This document shows, piece by piece, positions 1 to 44,387 of a stretch of 44,387 nt of DNA. The stretch's first letter is position 1. Each line of letters starts with the position of its first letter. The notes below the pieces were generated by a model. It saw only the letters and a list, made by a program, of their open reading frames with translations. It had not been told where the DNA came from and did not search any database. The position numbers and the translations under genes are program-made. The DNA lies in assembly GCF_003612555.1 (NCBI RefSeq), contig NZ_RAZF01000023.1:1-44387 (forward strand), written 5' to 3'. The DNA is from Acutalibacter sp. 1XD8-33 (GTDB lineage: Bacteria > Bacillota > Clostridia > Oscillospirales > Acutalibacteraceae).

Positions 1-1259
1 GCCGCCACCTGCCCGTTGAGCCAGATATTGCCGGTGTCCAGGATGTTGTCGATGAGCCGCCGGTTCATGGGCTTGTCCAGCTTGCTCCAGAAGGTGCGGA
101 TGAAGGTGTTCCCCACCCAGTCGAACATCCGGGAGATGGGGATGAACTGGTCCTTCACGTCCGTGTTGGCCGGGTAGCAGGCGGTGTAGTTGCCCTTGGC
201 CGTCCAGCCCATGCCCATGAAGTTGATGGCCGTCACCACGCCCCAGCTGCCCGCGATGAGGTTCACCTGCTCCCATGTCAGATTCACCTCCGTTCCGTCC
301 TCCAGGCAGCAGGTATCCATCTTGAGGTTTTTGTTGGACGGGCTCTCATACGGGCACCCGCCATTCGCCGTGTCCACAGAGGCCATGAGCCCGGCCAGCT
401 GGGTGGAGAGGTGGAACTGATAGTCTCCCAGCCGCACCTGGGGCCAGCAGACGATCTGGTTCACGTCTACGAAATTGTTCTTGTTCTTGTAGGCCGTCAG
501 CTGGCTGTATTCCGTGACGCCCTCTTCGGTGCAGTCCGCGTCAATGAGGCATTTCGCCCCGAACAGACCGTTGATCCCCGCCGCCTTTGTGGCCAGGATG
601 GCGGCCGCCACCGTGTCCTGGGACCAGCCGGGGGCCAGCAGCAGGTCGGGGATCACGCCCACGGCGGTCATGCAGGCATCCACCTGACTGATGCCCATGA
701 TGACGTCCGGGGTGGTCACCGCGCCGGGATCCACCTGGGCGGCTTCCACGGTCAGGGTGGCGGCGGAATAGGCCGGGCTGTCCTCCAGCAGCTCAATGAC
801 GCAGGCGTCCTTGTCCTCGTCATAGAACAGGGTGTAGTCCTCATCCTCCTGGAACTGGGCCGCGCTTTCGCCCTCGCCGCTGGTCACCTTGAGCCCGGTC
901 CGGATGGTCTCCAGAGGCAGGGTGATCCGATGCTCGATGGGATTGTGGCTCCCGGATTTCGCCGGCTTCTTCATGTCCCCGTCGCCGGGATCCAACACAT
1001 TGCAGAAGATCGCAGGCTGGGCCCCGAACAGCTGGAAGTGGCTGTACATGGCCTCGCAGAGGGTGTACTTCTTCCAGTCGTAGCTGAAGCCCAGTTTCTC
1101 CACCGCCTCGTCCCAGCTGGTGCAGAGGACGGGGTAATTGGGCTTTGCCGCCGTGTGGACGGGGGCGGTTCCCACAAAATAGGGGATCCCGCTGTCCGCC
1201 ACCACGGGGATGCTCACCGCCGTTGCTTTTTCATATACGTGTACGCCCAGATTCGGCAT
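1..1259 (-). CDS. Phage tail sheath protein (partial, 3' end outside window)
   Basis: The first residues read MPNLGVHVYEKATAVSIPVV, and the 419 residues seen match the general layout of Myoviridae (contractile tail) sheath proteins: a short N-terminal segment, then a long mixed alpha/beta body. Sheath subunits polymerise around the tail tube and contract at infection. The ATG lies 3 bases past the stop of the next upstream gene, so the two are in one operon. The reading frame is open throughout, unlike several neighbours. The C-terminal domain that contacts the tube lies beyond the left edge. Family recognition is from overall sequence memory; a related contractile-injection sheath is the main alternative. 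Confidence 0.8.
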   Translation of the reverse strand, partial: MPNLGVHVYEKATAVSIPVVADSGIPYFVGTAPVHTAAKPNYPVLCTSWDEAVEKLGFSYDWKKYTLCEAMYSHFQLFGAQPAIFCNVLDPGDGDMKKPAKSGSHNPIEHRITLPLETIRTGLKVTSGEGESAAQFQEDEDYTLFYDEDKDACVIELLEDSPAYSAATLTVEAAQVDPGAVTTPDVIMGISQVDACMTAVGVIPDLLLAPGWSQDTVAAAILATKAAGINGLFGAKCLIDADCTEEGVTEYSQLTAYKNKNNFVDVNQIVCWPQVRLGDYQFHLSTQLAGLMASVDTANGGCPYESPSNKNLKMDTCCLEDGTEVNLTWEQVNLIAGSWGVVTAINFMGMGWTAKGNYTACYPANTDVKDQFIPISRMFDWVGNTFIRTFWSKLDKPMNRRLIDNILDTGNIWLNGQVA

Positions 1260-1262
1260 AGC

Positions 1263-1637
1263 TTATTCCTCCTTTACGTATTTCTCGTACTCGGGCCGGA
1301 CCTTCTCCTGGGCTGCCTCCACGAGCTCACGGCTGAGCTTCTGGAAGTTGGCATAGTGGGCCGTTCCGGGCTCCTTGACCTTAAGTCTGGCCACGGCCAG
1401 GGACTCGCCAGGAACCAGCAGAGTCTTGACCAGGGGGTGTTTTTCCACCACTTCGGCGTTTTCCTTGAGAATGGCCTCCCGCTCCCCCCGAAACACCTGC
1501 CCCGTATGCAGATACCCCTTGATATTGGGCCCGATGTAGCAGTAGATCTTATTGCTCTTGCGGGACGTAGTGTCCGCCTTCGCAGCGGTGGTTTTCCGGG
1601 CCGGTACTGCGGATGTTGCTGCAGCCTTGCTTGCCAT
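1263..1637 (-). CDS. Small phage structural-region protein, function unknown
   Basis: 124 residues. The N-terminus is Ala/Lys/Thr-rich and low-complexity (about residues 1-30). It is followed by a folded-looking segment containing KIYCYIGPNIKGYLHTGQVF and a charged helical tail ending EYEKYVKEE. The start follows a GGAGGT ribosome binding site. The gene lies directly upstream of the sheath gene with a 3-base gap, so the products are probably co-translated. Position between a tail-completion-like gene and the sheath suggests a neck or tail-assembly role, but that is inferred from gene order only. I do not recognise a named family. Confidence 0.65.
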   Translation of the reverse strand: MASKAAATSAVPARKTTAAKADTTSRKSNKIYCYIGPNIKGYLHTGQVFRGEREAILKENAEVVEKHPLVKTLLVPGESLAVARLKVKEPGTAHYANFQKLSRELVEAAQEKVRPEYEKYVKEE

Positions 1638-1676
1638 ATAATACCTCCAATTTTACCGAGGGCAGCGACCAGGTAG

Positions 1677-2123
1677 TCACCATTTCCCCGGCATAAAATG
1701 GCGGAGCTGCCTATCGTAGATGGGATAGTCAGCTCCCGCTTTCATGTCCAGTCTGAATTGCTTGCAGATGCTCCTCTGCCGCCACAGGGCCAGCCGCACA
1801 CGCTCGATGAGCCCCAGCAGGGCCAGCGGCCCCTCCTGGCTATTTGGGTGAGAGACCCCGAATACGGTGCGCACCACCGCCTTGCTGACGGGTTCTGTTT
1901 TCCCCTCCGGCCACACGTCGTTGGCGGTAATGACCTGATGGAGGATGAACGGCGCTTTCTTCTCCGCCTCCTGAAAGTCCGGCAGGCCCATAGAGTACAC
2001 TTCGGGGGGCCGGGGCGGGGGCTGGGCCTCATCGTCCTCCTGCATCTCCACCGGCAGGAGCAGGTCCTTCACTGCCTCCCGCGTGAAATCACATAGAGCG
2101 TCCAGCAAATTCTGCTTGGTCAT
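1677..2123 (-). pseudogene. Tail-completion-like phage protein, probably frameshifted near its C-terminus
   Basis: 148 residues beginning MTKQNLLDALCDFTREAVKD, with a proline-rich stretch near residue 35 and a helical region with ALLGLIERVRLALWRQR. It resembles small head-tail connector or tail-terminator proteins placed just before sheath genes in clostridial phages. The frame ends HFMPGKW-stop. The +1 frame over the same bases (about 1640-1700) reads FYAGEMVTTWSLPSVKLEV, which looks like the natural C-terminus of this family. A single base lost near 1697 would explain it. The frameshift rests on my memory of the family C-terminus. It could also be a genuine alternative end. Confidence 0.55.
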
Positions 2124-2148
2124 TCAGGTTTCTTTCACCTCTTTCAAG

Positions 2149-2192
2149 GTTTCCCAAAAGGAAACTTGGAGAGCTGGCCGAAGGACAGCTCT
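2149..2192. repeat. Palindromic mini-element with two hairpins
   Basis: Two consecutive inverted repeats: GTTTCC (2149-2154) with GGAAAC (2160-2165), and AGAGCTG (2170-2176) with CAGCTCT (2186-2192). The second arm reaches the stop codon of the scaffold-like gene. The two-hairpin layout recalls the other palindromic elements at 2666-2712, 4367-4408, 7391-7472 and 7982-8045. It could act as a terminator-like structure, but no T-run follows. Confidence 0.45.
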
Positions 2193-2608
2193 TAGCCTCC
2201 CCAGCCGTTGAGCAGCCGAACCACCTCGTGGTGATACCGCTCCATGTATTTCTCTGCCGCCTGCTCCCCCAGCTTCTCCTTCCCCTCGTCCTTACCCAGC
2301 ATTCCCGGCACCGAACCGCCCATGATCTCGCGGATGGAGCTTCCGCCGCTGGGGGACCTGCCCCCGTCCCGTTCAAAGATGCCCACATGGCCAGACCCCA
2401 TCCGGGCCACAAACGCGTGCTCGAACAGGGTCTTGCCCTCAGCGATGAATTTGTCCGGCTCCATGCCCAACTCCCGGCACAGGGTGGTGATCTCCGCGCT
2501 GCGCTGGCGCTCCGCCTGCAGGGCTTCATCCACCAGCTGGCGGGTGTTCTCCGGGGAAGCAGGTTCGCCGCCCGAATTGCTTTTCTGCCCATACTTACAT
2601 ACCTCCAA
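2192..2608 (-). pseudogene. Scaffold/protease C-terminal-like phage protein remnant
   Basis: The frame contains PENTRQLVDEALQAERQRSA followed by EITTLCRELGMEPDKFI, a pattern typical of the helical scaffold tail attached to prohead protease genes in clostridial phages. The only start in this frame is a TTG at 2608 that overlaps the end of the protease gene. An ATG at 2592 with a GGAGG site lies in a different frame, so an indel near the start is likely. The 3' end runs into a palindromic element. Only about 70 bases separate it from the next gene, leaving no room for the major capsid gene expected here. Whether it is still translated is unclear. Confidence 0.5.
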
Positions 2609-3152
2609 TGATATTTTTGTTTATTTGCAACTGTTGCTCATACACGGAAAGTGGAGCGGTCAACGTTGCCCTGCGGGCAAGTTGCGGAGTTTCCCCCGAT
2701 GGGGAAAACTCCGGGCCATCCCAGTCCCGGCCTACACCCACAGTGGAATCAGCCGGAATGCTTACGATGCTGATCTCAAAGGGCTGCCACATCTTCATGA
2801 TGCGGCAGGGCCCGGTAAACCTGCCGTCCTCGGACTTCTTTCCGGCCCGGACGTCCTCGGATTCCTTCATGTTCACCATGTAGCCCACGGACATGCCCTT
2901 GAGGGAGCCGGATTTGACCTTTTTGTAGATGGCGTCGGACTCAGCATCCTCGTCAAACTCCACCTCCGCCTGGCCCCGGCCATTTTCCACCCAGGCGCGA
3001 GTGATTTTGCCAATCACCTTGCGCCCCTCTCCTTCCTCTGCCCGGATGGCCGAAACCATCCTGTCCCTCCGATATTGGCCAGGGGCCAAATCGCAACTGT
3101 TACCGTTTTCCGCTTCTGCCGCCCTCATCATCTGCTTTGCCATCGCTATCAC
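2595..3152 (-). pseudogene. HK97-type prohead protease (peptidase U35-like), degraded
   Basis: The core KVKSGSLKGMSVGY (about residues 78-91) and WQPFEISIVSIPADSTVGVG (about 121-140) are hallmarks of HK97 prohead proteases, which cleave scaffold during capsid maturation. The S in GMSVGY is the expected nucleophile. The N-terminal part, which normally carries a catalytic His in an NHD-type motif, is replaced by a short unrelated stretch (about residues 18-42), and the whole 185-residue frame contains no histidine. The last 40 residues derive from a palindromic element (2666-2712). I infer an inactive remnant. The start, ATG at 3152 or at 3143 (MAKQMM), lies inside the 3' part of the portal gene. 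Confidence 0.7.
2666..2712. repeat. Palindromic mini-element, copy in protease gene
   Basis: TTGCCC (2666-2671) pairs with GGGCAA (2675-2680) across TGC. GGAGTTTCCCCC (2686-2697) pairs with GGGGAAAACTCC (2701-2712) across GAT with one mismatch. The reverse complement shows the same two hairpins, in the same order and with a similar linker, as the copy at 4367-4408. It is translated as a Pro/Arg-rich C-terminal tail of the protease frame. Confidence 0.7.
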
Positions 3153-4347
3153 CTCCCCCCGTTACCGGCGCAGGCTCGCCACCCTGCTGGCCGAAAATCA
3201 TGCTGCTTAAATCCAGCCCGTGGACCTCCTGGGCATATTCCAACACCTCCGCGATATCGTCTATCTGTTCCCGCCAGTCCTTGCCGTTTTCGGCGGCAAT
3301 CTGCTTAAAGGTCTTTTGTCCGGTCTTTAGGGCCGTCATAACAGCGGTTGCCTCTTTTGCCGGATCGATCTACGGTTTGGGCGGCTTTACCCACTTATGG
3401 GTGAAGTACGCCTCTTTCTGGTTCCAGAAATCCGGCATTGAGAGCTTCCCGGCCAGCACCGCCGAAATCAAAAAGCTCTCGTATATTTCGTCTATGACCT
3501 CCACCAGCAGCTCTACCTCGTCGGCATAAGTCATGCCGTCCTCGATAAGATTCTGCCGGGTGGAGCTATAGGTGCTGCCGCTCATGTCGCGAGCCACTGC
3601 CTCATAGCTTACCCCCTGGCCGGAGGACACCAGCCGCTGGAGCAGCTTAACGTAAGCAGCGGCGTCCGTGGCCTGACCCTGGGGGTTGATCATATCCACC
3701 TCGTCCCCGGCCTCCAGCTCGTTCACCATGCCGGGGGTGAACATCCGTCGGTCATAGCCTTTACCGTTTGTACCGGTGCGGCCCCGGCCCAAATTGGGAT
3801 TGATTTTCTTGATAAACAGCGCCACACAGGCCAGAATCCGCTGCTTGGTATCCTCCGCCACCATAAATTCATTGGCGTCCCTTATGCGGGTCAAGGTCTG
3901 GCTCATGTCGCTCATCTCCCGCAGCTGGGAGGGCCTACGCTTGGAAAAGTAGAAGATAACGTCCTTCGCGTCCACACACACCGGCTCCGGGGACGTGATG
4001 CCGTCAATGGAATACTGCCGGAACCAGTAGCCCACCGGCTTATTGTATGGGGTATACTCAATGCCCCCGCCCGCCACGTTGCGGACGAAGGCCCCTATCA
4101 CCCCACCCAGCATATCCGAGTTGCGCTCCAGGTCCCGGGCTCTGGCCCGTACCGTATCCCGGCTGTAGCGGTCGGTCTGTTCCGCGCTGGCATTGACGGC
4201 CCGCCAGTTCGCGTTCAAGCGGGAATCGTCCCCCGCGTCGTAATGCCGGAGCGCATCCCGCCAGGCCTGCCGGGAGACTTGCCGCAGGCAACGTCTTAGC
4301 CCCTGCTGGGGGCTGAACCAGCTTACAACTTGGTCGATTATGTTCAT
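3100..4347 (-). pseudogene. Lambda-family phage portal protein, interrupted
   Basis: The portal forms the dodecameric DNA entry ring at the capsid vertex. Recognisable blocks are RDLERNSDMLGGVIGAFVRN (about residues 75-94), YNKPVGYWFRQYSIDG, KDVIFYFSKRRPSQLREMSD, SGQGVSYEAVARDMSGSTYS and MPDFWNQKEAYF. Two lesions are visible. VAGGGIEYTP is joined directly to YNKPVGYW, skipping roughly 100 residues normally present. A TAG at 3370-3372 follows KPPKP; the open frame continues beyond it as IDPAKEATAVMTALKTGQKT to 3100, so a Trp codon (TGG to TAG) is the simplest explanation. The ATG at 4347 is preceded by an AAGGATGGTGAT-type site. Length comparison is from family memory. Confidence 0.8.
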
Positions 4348-4366
4348 ATTGATCACCATCCTTATG

Positions 4367-4408
4367 GAGTTTTCCGCAGAAAAACTCGTTGACTTGCCCG
4401 CAGGGCAA
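4367..4408. repeat. Palindromic mini-element upstream of the portal gene
   Basis: GAGTTTT (4367-4373) pairs with AAAACTC (4381-4387), then GTTGAC, then TTGCCC (4394-4399) with GGGCAA (4403-4408). It is the reverse-complement counterpart of the 2666-2712 copy. It lies between the portal start and the hicA promoter. Confidence 0.65.
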
Positions 4409-4442
4409 CGGCATAATCACCACAACTTTTTTCGGAAAAGGA

Positions 4443-4471
4443 TTGGCAATACGTGTTATACGTGTTATAAT
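4443..4471 (+). promoter_or_regulatory. hicAB promoter with tandem repeat in the spacer
   Basis: TTGGCA (4443-4448) and TATAAT (4466-4471) are separated by exactly 17 bases, near the sigma-A consensus. The spacer and -10 carry a tandem 9-base repeat, ACGTGTTAT at 4451-4459 and 4460-4468, a plausible operator for the HicB antitoxin. AGGAGG follows at 4481-4486. Confidence 0.7.
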
Positions 4472-4493
4472 ACTCTTGCAAGGAGGGAAGAAC

Positions 4494-4676
4494 AGGAAAG
4501 ACAAAGACCTGCTGAAACTTCGGAAGGGAAACGGCTGGGAAGTGGTCAGGATACACGGCAGCCACCATGTTCTTCAAAAGGGAGAGGACACCACCGTGCT
4601 TCCCATTCACGGCAAGGATGTTCCTACCGGCTTGCTAAACAAAATACGAAAGGACACGGGGCTCAAAAACACATAA
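4494..4676 (+). CDS. hicA: HicA-type mRNA interferase toxin, start codon apparently AGG
   Basis: The 60 codons after the ribosome binding site contain KLRKGNGWEVVRIHGSHHVL and PIHGKDVPTGLLNKI, the HicA dsRBD-like fold with the catalytic His in GSHH. HicA cleaves mRNA and is neutralised by HicB. AGGAGG (4481-4486) is seven bases from 4494, where ATG would be expected, but the codon there is AGG. No other start codon lies between the predicted transcription start (near 4478) and the conserved region. An in-frame TTG at 4476 and ATG at 4389 lie upstream of that point. The toxin may therefore be silenced, or poorly started from a non-standard codon. Confidence 0.75.
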   Translation, partial: RKDKDLLKLRKGNGWEVVRIHGSHHVLQKGEDTTVLPIHGKDVPTGLLNKIRKDTGLKNT

Positions 4677-4709
4677 ATGTGTGCCCCCTCCTTTAAGGAG
4701 GCATCTCGT

Positions 4710-5087
4710 ATGATGTTTGTCTATCCCGCCATTTTCCATCAGGAAGGTAACGCCTATTGGGTGGAGTTCCCCGACCTGCCCGGCTGTCAGAGCTTTGGCG
4801 ACGCTCTCCCTGAGACGATGGCCGAGGCTCAGGAGGCGTTGGCCGCTTATGTGCTCACTCTGCTGGAGCAGGGCAAGCCCTTAGCCCAACCCTCAGACAT
4901 TGGGGCCATCTCCCCGGAGGACGGCTTCACCTCCCTGGTGGCCTGCACCATCGACCAGTACAAGGAGACCCGAGCCGTGAAAAAGACCCTCACCATTCCC
5001 TCCTGGCTCAACGACCGGGCTACGGCCATGGGAGTCAACTTCTCCCAAGTCCTGCAGGAAGCTCTTATCACAAAAATTCAGGCGTAA
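4710..5087 (+). CDS. hicB: HicB-family antitoxin
   Basis: About 125 residues. The N-terminal partial RNase H-like fold is recognisable from YPAIFHQEGNAYWVEFPDLP, GCQSFGDALPETMAEAQEAL and the following helix. The C-terminal segment WLNDRATAMGVNFSQVLQEA is a ribbon-helix-helix DNA-binding region. HicB blocks HicA and represses the shared promoter. AAGGAGG (4695-4701) places the start at the first of two adjacent ATGs (4710 or 4713). It begins 34 bases after hicA and ends 4 bases before a strong terminator. The gene looks intact. Confidence 0.85.
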   Translation: MMFVYPAIFHQEGNAYWVEFPDLPGCQSFGDALPETMAEAQEALAAYVLTLLEQGKPLAQPSDIGAISPEDGFTSLVACTIDQYKETRAVKKTLTIPSWLNDRATAMGVNFSQVLQEALITKIQA

Positions 5088-5090
5088 GCA

Positions 5091-5125
5091 AGAGCCGGGC
5101 AGCTACAAGCTGTCCGGCTCTTTAT
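5091..5125 (+). terminator. Terminator after hicAB
   Basis: A 14-base stem, 5091-5104 with 5108-5121 (one mismatch), has a 3-base ACA loop and is followed by TTT. It ends the hicAB transcript. It may also work on the minus strand for the adjacent phage remnant. Confidence 0.8.
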
Positions 5126-5127
5126 CT

Positions 5128-5376
5128 TCCCTCAAAAAATGCCACGCAAGTGTGCGGCAGGAGACAGCTTCCGTCCTCTCCCGCAATCTGCGCGGCCAGT
5201 TCGCCCCGCATCTGCCGCAGGAGCCCCAGGTGGCCGGGAGCACACCGTCCTTTGTCAGCTGCTGGATGTGCCGGTCGGTCACGCCGAACAGCTTTGCAAT
5301 GGTGCGGGCCTCTTTTGCCCCGCAGGCGGTGCCCGGGGTCTGTAGTACCTTGGACCGGGGGGCGGGTATAAGCCAT
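5128..5376 (-). pseudogene. Small terminase / DNA-packaging HTH remnant
   Basis: One frame reads ARTIAKLFGVTDRHIQQLTK followed by DGVLP, the winged-helix N-terminus of Nu1-like phage terminase small subunits, which bind pac/cos DNA. After that the frame becomes Cys/Arg/Trp-rich and unlike the family. The ATG at 5376 (MAYTRPP) is in another frame. At least two frame changes are needed to build a protein. No large terminase gene follows before the portal; hicAB occupies that position on the other strand. Confidence 0.5.
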
Positions 5377-5411
5377 AAAAATAGCACAGCTACCACATGG
5401 ATAGCTGTGCT
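5376..5411 (-). terminator. Terminator on the minus strand
   Basis: AGCACAGCTA (5383-5392) pairs perfectly with TAGCTGTGCT (5402-5411). On the minus strand the hairpin is followed by a run of five T (5377-5381). It would stop transcription coming from the primase gene. Confidence 0.7.
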
Positions 5412-5683
5412 GAATGCCAGCTCAGGCAAGGATGAGGCCAGAGACTGACGTTGTATGCTTTGTGCTTTACGCTGATGAAATCAACGCAAAGCAATCTAAA
5501 AAGGAATGAGAGCCGCCCCATCTATCGGCCCTAGTATTCATTATATCGTGTGTTTCGAGTGATTGGTGTGATTCGTGTGAAAAGTGAGGAAATATTTTCA
5601 ATTTTTCCAGAGGCTGTAATAACGGTACTTCACGGAGTCCACCGAATTTTGATTCCTCCGATTGCAAAAGTTATTTTTGGGGT

Positions 5684-5994
5684 GTTCCCACCAATTTCCA
5701 AGCCAAGTGGGAACATGATTTTTCCTTGATATTACTGGGGTTGCAGGGTTGCTTTCGGGGTGTTCCCACCAACTTGAAAACATACCCCTGTTTTTTCAAT
5801 TTTTGCAAAATTACAAGGAAATCCATGTAGATTTTGCATTTTTGCGTTTTTGGTAGATTGGTATGGTTTTGGTGGGAACAGTGGGAACAGTGGGAACAGT
5901 ACATCAAGAAACCGCATAAATACTGGCTTTGTGAAATGCTTGCGGTGTTCCCACTCCTGTTCCCACTTTCCACAACGATGTGGAAGGTGGGAAC
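5684..5994. repeat. Cluster of nine GTTCCCAC motifs, iteron-like
   Basis: GTTCCCAC or its complement GTGGGAAC occurs at 5684, 5707, 5762, 5872, 5881, 5890, 5947, 5959 and 5987. The three central copies form a tandem array with a 9-base period. The copies at 5959-5973 and 5980-5994 sit in a 15-base inverted repeat (14 of 15 matching) around AACGAT, right after the primase stop codon. The surrounding sequence is AT-rich with no convincing gene (about 5420-5990). Possible roles are a replication origin for the phage primase-helicase, an operator array, or a relic of a Val-Pro-Thr-repeat coding region (GTT CCC ACT). Confidence 0.6.
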
Positions 5995-5996
5995 AC

Positions 5997-8867
5997 TTAG
6001 AACGGCAAATCGCCATCATCGTCTACTTCTGTCCATTGCTGATCCATCGAAATCTGAAGCTGCTCGCCTCTATCCCGGCGTTCATGTTCATCGGCCAGGG
6101 CCTCCACTTCATCCGTTGTTCCCCACAGCTGCCCAATGTTAAAGCATACAAAGTTTGCCACCCTCCCCCCTATACGGCGTTTCACAGTATTTCTCATCAC
6201 CGTACTTCCATTGGCTTTCTTCTCGGCGGTCTGTTCAATCATCCCCTGCTCTGCCAGATACCGCAGGGTCTTTTGTGGTGAAAACCCCGCCTTAGTCAGC
6301 GCCTGGCTCAAAATCGAGGGGAATATGTAGGCCACCTCTCCCTCGCCGCGACTTGCCCCAGGCAACGTCGCCATCATGCCATAGCAGGTGCCGATGGTCT
6401 GGGGGTTGAAGAACGCCTTGTTGGCCAGCACCCAATCCACAATAAACTGCACCGCGTTCTCATTCACATCGCCGGAGCCGCCGGTCTGCTGCTGGTCCAG
6501 AATGTCGGCGGCCATGGCCTTTGCCCGCTCCCAGCTCTCGGGGGAGATAGCTACGCCGTCCCAGCCCTCAAAGAGCCAGGTGTCCACCATAGCATCGGCG
6601 AGAGCCACCAAAGCAATCGCCGCCGTATGCGCGCCGTTCTTCCCATCACTGAGTCCCTGCACATACTCCCTCATCTCGCCGAACATGGCCTGCACGTCCT
6701 CCTGGGGAAGCTCCACCAGCCGCTTGATGAACGCCGGTCCCGCGTGGCCGTAGTGCGCAGCCACCTGGCCATACATGGCGCTGGCGCTCTGTTCGTCCGC
6801 AAAGGGTGGGCCGTATATCTGCAAAGCGCGGGTGGAAACGCCGCCCTTGCTGGTCTCCACGGTCAGGGGTTCCTCCCCGGTGGAGAGGGCCACCGTGCGC
6901 CACTGGTACACCGACTGCAGGCCCCCGCTCTTTGCGCCCCGCACCCTGCCGGTGCCGTTGGCCAGCATATAGACCAGCTGCTCCAGGAGGCCCTGCTTGT
7001 CCCCGGCCTGCTGGCGCTCGTCGATGCCCATGGGCAGGTCGCAGCACAGCCCTGCCCGGCGTTCCAGTCCTACGGAAGTGGTGTTGAAGCTGACGGTCAG
7101 CTTCTCCGGCTCGCCCCACACGGACATCCCGGCATAGAGGGCCGCTGTCTTGCCGCCCCGGGAGCCGCCCCAGTTGTAGGTGAGGAAGTTGCGCTGCCGG
7201 GTGATTTTCAACAGCGGGGCCGCGAAGGCTGAGGCCAGGATGAAGCGGAACTTGTTCCTCTCCCGGTGGGGCCGCATGGCCGCAAGCCAGCCCTCCAGGG
7301 TGCCGCTCTGGTGGTATGCCGCCGCTGCCGCCTGCATGGTGGGGTCGCAATCCAGGACTAAGCCCTCATCGTGACCGGGCATGAATTTCCAACGGGAAGA
7401 GTTCGCGCGGCTTGGCGAAGCCAACGCCGACGAACTCGGGAAGTCAGTCGACCGGGAGGGAGACTGGACTTCTTTCCATCCTAAAACCCCGGTGGCCTGC
7501 ACCGAGGGGATTTTTTCCAGGTTCTCTCCCTCCAAAGCGCCCAGGAACTTCACCACGGCCTTTGCGTTCTCGCTGGTGACGGTGCACCCCAACTCAGCGA
7601 GAGCCAGCACTGACCGGGAGGAGAACACCGTTGACCGGGGCCACACGGAGGTGAGCCAGCGGCCATCCCGGCGGAAAGCAATCTCTATCTTTTCCTCGCC
7701 GCTGTCCATGGAGCGGATGCGCTTGGTCAGCAGGATGGGCGTCCGGCAGACAAGCTCTGACGTGCCCTTTTTTTCGTTGTACTCCCGGATGCCGCCCTCG
7801 CTCATGCCCCAGCCGCCTGGGCACTTCAGCGCAATAGGAGCGCCCTCCAGGCCCACACCATACATGGTGTTCGGTTCCGGGTCCTTCTGGTAGTCGATTT
7901 CCTCTGCCGCTTTCAGTGCCTCACGGATGAGCCGTTCAGCTTCCTCCCGGCCATGCTTCATGTACAGGTCGCTGGGGTCTTTCGACATTGGCGTCGCTTC
8001 GCTCCCCCAAGTCGCCGAGTTTCCCTTTGGGAAACGCTTGCCTAAATGAGCGCAGCTCCACACCTTCACCGTGCCGGAGAAGCCGCCCTCCCGGAGCCCC
8101 CGGCAGGTTTTGGCTATAAAAGTATCGCCGCCCCCATCGGGCTCCTTATGGAGATACAGAGTCATACCGTCCAGGGCCTTTGCCTGCTCCGCCTTGAAGT
8201 TGCTGGCCCCGGCCACGCCCAGGGCGGGCAGGCCCAAATACCACAGGGTCTGGGTATCGCTCTCGCCCTCCACCAGAATGGCCGCCTGTTCCTCCCGATA
8301 TTCCGGCAGGCGCCACAGGCCATAGAGAATGGTGGAGCTGCCCTTTTTCCAGCGGAACTCCTTATAGGCGAAGCGCTTGCGGTAGGTGGCCAGCTGGCCG
8401 CTCTCGTCCCAATAGGGAATCTTCAGGTAGGTGGTACTCTCATGGGAGTTGCGGTCATAGTCGCTGCCATCACTGAGGCCGCAGCGCTCCCGGAGCCATT
8501 CTTCCGGCAGGTGCTTTTCAAAGGCGTATTGCTTGAGGGTATACATCACCAGCTGGTGTCTGCGCTCCCGCTGGGGCGGGTCAATGTGGTGCTGGCGCAG
8601 GATCTCCTTATAGGCGGTCTTGGTGTCCGTGTTGTGGAGCTTGGCATAAAAATCCAGATAGTTGCCGCTCTCCCCCTCCTTGAAACACGTCCACTGCCCG
8701 GTTTTCAGATTCACGGAAAAACTAGGTTTTGAATCCTCATGGAAAGGGCAAAGCCCCCGCAGAGTGTCCCCGGTGATTTGCGCGTGCTTTACCACCTGAC
8801 TGTATTCTGTTTTGTAATCCACCAGCTGATCTATGTCTATGTGTCCCATGTTATACTCCGCGTTCAT
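5997..8867 (-). CDS. Phage primase-helicase (CHC2-like zinc motif, TOPRIM, DUF927-type ATPase)
   Basis: 956 residues. The zinc-binding region has C40 and H43 in LCPFHEDSKPSF, and C61 in WTCFKEGESGNYLDF; the usual fourth Cys is E64. TOPRIM follows with E200 in LVEGESD and acidic D244/D248. A DUF927-type region (about 340-640) carries the Walker A GGSRGGKT (567-574). Such proteins prime and unwind DNA at phage or plasmid origins. It is the only long, fully open gene of the prophage. Two segments, about 275-295 and 466-492, look like in-frame insertions of palindromic DNA. The ATG at 8867 is used; a later Met (residue 7) is possible. Confidence 0.85.
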   Translation of the reverse strand: MNAEYNMGHIDIDQLVDYKTEYSQVVKHAQITGDTLRGLCPFHEDSKPSFSVNLKTGQWTCFKEGESGNYLDFYAKLHNTDTKTAYKEILRQHHIDPPQRERRHQLVMYTLKQYAFEKHLPEEWLRERCGLSDGSDYDRNSHESTTYLKIPYWDESGQLATYRKRFAYKEFRWKKGSSTILYGLWRLPEYREEQAAILVEGESDTQTLWYLGLPALGVAGASNFKAEQAKALDGMTLYLHKEPDGGGDTFIAKTCRGLREGGFSGTVKVWSCAHLGKRFPKGNSATWGSEATPMSKDPSDLYMKHGREEAERLIREALKAAEEIDYQKDPEPNTMYGVGLEGAPIALKCPGGWGMSEGGIREYNEKKGTSELVCRTPILLTKRIRSMDSGEEKIEIAFRRDGRWLTSVWPRSTVFSSRSVLALAELGCTVTSENAKAVVKFLGALEGENLEKIPSVQATGVLGWKEVQSPSRSTDFPSSSALASPSRANSSRWKFMPGHDEGLVLDCDPTMQAAAAAYHQSGTLEGWLAAMRPHRERNKFRFILASAFAAPLLKITRQRNFLTYNWGGSRGGKTAALYAGMSVWGEPEKLTVSFNTTSVGLERRAGLCCDLPMGIDERQQAGDKQGLLEQLVYMLANGTGRVRGAKSGGLQSVYQWRTVALSTGEEPLTVETSKGGVSTRALQIYGPPFADEQSASAMYGQVAAHYGHAGPAFIKRLVELPQEDVQAMFGEMREYVQGLSDGKNGAHTAAIALVALADAMVDTWLFEGWDGVAISPESWERAKAMAADILDQQQTGGSGDVNENAVQFIVDWVLANKAFFNPQTIGTCYGMMATLPGASRGEGEVAYIFPSILSQALTKAGFSPQKTLRYLAEQGMIEQTAEKKANGSTVMRNTVKRRIGGRVANFVCFNIGQLWGTTDEVEALADEHERRDRGEQLQISMDQQWTEVDDDGDLPF
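7391..7472. repeat. Palindromic element apparently inserted in frame in the primase gene (copy 1)
   Basis: GAGTTCG (7399-7405) pairs with CGAACTC (7431-7437), enclosing TTGGC (7412-7416) and GCCAA (7420-7424) with a GAA loop. AGTC (7446-7449) and GACT (7462-7465), with flanking bases, form a second hairpin. It encodes a Ser/Pro/Arg-rich segment (about residues 466-492) between GVLGWKE and KFMPGHDEG, which look like adjacent conserved blocks. Confidence 0.6.
7982..8045. repeat. Palindromic element apparently inserted in frame in the primase gene (copy 2)
   Basis: GTTTCCC (8019-8025) pairs with GGGAAAC (8029-8035). A GCTTCGC heptamer, the complement of GCGAAGC, lies at 7996-8002. It encodes about 21 residues (LGKRFPKGNSATWGSEATPM) between SCAH and KDPSDLYMKHG, which read as one conserved block if the insert is removed. 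Confidence 0.55.
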
Positions 8868-8889
8868 TCCACTCCCCCTATGCGTATTT

Positions 8890-8911
8890 GAGGGGGCTAA
8901 AAAGCCCCCTC
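8890..8911. terminator. GC-rich hairpin upstream of the primase gene
   Basis: GAGGGGGCT (8890-8898) pairs perfectly with AGCCCCCTC (8903-8911) around AAAA. A second imperfect stem, GCCCAAAAAGT with ACTTTTTCGGGC (about 8929-8968), is followed by T-rich sequence on the plus strand. They probably separate the primase transcript from the genes upstream. Confidence 0.5.
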
Positions 8912-9023
8912 ATAATACCCTCAAAAAGCCCAAAAAGTCGCCTTCAAAAAGACAACTTTTTCGGGCTCTTTTCAATTTTTTACCACAAAGGGCAGATTGT
9001 CACCATCGGGCAGAGGGCCGTAA

Positions 9024-9034
9024 GCGCGAAGCGC
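9024..9034. repeat. GCGAAGC mini-hairpin
   Basis: GCGC (9024-9027), GAA, GCGC (9031-9034). It has the same GCGAAGC core as the elements at 7391-7472, 7982-8045 and 13264-13278. It lies just after the truncated small gene at 9051-9143. Confidence 0.4.
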
Positions 9035-9050
9035 GTCGCCTGAGCCTCCT

Positions 9051-9143
9051 TCAAATTCCGGGTTTGGTCTGATCCTGTAGGGCGGCTTTTTTCTCCAGTA
9101 GGGCTTGGTAGTCGCGGACCATGTCTAGCAGTTCCATGTGCAT
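9051..9143 (-). pseudogene. Truncated small phage coiled-coil protein
   Basis: The 30-residue frame MHMELLDMVRDYQALLEKKA continues for 10 residues, ending QTKPGI. It resembles the N-terminal coiled coil of small phage recombination-region proteins that normally run to 80 or more residues. The start overlaps the stop of the upstream gene (TGATG), as in phage operons. A GCGAAGC hairpin sequence follows its stop directly, so an insertion or deletion there probably cut it short. Identification is tentative. Confidence 0.4.
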
Positions 9144-10045
9144 CACCTTTCTCCATGTAGAATTTTGTCCCAATCCAGCGCCTGGCCGCAGTGGGAGCAG
9201 TATCTTGCGGTTCCTGTATAGGTAAAAGCGCAATGACAAGTGGGGCATACGTATCGCAAGTAAATCTGATCTTGAATGTCATTGGCCTTTATAGGCTCTT
9301 GCGGTATCTGCTTATTGATGGCGTCGTCAAGCCGTTCTGCTGTTCGGTTCACCTCGGGGCTCTCCCTGCCGTTGCGGCAGTCTACGGCACACACAGCCCA
9401 TTCCTGCTCCGCCGTAAGGGTGGGGGCCTGCTCCGGCTGATAGCCTATGCCCCCGGCCTTTGCTCCCGCGTAAGGCTTAAAGCCTGCCGGCCGGCTAGCT
9501 GCTCCCACAGCGCCGCCCTCCAGCTGGGCCACGCTGTCCCGCTTCAGCTGGTTGTAGATGCCCCGCTCTTTCTTGCCCAGGGTGACTATACGGTTTTCGA
9601 AGGTCTGCTCGGGCAGGTCCACCGCTTCCTCTTTGGTGACGCGATAGGCGATGCTGTGTTCCTTGCGGATGAGCTCGTCCATGTCCCGGTAGCCCACCAC
9701 CTGCTTTTTGTTAAAGCCGCCCATCACCGCATAGCGGCTGCGGAAGGTGTAGTAATTCTGGCCGAAGATGGTGGGGTCTAAGAATCTGTACTGGCTGAAA
9801 ATGTCCATGGCGTCATTCTGCACCGGGGTGCCGGAGAGAATCAGCTTGTATCGGGCCTGGTCGCCCAGGCGGTGCATGGCCTTGCTCTGGGCGGCGTCGT
9901 GGGTCTTGATGCGCTGGCTCTCGTCGCGGATGACCCATTTTGTACCCCGCGCCCATAATAGCTATGGCTGTTAAAGTTTTCCCGCAGCCGGTTTGCCCAT
10001 CTCAAATAGTAGACCGAACCCTTTGCCTTGTGCAGGATTGCAATT
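9143..10045 (-). pseudogene. SNF2-family DEAD/DEAH helicase with internal deletion, fused to a zinc-ribbon tail
   Basis: The Walker A stretch GCGKTLTAIAIMGAGYKMG is read in one frame near 9935-9990, preceded by GLLFEMG in another. It is joined directly to DESQRIKTHDAAQSKAMHRL (about 9880-9935) and then YKLILSGTPVQNDAMDIFSQ, FGQNYYTFRSRYAVMGG and RVTKEEAVDLPEQTFENRIV. About 100 residues between motifs I and II and the whole second RecA-like domain are missing. The C-terminus instead carries a zinc ribbon, CPTCHCAF with CSHCGQALDW. Such helicases are common near phage primase genes. The 244-residue frame from 9877 could still be translated but lacks ATP-binding motif I. Confidence 0.65.
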
Positions 10046-10053
10046 TTGAGATG

Positions 10054-10460
10054 TCATTGGGCATCACCTCCTCTACGTTTTGCGTATGGAAAATACACGC
10101 CGCTTTCCTCCGGATGGGCATGGTGGTAAGCAATATGTTCTCCGGAATTCGCAAAAACCAACAAATTTTCTGGTCGATTGTCCTGCTTGTTGCCGTTGAC
10201 AGGTCTCTGCTGCACCTGAAAGTGTTTTCGGTTCGGATGATACGGTACCGTGCCATATTGGGGTTATGTCCCCGTTTCCCTGCGCTATGTCCTGGTGCAT
10301 TCACCACCTCGTCCTTTTGGTGTCTGGATCACATTCCTAATCTTGCCGACTATTTGCCCGAAAGATATTTTGTGAACTGTGCTCCAGCGTTCCAGAATGC
10401 ACGTGCAAAGTGCATCCAATATTTGCGCCGCAAATATGACATGACTTTCGCTTATACTGA
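10054..10460 (-). pseudogene. HNH endonuclease remnant
   Basis: The segment 10054-10263 contains NGNKQDNRPENLLVFANSGE followed by HIAYHHAHPEE, which looks like the C-terminal part of a phage HNH homing endonuclease. Further upstream, in another frame, CHICGANIGCTLHVHSG and NIFRANSRQD (about 10337-10445) resemble the N-terminal zinc-knuckle part of the same kind of protein. Stops separate the two, so the gene is broken. It ends about where the serine-recombinase fragment begins. Assignment is from short motifs and is moderate. Confidence 0.45.
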
Positions 10461-10469
10461 AAAGATGGT

Positions 10470-10695
10470 AAGAATTGAATATCCGTCCACTCCCAGAACG
10501 ATGCCTCCATCGAACAGCAGGTCGCGGACTGTGAAGCCTTTGCCCGGATGAATAATCTGCAGGTAGTCAAGGTCTACGCCGACCGCCACCTGACCGGCGC
10601 CAACGATAAGCGCCCAGAGTTTCAGCGAATGCTCCGGGAGGCCGAGCGAGGGCATTGGCAGTACGTCATCACCTGGAAAGTTGACCGCTTCGCCC
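10470..10695 (+). pseudogene. Serine recombinase N-terminal fragment
   Basis: The frame reads SQNDASIEQQVADCEAFARM and then NNLQVVKVYADRHLTGANDK, PEFQRMLREAERGHWQYVIT, WKVDRFAR, the resolvase catalytic domain of large serine recombinases without the first beta strand that carries the active Ser. It breaks at about 10695 and continues as unrelated sequence. The C-terminal part of a similar enzyme lies right next to it on the opposite strand, so an inversion or composite rearrangement occurred here. Confidence 0.75.
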
Positions 10696-10697
10696 GG

Positions 10698-10862
10698 ATG
10701 GACTTCTCCTGTTCCTCTCTCCGGCACATCAGCCAGTCCTCTTGAAAGCCCTCCACATTGGCCCGGATATAGTCCGTTACAGCCCGGATGCGCTCAAGCA
10801 CCACATCCCGCAGAACATCCTCCCGGATATAGTGCGCCGAACAGGTCCCCCGTCCGCTTTTG
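10698..10862 (-). pseudogene. Serine recombinase C-terminal fragment, inverted
   Basis: The minus strand reads KSGRGTCSAHYIREDVLRDV, VLERIRAVTDYIRANVEGFQ, EDWLMCRREEQEKSI. This is the zinc-ribbon end and start of the coiled-coil domain of TnpX-type large serine recombinases (compare GECSMHYIRDIVLEQLVLEA in the intact enzyme at 28930-30627). It abuts the N-terminal fragment in opposite orientation. Neither fragment can make an active enzyme. Confidence 0.75.
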
Positions 10863-10882
10863 ATGTCGACAAAACGGGAAGA

Positions 10883-11149
10883 TCAAACCGCCTCCTTATC
10901 CGAAAAAATCATACGGCGCATCAGGTTGGGCAGCGGTTCGGCTCCATCACATTCCGTCTCAACGATATACCAGGTGTTTCCAATCTTGCGCGTCACTTTG
11001 CAGGAGAACGGGTTCTGCGGTTCATGGTCCCGATACCATTCCTCAATGAAATCGGCGGGCGGTTCAAAGATAGGGTCAAAGCAGCTCTCAATGTCGATAG
11101 GCAGGTTCAGAAGTTCTTCAAAGGTTAGCAGTTCAAAGTTTTTCGTCAT
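10883..11149 (-). CDS. TnpW-like transposon-encoded protein
   Basis: 88 residues, beginning MTKNFELLTFEELLNLPIDI. The C-terminal part, CKVTRKIGNTWYIVETECDG, matches the core of the TnpW family (a small beta-rich protein of Tn4451-like elements, role unknown). A GGAGGTACT site sits directly before the ATG. It lies next to serine-recombinase fragments, as TnpW does next to TnpX-like genes, and is probably a surviving piece of the same element. A second TnpW-like gene lies at 30713-30997. Confidence 0.6.
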   Translation of the reverse strand: MTKNFELLTFEELLNLPIDIESCFDPIFEPPADFIEEWYRDHEPQNPFSCKVTRKIGNTWYIVETECDGAEPLPNLMRRMIFSDKEAV

Positions 11150-11178
11150 AGTACCTCCATAATCCGTAGTCTGTTGGG

Positions 11179-11415
11179 TCAGTCAGCTTTACGCCGGACC
11201 CACTGAATGTCATAGCCCAGCGCATCGGCAAGCTGGACAGCCTCCTTGTAGCGGAGGGACTCCCGCTGGAGCTTGTTGGACAGGTTGGACACGCTGTCCG
11301 ACCAGCCGTACACATCGGAGAGTACGTCCACCACTTCCTGCATGGTCATCCCCTGGCGCACAATGTACGCCTTGATCTCGTTCCTCAAATCGGATTTCAA
11401 AGTTTTTTCCCTCAC
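11179..11415 (-). CDS. Small HTH-like (Cro/XRE-type) regulator
   Basis: About 78 residues, from a GTG at 11415: REKTLKSDLRNEIKAYIVRQ, then GMTMQEVVDVLSDVYGWSDS, VSNLSNKLQRESLRYKEAVQ, LADALGYDIQWVRRKAD. The pattern of short helices with a conserved WSDSVSNLSNKL turn suggests a lambda-repressor-like DNA-binding fold. Starts are uncertain: GTG at 11415 and a TTG seven codons downstream are both possible, and an upstream ATG at 11544 is less likely. Probably a local regulator of the mobilizable element. Confidence 0.55.
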   Translation of the reverse strand: MREKTLKSDLRNEIKAYIVRQGMTMQEVVDVLSDVYGWSDSVSNLSNKLQRESLRYKEAVQLADALGYDIQWVRRKAD

Positions 11416-11750
11416 TTCCTGATGAATTTGATTTTGTATTCCGCAAAGTATTTTTACGGAATAATGAAGATTTTCGCAGTTGTAATTTCCGCTCAGATTT
11501 GCTATGATGAAGCCCAGATCACAAAGGCCACCTGTCCACTTCACAGTTTCGTGGGATACCCGCCGGAACCGTGGGAAAGACCGCTTGTCCGCAAAGCGGC
11601 TACACGGTTTGGTAAATCACCAACAGGTGTAATCCGTTCACTGCTGAACAACCTTTTTCACGAAAATCACAAGGATTGAATTTTACCCAGCTTTTTAAGG
11701 TCAAATCAACATGACCGCCTATAAAAAGATAAAGGCAAACGCAAAACTAT

Positions 11751-11804
11751 CCGTACATACGTACATCAGTACAGGGGGCTGTGTACTCGTGTACGCATGT
11801 ACGG
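11751..11804. repeat. Long GTAC-rich inverted repeat
   Basis: Two arms of about 23 bases (11751-11773 and 11780-11804) pair with few mismatches around GGGGGC. The outermost eight bases, CCGTACAT and ATGTACGG, match perfectly. GTAC occurs six times in 54 bases. It lies about 160 bases past the 3' end of the MobV relaxase gene. It may be a protein-binding or recombination site of the element; no T-run suggests a terminator. Confidence 0.6.
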
Positions 11805-11960
11805 ATGATTTCATTTCTCTTTTATACCGCGCCCTCCCGCTGTGGTTATGAGCAAATTTGAAAAAACCGGGCTAATGGCATGACAGCCCTGTTCCAAAAA
11901 ACATGACAGAGGGAATTTCGGTAGCCGCTGCCAAAATTCCCTCTGTCAGTGTAATAGCAA

Positions 11961-13214
11961 TCACCGCTCCATGCTGTGCCTTGTTGCGGCCTGCGCCGCC
12001 CTGCGCTCCGCATCCTGCCTGGCAATCTCGGCTCTGCCCTGTTCCAGCTTGGCGAGGACGGACTCTCTGGCTTTCTCCTTGATCTGTTTGGTGGCGGCGG
12101 CTCTGATTTCCGGTTTTCGCAAAACTGCCTGCACTCTGGCAAGCACCTTTTGAGCGGCTTTGCGGATCAGCTCCTGCGCCTTTCCCAGCACCTTGCCGAT
12201 CAGCCCTTTCTCCGCTGGGGAATAGCGCCGCTCCGGGGCCAGACACCAATCCTTGTAATCGGAGACGATCTTCTCATCCTGCAACTGCGTCTCGGCGCGG
12301 ACGGCATCGGTCACAAGCTCCACGGCTTTGTCGTAGGCTATTTCTGTTACCTCGTCAATCAGGGCCTCGGCATCCTCCAGCCGGAGCGACACGGATTCCA
12401 GCTCTCGCGATTTTTCTTCAATCGCCGTCTCCTGCTCTGTAATCAATTTCTTCTGCTTCTGGATGATATAGTCGTTCTTCTCCAAATAGCTGCGCCCACG
12501 GTTGCCGGGGTCAGGTTCTTCCTCCACCGCCAGACCATGCCGTTTGCAAATATCAAACAGAATGACACGGCAGACCCCATCGAAAACCATCTTCCGGTTG
12601 TTGGTGCGCCCCTGCTTTTTCTCCGGGTCAGGCAATTCAAACCCCAAAGCCTCCAGCGCCTTTTCCTGTTTCGGCTCCACCTCGCCATAGCGGTTCACAT
12701 AGTCGAACACATGGCGCTCATGGATATGGGGCGTGGCCTCGTCCAGGTGGAGCGCCCAGTCAATGACATGGACGTGTTCCCCGAAGCGGCGCTCCAACTC
12801 CATCATAAATTTTCCGACAATTTCCAGAAGCACATCCGGAGAAACGGAGTCCTCCATGGTGCCGATCTGGTAAATCGTTTCCTCCGGACAGAAGCGTTTG
12901 TCGGCCAGCAGATCATCCACGCTCCGGTCACGCTCAGAGTGGCGGCGTTCGGCGTTCCGTTCATGCTGGCCATCAAGGTAATCTGAGTAGCGGTCCAGAT
13001 AAAAGGCCCGCTCCACATCCGCGAAGGAAACCTCCCCATCCTGCTGGGCCGGATAGGTCGCGCCCCGGAAACAGTCCCAATAGATGTTCTGCTGAATGCG
13101 CTCACCGTCAATGTGGCCGGCGTGTTCGGTATCGAAGGTTCTGTCGTTGTGCGTTGATTTATAGACTCCGCTTTTTCCGGCTCTTCCGTTGTGCCGGGTC
13201 AGTCTTTTTGCCAT
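11961..13214 (-). CDS. MobV-family (Pre/Mob) plasmid recombination/mobilization relaxase
   Basis: 417 residues. The relaxase domain (about 1-200) carries WALHLDEATPHIHERHVFDY, the HxDExxPHxH-type metal and catalytic region of MOBV relaxases, which nick oriT and stay bound to the DNA end. The C-terminal half is a long charged coiled coil. AGGAGAG precedes the ATG at 13214. A 13-base perfect inverted repeat (13308-13342) lies about 95 bases upstream, a typical oriT position. It likely mobilizes the element with help from another conjugation system. The frame is intact. Confidence 0.85.
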   Translation of the reverse strand: MAKRLTRHNGRAGKSGVYKSTHNDRTFDTEHAGHIDGERIQQNIYWDCFRGATYPAQQDGEVSFADVERAFYLDRYSDYLDGQHERNAERRHSERDRSVDDLLADKRFCPEETIYQIGTMEDSVSPDVLLEIVGKFMMELERRFGEHVHVIDWALHLDEATPHIHERHVFDYVNRYGEVEPKQEKALEALGFELPDPEKKQGRTNNRKMVFDGVCRVILFDICKRHGLAVEEEPDPGNRGRSYLEKNDYIIQKQKKLITEQETAIEEKSRELESVSLRLEDAEALIDEVTEIAYDKAVELVTDAVRAETQLQDEKIVSDYKDWCLAPERRYSPAEKGLIGKVLGKAQELIRKAAQKVLARVQAVLRKPEIRAAATKQIKEKARESVLAKLEQGRAEIARQDAERRAAQAATRHSMER

Positions 13215-13263
13215 TTTGCTCTCCTTCCTGTTTCTCGTTTTTGCTGTTCCGGGAGTGGCCAGG

Positions 13264-13278
13264 GGCGGCGAAGCCGCC
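13264..13278. repeat. GCGAAGC hairpin
   Basis: GGCGGC (13264-13269), GAA, GCCGCC (13273-13278): a perfect 6-base stem with a GAA loop. It shares the GCGAAGC core with elements in the prophage. Confidence 0.5.
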
Positions 13279-13307
13279 GAATCTGGGTGCTTTGCGCCAG
13301 ATAATAA

Positions 13308-13342
13308 CCCAGTAAAGTGACGCAGGGCATCACTTTACTGGG
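13308..13342. promoter_or_regulatory. Candidate oriT for the MobV relaxase
   Basis: CCCAGTAAAGTGA (13308-13320) and TCACTTTACTGGG (13330-13342) form a perfect 13-base inverted repeat around CGCAGGGCA. It lies just upstream of the relaxase gene. Known MobV origins (for example pMV158) have inverted repeats with AAAGT/ACTTT arms at the nick region. Confidence 0.55.
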
Positions 13343-13839
13343 CCAAGGGCTTCACCCTCTGGACACCGGAGCAGGCGCTGCCGCCCTGCACCCGGCCCTC
13401 GTCGTCGCAAGCTCCGTATCCCTCGCTCACTCCGCTGCTCCTCCTCTCCCCACCGAAACCGCTGCGCTGGGTTTCGGCGGGGACCCCAGCGTCCACCTCT
13501 GGACACTGACCAGATGCTCGCCGCTCTGGACTTGGCGCAAAGGGCCTGCCGCCCTCTGCACTCCCGCCGTTCTCCCCGAAACCCGTTCCTGCCCCTGTTC
13601 TCTCAGCGGCGTTTCGTTCCCTTTGATACGCTTCATGCGATACTTCACCAGAGAACATATCTGTTTCGGACGGTCATTCTTTTTTCAAGCTGCAATGCTG
13701 TGTGGCACAAACATCGTAGCAGAAAAAAGGCCGCTCTCCCGTATATCCAAGAGGTAGGAAATCCGGCCTGAAAACTGGATATTTCCACGCTCTCGGAAAT
13801 GTGGTAGAATGGCAGTAAAATCAGATGGAGGGCAGCGAT
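13343..13839. other. Intergenic stretch between oriT candidate and XRE gene
   Basis: GC-rich sequence in the first 300 bases. Frames are open on both strands but low-complexity, with no recognisable protein and no good ribosome binding site. I see no supported gene. The last 100 bases hold the promoter region of the XRE gene. Confidence 0.5.
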
Positions 13840-14646
13840 ATGTCTTTGACGATACAGGAACGGATAAAAGATTTGCGGGTGGAGCGCAAGCTGACGTTGA
13901 AAGAGCTTGCGGAGCAAACGGGGCTGTCCTCGTCCGCACTGGGCAGCTACGAGGCGGACGACACCAAGGACATCAGCCACTATGCTCTCATCAAGCTGGC
14001 AAAGTTCTACGGTGTGACCGCCGATTATCTTCTGGGCCTGACAGAAACAAAGCGCCACCCAAACGCTGATCTCGCAGACCTGCATTTGAGTGACGCTATG
14101 ATTGATGTGCTGAAAGCGGGGCGGGTGGATACTGCCCTGCTGGGGGAATTGGTAGCGCATCCGGATTTTATAAAGCTGCTGGCCGATATTCAAATTTATG
14201 TAGAGGGCATCGCCGCCATGCAGATACAAAATCTGAACGCATGGGTAGATGTGGCACGGGCTGAAATCGTGGAGAAGTATCAGCCGGGAGAGAACGACAG
14301 AATGACCTATCTTCTGCAATCGGCCCATGTGGATGAGGGAGAATATTTCACCAGTCGGGTGCATCGTGACATTGACGCAATCATGGATGATATGCGGGAG
14401 GCACACCGGGGCCGGAGTGACAGCGCACCGGAAAACTCTGCTGCCGAAGAATTGAAACAGGACTTGGAGGAGGTTGCTCGTTTCAATGGCAGTAAGCTGG
14501 AACAGCTTATCATGCTGTTCTGCAAGCAGACAAAGCTCCGCTACAACAAATTGACCGAGGAAGAAAAACAGTGGCTGGCACGAATTGCCCAGAAGTCGGA
14601 ACTGCTAAAAAGCTCTGTTCCGCAGAGGGGGAAGAAACGGAAATAG
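13840..14646 (+). CDS. XRE-family transcriptional regulator with long C-terminal region
   Basis: 268 residues from ATG 13840, chosen because GGAGGG lies seven bases upstream; an ATG at 13825 would hide that site. The N-terminus has a classic HTH: IQERIKDLRVERKLTLKELA, EQTGLSSSALGSYEADDTK, YALIKLAKFYGVTADYLLGL. The C-terminal 190 residues are helical with no recognised enzyme motif. Such regulators commonly control mobilizable or defence elements. It ends at a bidirectional terminator shared with the convergent XRE gene. Confidence 0.8.
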   Translation: MSLTIQERIKDLRVERKLTLKELAEQTGLSSSALGSYEADDTKDISHYALIKLAKFYGVTADYLLGLTETKRHPNADLADLHLSDAMIDVLKAGRVDTALLGELVAHPDFIKLLADIQIYVEGIAAMQIQNLNAWVDVARAEIVEKYQPGENDRMTYLLQSAHVDEGEYFTSRVHRDIDAIMDDMREAHRGRSDSAPENSAAEELKQDLEEVARFNGSKLEQLIMLFCKQTKLRYNKLTEEEKQWLARIAQKSELLKSSVPQRGKKRK

Positions 14647-14668
14647 GGATTTTTGCTCCGCAAATATG

Positions 14669-14711
14669 AACAGCTCTACGGGTCCTGCCTCCGCAGACCT
14701 GTAGAGCTGTT
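14669..14711. terminator. Bidirectional terminator between two XRE genes
   Basis: AACAGCTCTAC (14669-14679) pairs with GTAGAGCTGTT (14701-14711), with an inner GGGTC/GACCT pairing. It lies between two convergent genes. Confidence 0.7.
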
Positions 14712-14913
14712 ATTCATCGGGGACATACTCGGCGATGTCCTCCAGGCGGCAATCTAGTGCCGAACATAATTTGTTCAGTGTCTTTGTTTCCATGTTGTCA
14801 TTGGCCTGCAAACGCCGGACGGTCTTGCTGTCAATGCCGCACTTTTCTCGGAGCTGGTAGGTGGAGACGCCTTTTTCCTTCATCACATCCCACAGCTTAT
14901 CAAAAATAATCAC
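14710..14913 (-). CDS. Small XRE/Cro-type repressor
   Basis: 67 residues from a GTG at 14913, chosen because GGAGGGTGA sits six bases upstream; the ATG at 14940 would hide it. The sequence is one HTH domain: FDKLWDVMKEKGVSTYQLRE, KCGIDSKTVRRLQANDNMET, KTLNKLCSALDCRLEDIAEY. It is transcribed divergently from the SLOG-family gene, and an inverted repeat covering that gene's -10 box lies between them. It probably represses the SLOG gene and itself. Confidence 0.75.
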   Translation of the reverse strand: MIIFDKLWDVMKEKGVSTYQLREKCGIDSKTVRRLQANDNMETKTLNKLCSALDCRLEDIAEYVPDE

Positions 14914-14930
14914 GACATCACCCTCCCTGA

Positions 14931-14989
14931 TTGACACCAATCAGTATGGGGGTTATAATCTCCAGTGTTAAGGGGATATAACCCCCATA
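14931..14989 (+). promoter_or_regulatory. Consensus promoter with operator for the SLOG gene
   Basis: TTGACA (14931-14936), 17 bases, TATAAT (14954-14959) is a perfect sigma-A promoter pointing to the SLOG gene. TATGGGGGTTATA (14945-14957) and TATAACCCCCATA (14977-14989) form a perfect 13-base inverted repeat with centres 32 bases apart; the left arm overlaps the -10 box. This is a good operator for the neighbouring XRE repressor. Confidence 0.8.
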
Positions 14990-15017
14990 ATCAAATTAAA
15001 GTCAGGAGAGAGTTGTG

Positions 15018-15518
15018 ATGATTGAAAACCGCTGTGCGTTCACGGGGCACCGCCCAAAAAAGTTTCCATGGGGCTATAATGAGGCAGACGCTCGTTGCGT
15101 CGCACTGAAAAAGGCACTTGCCGCAGAGATTGCCAAGTTGGTGGACACTGGATGTACGGACTTCTACTCTGGTATGGCAGAGGGAGCAGATACCTGGGCA
15201 GCTATAGCTGTTCTGGCCTTGAAAAAAGAAAATCACGCGCTGAAGCTCCACTGTGTCCTGCCCTACGAGGAACAGGCGGACGGGTGGTCAGCTTCAGCGC
15301 GGGAATTATATTTTTCTATTCTGGAGCAGGCGGATGAGGTTGTATATGTGAGCCGGGAGCACCGTGAGGGCTGTATGCTAAAACGGAATCGCTATCTGGT
15401 CAATCATGCTGCCTGTCTGCTGGCTGTCTACAACGGAGAGTGGCGGGGAGGAACGGCGATGACAGTAAGGTATGCACAAAAGTTAGGACGAAAAATTATT
15501 GTGCTTGATCCGACTTAA
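15018..15518 (+). CDS. SLOG-family (DUF1273/YpsA-like) nucleotide-binding protein
   Basis: 166 residues from ATG 15018 (AGGAGAG seven bases upstream). The N-terminus CAFTGHRPKKFPWGYNEAD and the inner DFYSGMAEGADTWAAIAVL match the DUF1273 branch of the SLOG superfamily, Rossmann-like proteins thought to bind nucleotides or nucleic acid ligands; the C-terminal KRNRYLVNHAACLLAVYNG is also conserved. SLOG domains act as sensors in some nucleotide-based defence systems, while YpsA relatives act in housekeeping or stress. It is under a tightly built repressible promoter and precedes the restriction gene by about 100 bases, so a shared role is possible but unproven. Confidence 0.75.
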   Translation: MIENRCAFTGHRPKKFPWGYNEADARCVALKKALAAEIAKLVDTGCTDFYSGMAEGADTWAAIAVLALKKENHALKLHCVLPYEEQADGWSASARELYFSILEQADEVVYVSREHREGCMLKRNRYLVNHAACLLAVYNGEWRGGTAMTVRYAQKLGRKIIVLDPT

Positions 15519-15624
15519 AGAGCCATAGTGAAAGTTGGAGTATGGTGTATTGTTTTTTGCCCCTTGATGTGGTATCATTATTTCATGTATATGTGCGACA
15601 AATTTTGTAGACGAGGGTATTCCC

Positions 15625-18144
15625 ATGAACTCAGATATTATCTCAAAACTTAAAACTGGTCCTGAACAACAGCTCGTTATTGGTCCATTAGTCCAAAGAT
15701 TCTTGGACAAGGGGTGGAGACTAGGACAAATGATGTTTGGGCGCACAGAGTGGCGAGTTCCTAAAACTCCTTCAGAGGCATCTAAACGCGAGAGCGGTTC
15801 ATCATATGACGGTTTCCCTGTCGATATTGCGGTTTTTGAAAGTGAACAGACCTGCGGAGATTATCGGCATCTGTTGTTTATTATTGAGGGAAAACAGCCA
15901 ACTATTGACGTTGGCTTACAACAGTTGGAAATCTATTTGTCGTTGGAACCACATGTAAAATTGGGAATATGGGCCAACAATGCAGATCCATCGGCATTAA
16001 GCCTTACTGTTTATAAAAATATGAAGGGACTAACGGTCCCTAAACAAACCTGTGTATCTGACTTCCCTTCTATTGGAGCCGAACTTTCACCTACCGCAAC
16101 CGCGCTCAAATTTTCTAATTTGATTCCACTCACAAATGACACTCTTCGGAAAGCTTTTAGCGATTTGCTCGACAAGGTCGTTGCTCAAGACAGCCGTGTA
16201 ACTCGTCGCGAAGAACAGCTTGACCAGTTATGTAATTTATTATTGTTGAAATTGGACAGTGATAAAAAGGCAAAAATGGCATCGTCTTCTGAAGTGGCAT
16301 TTAGAGTCTGTGCGACAGCAAGCGCAACAGGAGCTTATATTAGGGAGAGATTTGAGGAATTTCATGATGTATACCCTGACATTTTTGTAACGGAATCTGA
16401 AAAGGAGATCAGATTTAGCGATACCACAATTTATGATTGCGTAGAAAGGCTTGCTCCACTAAAAGTGCTTGATGCAGGGGTCGAATCTGTTTCGGTTGCG
16501 TTTCAAGTATTGCGGAGTGCAGCACTTAAGCAAGAAGAGGGGCAGTATTTTACACCTTCACCAGTAATTGAAGCGGCTATAAAACTAATGCCAATAACAT
16601 TAGAAGATATTATAATCGATCCTGCTTGTGGGACGGGCGGTTTCTTGGTTCAATGTCTTATTGACATTAAGAATCGATATCCGGGCGATGAGAAAGAGGT
16701 TTCAAAGTGGGCGCAGCTTCATCTTTTTGGTATTGATAAGGATGCTATTGGTATTAAGTTAACCAAAGCTATAATGCAGATATTGGATGATGGATCAGCT
16801 CATTGCGTAAGAGGTGACAGTGTGTTGACACACACTTGGGAAACGCAATACCCTCACCTTAAGTCAAATCAGTTTAACAATGGACGTTTCAGCAAGGTTT
16901 TTACTAATCCACCTTTTGGCGCTCCCTTGAAAGTCAAATATTCAGATGCAAAGAAAGCTGGCTTAAGTATTGTGACCTACATTGAAACGGGCAAGGATAT
17001 TGAACTTGGACTAGCAATGTTTAACCGATGCCATGACCTGCTTAAGGTGGGCGGCATGATGTGCATTGTATTGCCAGAAACATATTTTTTCTCACCATCA
17101 TATGCGTATGTTCGGGAGTGGGCTAAGACACGGTTGAAGCCTATATGTGTTGCCAATGTACCGATGGAGGCGTTTCAAGGATTTTGTCGGGCAAAGACTA
17201 ACTTATATATATTCCAAAAGATTGCTCCAGACTCTACTTTCGGTGATGATGAAGTAGTCGATTTTATTAATCCGCAAACTTGTGGTATCTATAAAAATGG
17301 TAGCCAGCGATTTAAGGTCGATGTAACAGGTAGTCGAACCAGCGTAATTGATAACGAATTGCTGGATATGGCAAAAGAATGTTCTGAGGGGCATAGCCAA
17401 TTTGCAGTACCGCTTACTTCGATTTATCAGAAAGATGTGTTAGTTCCGCAATACTACGATATGTCATATAGAACAGGCTTTGAACAACTAAAAGCAAAAT
17501 GGGGCTTTTGTGAAATCTCATTAGGCGACTTGATAGAGCGTGGTATTATCGAAATACAAGGCGGTCATGGAAGTCCAAGCAATGACCTACGAAACGGGAC
17601 AATCCCTTATGTTAAAGTCTCCGATATTCGCAATTTAAGAATTAATGTTAATCCAACAAACCTGATTCCAATTGAGTTGGCAAGGCGATTTTGGAAAACG
17701 AATGACGGACGTAGCAATTTGAAAGGTTGGGATTTAATATCTCCCAGTCGGGCAAGCAGCAATATTGGAGAGTTCTCAATTTTAGTTCCTGGCGAAGAGC
17801 AAATTGTATTGACCAAGGAAGTGTTTGTTCTGAGGGTACAACCAAACGATTTGGGTATTGATCCCTTTTATATGTTGTGGGCATTGGCGCTTAGGGAAGT
17901 TAGAGATCAGTGGCGAAGAGTTACTTTGATGCAGACAAATAGAGAGGATGTTGGGAAAAGATTCTGTGAGGTTTGTATTCCTATGCCGTTGTCTCCCAAA
18001 TGGGCAAAAGAAGTATCATGCTCATTTAGAAAATATTTTGAAAGCATTGCAAAGTCGAAAGAAACTTTTGTTAAGGAAACTCAAGAAGATCGTTTTGACT
18101 ATATTGCATCGGTAAGTGCGTTTTCTGATAAAATCTCAGATTAA
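15625..18144 (+). CDS. Single-chain restriction-modification enzyme (HsdR-N nuclease + N6-adenine methylase + specificity domain)
   Basis: 839 residues. The N-terminal HsdR-N-like nuclease has the PD-(D/E)XK residues D67 (FPVDIAVF), E88 and K90 (IIEGKQ). The methylase core has GQYFTP (306-311), DPACGTGGF (332-340) and NPPF (428-431), the gamma/N6-adenine order. The C-terminal part (about 640-839) contains GTIPYVKVSDIRNLRINVNP and resembles one type I target-recognition domain. Together this is a type IIG/IIL-like enzyme that cuts and methylates DNA. The gene is AT-rich against its GC-rich neighbours, implying transfer. It is intact. A variant used as a modifying or sensing partner of the TIR genes downstream is an alternative. 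Confidence 0.85.
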   Translation: MNSDIISKLKTGPEQQLVIGPLVQRFLDKGWRLGQMMFGRTEWRVPKTPSEASKRESGSSYDGFPVDIAVFESEQTCGDYRHLLFIIEGKQPTIDVGLQQLEIYLSLEPHVKLGIWANNADPSALSLTVYKNMKGLTVPKQTCVSDFPSIGAELSPTATALKFSNLIPLTNDTLRKAFSDLLDKVVAQDSRVTRREEQLDQLCNLLLLKLDSDKKAKMASSSEVAFRVCATASATGAYIRERFEEFHDVYPDIFVTESEKEIRFSDTTIYDCVERLAPLKVLDAGVESVSVAFQVLRSAALKQEEGQYFTPSPVIEAAIKLMPITLEDIIIDPACGTGGFLVQCLIDIKNRYPGDEKEVSKWAQLHLFGIDKDAIGIKLTKAIMQILDDGSAHCVRGDSVLTHTWETQYPHLKSNQFNNGRFSKVFTNPPFGAPLKVKYSDAKKAGLSIVTYIETGKDIELGLAMFNRCHDLLKVGGMMCIVLPETYFFSPSYAYVREWAKTRLKPICVANVPMEAFQGFCRAKTNLYIFQKIAPDSTFGDDEVVDFINPQTCGIYKNGSQRFKVDVTGSRTSVIDNELLDMAKECSEGHSQFAVPLTSIYQKDVLVPQYYDMSYRTGFEQLKAKWGFCEISLGDLIERGIIEIQGGHGSPSNDLRNGTIPYVKVSDIRNLRINVNPTNLIPIELARRFWKTNDGRSNLKGWDLISPSRASSNIGEFSILVPGEEQIVLTKEVFVLRVQPNDLGIDPFYMLWALALREVRDQWRRVTLMQTNREDVGKRFCEVCIPMPLSPKWAKEVSCSFRKYFESIAKSKETFVKETQEDRFDYIASVSAFSDKISD

Positions 18145-18156
18145 GGAGCGACTTTT

Positions 18157-18285
18157 TTGCTGTTCACTCGTATTGATGAACAGAGGGACGAAGCTACGGT
18201 AACGGCTTGAGGTTTTGTAGGCAAGCTGAACCGACTTGTATGGCCTGGTTAATGAAAATGTACCAGATACTGTCGAAATCAGGAT
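18157..18285 (+). pseudogene. Possible broken small gene between the restriction and TIR genes
   Basis: AAGGAG (18143-18148) overlaps the stop of the restriction gene and is followed eight bases later by a TTG (18157). The frame LLFTRIDEQRDEATVTA stops at 18208. The next frame continues LRFCRQAEPTCMAWLMKMYQ and ends SKSG. A frameshifted small gene would explain this, but I recognise no family and it may be plain leader sequence. Confidence 0.25.
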
Positions 18286-18308
18286 AAAGAAAGCGTGGGG
18301 TAAGTATA

Positions 18309-19091
18309 ATGCTGGATAAAGGGTTGCTGGATGAATTTAGCAATCAACACCTAAAGATAATTATTAATAACAGATTACAAGGGTTGAATCCACAGTACGC
18401 AGAGGTTTTTCTTCGCAAACTGGAGACTGTATATCACACATATCTTTCTGTGTTTCCAACGCAGTGTGCGCAATTGGATTTGTTATGGGATTTACGAAAA
18501 GCAGGTGCAATTACGTTTGAAAATACAATACGTGCAATGGATGTTTTGGTAGGCGATATGAGTAAACGTTTTGACAAAGCGTACAAGCCGCCCAAGCTTT
18601 TTATAAGTCATGCCCAAGCTGATAGTATAATTGTAAAAAAATTTGTTTCATTACTTGAGAGAATCGGCATAAAATCTGAACACCTTTTTTGTAGTTCCAT
18701 AGATGGATACGATGTTCCCCAAGGAGCTGGAGACATTTACGATTACTTGCGAAATGAGATGACTAATGATGGTCTCTTTGTAATTATGATGCTATCGAAG
18801 AATTATTATGCAAGTAAAGTGTGTCTGAATGAAATGGGTGCCTCTTGGGTTAAGCAAGCAGCCTATCAAGTTATTTTGTTACCAGGGTTTGATTATTCTA
18901 AAATTAAGGGTGTAATTAGACCGACTGAAATGTGCTTTAGGTTAGATGATTCTGTTCACAGAGCATATGATATGAATGAATTGAAGGAGAGAATCTTGAA
19001 GCATTTAGGTTTACCTACAATTGATTCTACACAATGGGAGCGGAAACGAGATGAATTCTTTTCTGAGATTGATGCGCAACCTAAAGTATAA
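18309..19091 (+). CDS. TIR-domain protein, probable NADase effector
   Basis: 260 residues. The TIR domain spans about 95-235: KLFISHAQADSIIVKKFV (FISH at 98-101), LFCSSIDGYDVPQGAGDIYD, LFVIMMLSKNYYASKVCLNE with the expected catalytic glutamate E175 in CLNEMGASW. Bacterial TIR domains cleave NAD+ or make signalling cyclic ADP-ribose variants during abortive infection (Thoeris, Pycsar, TIR-STING, short Argonaute systems). The N-terminal 90 residues are helical and may sense or oligomerise. The gene is AT-rich, 165 bases after the restriction gene and 58 bases before the DUF4062 gene on the same strand, suggesting one operon. No transmembrane segment is seen. Confidence 0.8.
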   Translation: MLDKGLLDEFSNQHLKIIINNRLQGLNPQYAEVFLRKLETVYHTYLSVFPTQCAQLDLLWDLRKAGAITFENTIRAMDVLVGDMSKRFDKAYKPPKLFISHAQADSIIVKKFVSLLERIGIKSEHLFCSSIDGYDVPQGAGDIYDYLRNEMTNDGLFVIMMLSKNYYASKVCLNEMGASWVKQAAYQVILLPGFDYSKIKGVIRPTEMCFRLDDSVHRAYDMNELKERILKHLGLPTIDSTQWERKRDEFFSEIDAQPKV

Positions 19092-19149
19092 TATTAAGCG
19101 ATGAGCGATTCGATCAAATCAGTTTATAGAATTCAGGGGAGGAAACAGG

Positions 19150-20691
19150 ATGGCAAAAAATGTGACTCAATATGATTTGCTTATTTCTTGTCCTGGTGAT
19201 GTTCAGTCAGAAGTTGAAATTATCAAACAGATTGTAGATGATTTCAATGAAAGATATTCTGATACATTGGGTATTTCTTTAAGGGCAAGGCACTGGAAAA
19301 AGAGTTCCTATGCTCAGTCTGGGGGAAAGCCGCAAGCTCTATTGAATGAGCAATTTGTTAAGCAGTGTGATGCAGCTGTAGCCGTGTTTTGGACACGCTT
19401 TGGAACGCCTACTGACGAATATGGATCAGGTGCGGAAGAAGAAATTGAACTTATGCTTGGGGCGGATAAACAGGTTTTTATGTATTTTTCAGACAAACCC
19501 ATTCCGCCATCAGCACACGATCCAGCTGAGTATGAACGAATAAGTGCTTTTCGTGAAAAATACAAAGACAGAGGAATCTATTTTACCTATACGTCTGATG
19601 AAGAGTTTACCAAATTGTTTACCGCACATTTGGCGCAACATTTTCTTAGCATTCAAAAGGTAAATGAGATAAAAGATTTGCGCACACCTCGACTGCTTCT
19701 TAGAGGGATAAATGAAAACGGGATGTTGTGTGATAGCGTTCCCGTTCATAGTTTTACACTCAATTTTGAAAGAAACGCTAACAATTACCTCGAAGCAATC
19801 AAGCAAATGTACCAAGACATTGCTGCACTCCAAGTAGGTTCATATTCTACACAGCCAGTAAAATCAAATTCTCCTGCTGAACGCTATTTGGAGTCTTTTT
19901 ATCCCCCTATAACAATAAAAGATGAGCGCAAAGAGTTTTTGACCAAAATGGCCTCTGCTTTTAATTTGTCTTTACCTGATGATTTTTTTGAACTTGGCAA
20001 TTTATCAAAAGATAGCTTAGGGAGCCTTGCGATTGGGGGGCAATATAACTTGAGGGGGACAGAAACTGAAAAGAGAAAATATGAATTAATTCAATCGCTC
20101 TACGACTCTATAATTGAATTTTCTAAGCAGAGTCGTATCGAAGATACCTTTTCCAATATAAAATGCTTAAAGCTTGCTATTGAAAATGATGGAACGGCCG
20201 TAGATGAGGATATAGAGATAACAATTACGCTATCCATACATGATCTGTTGCCCATTGACGAATTTCCAGTATTGGACAATTCATCAAAAAGCTATTTACT
20301 AAATGAAGTTGATATGGATGAACTATTTTGTATCCCAAGCACTGCGCAATATATGGAGTATGAATCTAGCATGAAACCGCTAGTCGGCGGGAAATATGCT
20401 CAGCCTACAAGTATAAATACCTTCCCATTCATAGGTGGAGAAGCAGATTATTCAGAAGATTATGAAGATGAGTTATTCCGTATTTTCCCCTACGATATTT
20501 ATCCTAGCGGGAAAGATTACATCTGCAAGTTAAAAATCGATTATATTAAACACCACACAGTAGTGGCTTTCCCAACGCCACTTCCGTTAAAAGGTATTCC
20601 GGCAGAGATACCATATACCATTACTTCAAAAAATGCTGCTGAAATAATTCAAGGCACTATAAAAGTATCAGCTAACATAGGCGGAGAGTAA
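19150..20691 (+). CDS. DUF4062-domain protein, candidate partner of the TIR protein
   Basis: 513 residues after GGGGAGGAAACAGG. The N-terminal DUF4062 domain (about 6-120) is seen in YDLLISCPGDVQSEVEIIKQ and then FWTRFGTPTDEYGSGAEEEI with QVFMYFSDKPI. This domain often heads predicted conflict-system or STAND-like proteins and has a TIR/SLOG-like Rossmann fold. The remaining 390 residues have no NTPase or nuclease motif that I can see, and end in beta-rich segments. It is the last gene of the AT-rich run and is followed directly by a strong terminator, which supports a shared operon with the TIR gene. Its biochemical role is unknown. Confidence 0.7.
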   Translation: MAKNVTQYDLLISCPGDVQSEVEIIKQIVDDFNERYSDTLGISLRARHWKKSSYAQSGGKPQALLNEQFVKQCDAAVAVFWTRFGTPTDEYGSGAEEEIELMLGADKQVFMYFSDKPIPPSAHDPAEYERISAFREKYKDRGIYFTYTSDEEFTKLFTAHLAQHFLSIQKVNEIKDLRTPRLLLRGINENGMLCDSVPVHSFTLNFERNANNYLEAIKQMYQDIAALQVGSYSTQPVKSNSPAERYLESFYPPITIKDERKEFLTKMASAFNLSLPDDFFELGNLSKDSLGSLAIGGQYNLRGTETEKRKYELIQSLYDSIIEFSKQSRIEDTFSNIKCLKLAIENDGTAVDEDIEITITLSIHDLLPIDEFPVLDNSSKSYLLNEVDMDELFCIPSTAQYMEYESSMKPLVGGKYAQPTSINTFPFIGGEADYSEDYEDELFRIFPYDIYPSGKDYICKLKIDYIKHHTVVAFPTPLPLKGIPAEIPYTITSKNAAEIIQGTIKVSANIGGE

Positions 20692-20693
20692 AC

Positions 20694-20730
20694 AAGCGCG
20701 GCAGATCATGGGAATCTGCCGCGCTTTTGT
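20694..20730. terminator. Terminator closing the defence cassette
   Basis: AAGCGCGGCAGAT (20694-20706) pairs perfectly with ATCTGCCGCGCTT (20714-20726), followed by TTG. It serves the DUF4062 gene and, on the other strand, the DUF6061 gene. Confidence 0.85.
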
Positions 20731-20975
20731 TAGTCCAAAGGGGAGTAATCTGTCACATTTTTCAGATACTCTTCCGGGTTACCATTGAGAATCAAATCAG
20801 CATAACCAATTGGATCATTATAAATCAGATAATCCAGCTCTGACTGCTGATACATATTTTTAGCGACCTCGTTCTCCACAGCTATGCAGTCAATAGAGAT
20901 TATGCTACCATCGGCGAATTTCAGCTCTACGCAAACAGTGTCCATGTTGAACTCGCAGGAAAGTAATGATGCCAT
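20730..20975 (-). CDS. DUF6061 family protein
   Basis: 81 residues. NMDTVCVELKFADGSIISID followed by VENEVAKNMYQQSELDYLIY is typical of DUF6061, a small acidic protein common on mobile elements in gut Clostridia. AGGAGG lies about ten bases before the ATG at 20975; an internal ATG ten codons in is possible. Function is unknown. It faces the defence cassette across a shared terminator. Confidence 0.75.
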   Translation of the reverse strand: MASLLSCEFNMDTVCVELKFADGSIISIDCIAVENEVAKNMYQQSELDYLIYNDPIGYADLILNGNPEEYLKNVTDYSPLD

Positions 20976-21269
20976 TAAATAGGAACCTCCTCTTTAATCA
21001 TCCTGAGCAAATTATTGGTGTTCTGCACTACGGACTGCCAACTGATGATGTTAAGTTGAGATTAGTTCCTTATCACTATCAAGCCAAGGAATTCCGGGAT
21101 TTTTTCGTGTTTTGGGGTGGTCGTATGCGGTCTGGATTGCCGCTCCTTTTTGCCTGTTTTGCGCCTCATTTTCGCATCTGGTCGTATCCGTTTCTAACCT
21201 TTCCGTCTGGCACATCATCAATAAATCATCAAAAATCTGGGGTGTTCCCTCCTGTTTCGCTGGCCTCGG

Positions 21270-22492
21270 TCATAAACTGAATCCGTCCGTTATCCCCTGT
21301 AGGCGGGTGGTGTCTTTCTTGACGTAGTACATCTCGGTTATCTGCGAGGTGCTGTGACCTAAGAGGTCGGCTACTTGGCGGGGTGAGAGTGCCATCAGTG
21401 TCCCATCCGGCTGGCGGATACCGTTCACTAGCGAACTTCCAAAAGTGTGTCTCAAGGAATGTAGCCCCTTCTGCTCTATCCCTGCGGCCTTGAGAATCCG
21501 GTAGTACCGTTTGCGGAAGTTCACAGGGCGGGTGTAGCCGCCCTTCTCGTCGCTTACAAGGGGCGAATTTGGCCCGAAAAACCGTTCCCTGCGCAAAAAA
21601 ACTCCCTTACCGCCTGCTCTGCGGCCTGATTTAGGGGCACACGGCGCTTACTGGTGGCTGTTTTCGTTTTGCCAACCTTCACTTCTCTGCCGGGGACGTA
21701 GTCTGTCCCCTCGTGCCTGCACACCTCTTTGACGTTCTGGCGCACTTCAAGGTATCTACCTTCCAGATTGATGTCGCTGTTGAGCAGGCCAAGCAACTCC
21801 CCTGTGCGTAGGCCGGTGTTCAGCATGAGGATATAGGCCGCTGGCTGCTGGTACTTGGGCTTGCCGTTTGAAAATTTGCTGAACGCCTCGGCCTTGAATC
21901 TCTCGATTTCCTCTGGCGTAAACACCGTGACAGTTTCTTGCGTGGGTAAATCTTCCTTGTTCTGCGCCGCCATGAAGTTGGATTTCTTTATCATGGGTAC
22001 GCTGTTCATGGGATTCTTGGCGAGAATTTCCCGCTGGGTGAGGTAGCGGAAATATTCGTTGAGCACGATGTACACCTTCTTGACCGTGGTGTAAGCGTAG
22101 CCTTCACCCAACCAGTAATTGAGCACTTCCTTGAGGTCAGCGGCAGTGATGTCTCCTACTATCTTTTCACCAAGCAGAGGAAAAATCTGGTGTTCCACCG
22201 TACATTCGCAACGGTCGTAAGTTGTGCGCTCCGCCGAGGGAAATTTGAACACTTGGAGCCAGTGGGTCATGCTCTCCTTGCGTGTCTTGTGGGATTCATC
22301 GGACTCCTGCAATTCTTCGTTAAAGGCCGCAATGTAATCGGTCATTTTCTTGGTGACTTCTGCCTTGGTCGTGCCTGAGAAGGATTTGCGCTTGCGCTCC
22401 CCTTTCTCATCCATGTACCACACCGTGCCGCCCCAACGGTCATCCGTTCGCTTAAAGGCTTTTCCGTTTGTGAGCAATTTCTTCTGAGCCAT
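21270..22492 (-). pseudogene. Tyrosine site-specific integrase, frameshifted in a homopolymer
   Basis: The N-terminal 312-residue frame (22492 to 21554) carries the SAM-like core-binding domain and the first catalytic Arg in LNTGLRTGELLGL, plus the beta-hairpin VKVGKTKTATSKRRVPLN. The C-terminal frame (to 21270) carries HSLRHTFGSSLVNG, LLGHSTSQITEMYYVKKD (His and the nucleophile Tyr). The two frames meet at a T7 run on the coding strand (A7 at 21595-21601); adding one T restores EFFLRRERFFGPNSP. Tn916/ICE-type integrases of about 410 residues excise and integrate mobile DNA. It could be a real decay event, slippage, or an assembly error. Confidence 0.85.
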
Positions 22493-22589
22493 CTGTCAGC
22501 CCTCCTTTCTCAGCACACCACAATACCACACCTTGCCGGGAAAGTCCACTGACATTTTTCTTACTTTTCTTGTTGCTTTGAAAAATCCC

Positions 22590-22619
22590 TTTCTTTGTTT
22601 ATGCGGCGCAAATTTTGAG
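22590..22619. repeat. Direct repeat copy 1
   Basis: TTTCTTTGTTT, two bases, then GCGGCGCAAATTTTGAG (22603-22619). The same sequence with a one-base linker is at 25190-25218. Copy 1 lies about 100 bases upstream of the integrase start, where attachment sites are often found. Confidence 0.65.
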
Positions 22620-23129
22620 CGCCGAGCAAAGCCCATTCAACTCCCCTTTAGGGGCAGGGGGAGAGCCGGGAACTCCCGGCTCCTACGGACGGCGTATAGC
22701 CGGACGCTGTGCTTGCCCTGCCCTGCCCAAAGGCAGGTTATCTCGTGCATATACTTGCACTTCCTCTCGCATAATTGCGCCTTCTTGACCGTTTTCTTTG
22801 TCTCAAAATATGGATAATCTCTCACTTTCCTCTGCGTATCTGCACTAAAGAAACCGTTACTCACAAATCGCCATAGATGCTCCACAACAGCGCTTATCGC
22901 GCTTTCTCCGCTTGAAAATCGACCATGAATAGTTTTCTCAAAACTGTGCATGGTCACCCCTACAGTCGCTTTTCCTAACAAAATCAATAAAGTTAGAGTT
23001 ATTTCCACAAGAAGCAATCTGTACGTTGTTGTTTGACACTCGCATAAATGTTCTAATATCAAATTTTGTCACAAACTTTTTTGCTCGTAGCATCTCAATC
23101 CAAAAGGAGCTCTCCCGTATTGAAACACA
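22620..23129. other. Intergenic stretch between integrase and Sel1 genes
   Basis: It contains a GC-rich near-perfect palindrome, GAGCCGGGA at about 22664-22672 against TCCCGGCTC, preceded by a CCCCTTTAGGGG stem, a sequence type seen as dispersed repeats in gut Clostridia. The remainder is AT-rich with no supported gene on either strand. Confidence 0.4.
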
Positions 23130-25079
23130 TTAGCTGCCTAATTCATCCAATTCTGCAATTTCATCTTTGATCATCTCAACAAAACCAGTATCTTCGGCAG
23201 AAGTATACTTTTCATACCAGCGCCGTGCCTCCGCCAAGTCTTTTTCTAAACCAAATTGACCAGTTTTATAGCCATACCCAAGATGCCACATTGCTTCATC
23301 AGACCCATTATTTGCAGCGGTGATATACCATCGAATTCCTATCTCATCATCCTGCTCAACTCCCCATCCAAATGTATAACACGCCCCCAAGCAACTTTGG
23401 GCCTTTACACTGCCCATTTTTTCTGCCTCCTGATACAGTTGGAAAGCGGTTAGTTTGTCTTCCTCCAGCCCGTTTTCACCTCGCTCGTAGCATTTTCCCA
23501 GCTTAAGCATAGAGTCAACATCTCCCGCTTCAGCCGCCTTTCGCAGCCATTTCATAGCAGCTTTTTCATCCTTATCAGTACAAAGGCCATGTTCATAGTT
23601 GAATTGTAATTGGCTCATGGCCTCTATACTGCCCTCTTCAGTGGCTTTTTCATACCACTCTATTGATGTTTCAAATTCCCCTGTCATTTTGAAGAGGTCC
23701 CCCAACAATTTCATCGATGCGACCGACCCCTGCTCTGCCGCTTTCTGAATCCACTGGAGGCCCTCTGTCCAATTGGTTTCATTTTCATCCTTGGCCAGAA
23801 TAAGCGCGTTTCCAAGGAACAGCATACTCGACTCGTTTCCAAGGTCAGAAGCTTTTTGATAGTATTCAAAGGCTTTTTTATTATTTTTTTCTAAACCGAA
23901 TCCTTTTTCATAACACAAGCCCAAATAGGCCATAGCATCTGCATTTTCCATATCTGAGGCTTTTTGTAAGAATTGTACTGCTTTTTCATAATCCTGCTCT
24001 ACTCCATCCCCACTATAGTACCTAAATCCATAACGGAAATACCATTCTGCCGCTTCTGCTTTATTCTGCTTTTCAACGCCGCGGCCTGTCTCGTATGCTT
24101 CACCTAGGGCTGCCATGGAGTTTACATCATCCTTGGCTGCTGCTTTTTTGAGCCACTCCACCCCCACTGTGTAATCTGGTTCTGTGCCGCGTCCATCCCT
24201 ATAGCATACACCTAACTCATACATCGCTTGTACAATACCTTCATCTGCTGCTTTTTTATACCAGGCAAAAGCAAGGCTCTCATCCTTTTCTACTCCAACG
24301 CCGTAAACGTACATCTGTCCCATTGAAAACATCGCAGATGAATGTCCTAGATCTGCCGCTTTCCCAATCCAGCTTGCCGCCAAAGCATCGCTTTCCTCCA
24401 CACCTGTTCCATAAAGGTAACGAACTCCCATCTGATACATTGCGTCCGTGTTTCCCAAATCTGCCGCTTGCTGATACCATTGGGTGGCCGCAAGTTCATC
24501 CTTTTCTACACCGCTACCATTATCATAGCAGTATCCGAGCTTTATCATAGCGTCCACACTGCCTAAGTCTGCTGCTTTTTTATACCACTCAACAGCAGTC
24601 GACTCGTCTTTCTCCACACCCACGCCGCCTGCATAGCATACTCCCAGCAGAACCATTGCGTCAATATTGCCCAACTCGGCTGCCTTTTGCGACCACCGCT
24701 GACCAATTATAGCCTCTGACTCCATTCCGTTTCCATTCATGTAACACATAGCTAAACGGTACATAGCGTCCGCATTGCCCAAATCCGCAGCTTGTCGGTA
24801 CAATTCTACAGCCTTAGCGGTATCCTTTTCTATACCTTGTCCTTCCTCATAAGCTATACCTTGCTGACATAACTCGTCCGAGTTTACCTCTACTTCGACA
24901 GAAACACTAGAATCGCCCCATTCTTCTGACCCATTACCTGATTGCAAACTAGACTCTGGTGAATCTACCTCTTTGTTACTGGCAGACTGTCCACAGGATG
25001 CCAGTATCGTTGCAATCGCAATCATAAGGCAACAAGCTAAGAATCTCCTATAGTTTTGCATAAATTTTTGATAAATCAT
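23130..25079 (-). CDS. Sel1-repeat lipoprotein
   Basis: 649 residues from ATG 25079, chosen for AGGAGAGG about nine bases upstream; an ATG at 25112 is possible. A lipoprotein signal is clear: positively charged MIYQKFMQNYRR, a hydrophobic stretch, then the lipobox ILASCGQ. A Ser/Glu-rich linker is followed by more than a dozen Sel1-like repeats of about 36 residues (pattern AVELYRQAADLGNADAMYRL, AxxLGxxYxxGxGVEKD). Sel1 repeats are alpha-solenoids for protein binding, here on the outer face of the membrane. Two direct repeats flank the gene. Partner and function are unknown; cargo of a small mobile segment is my inference. Confidence 0.8.
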   Translation of the reverse strand: MIYQKFMQNYRRFLACCLMIAIATILASCGQSASNKEVDSPESSLQSGNGSEEWGDSSVSVEVEVNSDELCQQGIAYEEGQGIEKDTAKAVELYRQAADLGNADAMYRLAMCYMNGNGMESEAIIGQRWSQKAAELGNIDAMVLLGVCYAGGVGVEKDESTAVEWYKKAADLGSVDAMIKLGYCYDNGSGVEKDELAATQWYQQAADLGNTDAMYQMGVRYLYGTGVEESDALAASWIGKAADLGHSSAMFSMGQMYVYGVGVEKDESLAFAWYKKAADEGIVQAMYELGVCYRDGRGTEPDYTVGVEWLKKAAAKDDVNSMAALGEAYETGRGVEKQNKAEAAEWYFRYGFRYYSGDGVEQDYEKAVQFLQKASDMENADAMAYLGLCYEKGFGLEKNNKKAFEYYQKASDLGNESSMLFLGNALILAKDENETNWTEGLQWIQKAAEQGSVASMKLLGDLFKMTGEFETSIEWYEKATEEGSIEAMSQLQFNYEHGLCTDKDEKAAMKWLRKAAEAGDVDSMLKLGKCYERGENGLEEDKLTAFQLYQEAEKMGSVKAQSCLGACYTFGWGVEQDDEIGIRWYITAANNGSDEAMWHLGYGYKTGQFGLEKDLAEARRWYEKYTSAEDTGFVEMIKDEIAELDELGS

Positions 25080-25189
25080 TACCAATCCTCTCCTTGCTGT
25101 TTCATAAAACAAAGAACCATCGTTAACAGTCGCTGGATAATATTGGTATTATAGCATAAAGCTATGCGGTTGTCACCTGTTTAGCGTTA

Positions 25190-25218
25190 TTTCTTTGTTT
25201 GGCGGCGCAAATTTTGAG
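25190..25218. repeat. Direct repeat copy 2
   Basis: TTTCTTTGTTT, one base, then GCGGCGCAAATTTTGAG (25202-25218), matching copy 1 at 22590-22619 in the same orientation. The two copies bracket the Sel1 lipoprotein gene. The rest of the 25080-25441 gap shows nothing else. Confidence 0.65.
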
Positions 25219-25441
25219 GCGGAAACCGTTGGCTTGACACGGCTTGATTTCTATGTTACTATTGCACGGCAGAGGGGGTTTCCTTCGAAAAAGCTTTGAA
25301 TTGCAGTTGCAAAACCGTCTGGTTTCTGGTCTGAGAATTCTGAATATGAATGAAACCAGATAAGGATAAAACTCAAAAAATGTGTTTAAGACAGCAGACA
25401 CAAATATGTGGAGTGAATATCTTGTTTGGAGGAATTACAAA

Positions 25442-25816
25442 ATGATAAAATCGCTATTTGAACAGTTAGACGGCACATATCATGAAGAAAATGGATATTT
25501 TATTCCAGATTTACGATTACCCGCCGAAGAAGAACTGCCGATAGGCATATGGGGACAGCGGCATCTGGACTATCTGAAGCAGTACCGCAAGGTTACATAC
25601 ACCAATCTTCTCACAAGCTGCAGGCTTAACGCCTACCTTGCCGACATCGACAGGCAGGCACAGAAACGCTTTGAAAGGCTCATAGAGGGCATGAAACAGG
25701 CACAGGGCATAACGGAACGTCTAAAGGAAGAAAACGCCTTAGAATGGACAGGACGGCTCAACAACATAAGGGCGTGTGCAAGGGAGATTGTGAACGAGGA
25801 AATTATTCAAATGTAA
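25442..25816 (+). CDS. tnpV: TnpV family transposon protein
   Basis: 124 residues from ATG 25442 (GGAGG nine bases upstream). It contains IGIWGQRHLDYLKQYRKVTY, TNLLTSCRLNAYLADIDRQA and IEGMKQAQGITERLKEENAL, a close match to the TnpV family of Tn4451-like elements; its role is unknown. A near-identical gene on the opposite strand lies at 40163-40537, making a DNA inverted repeat. It marks the left edge of the right-hand mobile mosaic. Confidence 0.8.
   Translation: MIKSLFEQLDGTYHEENGYFIPDLRLPAEEELPIGIWGQRHLDYLKQYRKVTYTNLLTSCRLNAYLADIDRQAQKRFERLIEGMKQAQGITERLKEENALEWTGRLNNIRACAREIVNEEIIQM
25546..25800. repeat. Large inverted repeat, left arm (tnpV coding DNA)
   Basis: The DNA of this tnpV segment aligns with the reverse complement of 40184-40444 with roughly nine bases in ten identical by eye. 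The arms are about 14.6 kb apart and could recombine to invert the agr-like, mobilization and lantibiotic-immunity genes between them. Confidence 0.7.
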
Positions 25817-25899
25817 AAGATAAGGGTGGGGAAAACCTCACCCTTATTTTCGTCAAACAATACAATTTCAATGTGAAGATGACAGTATTGAAAATTGCT

Positions 25900-26619
25900 T
25901 TAAAGCCCTTTCATCATGCGTGTGGACATCAGGCAAGTTTCTCCATTGGCAAAATAGATAATTCGATTTTTAGTGTCAACTTCTTTTATATTATTTTTGT
26001 TTACCAAAAATGCCCGATGGCAACGCACAAAATTGCTGTCCAATACACCTGTTAGTTCTTTTAAGGTGCTGGGAAATTCAATCTGGCGGTCTTTTGCATG
26101 GAGAATGACTTTATGGATATTGCTGGAAGTTTCAAAAAATAAAATATCCTCATAATCCACGCTGATTTTTCGTCCGCCAATTTCAAGGGTATAGACCTTA
26201 TGTGTCTTGTTGGTTTGGAGCGTATGTCGTTCCATAGCATTTAATAGACATTCTCTGAGTTTCACTTTCACTTCGGCAGGGTTGTCTTTTAATACAAAGT
26301 CCATCGCCTCTACCCGATACTGAAAAGTCATATAGCTCAGTTCTGAATGTGCGGTTATGAATATGATGAAACCACGGGGGTCATACAATCTGATTTGCTG
26401 TGCCAGCTTCATTCCATTCATGCTGCTGTTCAAGTCAATGTCAAGGAAATAAATGCCTGTGTTCTGGCTGGTCTTGACTTTTTTCAACAACATATAAGGG
26501 TCTCCTGTATCTAAAGCAAGCTGCATATCCAATTCTTCTATCAGAACAGTATTTTGAATGATATTTACAACAGTCCGCCGCTGTGCGGCATTGTCTTCGC
26601 ATACAAAGATATCTAACAT
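25900..26619 (-). CDS. AgrA/ComE-type LytTR response regulator
   Basis: 239 residues. The receiver domain has acidic residues in IFVCEDN and the phospho-acceptor D60 in YFLDIDLN. The LytTR DNA-binding domain spans about 140-239 (YEDILFFETSSNIHKVILHA, LDSNFVRCHRAFLVNKNNIK). It lies downstream of the sensor kinase gene by 6 bases on the same strand. AgrA-like regulators bind paired imperfect repeats near promoters. No agrB/agrD peptide genes are seen beside it, so its signal is unknown. Confidence 0.85.
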   Translation of the reverse strand: MLDIFVCEDNAAQRRTVVNIIQNTVLIEELDMQLALDTGDPYMLLKKVKTSQNTGIYFLDIDLNSSMNGMKLAQQIRLYDPRGFIIFITAHSELSYMTFQYRVEAMDFVLKDNPAEVKVKLRECLLNAMERHTLQTNKTHKVYTLEIGGRKISVDYEDILFFETSSNIHKVILHAKDRQIEFPSTLKELTGVLDSNFVRCHRAFLVNKNNIKEVDTKNRIIYFANGETCLMSTRMMKGL

Positions 26620-26625
26620 ATGATG

Positions 26626-27921
26626 TCATTCCTTTCTGTCAGTAAGTTCTATATGTTGTGTAAAATAGTCGCATTTCATTGTTGTTTCTAATAGCACGTT
26701 GTCATAAGAACTGATGATTTTCTGGGCGTTCCCAAGCCCGATTCCTTGATGCCCGATTTTTGTGCTAAAGCCTTTTTGCTTTAATTTATGCAGCATTAGA
26801 CCGCTATCCCGAAAGCGGTTGCTTATGATGATTGATACGCCAGTTTTATTCTGGATGATATTTAAGCCTATTTGCGGCTGTTCTGTCTCCAATGTGCTTT
26901 CAATCGCATTGTCCAAAAAGATTCCCAGTATTCTGGCAAGGTCTACCGTGTCTATCAGAAAACTTTCCACTTTGTCGGGAATGTCAATGGTGACGTCAAT
27001 CCCCGATTCATGGGCGTAAATCATTTTTGCCGAGAGCAGGCTTTTGATTTCCAACACACTGATATTGCTAAGCTGGTTCAGTTTATAATCTTTCCCCGTA
27101 ATCAGATTCTTCATTGGGAAGATTTTGCTTTCAAAAAAATCCTTTAACCTATCCAAATCACCCTCTTCAATATAACCAGATAAAGAGAGCAGAATATTAA
27201 CATAATCATGCTTAAAGGAGCGCAGGCTGTTATACATAGCTTCTAAATTCCGTGTGTAGTCCTGTAAGTCCTGCATAGCTTTCTGCTTTGCTTCGGTCTG
27301 TATCCGTTCCAGATAAGAGCGGCGCATAGCCAGAAGTAAACAACACATCACAAGCAGATACCCCGAAATATGTAAGGCATTATTATATATCATTTTGCCG
27401 ATAGAGCCGTTTTGTCCTGGAATCAAATTATCAAACAGATAGATGGTTATAAGGAGCAGTAGTGCAGCATCTATCACATACCATGTCTGCGGAAGACGCA
27501 AAATGCCTTTGCCAGACAGGAATATTTTTTTCAGCAGTTTGCCGCAAAGCAGCGTAATCCAATAAAACAGCAAAGTATAAATCAAATCAATGCCGTAAGA
27601 AAAATACCACTGATTTGATAAAGGTGAGGGAATCAGCATATAAAGAAAATTTGCCAGCAAATTCTCTGCCACAACGGCAAGCATACATCCAATCATACCC
27701 ATAAAAACATTCTGCGGCGCAGTGTCACGGCAAGCAAGCAACCCATAGATACATACCGCCGCCAGAATACCGAACAAACCGTAGGGAACACAGGCGAGGA
27801 GCGTTACAGGCATTCCAGCAGCCAACAGAAGTATATAAAGTACGCTAAACGCTTTGAGATTCATATGCTGAGGCCATACATTGCGGATAGCAAGGGAAAG
27901 CCGAAAAAAAGATAGTAGCAT
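26626..27921 (-). CDS. AgrC/ComD-type sensor histidine kinase (GHKL)
   Basis: 431 residues. Six or so hydrophobic segments fill residues 20-220. A coiled coil leads to the phospho-His motif SFKHDYVNILLSLSGYIEEG, then the N box LGIFLDNAIEST and G box GHQGIGLGNAQKI of the GHKL ATPase. This architecture senses peptide pheromones and phosphorylates the LytTR regulator encoded next. The promoter region on its upstream side faces a small membrane protein gene and includes a 15-base inverted repeat (28008-28048). Confidence 0.85.
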   Translation of the reverse strand: MLLSFFRLSLAIRNVWPQHMNLKAFSVLYILLLAAGMPVTLLACVPYGLFGILAAVCIYGLLACRDTAPQNVFMGMIGCMLAVVAENLLANFLYMLIPSPLSNQWYFSYGIDLIYTLLFYWITLLCGKLLKKIFLSGKGILRLPQTWYVIDAALLLLITIYLFDNLIPGQNGSIGKMIYNNALHISGYLLVMCCLLLAMRRSYLERIQTEAKQKAMQDLQDYTRNLEAMYNSLRSFKHDYVNILLSLSGYIEEGDLDRLKDFFESKIFPMKNLITGKDYKLNQLSNISVLEIKSLLSAKMIYAHESGIDVTIDIPDKVESFLIDTVDLARILGIFLDNAIESTLETEQPQIGLNIIQNKTGVSIIISNRFRDSGLMLHKLKQKGFSTKIGHQGIGLGNAQKIISSYDNVLLETTMKCDYFTQHIELTDRKE

Positions 27922-28007
27922 TTCAATATATTCCTTCTTTCGATATTTACTTCCCTAATTATACTTTATACCATTCTTTTATATCAACTACCCCCTGCAA
28001 AAATGAC

Positions 28008-28048
28008 GAATAAGTGCGTGTTCTGTAAAAAGAAAAACGCACTTATTC
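28008..28048. promoter_or_regulatory. Inverted repeat in the agr-like divergent region
   Basis: GAATAAGTGCGTGTT (28008-28022) pairs with AAAACGCACTTATTC (28034-28048) with one mismatch around an 11-base loop. It lies between the sensor kinase start and the small membrane protein. It could be an operator for the LytTR regulator or an RNA hairpin in the small gene's leader. Confidence 0.5.
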
Positions 28049-28149
28049 ATGAATTGGGGGATTTCATGACTGTTTTGAAAGAATTGCTGTTTTCTCTGGT
28101 ATACTATTTTGCAGTACATAAATTTGTTTTGGAAAGGAAACAGGAAGAT

Positions 28150-28347
28150 ATGAAGCATTTATTAAAAGGAGCTGCTGTAGCAGCGGTGGTATTGGTTGCT
28201 TTAATGGTAATCAATATATTTTGTAATATGCATGGCATTCACTTAGACCAGACAGCGACAGGTACAATATCAGCAGTTTGTGCTATGCTGTTTTATCATG
28301 GATTGATTAGGAATGAAAAAAATAAAGATGATGGAAATGAAAAATAA
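28150..28347 (+). CDS. Small membrane protein, function unknown
   Basis: 65 residues from ATG 28150 (AGGAAACAGGAAGAT upstream). MKHLLKGAAVAAVVLVALMV begins a first membrane helix; ATGTISAVCAMLFYHGLI forms a second; the tail KNKDDGNEK is charged. An in-frame ATG at 28066 would add an N-terminal helix. It is divergent from the AgrC-like gene. It is not an AgrD-type peptide by sequence. I do not recognise a named family. Confidence 0.5.
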   Translation: MKHLLKGAAVAAVVLVALMVINIFCNMHGIHLDQTATGTISAVCAMLFYHGLIRNEKNKDDGNEK

Positions 28348-28929
28348 CGAGTAATCATTTTGCAGGTCATACATCTTTAAAGGAGTAGATTACTAAAACG
28401 TCTGCGAATAAGTATAAATGCAGCAAGTTATAACAAAAGAATTTCACATATATAGATAAAATATAGCAAAGACATAGATAAAGATACAGAGCTGATGAAC
28501 AAGTGAGGAATTACTGTTCGCTGGCTCTGTTTTGTTTTATAAGACTTTAAGGCAACCGCCCATCAAAAAAACGGCGTGTGGTGGGCGGTTATGCTGTGCC
28601 CGAAAAGACTTAACAGACACTCTCCAGACCTGCTTTAAAGTTTGGAGGGATTTTTTTATGTCCTTTTTTCGGGCAGTTATTTATCTGCTCATGCAACGCA
28701 GATTTTATCTATACATAGCATATCGGGGAATGGCAGGAAGCCAGTTAAAAAAATCCCTGCCCATGTAACGCTACTTCTCACCATGAAACTAGAAGTAGAA
28801 TCTCCACTTAACAGAATATATATCTCCTATAACCGTAGAGGTCACAGAGCCTTAGCTGTCGCCAGATAAGGATACTTTTATGTAGGATGCGGTGCAGCTT
28901 CCTTTGAAGGACTGCGCCGTATCCGTTTG
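28348..28929. other. Intergenic region next to the serine recombinase
   Basis: No supported gene. It contains AACCGCCCA (28554-28562) with TGGGCGGTT (28582-28590), CTACTTCT with AGAAGTAG near 28768-28795, and GGATGCGGTGCAG with CTGCGCCGTATCC (about 28886-28924; G-T pairs) just past the recombinase stop. Large serine recombinases usually act on ends close to their gene, so the element end may lie in this stretch. I cannot define it. Confidence 0.4.
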
Positions 28930-30627
28930 TTACGCCACAAATTTGAAGTCTTGCGGGTTGTTCCGTATTTCTTCCATCGTGGCAAGGATTTCTTTTTCCG
29001 TGGGAATATCTATCATCCCCACCGCCGTAAAATAAATATCTACCTTCACATGGCTGTGACCGCCGGATTTTTCGCTGTTGTGGACTTCGATACGCTCAAT
29101 CAGCGAATTGACAAGCGTAGGGGTAAGCTCCTTAATGTCGGTCATCTCCCGCAAAGTGCGTAAGACAAGCCTTAAATCCATTACCCGCTGTTCGGCATTC
29201 TGCAAGGTCTGGCGGTTTTCTTCCACTTCCTGCGTCAATGCTTTCTGCTCCTTTTCGTAGTTCTGAAGCATTTTAGCAAAGCGTTCATCGGAGAGTATGC
29301 CGCCTGCGTTTTGCTCAAATACTTTTTCAATCAGCCTGTCGATTTCCGCTATCCGCCTTGTGCCGTCCTCAACCGCCTGCTGAAGATGTTGGTATTCTTT
29401 CTGCCGTATGGCGTTGTTTTTCTTTGCCAGCAGATACAGGAATACCGGCTCATAGCAGCGTACAAAATCGGATAAGCCGCTGACGGCTTCCAGCACAAGC
29501 TGCTCAAGGACAATATCACGGATATAGTGCATGGAGCATTCCCCTCTGCCGGATTTATATTGGGAACAGCGGAAATGCTCCTGTTTCCGTTTCATGCTCT
29601 TAGCGGCGACAAAGTGCATTTTCGATTTGCAGTCATAGCAGTAGAGCAGTCCCGAAAAAAGGCTTGTCCTGCCGGTTTTCGTCGGTCTGCGCTTGTGTTT
29701 GCGAAGCTCCTGCACCCTCAGCCATTGTTCCTCGGAGATGATGGCTTCCTGCATATCGGGTATGATTTGGTAATCTTCCTCGCTGTGCTGGATTCTCTTA
29801 TGGACTTTGTAACTGACGGTAGTGCTTTTAAAATTAACGGCGCAGCCGGTGTACTGCCTGTTTTCAAGGATATATCCGACGGTCGCCTGTTCCCACCCGC
29901 AAGGGTTTTTCGGGAGTTTCTGTGCATGTTTCCTGCCGATGGATTCAAAATAGGCGGCGGGGGAAAGTATCTGTTCTTCTTCAAGCTGCCTTGCAATCTG
30001 CATCGGGCCTTTTCCCGCAAGGCACAGGGAAAAAATCTTCCTTACGGTCTGTGCCGCCGGTTCGTCGATTACCCATTGTTTTGGGTTATCTTCCGATTTC
30101 CTGTACCCATAGGGTACGATGGAAGCGATACGCTCGCCGTGTTCCGCTTTGGACTGCCACACTGCACGGATTTTCTTAGAAGTCTGCGCCGCATACCATT
30201 CGTTGAAAATATTGTGGAAGGGCATCATCTCCACGCCGTCGCCGGTCAAAGTGTCCACACGCTCTTGTATGGCGATAAAGCGGATGCCGAGGGACGGATA
30301 CACCACCTGTGTAAGCCTGCCCATTTCTACCTGTTCACGCCCGAAGCGGGAGAGGTCTTTTACGATTATCGTGCCGATTTCACCGTTTTCCGCCATACGC
30401 TCCATACGCATAAAATTCGGTCTTTGGAAGGTCGTGCCGCTGATTCCATCATCCACAAAAAACATAGTATTTGCATAACCGTTTTTCTTTGCATAATCAG
30501 AAAGTATTTGTTTTTGATTGGTGATACTGTTGGATTCCTCGTCTTTATTATCGTCGTCAACCGAAAGCCTACAATACAAAGCTGTGATTTTTTCTTCTGT
30601 CTGCCCGTTTAATTTTGCTGTTGTCAT
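28930..30627 (-). CDS. TnpX-like large serine recombinase
   Basis: 565 residues from ATG 30627, chosen for AAAGGAG about eight bases upstream. The resolvase catalytic domain has S22 in ALYCRLS and DLSRFGREQVEMGRL. The recombinase domain includes VPYGYRKSEDNPKQWVIDEP. The zinc ribbon is in GLLYCYDCKSKMHF and FRCSQYKSGRGECSMHYIRD, followed by a coiled coil (about 400-500). Such enzymes excise and insert Tn4451-like elements as circles. TnpW, ParB, relaxase and MobC genes follow upstream on the same strand. A reverse-oriented open frame over it is a shadow. The gene is intact. Confidence 0.9.
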   Translation of the reverse strand: MTTAKLNGQTEEKITALYCRLSVDDDNKDEESNSITNQKQILSDYAKKNGYANTMFFVDDGISGTTFQRPNFMRMERMAENGEIGTIIVKDLSRFGREQVEMGRLTQVVYPSLGIRFIAIQERVDTLTGDGVEMMPFHNIFNEWYAAQTSKKIRAVWQSKAEHGERIASIVPYGYRKSEDNPKQWVIDEPAAQTVRKIFSLCLAGKGPMQIARQLEEEQILSPAAYFESIGRKHAQKLPKNPCGWEQATVGYILENRQYTGCAVNFKSTTVSYKVHKRIQHSEEDYQIIPDMQEAIISEEQWLRVQELRKHKRRPTKTGRTSLFSGLLYCYDCKSKMHFVAAKSMKRKQEHFRCSQYKSGRGECSMHYIRDIVLEQLVLEAVSGLSDFVRCYEPVFLYLLAKKNNAIRQKEYQHLQQAVEDGTRRIAEIDRLIEKVFEQNAGGILSDERFAKMLQNYEKEQKALTQEVEENRQTLQNAEQRVMDLRLVLRTLREMTDIKELTPTLVNSLIERIEVHNSEKSGGHSHVKVDIYFTAVGMIDIPTEKEILATMEEIRNNPQDFKFVA

Positions 30628-30712
30628 AAAAATAATCTCCTTTCCGACAACTGGGCATAGCAAAGGCAGGGTTATCTTACTATACCCAGTTATCTTTTTC
30701 CAATGTGCAATA

Positions 30713-30997
30713 TTAAACCAGCTTCTCGGACAATATCAGTTCTTTAAACTGTTCCAATACGCTTTGGCTTCCTTTTTTGCTGAAATGGGTGTTGACCTTG
30801 TAGGTCGTGCCGCCAATTTTTAATGAAAACTCGTTTTCACCGCTGAAACGCACTAATTTTCTGCTTTCAATGCGGATATCGGGACTTCGGGGCAGTACCT
30901 CTTGCGATAAATTGATTGTTTCATTTTCATCTATCGGTTCATGCGGCAGCATATAGACTGCATTTGGACTGGCTGTAAAAGTTTCTAATTTTTTCAT
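30713..30997 (-). CDS. TnpW-like transposon-encoded protein
   Basis: 94 residues. The C-terminal core FSLKIGGTTYKVNTHFSKKG matches the TnpW family; the first half is less typical. AAGGTGG precedes the ATG. It sits between parB and the serine recombinase gene on the same strand, the usual Tn4451-like order. Function is unknown. The gene ends about 90 bases before the recombinase start. Confidence 0.7.
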   Translation of the reverse strand: MKKLETFTASPNAVYMLPHEPIDENETINLSQEVLPRSPDIRIESRKLVRFSGENEFSLKIGGTTYKVNTHFSKKGSQSVLEQFKELILSEKLV

Positions 30998-31006
30998 ACT
31001 TCCACC

Positions 31007-31897
31007 TTACCTTTCGTCACGGCGGTTTCGCCTGCGTTCCAGTTTTATGTTGTAATCGTAGAGCAGCTTTAGAATCGTGTCCGTCATCTGCTTCTGCGTA
31101 AAGTTTTTCGGGAAAAATCCCTTTAAATCCTGTACCTTAAAGCTGATGCGCTCGGTCTGGTTGGCTTTTTCCTCCGACATGATTTCATAAATACCGTCCG
31201 AGGAAAGAATATTCTGCTGCGCCTGTTTCTTCATGCGGATGCTTTGTGCGTGGGAGGGTGTGCAGTCATTCAGGCTCATTGCGTCAAGCAGTATTTTCTG
31301 CTGTTCTTTGGAGAGGTAGGAGAGTTCCACGGCGGGGCTGAGTGCGATAATGCCCCCATCAACCTTGTCAAGCAGTTCGGGGATAAGGTAAGTCAGACGG
31401 ATATAGCGGAACACTTGGTCGCGGCTCTCATTCTGTGATTTTCCTATTTCGGCGGCGGTATCCGACTTTGTCGCAGCTTGCGACAAAGTTAAATCCGTTC
31501 TCTTGCCCTGCGTTTTCATTGCATCCATTTTCATTTTGTAGGCGAAGGCTTTTTCACTTGGGAGCAGCTTTTCACGGTGCAGATTGCTGTCTACAACCGC
31601 AATCATCGCTTCGTTGCGGTCAAGGGGATAAATTAAGGCTGGAACTTCGGAAAGTCCTGCTTTGACGGCGGCGTGTAAACGTCTGTGTCCGCTTATCACT
31701 CCATATTCATCTGTGCTTTCAATTGTTCTTACAATCAGCGGGGAGATAATGCCTTGCTGTCTGATACTTTCGATAAGATTGTCCATATCTTCATCATCCA
31801 GTACCTTAAAGGGATGTCCCTCAAAAGTACGGAGTTTATCCACTTGGATATTCGCCGCTTTTTTCTTCGGCGGGGTATTGGTTTTTGTATTTGTCAT
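31007..31897 (-). CDS. ParB/RepB/Spo0J family partition-like protein
   Basis: 296 residues. The ParB N-domain is evident: VDKLRTFEGHPFKVLDDEDM, LIESIRQQGIISPLIVRTIE, the nucleotide-binding GVISGHRRLHAAVKAG and later ALIYPLDRNEAMIAVVDSNL. An HTH region with SQNESRDQVFRYIRLTYLIP follows. ParB proteins bind DNA and, in mobile elements, support maintenance or regulation. The ATG overlaps the relaxase stop by four bases (ATGA, 31894-31897), indicating translational coupling. No ParA gene is visible beside it. Confidence 0.85.
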   Translation of the reverse strand: MTNTKTNTPPKKKAANIQVDKLRTFEGHPFKVLDDEDMDNLIESIRQQGIISPLIVRTIESTDEYGVISGHRRLHAAVKAGLSEVPALIYPLDRNEAMIAVVDSNLHREKLLPSEKAFAYKMKMDAMKTQGKRTDLTLSQAATKSDTAAEIGKSQNESRDQVFRYIRLTYLIPELLDKVDGGIIALSPAVELSYLSKEQQKILLDAMSLNDCTPSHAQSIRMKKQAQQNILSSDGIYEIMSEEKANQTERISFKVQDLKGFFPKNFTQKQMTDTILKLLYDYNIKLERRRNRRDER

Positions 31898-33178
31898 CGT
31901 GCATACCTTCTTTCCTTATTTTTGGTGATAACAGCGGTTTCTGCCTGCCGTTCGGCTTCAATTACTTCTTTCAGCTTCGGTATTTTTTCAAGGACAGCCT
32001 TTGCAAGGGATAATTCCGCCCGCAGAGGTTTTATCTTGGCGGAGGTTTCCCTTGCCTGTGCATTTAATTCCCCGCTTTTCTTCGATAAAAGAAACAAGCT
32101 CCTGCGGGGAATCAATGTTGTTCCCGCATAGGAACTTGTATTCTTTCAGCGTTTTATCTAATTTTACAATTTCCTGCCGCATAGCGGGGGAGAGCGGATG
32201 GGGAGTTTCAGGAGTAATATTGTTTCCCGTAATCAGCCTGCAAAGTTCAATCACAAGGGCGAAAAGTATCTGTATGCCGTCCATGCGCTGTATTTTACGG
32301 TACTCAATTTCGAGCGTAAGGAGCGGCGTATATTTGGGTTTGTGGAATGGGACATAGCCGACGTGCCGCTGGTTGTCAAGCAGCCTTGCCCTGATTGCTT
32401 CGGACGTGTATTCTTTCCCAAGCCGGTCTAAGCGGACTGCCCTCTGCCAGCCTGTCCCTTTTACGGAATAATGGGCGAAGTTTTCATCTCGGCAGATTTC
32501 ATAGCCCATATCCTTTAAGCGGATTTCAAATGCCTTGAAGTTGGCGGACTGGGCAAGGGCGGCGTCAATATCTGCTTTCAAAATCTCCCGATGCGACAGC
32601 CCGCCGTTTTGTTTCCGCCAGTATTCTTTTTTGCTTCTGCCGTAAAACTCTGCGTCTTTCAAGATGCTTTTCCCATGTTCCAAACATACAGAGTCGGAGA
32701 TTTCACGGAGTTTATGGTGGTCGGAGATATGGTTTTCAAATTTCCTGCCCGTCTTAAAGGATACGGAATTTACAACAAAATGATTATGGACATTGTCTGT
32801 ATTAAGGTGTGTGGTAACAACAATTTCATACTCGTTTCCCCACATCCGCTTTGCGGTTTCCATGCCGATTTTGTGCGCTTCTTCGGGCGTGGCTTCGCCG
32901 GTCTGGAAGCTCTGGTACCCGTGGTACGCCACATTGCCGCCTGTTTTCCCGAAGCGTTTTTTCGTTGCCGTCATACGCTCATACGCCCGCTTTGCATTGC
33001 AGTTGATGCCGCTGACATACATACGCTCATCGGTCTTTTTATCGTTGGATACATACTGTAAAGCGGTGTACAAATCGCTGTCCACATACTTTTTGTCTAT
33101 GGTTTTATCGGGATTTTCCGCATAATCAATCACTTCCTTCAGCCTGTCTTTGACAGGCCAGAAGCCGGTGGTAGCCAT
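31894..33178 (-). pseudogene. MobP-type relaxase, frameshifted near its C-terminus
   Basis: The N-terminal relaxase domain is intact: ATTGFWPVKDRLKEVIDYAE, YHGYQSFQTGEATPEEAHKI, and the metal-binding HLNTDNVHNHFVVNSVSF. It nicks oriT DNA to start mobilization. The long frame changes near 32085 and ends after an unrelated tail (KCTGKGNLRQDKTSAGG). The neighbouring frame continues the expected helical C-terminus SGELNAQARETSAKIKPLRA and ends ERRYAR at the stop overlapping parB. One extra A in the short A-run (GAAGAAAAG) restores the frame. Most of the catalytic domain is unaffected, so the protein may still work. Confidence 0.8.
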
Positions 33179-33481
33179 TTACACCACCAGCCTTTCACGT
33201 TTTGGCAGTATCAGTTCTTCGGTAATACTGTCAATGAGTCTAATAATTTTTTCTTCCGTATCCGCTGTAATTTTGCCTTCGACAGCGATACAGAGTTCGT
33301 CCAGCTTATCATTAAAAGAGAAAAATGCTTCGGGCAGGGCGGCTCTTGGCATATACCCCAAAGCACGCTGGCGGAGATACTCTGACACGGAAAGCCCGCA
33401 CTTTTTGGCGTTCTGCTCAATGATGTTTTTCTCTTTTTCGCTCACACGGATAAATAAATTTTTGTTCTTGGCTTCGTTCAT
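33179..33481 (-). CDS. mobC: MobC-like relaxosome accessory protein
   Basis: 100 residues from ATG 33481. The N-terminal ribbon-helix-helix is LFIRVSEKEKNIIEQNAKKC with GLSVSEYLRQRALGYMP; the rest is helical. MobC binds oriT and helps the relaxase melt and nick DNA. Its stop directly abuts the relaxase ATG (TAAATG). A hairpin with a possible nick region lies 80 bases upstream of its start. Confidence 0.8.
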   Translation of the reverse strand: MNEAKNKNLFIRVSEKEKNIIEQNAKKCGLSVSEYLRQRALGYMPRAALPEAFFSFNDKLDELCIAVEGKITADTEEKIIRLIDSITEELILPKRERLVV

Positions 33482-33560
33482 AACATCAGTCCTTTCTTGG
33501 ATTTTTGAGGGGATTGGGGTATTCCCCAAAGGGCAATCGGCTCATAAAGCCGGTTGGGGC

Positions 33561-33590
33561 GGAAACTGTCAATACAGTTTCCCTGCTTGC
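33561..33590. promoter_or_regulatory. Candidate oriT upstream of mobC
   Basis: GGAAACTGT (33561-33569) and ACAGTTTCC (33574-33582) form a perfect 9-base stem with a CAAT loop, followed directly by CTGCTTGC. MOBP relaxases nick near CCTGC-type sequence beside an inverted repeat. A second imperfect repeat, GGTATGCG with CGCATACGG, lies at about 33594-33622. Confidence 0.45.
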
Positions 33591-33599
33591 TGCGGTATG

Positions 33600-34140
33600 C
33601 GACACTCTTTCTGCCGCATACGGTCTGTTGTTTTCCGCCGGTTTGTCTGAACGTTGTTTTTTTGTCCCTGCCCCCATCTCAGGCGGCGTTGTTTCACTCA
33701 CTCTCCGAAAAAAGAGGTTATCGCAAAATCATATCCCATCCAGCCGGTCATTTAGTTGTAGCCGGCATTTAGGCAGCAAAAAAAGCCGGCACATCAATGT
33801 GTACCGACCAATACAAAAGGATAGACTTATCCCTTGCGGTTTTGGTTTCACAATGATGTAACCGGCTTTGAAATTCAAAGTCGAAACTGTCTGTTACGCT
33901 TGACCTCCGCCGACAGTTCAAGGCGGCAATGGCAACGGCGGTATTTCTTTTTCGCATACCGCAGGCGTGTACGGCGTAAAGCCGTACTCCCAAATTCTGT
34001 GAGGATATGTAATTGGTTGTGGTTCTCATAAAAGAGTATTTTATTGTACTGAATGAAATAAGTGTTTGTCAATACTTTCCAAAAAGTTTTTGAATAATTT
34101 TTTCAGAAGGTGGGAATACTATATAGTTTAGGCATAAGAA
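33600..34140. other. Region upstream of the mobilization genes
   Basis: No gene I can support. A minus-strand open frame (33769-34029) has no ribosome binding site and no recognised family, and I treat it as doubtful. The sequence has scattered short inverted repeats and an AT-rich stretch from about 34030. Confidence 0.35.
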
Positions 34141-34180
34141 AGAGCCAACGAACGATTCATTCAACTCGTTTATTGGCTCT
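34141..34180 (-). terminator. Terminator after the KTR-domain gene
   Basis: AGAGCCAA (34141-34148) pairs with TTGGCTCT (34173-34180), with further pairing of GAACGA and TCGTT inside. On the minus strand it is followed by TTTCTT. Confidence 0.65.
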
Positions 34181-34185
34181 GCGTA

Positions 34186-34356
34186 TTATGTGTTTTCCTT
34201 TCTGATGACGGTTACTTGGAATTTTTTTGCTTCTATCAATGTTTCTTGTTTACACTTCGGACAATAGAGAGGGTAGTTCTTCAAAATAGTATCCTCTCCA
34301 ATCCTATCACGGGTTTTAGCTCCGCAAACAGGACAATGTACCCATTCAGTTCTCAT
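34186..34356 (-). CDS. Cysteine-rich KTR-domain protein
   Basis: 56 residues: MRTEWVHCPVCGAKTRDRIG, then YPLYCPKCKQETLIEAKKFQ and a short tail. Two CxxC pairs (CPVC, CPKC) form a zinc ribbon, and the KTR motif follows the first. This small family is a regular passenger of conjugative and mobilizable elements in Firmicutes; its function is unknown. AGGAGGAGAAATGG precedes the ATG. It is too short for routine gene calls. Confidence 0.75.
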   Translation of the reverse strand: MRTEWVHCPVCGAKTRDRIGEDTILKNYPLYCPKCKQETLIEAKKFQVTVIRKENT

Positions 34357-34371
34357 AAACCATTTCTCCTC

Positions 34372-34512
34372 CTATCTTAACAAAGGCATATTTCCTGTCA
34401 ACTTGTTAATCTGCTTTTTATTGCCGCAAATTGCGATGCCAATATAATTCAATTTAACCTCTGAGGTGTTCGTCATTTTACCGATGATCTCATCGTAAGT
34501 TTTACACCCTTA
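34372..34512 (-). pseudogene. C-terminal gene fragment, unrecognised
   Basis: The frame KTYDEIIGKMTNTSEVKLNY, IGIAICGNKKQINKLTGNMP, LLR ends at a TAG at 34372 and is closed upstream by a stop with no start codon or ribosome binding site. It reads like the end of a real protein cut by a deletion. It lies between the KTR gene and the lantibiotic-immunity module, a likely junction. I do not recognise the family. Confidence 0.4.
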
Positions 34513-34598
34513 TGCCAAATCAGAAAAATCAACAACATGCCGTTTTTTATATGGTGGACTTTAAGTTCAATCGTTCACTTTTAAAATACTACGAAATA

Positions 34599-34620
34599 TT
34601 TTTGAAGATTTCATAAAGAT
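34599..34620. promoter_or_regulatory. 22-bp element, downstream copy
   Basis: TTTTTGAAGATTTCATAAAG plus AT, identical to 39765-39786. This copy lies about 40 bases past the 3' end of the kinase gene. It may be a regulator site for the adjacent transcription unit or a recombination footprint. Confidence 0.6.
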
Positions 34621-34662
34621 TTGCAAAAATAATGAGCGATGTTTCCTATCGCCCATTAAATC

Positions 34663-36027
34663 CTAATATGGAATTTTTATTATAACCTCTGCACCGCCTG
34701 TTTTATCGGAATTTTTAAGAGCAAGTTCCCCCTTGTGTTGCTTTACAATGCTGCTTGTGATATAAAGCCCCATGCCAAAGTGCATATTAGAGCTTCGGCT
34801 GATGTCGCCCATAAAAAACTGCTCCCTTGCATGATGCAAATCCTCATTTGTAAAACCAGTTCCCTCATCTATTATGGCGATTTGTAGAAAATCGTCTGGC
34901 TTTTGCACTTCTACATAGATTGTCCCTTTTGGTGGAGAGTAATCTATCGCATTGCCTATCACATTCATAATTGCCCGTTCCAGTAGTAATTTATCCGCTT
35001 TGAAAGTTCCTAAATTTTCCCCTGTTTCCATGTGTAAACAAATTTCTTTTGTAAGGCATAATGAATTTGCCTGCGCTTCAATCTGTTGCATATAATCAGC
35101 TATATCAAATTCTTCCAAATTGAGATGATACCCGGCTACTGTCCGGGATATATCAATCAGCGTCCTGATATAAACGCCCATCTGCCCGGAACTTTCTATA
35201 ATATACCCCGCATATAACCGCTGTTCGTCGTCAAGCTCTGTTTCGCTTATCAAGTCGATATTTCCTTGAATGACAGTTAAAGGCGTTTTCAAATCGTGGG
35301 CAAGCGCCGCTATCTGCTCTTTTTGTAATTGTTCCGCACTCCATTGTTTCTCTAAAGATGATTTCAAATTATTTTTCATATCAGAGAAAGAACATAACAC
35401 ATCTTCAAATTCTTTGATTTTTGAGTGTCCCACCTCAAAATCAAGATTTTGTTCTGCCACTTTTTCTGTTGCTTCAAAAAGTGGGGAGAGCTGCGCCCTC
35501 ATATTTTTTGCAAATTTCGCTGTTAATATCACGCAGACCGCGATACAGTTTATCCCCATGAGGATATATAGCAGAATTTCCGGTGAGGGAAAATGATTAT
35601 AGAACCATTCATTTATAAACTGTGAGCCAATGTAATATTGAAGCACCACATATTCATTTTCACGGGTAACAAACAGATACTGCTTGTTGAGGTTTTCGTT
35701 TATCTTTCCAGACAGGGCATACTCCATAGCCCTGTCTAAATCTTCGCCCTCTAAAGACGTTTCCCGCATTTGATAATTCTTATCCAGTATGAGGTATTTG
35801 CACCCCATAGGAAGCTGTACATCTGTTAAATCCGGCGTTGCAGCAATAATTGGAACAAGATTTTTTGCGCTGCGTTCTGAATAATCCGCATAAGTAATAA
35901 AGCCCATTCTGGTTCCGGCAAGGATAAGGCTAAATGGAATAGCTACCGAAACCATTAGCCCAATCAGCAGCATACATAAAAATTTCCAAAAAGACGCTTT
36001 CAATGATGTTGGCTTTTTTATTCCCAT
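34663..36027 (-). CDS. SpaK/NisK-like sensor histidine kinase of lantibiotic immunity
   Basis: 454 residues from ATG 36027, which overlaps the response regulator stop; an ATG at 36045 also exists. Two membrane segments (about 15-40 and 150-170) bracket an extracytoplasmic domain. A HAMP-like linker leads to the phospho-His in IAALAHDLKTPLTVIQGNID, then MNVIGNAIDYSPPKG, IAIIDEGTGFTN and FGMGLYITSSIVKQHKGEL of the HATPase. It likely senses a lantibiotic or cell-envelope stress and phosphorylates the regulator encoded upstream. It is the last gene of the immunity operon. Confidence 0.85.
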   Translation of the reverse strand: MGIKKPTSLKASFWKFLCMLLIGLMVSVAIPFSLILAGTRMGFITYADYSERSAKNLVPIIAATPDLTDVQLPMGCKYLILDKNYQMRETSLEGEDLDRAMEYALSGKINENLNKQYLFVTRENEYVVLQYYIGSQFINEWFYNHFPSPEILLYILMGINCIAVCVILTAKFAKNMRAQLSPLFEATEKVAEQNLDFEVGHSKIKEFEDVLCSFSDMKNNLKSSLEKQWSAEQLQKEQIAALAHDLKTPLTVIQGNIDLISETELDDEQRLYAGYIIESSGQMGVYIRTLIDISRTVAGYHLNLEEFDIADYMQQIEAQANSLCLTKEICLHMETGENLGTFKADKLLLERAIMNVIGNAIDYSPPKGTIYVEVQKPDDFLQIAIIDEGTGFTNEDLHHAREQFFMGDISRSSNMHFGMGLYITSSIVKQHKGELALKNSDKTGGAEVIIKIPY

Positions 36028-36677
36028 TTGTACCCTATCCCCCAAACTGTCGCTATCGGCTGAATATCCAATTTGCTTAATTTCGCCCGGATATTTTTGA
36101 TATGGGTGGAAATGGTAGAATTATCGCTGTCGCCCTCCAAGCCCAAAACTGCTTCATAAATCTGTTCTTTTGAAAATACCTGTCCTTTATTTCTTGCAAG
36201 GTATTCACAAATCAGATATTCGCTTTTTGTTAGGGGAATGGGTGTATCATCTACCCGCAGCTCCTTTGCGGACAAATCAATTTTTATCCGTTCAAAGGTA
36301 AGGGCGGCATGCCGTTCCCTGTGTTCCCGGCGTAAGTGGGCATTTACCCTTGCCCGCAGCTCCGCAATGCGGAATGGTTTTGTCAGATAGTCGTCTGCCC
36401 CCAAGCCAAGCCCGAATGTAATATCATTTTCCATTGTCTTAGCTGTCAAAAAGAGAATAGGGCAGTCCACCAATGAACGGATTTTATTGCAATAAGAAAA
36501 TCCGTCCATATCCGGCATCATAATATCCAGTATAATCAAATCGTATCTGTTCAGCTTATCAAGCGGAACCTGTGCGGCAGACGTATAGGCAGTAATGAAA
36601 TGTCCGTCTTTTTGCAGCCCATTTTTCACAAGCTCTAAAATAGGCCGTTCATCATCAACCATAAGGATTGCTGCCAT
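36018..36677 (-). CDS. OmpR-family response regulator of lantibiotic immunity
   Basis: 219 residues. Receiver domain: ILMVDDERPILELVKNGLQK with acidic pocket, phospho-Asp in LIILDIMMPDMDGFSY, and the K of DDYLTKPF. The winged-helix C-terminus spans about 125-219 (LTKSEYLICEYLARNKGQVF, STISTHIKNIRAKLS). GGAGG lies seven bases from the ATG. It overlaps the kinase gene, so both are translated together. It likely binds the 22-bp element upstream of the ABC transporter genes. Confidence 0.85.
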   Translation of the reverse strand: MAAILMVDDERPILELVKNGLQKDGHFITAYTSAAQVPLDKLNRYDLIILDIMMPDMDGFSYCNKIRSLVDCPILFLTAKTMENDITFGLGLGADDYLTKPFRIAELRARVNAHLRREHRERHAALTFERIKIDLSAKELRVDDTPIPLTKSEYLICEYLARNKGQVFSKEQIYEAVLGLEGDSDNSTISTHIKNIRAKLSKLDIQPIATVWGIGYKWE

Positions 36678-36740
36678 AGTGTCGCCTCCTTTCGTTGCTC
36701 TTTTCGTATTATAGCATAATCCGCAAGGGCAGAAAAGCGG

Positions 36741-37556
36741 TCATTTCTGCTCTGCAATATAGTAGCGGTTATTTATTTTTACCGCAACCGCTTCTGTCTT
36801 ATCCGTATCGTAAATCTCGTAAACATCTGCGTAAAACCATTGTTCCCGCCCCTGTCCGGCGTTTTTTCCGTCCCAGTCAATCTTGTTCAAATCTTCTTTG
36901 GACAAAGGGCGTTTCGTTTCCGTATCGAATGTAACGCTTTCCGCAATAATATCAATCCAGCTTCCCAATTCATCATTTGATACGGTATCAGAGGTTACTT
37001 GATAAATAATCCCGTCACAAAGGAGCTGCGTTGCATTTTCGGGATTGATTTCAAACTTTCCACTCATAGACTGCTCTGTGTCCTTGAAGTCAAAGACCGT
37101 ATCTGTGTCTTTGATATTTTCTTTTCTAACAGCTTTGTGATACCCTCCGTTTACATCTACAATCAGATAATCGTCAGCGTTAGGGGCTGCGTACACATTC
37201 AAGAATGGGATAATATAAGCAGCTTCCGGGGCTTTATCCGCTAAATCTGCCAACGTCCGAAAGGTAGCGGCTTCTATGTTTTCCTGAAGCAATACTTTTC
37301 CTGTTTCGTCTACCGCTGCAAGCTGCCGGATATATCCAGTCCATTCCCCAAGCCCGCCATTAGAAACGGTGTCCTCCAAAATCGTATAGTCGTTTCCCTT
37401 AAAGGAGAATTGCGTCACATTCTCTGCGTCCAGATAGCATTGCTCTTTATCACTGGAATATTCCTTGATTTTTTCCTGTAAAGAACAGCCCGCAAGAGAA
37501 AAGCATACAACAAAAGCAAATAGCAAGACGATAACCATTTTTCTATTTTTATTCAT
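36741..37556 (-). CDS. NisI/SpaI-family lantibiotic immunity lipoprotein
   Basis: 271 residues. A signal peptide with lipobox FSLAGCSLQ anchors it to the outer face of the membrane. The mature part has two similar halves: ENVTQFSFKGNDYTILEDTV with GGLGEWTGYIRQL, and ENATQLLCDGIIYQVTSDTV with DELGSWIDIIAES, as in NisI-type proteins that bind lantibiotic before it reaches lipid II. It overlaps the upstream permease gene by eight bases. With the ABC genes it gives self-protection, yet no lantibiotic biosynthesis gene is in the window. Confidence 0.8.
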   Translation of the reverse strand: MNKNRKMVIVLLFAFVVCFSLAGCSLQEKIKEYSSDKEQCYLDAENVTQFSFKGNDYTILEDTVSNGGLGEWTGYIRQLAAVDETGKVLLQENIEAATFRTLADLADKAPEAAYIIPFLNVYAAPNADDYLIVDVNGGYHKAVRKENIKDTDTVFDFKDTEQSMSGKFEINPENATQLLCDGIIYQVTSDTVSNDELGSWIDIIAESVTFDTETKRPLSKEDLNKIDWDGKNAGQGREQWFYADVYEIYDTDKTEAVAVKINNRYYIAEQK

Positions 37557-38280
37557 AATTTTTCCGTCCTTCCCAATGAGAAAACCATAATAAGGTCAAC
37601 AGCAAGCCGCCTGTCGTTAATGCTGCAATCCATATTTTTTCCGCTCCATAGTTGAAAATTTGTCGGCTCAAAATATCCTTTACCCAATTCATAGACCATG
37701 AAAAGGGAATATACCTTGCTATGCCTTTTAGTTCTATATTGCTATATAAGATACATTGCAGACTTTCAAATACGCCCCAAAACAGGGATAACCCTAATCC
37801 AAATTTGAAGCTGAGGAACAGGTGCAGGATGTATATTATCAAATTACAAAATGCCATCCCGACGGCGGCTCCAATCAGCATTCTGAGCGGTACTGTATCA
37901 GCCATTCCCAAAAGATGTATGCCAATCACAAATAACAGGAACAGAAAGAACAATGCAAATACCCCCGAACCATAAAGATAAGTTAATTTTGCAAGCATAT
38001 TTTTGTGTCGGTTCGGTACAGCAAGCAGCGTTTGGAAGTGTGAAGCCTTTTCTTCCAGTGCAACATTAAGGCCGACAATAACGCTTATCAACAATGGGAA
38101 AAACGTTGTCGTAATTTCCAATATCATTCTGAGCTTTTTACTATCTGCTGTGCTGCCATACTGGGAATAGTAAGCAAGAAATAACAATGCCCCAATAGCA
38201 GGTATACAAAAATGGATAGCCCAAAACGGTGTATGCTTTGTTTTTACCTGTTCAGAACGAACCGCATAAATAAAACCCAT
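37549..38280 (-). CDS. Lantibiotic immunity ABC transporter permease (SpaG/NisG-like)
   Basis: 243 residues with six hydrophobic segments (about 20-40, 55-75, 105-130, 140-160, 170-190, 215-235), no soluble domain. The N-terminus is MGFIYAVRSEQVKTKHTPFW. It is the second permease of a NisFEG/SpaFEG-type exporter that removes lantibiotics from the membrane. Gap to the first permease gene is 6 bases. Which of the two permeases corresponds to E or G is assigned by order only. Confidence 0.75.
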   Translation of the reverse strand: MGFIYAVRSEQVKTKHTPFWAIHFCIPAIGALLFLAYYSQYGSTADSKKLRMILEITTTFFPLLISVIVGLNVALEEKASHFQTLLAVPNRHKNMLAKLTYLYGSGVFALFFLFLLFVIGIHLLGMADTVPLRMLIGAAVGMAFCNLIIYILHLFLSFKFGLGLSLFWGVFESLQCILYSNIELKGIARYIPFSWSMNWVKDILSRQIFNYGAEKIWIAALTTGGLLLTLLWFSHWEGRKNYE

Positions 38281-38286
38281 TTCCGT

Positions 38287-39012
38287 CTACCTCCCTTTGG
38301 AAAAATCCTTTGCGTCGGCATAGGACAAAATAAGGAACAAGAGTATTGACAACGCAATGGAAATTATAATGGATATAGAAAATCCACAATTCCCCGCATA
38401 AGTCCCGTTTATTTCAATTCCCATAAGCGGCTCTGCCAGTTTTGCCGCCCAACAATACGGTACAAACCACCATGCTATTGTATTTCCTAATGCAGTAGCA
38501 GTAGATAGAACAATTCCAAGTATTGTATTTAACACAATCGGCACAAACATTCCCGTTTTGCGTGCTAAGTACAGGCACAAAGGGATTTGCCAGACAGACG
38601 CAAGGACAATCCCGATACTTCCTACAATGCTGTGTAAAAGAGAATATACTGCCGTTGCCGGAGCAATGATATTACTGATAGAAATAAGCAATGCTAAAAA
38701 TATCGCTGAAACAAGCAGTTTTTCGACTAAGATAATGCCCTTGGCAAATTCAAATCTTGAAAGGTTTACAGGCATAGAAAATACCGAATAGTATTTCCCG
38801 GCGTTTTCTTCTTTTCTGTGTGACAAAGAACACAAAATTGCGATTGCTCCCGGAAGCAGGAACGCATACCACCAGTAAAGCGTCATGTACTGATATCCCA
38901 TAAATCCACCCATAAGCCACGCAAAAATAGCTGTGATTAGCGGAACAATGAAAATCAGTTTGTTCGATATTGTCCTCTTGAATTTCAAATGTTCTGATTT
39001 CAGATAGTCCAT
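38287..39012 (-). CDS. Lantibiotic immunity ABC transporter permease (SpaE/MutE-like)
   Basis: 241 residues: MDYLKSEHLKFKRTISNKLI starts the cytoplasmic N-terminus, then six membrane helices. YLKSEHLKFKRT is typical of the EpiE/SpaE family. It is three bases from the ATPase stop, so the genes are co-translated. Together with the ATPase and second permease it expels lantibiotic from the membrane. Confidence 0.8.
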   Translation of the reverse strand: MDYLKSEHLKFKRTISNKLIFIVPLITAIFAWLMGGFMGYQYMTLYWWYAFLLPGAIAILCSLSHRKEENAGKYYSVFSMPVNLSRFEFAKGIILVEKLLVSAIFLALLISISNIIAPATAVYSLLHSIVGSIGIVLASVWQIPLCLYLARKTGMFVPIVLNTILGIVLSTATALGNTIAWWFVPYCWAAKLAEPLMGIEINGTYAGNCGFSISIIISIALSILLFLILSYADAKDFSKGR

Positions 39013-39015
39013 GCC

Positions 39016-39717
39016 TTAACCCTCCCTGTGATTGTTTTTTGCAACGTCCATAAAAAGCTGTTCCAAATTTTCGTTTGTGTTCAATTTTCCCTCATATCCA
39101 AGAACGCCACCCGCGATAATGCCGATATGGTCGGCTATCTGCTGCACTTCTGAAAGAATGTGGCTGGACAGGATAACCGTAATACCTTTCGCCGGAAAAG
39201 AACGGATAAGCTCTCTAAGTTCTTCAATCCCAATCGGGTCAAGCCCGTTGGTTGGTTCATCAAGTATGAGCAGTTTCGGGTTGTTCAGTAATGCAACCGC
39301 AATTCCAAGACGCTGTTTCATACCAAGAGAAAACTGTCCGGCTCGTTTCCTGCCTGTTTCCGTCAGCCGGACGATTTGCAGCGCTTCGTCAATCCGCTTA
39401 TCTGTCAGTCCTAAAATAGTAGTCCTTACTTTTAGATTTTCATAGGCAGTTAAATTTTCATAAAGCGGCGGCATTTCAATCAACGCTCCGATATGGTTTA
39501 AGTCGCTGCGTTTCCATGCGTGACCGTCAAATTCGATATTCCCAGAGGTCGGTTTCAAAATGCCCGTAATCATTTTGAGCGTCGTAGATTTCCCGGCACC
39601 GTTCGGTCCCAATAATCCATAGACGGAGTTTCTTTCAATGTTCAGCGATATGTTGTTTACCGCCGTCTGTCCGTTGAAAGATTTGCAGAGGTTTGTTGTT
39701 TTCAAAATCATTTCCAT
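39016..39717 (-). CDS. Lantibiotic immunity ABC transporter ATPase (SpaF/NisF-like)
   Basis: 233 residues. Walker A GLLGPNGAGKSTTLK, signature FSLGMKQRLGIAVALLNNP, Walker B LLILDEPTNGLDP, and a switch His in ILSSHILSEVQQIADHIGII are all present. It powers the export step. It is the first gene of the immunity operon, with a 22-bp element (39765-39786) about 50 bases upstream. Starts at 39717 or two codons later are both possible. Confidence 0.85.
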   Translation of the reverse strand: MEMILKTTNLCKSFNGQTAVNNISLNIERNSVYGLLGPNGAGKSTTLKMITGILKPTSGNIEFDGHAWKRSDLNHIGALIEMPPLYENLTAYENLKVRTTILGLTDKRIDEALQIVRLTETGRKRAGQFSLGMKQRLGIAVALLNNPKLLILDEPTNGLDPIGIEELRELIRSFPAKGITVILSSHILSEVQQIADHIGIIAGGVLGYEGKLNTNENLEQLFMDVAKNNHREG

Positions 39718-39764
39718 AGTCTGTACTGTCCTTTCTTTTGATTATGGAAAAAGAATAGCTGATG

Positions 39765-39786
39765 TTTTTGAAGATTTCATAAAGAT
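39765..39786. promoter_or_regulatory. 22-bp element upstream of the immunity operon
   Basis: An exact copy of 34599-34620. It is about 48 bases from the first ATG of the immunity operon, the position of an OmpR-type response regulator site. On the operon's strand it contains two related blocks, CTTTATGAA and TCTTCAAAA. Confidence 0.65.
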
Positions 39787-39867
39787 AAGGAATCTTTTTA
39801 AAATCCTGATTAACGTCTGCCATATCAGTATAAGGTAAATGGGAGAAGCTAATTTTGCTTTATCGGG

Positions 39868-40035
39868 TTATCTTTTTCGGGCATCGGCAAGTTTAACAGC
39901 TCCTTTTGGTATGAGCCATGCCCGATTGATATTCAATATGCCCTCAATCCGATTTTCCTTACAGAGCCTTTGTGCCCGCCTTACCGATATTCCCCAAAGC
40001 TCCGCTGCGTCCTGTGCCGTCATATACTCAAACAT
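39868..40035 (-). CDS. Excisionase-like HTH protein
   Basis: 55 residues from ATG 40035 (AGGAG seven bases upstream; a longer start at 40050 is less likely). FEYMTAQDAAELWGISVRRA, QRLCKENRIEGILNINRAWL, IPKGAVKLADARKR is a MerR/Xis-type winged-helix pattern often seen in conjugative elements and excisionases. It lies between the immunity operon and the tnpV gene. A role in excision or regulation of its element is inferred. Confidence 0.65.
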   Translation of the reverse strand: MFEYMTAQDAAELWGISVRRAQRLCKENRIEGILNINRAWLIPKGAVKLADARKR

Positions 40036-40162
40036 TTCTGTTCTCCTCAAATTGCACGGTATCTACCATAGCCGTTTGAACAAACATATCAATTCATAAA
40101 ACGCAAATTTTTATCCCCCAAAAAAGAAAAACGACAGAGCTTTACACCCTGTCGCTACTCCG

Positions 40163-40537
40163 TTATGTGTATAAGATTTCTTCCTCCACAATCTCCCTTG
40201 CACAAGCCCTTATGTTACCCAGCCGCCCTGTCCATTCTAAGGCGTTTTCTTCTTTTAGGCGTTCCGTTATGCCCTGTGCCTGTTTCATTCCCTCTATGAG
40301 CCGTTCAAAGCGTTCCTGCGCCTGCCTGTCAATATCGGCAAGGTAAGTATTCAGTCTGCCGCTTGTAAGAAGATTGGTGTATGTAACTTTGCGGTACTGC
40401 TTCAGATAGTCCAGATGCCGCTGTCCCCATGTGCCTATCGGCTGTTCTTCTTCGGTGGGTAAAGTTATACACGGTATTAGATAATCTCCTTGCCGTTCGT
40501 ATTTGCCATCCAGTTCCTCAAAAATCGTCTTTGCCAT
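40163..40537 (-). CDS. tnpV: TnpV family transposon protein, second copy
   Basis: 124 residues. IGTWGQRHLDYLKQYRKVTY, TNLLTSGRLNTYLADIDRQA and IEGMKQAQGITERLKEENAL are almost identical to the product at 25442-25816; the N-terminal quarter (MAKTIFEELDGKYERQGDYL) differs more. It is on the opposite strand from the first copy. It ends with the same charged tail REIVEEEILYT. Confidence 0.8.
   Translation of the reverse strand: MAKTIFEELDGKYERQGDYLIPCITLPTEEEQPIGTWGQRHLDYLKQYRKVTYTNLLTSGRLNTYLADIDRQAQERFERLIEGMKQAQGITERLKEENALEWTGRLGNIRACAREIVEEEILYT
40184..40444. repeat. Large inverted repeat, right arm (tnpV coding DNA)
   Basis: Reverse-complement partner of 25546-25800. See the left arm. Only the 3' two thirds of the genes are near-identical, which fits gene conversion or a recent duplication limited to that part. 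Confidence 0.7.
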
Positions 40538-40662
40538 TGTCTGTTACCTCCACATTCTTTTTTTATTTTAAATGTCCGCAAAATCTGTCCTACATCCTTC
40601 GCCTAAAGTGTAGCAAAGGATTTTCCACTTTGCGAATGTGCGATTTTATTTTTGGTATAAAG

Positions 40663-40704
40663 AAAGCCAGCATAAGAAGCAGAAACGCTTCTTACGCTGG
40701 CTTT
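40663..40704 (+). terminator. Strong hairpin between tnpV and the sigma-factor gene
   Basis: An 18-base stem, 40663-40680 with 40687-40704, with one mismatch and an AGAAAC loop; the second arm ends in TTT. It lies about 200 bases upstream of the sigma-factor ATG, so it may be a terminator of earlier transcripts or an attenuator. Confidence 0.7.
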
Positions 40705-40902
40705 GCCTTTGCTATTCCCCATAAGTTGTGTTCCAATAATGTTTTCAAATTATCTCCTTATGTGGTGACAGCCTTTGCGGTTTTTCTTTTGTCGTTTTTT
40801 ATCAGATTATGCCGCAGAGCTGTTTCTGCTGTTGGCTGTCGTTCGCCGCCTTTCCAATCTGAATTTTAACATTTTCAAAATTTCAGATTGGAGGAAAAAA
40901 GA

Positions 40903-41328
40903 ATGGCATACAACAACGGACGGGAGAATAGGAAATGGCTTATCTGGAAAGAAGCCGAGGAAAAAATATTTCGGGAGCATGGAGTTGACGAAACCACCAC
41001 CCCGCAAATCCGCACAGACGACAGGGCAGACTTCAATTCCAACAGGCGGTTTTACCATTGGACAAGCAATTTCGGCGAATACCTTGAGGAGATGGCAGAC
41101 AGGGAGCGGGATACCGAGGTAAAGACTGTTTCTGATTTACTAGACGAGATTGAGGACGAAACTTTGTATCAGGCATTGCTTACGGTGGACAGGCGTATCT
41201 TGCAAATTATCCTGCTGAAAATGCAGGGCTATTCCACAAAGGAAATTGCCCCGCTTGTTGGATTGACAACAGGGGCTATCTATGCACGGTTAGACCATCT
41301 GCGGAAAAAGCTGCGGAAGATTTTATAA
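40903..41328 (+). CDS. Sigma-70-like factor of conjugative-element type
   Basis: 141 residues from ATG 40903 (GGAGG eight bases upstream). The N-terminus MAYNNGRENRKWLIWKEAEE is typical of the small sigma-like proteins in Tn916/Tn1549-type elements. Region 4 is visible as RRILQIILLKMQGYSTKEIA followed by PLVGLTTGAIYARLDHLRKK. It likely directs transcription of transfer genes. A hairpin (41360-41391) ends its transcript. Confidence 0.8.
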   Translation: MAYNNGRENRKWLIWKEAEEKIFREHGVDETTTPQIRTDDRADFNSNRRFYHWTSNFGEYLEEMADRERDTEVKTVSDLLDEIEDETLYQALLTVDRRILQIILLKMQGYSTKEIAPLVGLTTGAIYARLDHLRKKLRKIL

Positions 41329-41359
41329 GCATCTAATATAGGCGGTTTTTCAGCGGGCT

Positions 41360-41391
41360 ATTGGATGGAAGATAAAATTCTCCCATCCAAT
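41360..41391 (+). terminator. Terminator after the sigma-factor gene
   Basis: ATTGGATGG (41360-41368) pairs perfectly with CCATCCAAT (41383-41391), followed by TTTAAAATT. Confidence 0.6.
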
Positions 41392-41451
41392 TTAAAATTA
41401 AATGAATAAAAATCCTGTCCACAGGGAATACTAAAAAGTTTACCTAAAATC

Positions 41452-41479
41452 TTGACACAAATATAGTCGCTATGATATT
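41452..41479 (+). promoter_or_regulatory. Promoter of the DUF6194 gene
   Basis: TTGACA (41452-41457) is followed after 16 bases by GATATT (41474-41479). A GGAGA site lies seven bases before the ATG at 41531. Confidence 0.55.
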
Positions 41480-41530
41480 CTGAAATACTCATAGGAGAAT
41501 TAGAAGTAAGTCAGAAATGGAGATGTCAGA

Positions 41531-41980
41531 ATGACACCAGATAAAATATTGAATTACTGCCTTCAAAATCTTGAGGGGACAGTCTTAGTTGAGAGTTGGG
41601 GCGAAAAAGGGATTTTCTATAACCCAGACCATGTGCTGAAGCGTGGCGTTTATATATTGACGGTTAAGGAAAAGAACGGTGATAATGACAAAGGTTCTGA
41701 TTTAAACAGAGAGAATGTCTACCGTGTGAATCTGGGAATACGGAAAAGCACTTTTGCGGAATTGTTTGGGGCAGTCCCAAAACGTCCGCCGGCGGGCGGT
41801 GTTGTAGATATGGATTATGACTTTACCGTATTGAATGAGATACTCCCCCATCCTGTTTACGCATGGATGGCGTGGATATGTGCATTGAACCCCTCTGAAC
41901 AGACATTCGAGGAATTGAAACCATATATCCAAGAAGCCTACGAGTATGCAAGGGAGAAATTTAAGAAACGCAGGAAATAA
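41531..41980 (+). CDS. DUF6194 family protein
   Basis: 149 residues. VYRVNLGIRKSTFAELFGAV, the YDFTVLNEILPHPVYAWMAW block and LNPSEQTFEELKPYIQEAYE are typical of DUF6194 (an MmcQ/YjbR-like fold is plausible). It has its own promoter and ribosome binding site and looks like cargo between two transfer modules. No catalytic role is known. The gene is intact. Confidence 0.8.
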   Translation: MTPDKILNYCLQNLEGTVLVESWGEKGIFYNPDHVLKRGVYILTVKEKNGDNDKGSDLNRENVYRVNLGIRKSTFAELFGAVPKRPPAGGVVDMDYDFTVLNEILPHPVYAWMAWICALNPSEQTFEELKPYIQEAYEYAREKFKKRRK

Positions 41981-42555
41981 TCTTGAAGATTGAAAATGAA
42001 ATAGCACATAGATGGAAGAATGAAATGTCAGCCAATGGACAAGGCTGACTGCCGCCGAACGTATGCTGCCCTTTTCGGCTGGCGTGTGGCAGCAAGATTT
42101 TGAATCCCAAAGCCGTTACATAGCATTGCGAATCCGAGCAGGAGAAAAAACTCCTGTCATTCGTGGTGCAGTGTAGCGGCTTTTTCATTTATCCAAAAGT
42201 CAAGAAAAACCGAATCCAGAACGGAGGTGGAAAGGACACAGGATTTTCTTTTCGGCGGGTCAGACAGGCGTTAAGAATGCCGCTGCACAGGAAATAGGGT
42301 TCCCGAAAAGTCGCTAGACTTTTTGGGAGAAGGAGGAGCAGTGAAGTGAGTGATTTTCCGTGCTTGCACGGAAATGAGCGATACGGAACTTGTGACGACG
42401 CGTCCACAGAGATAGCGACGCGTCCACAGAGATAGCGAGCATCGGATTGTGTCAGCCACAATCCCAATCCATGCTGCTTGCGGGCATGGACTAACTCAGG
42501 GGACAGCCCCTGAATACCCCGAAGAAAGGAATTTAAGACTGGAGGATTAAGGAAA
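41981..42555. other. Region upstream of the second mobC: candidate oriT and tandem repeat
   Basis: No gene is supported. CCCGAAAAGTC (42302-42312) pairs with GACTTTTTGGG (42317-42327) around GCTA, with one G-T pair, a plausible oriT hairpin. A 20-base unit starting CGACGCGTCCACAGAG is duplicated in tandem at 42396-42415 and 42416-42435. Short inverted repeats near 42050-42180 complete the stretch. The position before mobC and the relaxase matches the first mobilization system (33561-33590). Confidence 0.5.
42396..42435. repeat. Perfect tandem duplication of a 20-base unit
   Basis: CGACGCGTCCACAGAGATAG occurs twice back to back (42396-42415, 42416-42435). It contains the palindrome ACGCGT. 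It lies in the presumed transfer-origin region. Confidence 0.8.
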
Positions 42556-42912
42556 ATGAGCAGAGAAAAATCAGAAAAGGAAGTGCGGAATGTCCCGATT
42601 ACCGTCCGATTGAATGAGGAAGAACATGAAAAATTAAAGCAGTGCGCCGCAGCTTGCGGTCTGTCCGCAGCAGAATTTATGCGTCAGTTATGCAAGGGAA
42701 ACGCCCCACAGCCCAAGCCTAAAACCGAGTTTTGGGAGCTGATAAACAAGCTCTATGAAGTGCATGATGCTTTCAAAAAGTGCGTTCCATACTATCCAAC
42801 CGCCGCCGAAATCTGTAAGGAGATTGAGGATTTTATCTTAGAACTGCAACAAAAAACAACTCTCCCACAACGATTTAGCGTAGAAGAATTGACGGAACAG
42901 GGGGCGGTCTGA
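42556..42912 (+). CDS. mobC: MobC-like relaxosome accessory protein (second)
   Basis: 118 residues. NVPITVRLNEEEHEKLKQCA, ACGLSAAEFMRQLCKG is a ribbon-helix-helix DNA-binding motif; the rest is helical. GGAGGATTAAGGAAA precedes the ATG. The relaxase gene starts one base after its stop. It is only distantly similar to the MobC at 33179-33481, so the two mobilization modules are not recent copies. Confidence 0.8.
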   Translation: MSREKSEKEVRNVPITVRLNEEEHEKLKQCAAACGLSAAEFMRQLCKGNAPQPKPKTEFWELINKLYEVHDAFKKCVPYYPTAAEICKEIEDFILELQQKTTLPQRFSVEELTEQGAV

Positions 42913-42913
42913 T

Positions 42914-44266
42914 ATGGCGACAACGAGCTTATGGCATATCAAAGGGCGGTTGAAAGACCTCATTGATTATGTGGAAAATCCAGAAAGGACAGTGCCGAAT
43001 GAAGATATGCAGGACTTTTTTGACGTGTTCTCCTATGTGAAGAATCCGTTAAAAACAAACGAGGGCGAGTATGTTTCCGCAATCAACTGTCTGAAAGAAA
43101 CCGCCTTGCAGCAGATGATTTTGACGAAGAAACAGTACCAAAAGACAGGCGGATATATCGCATGGCACGGCTACCAGAGCTTCAAGCCAGACGAAGTAAC
43201 ACCCGAACAGTGCCATGAAATCGGCTTAAAATTGGCAAGGGAAATGTGGGGCGACAAGTACCAGATAATCGTTGCCATCCACCTTGACAAAGGACATCTC
43301 CACAACCATTTCTGCTTTAACTCCGTTTCTTATCTGGATGGGAGCAAATACAATTACTCAAAATCGGAGCAGAAAAAGTTGCGGGAAGTGTCCGACCGCT
43401 TATGCCGAGAGTACGGATTATCGGTGATTGAAAATCCCAAGAAAGCCCCTGCAAGACCGCTGTATCTGGATGAAAAGAACGGAAAGCCGACAAGATACAA
43501 CGTCTATCGGGAGGATTTAAGGGAGGCAATCAACGGGAGCAGGGATTTACAGCACATGATGAAATACCTTGCCGACAAGGGATATGAAATTGATTTTTCG
43601 GGCAGCCATTGGAAAATGAAGCTGCCGCAGTACAAGCATTTCACAAGGTTAGACACGCTTGACGAGCGGTTGACTCCCGATTTTATACAGTCATGTTTGA
43701 GGGGAGCGTACAAACTTGGGAACTACAAAGCGAGGATTTCCTACTCTCCCCATATGCCAGAGCAGTATAAAAACGCATGGAAGCCGCATCAGAAAACCAC
43801 GGGAATCTTAGCGTTATATTACTACTGGTGCTACCAGTTAGGGATATTCCCCAAAGGCACGGACTACAAGCCGACAAGCCCGCTGATGAAAGAGGAGCTT
43901 CGGAAACTGGACGAGATTACCGCACAGGTACGGTATATGTCAAAGCATAATATCTCTACACTCTCCGACTTACACGCCGACAGGGAGCAAAACCAGAGTG
44001 AAATGAATAAACTGATTGACTACCGACAGCATTTGCGGAACAAGGTACGCCGTACCACACCAGCCGAAAAAGAAAGAATTCGGGAAGAAAAGCAGGGCGT
44101 GACGGAGCTTAGGAAACGTCTGAAATATGCAGACGGGATTGAAAAACGCTCTGCCCATATCGACAACTGCCTAGACCAAATCCATGACACGATTGAAAAT
44201 CAGCGGTTAAATCGGCAGAAACAGCCAATTAAAACAGACCGCAGGAGGGAGGAATTATTGCGATGA
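42914..44266 (+). CDS. MobP-type relaxase (second), Tn1549-like
   Basis: 450 residues. ATTSLWHIKGRLKDLIDYVE, YIAWHGYQSFKPDEVTPEQC and the catalytic metal site HLDKGHLHNHFCFNSVSY show a MOBP relaxase; the last 150 residues form a long charged coiled coil. It starts conjugative transfer by nicking oriT. The frame is intact, unlike the relaxase at 31894-33178. Its stop overlaps the next ATG by four bases (ATGA). It is the first part of a transfer operon that continues beyond the window. Confidence 0.85.
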   Translation: MATTSLWHIKGRLKDLIDYVENPERTVPNEDMQDFFDVFSYVKNPLKTNEGEYVSAINCLKETALQQMILTKKQYQKTGGYIAWHGYQSFKPDEVTPEQCHEIGLKLAREMWGDKYQIIVAIHLDKGHLHNHFCFNSVSYLDGSKYNYSKSEQKKLREVSDRLCREYGLSVIENPKKAPARPLYLDEKNGKPTRYNVYREDLREAINGSRDLQHMMKYLADKGYEIDFSGSHWKMKLPQYKHFTRLDTLDERLTPDFIQSCLRGAYKLGNYKARISYSPHMPEQYKNAWKPHQKTTGILALYYYWCYQLGIFPKGTDYKPTSPLMKEELRKLDEITAQVRYMSKHNISTLSDLHADREQNQSEMNKLIDYRQHLRNKVRRTTPAEKERIREEKQGVTELRKRLKYADGIEKRSAHIDNCLDQIHDTIENQRLNRQKQPIKTDRRREELLR

Positions 44267-44387
44267 GCAGACTGTCCGTGGAAGAAATACAGGCGATTAT
44301 GGAGTCCTGCAAACAAAAGTCAAGCCCCAAGATAGAGGAAATAGAAAATTTTTTAGAAAATGAAAAAGTGTATACCAAACCAAGCCT
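44263..44387 (+). CDS. Transfer-operon protein, partial (N-terminus only)
   Basis: 41 residues are visible: MSRLSVEEIQAIMESCKQKS followed by a charged helix. GGAGGGAGGAATT precedes the ATG, which overlaps the relaxase stop (ATGA), so it is co-translated. Too little is seen to name a family. Confidence 0.55.
   Translation, partial: MSRLSVEEIQAIMESCKQKSSPKIEEIENFLENEKVYTKPS

Follow-up and report, generated by a model that had tools for sequence, protein, structure and literature searches.

Thoeris is composed of the effector ThsA, which carries a C-terminal SLOG domain, and the TIR protein ThsB, and a type I restriction enzyme has a guard in the anticodon nuclease PrrC. According to the available text of the respective reports, SpbK is an NADase activated by the YonE portal (PMC12847820; PMC11984713) that makes N1-cADPR, for which no receptor is named there (PMC12847820), and the Swarozyc protein KpSwz is a DUF4062 NADase activated by the Bas14 portal (PMC13174449).

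Parts resembling these systems lie side by side in the window, i.e. the whole stretch of 44,387 nucleotides that was analysed. Positions 14659-21002 are best read, with fair confidence, as a mobile, cargo-swapping anti-phage cassette adjoining prophage-like genes, with an XRE/SLOG head and three separable layers. Relatives are known for each part; the grouping of the genes and one common, possibly sensing, domain look new. The features are the following:

14710..14940, - strand: XRE/Cro-type HTH regulator, 76 aa, divergent from SLOG (PHROGs transcription-regulator matches)
14931..14959, + strand: sigma-70 promoter match TTGACA-17-TATAAT (12/12), upstream of SLOG and the downstream genes
14945..14989, unstranded: two 13-bp inverted arms, TATGGGGGTTATA and TATAACCCCCATA, the left one covering the -10 box
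15015..15518, + strand: SLOG (YpsA family) protein, 167 aa (Pfam PF06908, 2.7e-28)
15625..18144, + strand: single-chain restriction-modification enzyme (R-M-S), 839 aa, with PD-(D/E)xK nuclease, N6-adenine methylase and C-terminal putative specificity domain
18309..19091, + strand: SpbK-like TIR NADase (by homology), 260 aa, with four predicted N-terminal helices and a TIR domain (E175)
19150..19704, + strand: DUF4062 domain (roughly aa 1-185), a predicted TIR-like NADase, E96/E97/E98 invariant
19882..20688, + strand: unnamed C-terminal module of the DUF4062 protein, aa 245-513 (hhalign and HMM matches)
20694-20726, unstranded: two-way terminator hairpin between the convergent DUF4062 and DUF6061 genes
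20730..20975, - strand: DUF6061 gene (81 aa; Pfam, 1.1e-41), with which the cassette ends on the right

The SLOG, R-M-S, TIR and DUF4062 (19150-20691) genes of the preliminary description were all found on the + strand, and the same-strand run that it proposed holds for these four and not for the divergent 76-aa XRE gene. The run is AT-rich as described in its R-M-S, TIR and DUF4062 genes (41, 37 and 38% GC), against about 52% in SLOG and in a second XRE gene (273 aa, 13825-14646, +) that belongs to the left flank, outside the cassette. Gaps of 106 bp (SLOG to R-M-S), 164 bp (R-M-S to TIR) and 58 bp (TIR to DUF4062), together with weaker promoter-like sites inside the operon, make a single transcript uncertain. 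The strong closing terminator was borne out, none of the other terminator-like sites in 14.5-21.3 kb, where there are 10 in all, being as long as this hairpin. DUF6061 also occurs near SLOG relatives in G011:C113 and G027:C9, in other arrangements. The integrase taken earlier as a border (21270-22492, -) is interrupted, forming two overlapping ORFs, and it was rejected as a cassette member and is a separate unit, since a matching block starts at 21088-21090 in all seven fetched loci with homologues. A search for bounding repeats returned no match from 20600-22700 back to the left end of the cassette, and a second comparison gave just 9-10 bp words; neither Rfam at gathering threshold nor a comparison of the DNA of 13800-22500 with phage records gave a match.

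Promoter-like sites number 20 in the region against 15.0 expected, and the one at 14931, as a consensus match alone, is the only one to score 12/12. The 13-bp arms, judged from their sequence, probably constitute an operator: they recur in L118 (exactly) and L119 (with one mismatch) with the 32-bp offset unchanged, a single arm is present in L121, and they are absent from L120, L148 and beside SLOG in L147. Homologues of the 76-aa XRE protein stand beside SLOG in G027:C7 (96% identity), and are found in G016 (84%) and G007 (53%). A same-strand gene directly follows SLOG in four of seven near-full-length SLOG loci (at least 59% identity) and in none of the other three, a count that excludes G011:C113, whose SLOG is similar (68%) only over residues 96-166. 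Within the genus, four different defence-like operons have a divergent HTH/SLOG pair at their head, and two of them join R-M genes to the TIR subtype of the window. The same cassette ends (84% DNA identity, and 82% for the DUF6061 end, 20725-21002) enclose in G027:C7 an operon of EcoRI-type methylase, GmrSD_N/HNH and PHP/ABC genes, the window and this locus being the only two with the DUF6061 bracket in this arrangement. Further operons headed by SLOG and a divergent HTH gene were found in G027:C4 and G000:C10, where the HTH partner is a different protein of 112 aa and no relative of the 76-aa XRE regulator.

Behind this head, the R-M-S enzyme retains the catalytic residues reported for it (D67/E88/K90, DPACGTGGF at 332, NPPF at 428). 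D67, E88, K90 and NPPF are invariant in the four aligned sequences, window included, as is the core of methylase motif I (D332 P333 A334, G336 T337, G339 F340), C335 and G338 varying; a Thermus copy (L070) was excluded from the alignment for a stop in its translation. The PDB entry nearest to the family profile is RM.BsaXI (1.4e-42), and HSDR_N_2 is matched by two homologues (8.3e-18 and 2.6e-14), not by the window protein itself. The proposed nuclease-methylase-specificity fusion thus stands for nuclease and adenine methylase in one chain, and less so for the third part, for which Pfam gives nothing up to E 1 and PDB only chance-level matches (0.4 and 0.71); its position, and the conservation of the C-terminal region among homologues, suggest a specificity role.

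The TIR protein matches PADLOC spbK over residues 90-255 (1.6e-59) and the PDB structure of SpbK, 9phb (5.3e-28). E175, placed in LNEMGA as described earlier, is invariant in two alignments (6/6 and 4/4, window included), and N174/E175/G177/W180 correspond to N191/E192/G194/W197 of SpbK. An AF2 model places helices at 4-21, 28-45, 50-64 and 70-91, residues 1-90 being of low confidence (10-residue mean pLDDT 30-67), and a single-sequence hhalign comparison of this N-terminus with that of one phage SpbK found nothing (probability 0.1). Intact loci of this TIR subtype number two only, the window and G027:C4 (= L148, same genus), whose TIR is 50% identical to that of the window over residues 1-256; its match to the spbK profile starts at profile position 90, which corresponds to residue 46 of the G027:C4 protein. 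A third relative, in G022, is broken and adjoined by a transposase, and 16 kb of sequence there contain no relative of SLOG or R-M-S.

For the DUF4062 protein, Pfam alone stays below threshold (14.6 bits, cut-off 24.7), and the identity proposed earlier is carried instead by PADLOC PDC-S60 (1.3e-24) and by the match of all 14 family members to Pfam DUF4062 at E up to 1 (best 8.1e-5). E96-E98 are invariant in these 14 members, and by analogy with KpSwz, as far as the available part of that report describes it, the domain would be a TIR-like NADase of the Swarozyc kind (PMC13174449). The C-terminal residues, about 265 in number, are common to CAP12-type TIR and Cap4-type endonuclease proteins (4/4, E 1e-13 to 1e-36; best of 1,004 controls, 0.16), and this module is probably the phage-sensing part. 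It has no sequence family match in Pfam, NCBIfam or PDB, and the DUF4062 family likewise has no PDB sequence match; Foldseek on a structure prediction of the C-terminus returned no convincing match among the matches listed (50 per library), these being Rossmann-like or of low TM-score. No cyclase was found near relatives of the module among the neighbours scanned.

Do these genes belong together? In 391 genomes of the class, the TIR protein was matched in 14 and the DUF4062 protein in 12 (10 in the DUF4062 domain and two, G212 and G267, in the C-terminal part only), and both only in the window's own genome (G000); R-M-S matched 141, mostly in the methylase part only, and these matches lie outside the loci read for neighbourhood counts. 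Wide neighbourhoods were read in five of the 13 other genomes with a TIR match and in three of the 11 others with a DUF4062 protein match (G072, G443 via the same sequence in L004, and G267). The linked TIR-DUF4062 pair that had been proposed was found nowhere else: no TIR accompanies DUF4062 in 15 distinct loci, nor DUF4062 the TIR in eight more distant TIR loci, and G027 (outside the 391-genome sample) has the TIR plus DUF4062 fragments only, 162 kb apart. The R-M-S gene occurs without TIR or DUF4062 in all five other loci. In none of these 15, eight and five loci is one of the three genes accompanied by a close relative of another, the single extra R-M-S match, in L003, being a 29% match to a type I-like methylase. 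In these counts, L007 was left out (its DUF4062 part is cut by the contig end), L085 (a duplicate of L084 near the gene) and L080 (which repeats the TIR gene of L079) were counted once with their counterparts, and the closely related prophage-like contigs L086, L088, L089 and L090, as well as L005 and L006 with near-identical proteins, were counted separately.

By the refuting conditions set in the preliminary description, a conserved four-gene system is rejected, as the genes were not found together elsewhere in the genomes and loci covered, their parts are found apart, and TIR and DUF4062 match characterised systems; the regulated cassette of separable layers survives. The preliminary description, in which methylation sets self status and TIR and DUF4062 kill, is partly supported: it retains the defence-like cargo, the match of TIR and DUF4062 to characterised NADase suicide families and a SLOG, R-M and TIR association seen twice, and loses the linked TIR-DUF4062 pair, found only in the window, and the tie to R-M-S, which stands without TIR or DUF4062 in five of five loci.

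From the promoter match, the operator-like arms and the conserved pair, XRE and SLOG would control the operon from one strong promoter, XRE repression perhaps being relieved upon infection. As a first layer, R-M-S, with its catalytic motifs, would methylate host DNA at its motif and cut unmethylated phage DNA. In a second, the predicted N-terminal helices of the SpbK-like TIR may bind a phage structural protein, most likely the portal, whereupon the TIR would oligomerise, hydrolyse NAD and kill the infected cell, as its homology and E175 suggest. The DUF4062 protein could act likewise as a third, with a TIR-like NADase domain (Glu cluster) and a different, shared C-terminal module as trigger. 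The three layers are co-located and probably co-regulated, and need not act on one another.

A closer dependence, narrowing the idea of the preliminary description, would be an integrated guard, in which the TIR keeps watch over the restriction enzyme, or over the DNA products of that enzyme, and, PrrC-like, kills the cell once a phage beats restriction. The G027:C4 locus speaks for it: in an operon headed by HTH and SLOG, the TIR of the exact subtype, N-terminal domain included, comes last behind different R-M-like genes (a helicase/res-like ORF identified by eye, a PDC-S32-like protein and a type II/III-like methylase, whose ORF the TIR ORF overlaps), so that the link of SLOG, R-M and TIR is seen twice. 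None of eight loci with other TIR subtypes has an amino-methylase-motif ORF (at least 150 aa) or SLOG in the flanking stretch covered, in a scan that does recover the methylases known from L118, L148 and the window itself. The opposite strand near the G027:C4 operon also carries a type I-like methylase gene, which marks the place as a wider island. Such a guard is nevertheless unlikely, given that the R-M enzymes of the window and G027:C4 are unrelated, with no common protein interface evident, that R-M-S lacks a TIR in all five other loci, and that the subtype has only two intact loci beside the broken G022 copy. Distinctly unlikely is a chance pile-up of unrelated defence genes at an insertion hot spot without common control, for which the lack of a TIR-DUF4062 association across the class sample, the separate occurrence of the parts and the split adjoining integrase argue, against the conserved XRE/SLOG head, its strong promoter match and operator-like arms, the same-strand cargo behind SLOG in four of seven loci and the reuse of the cassette ends in G027:C7. 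Quite improbable, finally, is a Thoeris-like loop with transcriptional output, in which SLOG reads N1-cADPR or ADPR made by the TIR and lifts XRE repression, the first NADase event thus turning up the whole operon: SLOG and the same TIR subtype do share an operon-like run at two loci, SLOG and XRE are divergent with operator-like arms, SpbK makes N1-cADPR with no receptor named in the available text (PMC12847820) and the available text of another report connects cADPR sensing with SLOG domains of the YpsA-like kind (PMC9503650), but the SLOG pair also heads TIR-less cargo (G027:C7, G000:C10) and stands without cargo in three loci.

Beyond the cassette of separable layers, a wider joint reading is tentative and rather doubtful: that the C-terminal module of about 265 residues is an undescribed phage sensor re-plugged by evolution onto DUF4062 NADase, CAP12-type TIR NADase and Cap4-type endonuclease, and that the HTH/SLOG pair is an infection-responsive head for swapped operons, SLOG being perhaps the missing cyclic ADP-ribose receptor where the cargo has an SpbK-like TIR. 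If the module were a sensor, NADase and nuclease suicide proteins would draw on a common recognition domain, the way in which single-gene suicide systems recognise phages could be tested by domain swaps, and new systems could be found by this handle. An infection-responsive XRE/SLOG head would show how a defence operon stays silent and then switches on, and would offer a candidate receptor for N1-cADPR, the product of SpbK-type TIRs.

Compared with known systems, the locus shows a resemblance to each. The methylase part of R-M-S resembles MAD2 of MADS (NCBIfam 9.4e-43; PADLOC mad2 5.8e-28), but membership was rejected at 146 bits against a cut-off of 720, and the only other mad match among those listed for the six window proteins is a weak mad1 HTH (0.021). 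CBASS effector domains (Cap4, CAP12/TIR) lie N-terminally on relatives of the DUF4062 C-terminal module, and no cyclase is among the PADLOC matches listed for the six proteins. As in Thoeris, a TIR and a YpsA-like SLOG protein share one operon-like run, whereas the SLOG of the window (167 aa) is encoded on its own, next to an XRE regulator, and is not the C-terminus of an effector; ThsB is weakly matched by the TIR (3.7e-7), and no ThsA is among the matches listed for the six proteins (for R-M-S, 25 of 52 families). A small putative repressor gene heads the R-M-containing defence island here as RptR-type repressors do in the available text of PMC12255303, a likeness in position. Type IIG/IIB enzymes (RM.BsaXI being the nearest with a structure) also combine PD-(D/E)xK nuclease and N6-adenine methylase in one chain, whereas R-M-S has its presumed DNA-reading C-terminal region fused in the chain, without a match to a known specificity family. 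Swarozyc (KpSwz) shares with the window protein the N-terminal DUF4062 with conserved Glu cluster, the single gene, a C-terminal auxiliary part and a defence-like setting, this part being a winged helix in KpSwz and, in the window, a module without PDB sequence match that is common to other killer domains. SpbK (ICEBs1, Bacillus subtilis) has a TIR domain about 40% identical to that of the window by structural alignment, with the catalytic Glu in the same NEMGA-x-W motif, and a 4-helix bundle of 94 residues where about 92 N-terminal residues of the window protein are predicted, at low confidence, as four helices before the TIR; the N-terminal sequence of the latter is not recognisably that of SpbK, and its gene sits behind R-M genes.

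The best reading of the gene set at window 14659-21002 is a regulated cassette whose three layers are separable. Four consecutive genes on the + strand (15015-20691) run from SLOG through a single-chain restriction-modification enzyme (R-M-S) and a TIR gene to a DUF4062 gene, within the following arrangement:

14710-14940, - strand: XRE76, a 76-aa XRE gene divergent from SLOG
14931-14959: sigma-70 consensus, 12/12 match, between XRE76 and SLOG
arms at 14945 and 14977: operator-like 13-bp inverted pair, one arm overlapping the -10 box of the sigma-70 consensus
within 15015-20691, + strand: SLOG protein, 167 aa
within 15015-20691, + strand: R-M-S enzyme, 839 aa
within 15015-20691, + strand: TIR protein, 260 aa
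within 15015-20691, + strand: DUF4062 protein, 513 aa
20694-20726: strong two-way terminator, common to the convergent DUF4062 and DUF6061 genes

The preliminary description had pictured an AT-rich, same-strand run closed by one strong terminator. That terminator is indeed found between DUF4062 and DUF6061, GC content is lower in R-M-S, TIR and DUF4062 (37-41%) than in the 273-aa XRE gene and SLOG (about 52%), and the residues it named are exactly those of the window proteins. The common strand holds for SLOG, R-M-S, TIR and DUF4062, but not for XRE76. The window contained no tRNA, and no Rfam family reached the gathering threshold.

DNA left of 14647 is 88% identical to another contig of the same genome (G000:C11), a similarity that ends at 14647, and integrase-side matching blocks start at 21088-21090 in all seven examined loci of same-genus genomes. 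Inside these bounds, 14659-15499 (XRE and SLOG, 84%) and 20725-21002 (DUF6061, 82%) are repeated in a same-genus genome (G027, contig C7) around another operon, which encodes an adenine methylase of the EcoRI type (2.5e-105), a GmrSD_N/HNH protein (1.2e-17) and, by its match to PADLOC PDC-M49A (7.2e-275), a PHP/ABC-type protein. As the ends of the window gene set thus recur around a different operon, 14659-21002 acts like a cassette whose ends stay the same while its cargo changes. To its left lies a prophage-like flank, which has PHROGs matches to a portal (5e-47), a virion structural protein (6e-19), a primase/helicase (2.3e-147) and a helicase (9.8e-29), and includes a HicB-like antitoxin gene (4677-5087, + strand). 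A 20,689-base IMG/VR viral contig, placed by its offset at window 3-20691, is identical to window 7625-20691 over the 13,067 bases compared, and therefore probably represents the same genome.

On the other side, the integrase (21270-22492, - strand) consists of two overlapping ORFs of 312 and 108 aa, several same-genus copies being a single ORF of about 405 aa. At four loci of G022, G001 and G010 (L112-L114, L123), there are two to three copies, not all of them complete, separated by about 3.5-9 kb that hold differing genes, resembling tandem arrays of integrative units. About 2.6 kb, containing a single gene for a Sel1-like repeat protein (by eye), is enclosed by a direct repeat of 29-30 bp (22590-22619 and 25190-25218); in other genomes, related repeats adjoin copies of the integrase.

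Near-full-length SLOG relatives of at least 59% identity occur at seven places in the 29 genomes of the genus set: the window, G027:C7, G027:C4, G000:C10, G007, G016 and G014. Same-strand, defence-like genes follow SLOG at the first four, and at the last three SLOG is followed by a gene of opposite orientation. The G000:C10 cargo comprises a 386-aa protein without match, a protein with weak mad8 and HerA matches, and an ORF resembling an HSP90-like ATPase by eye. In the window, G027:C7, G016 and G007, SLOG is partnered by XRE76 or a relative of it; G027:C4 and G000:C10 have another HTH protein in this place, of 112 aa (the two being alike at 101 of 112 residues), and none was found in G014. 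G027:C7 and G016 keep both operator-like arms with an unchanged 32-bp offset, a single arm is present in G014, and no arm pair was seen at G007, G027:C4 or G000:C10.

In the four aligned R-M-S sequences, the window included, D67, E88, K90, the motif I core and NPPF are invariant (the C. faecale gene is two ORFs, of which the alignment holds the first). Two homologues match HSDR_N_2 (8.3e-18, 2.6e-14), RM.BsaXI comes closest to the family among solved structures (1.4e-42), and the C-terminal region is conserved, yet matches no specificity family. Homologues were located at five loci, namely four plasmids (27-45%) and one IMG/VR contig (55%), without TIR, DUF4062 or SLOG relatives in the examined flanks. 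On the Aerococcus urinaeequi plasmid (L072), a predicted optrA gene follows the homologue at a distance of about 0.5 kb.

A partial counterpart of the window layout is found in G027:C4, where SLOG (59% identical), beside a divergent HTH gene, heads a same-strand run of which TIR is the last gene. Between them are a 965-aa ORF (helicase/res-like by eye, with only a weak mad8 match in PADLOC), a 275-aa PDC-S32-like protein (2.7e-29) and a 673-aa methylase (type II 3.9e-56, type III 1.2e-44) whose ORF overlaps that of TIR; close by, the opposite strand has a type I-like methylase ORF. The same TIR subtype thus stands behind two unrelated restriction-modification gene sets under the same kind of head. 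In G022, a broken TIR copy is followed by a transposase-like ORF and, about 2.5 kb beyond it and outside the same run, by a cytosine methylase-like ORF (both by eye). A scan that does detect the methylases of the window, G027:C4 and L118 found no ORF of at least 150 aa with amino-methylase motifs at any of the eight other TIR loci.

The preliminary description had also proposed that TIR and DUF4062 form a joint suicide arm, a pairing that their distribution does not bear out. Among the 391 genomes of the class sample, TIR is matched in 14 and the DUF4062 protein in 12 (ten in the DUF4062 domain, two only in the C-terminal part), and both only in G000; without this genome, the counts are 13 and 11 of 390, with 0.37 genomes of overlap expected by chance and none observed. 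G027, outside the class sample, has both, unlinked and 162 kb apart: the TIR gene lies at C4:139066, and C4:301939-302276 holds two fragments of a DUF4062 gene, next to each other and 62-65% identical to residues 1-114 of the window protein. Neither a TIR gene nor a close R-M-S relative was present at the 15 distinct loci examined for full-length or nearly full-length DUF4062 relatives (32-52%), whose settings include IMG/VR contigs, a plasmid and sites beside type I R-M-like genes (by eye). On a viral contig (L091), the DUF4062 gene is shortly upstream of HNH- and terminase-like genes (by eye), and a protein of G457 combines a DUF4062 domain with a response-regulator receiver domain (6e-10).

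The C-terminal ~265 residues of the DUF4062 protein form a module of wider use. Looser searching recovered module-only relatives, in which it stands behind a CAP12-type TIR domain (G076; PF10137, 2.2e-5) or behind a Cap4-type endonuclease domain (G267; PADLOC CBASS effector 'Endonuclease', 3.9e-48); hhalign aligned 245 and 276 columns with probability 97. In the phylum sample the module occurs in 5 of 398 genomes, with DUF4062 N-termini in three (G000, G072, G687) and new endonuclease-type N-termini in G789 and G748. A control HMM built solely on the C-termini of ten DUF4062-family members recovers each of the four module proteins (1.1e-36, 1.1e-22, 2.4e-16, 1.2e-13), with about 245-255 residues aligned; among 1,000 shuffles and four reversals it scores 0.16 at best, and the N-terminal HMM misses all four (5.7 or worse; best shuffle 0.034). 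The module itself matched nothing in Pfam and NCBIfam up to E 1, nor among PDB sequences. Its neighbours include Gabija and AbiO/Nhi-like genes in G748 and a type I specificity gene in G789, and no cyclase was found among the nine neighbour proteins scanned. That three different kinds of killer domain stand at the other end of these proteins suggests that the module senses phage.

The TIR protein resembles SpbK. Residues 90-255 match PADLOC spbK (1.6e-59), phmmer matches the SpbK structure 9phb (5.3e-28), and Foldseek with an AlphaFold2 model ranks 9phb first (1.9e-10, TM 0.80 on target). At eight distinct loci outside the genus, the match is confined to the TIR domain and its vicinity (residue 85 onwards), and the examined flanks contain no SLOG, R-M-S or DUF4062 relatives; within the genus, 3 of 29 genomes have matches (the window, G027:C4 and the broken copy in G022), and the G027:C4 protein shows 50% identity across residues 1-256, a span that takes in the N-terminal domain. 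In metagenomic viral contigs, SpbK-like TIR genes lie on the opposite strand beside terminase-like genes (L079, and L080, where portal-like genes also adjoin) or shortly upstream of HNH- and terminase-like genes (L078), all by eye.

Could the window SLOG read an SpbK-type signal? This idea of our own, that it might respond to N1-cADPR, draws on the link of YpsA-like SLOG domains to cyclic ADP-ribose sensing in an excerpt of PMC9503650, and on the production of N1-cADPR by SpbK, with no known receptor according to the excerpted PMC12847820.

For the three-layered cassette, two of the layers would kill through NAD loss once a phage structure is sensed. The portal-like and virion structural genes of the window (3373-4359 and 1680-2123, - strand) lie 14-15 kb from the two putative portal-sensing NADases, which the prophage's own portal, if the prophage is live, must escape. 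No published description of this gene set or module was found among the matches listed in open-licence literature (titles and abstract openings), covering DUF4062, SpbK, TIR, SLOG/YpsA and DUF4297 with antiphage, restriction, defence-island, abortive-infection and sensor aspects.

The exact gene set was found in the window only, and its parts belong to known kinds. N191/E192/G194/W197 of SpbK correspond to N174/E175/G177/W180 of the window TIR. The window model places four helices in residues 4-91, at low confidence, which would resemble SpbK, where an N-terminal bundle of 94 residues attaches to the YonE portal at its clip domain, as stated in excerpts of PMC12847820 and PMC11984713. The DUF4062 domain is shown in a 2026 preprint (PMC13174449) to be a TIR-like NADase, a Klebsiella member of which is activated by phage portal via its auxiliary domain; the window protein has an invariant Glu cluster (E96-E98). 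Beside these known kinds, there are two new leads, namely the C-terminal module common to different killer proteins and the HTH/SLOG head that swaps its cargo.
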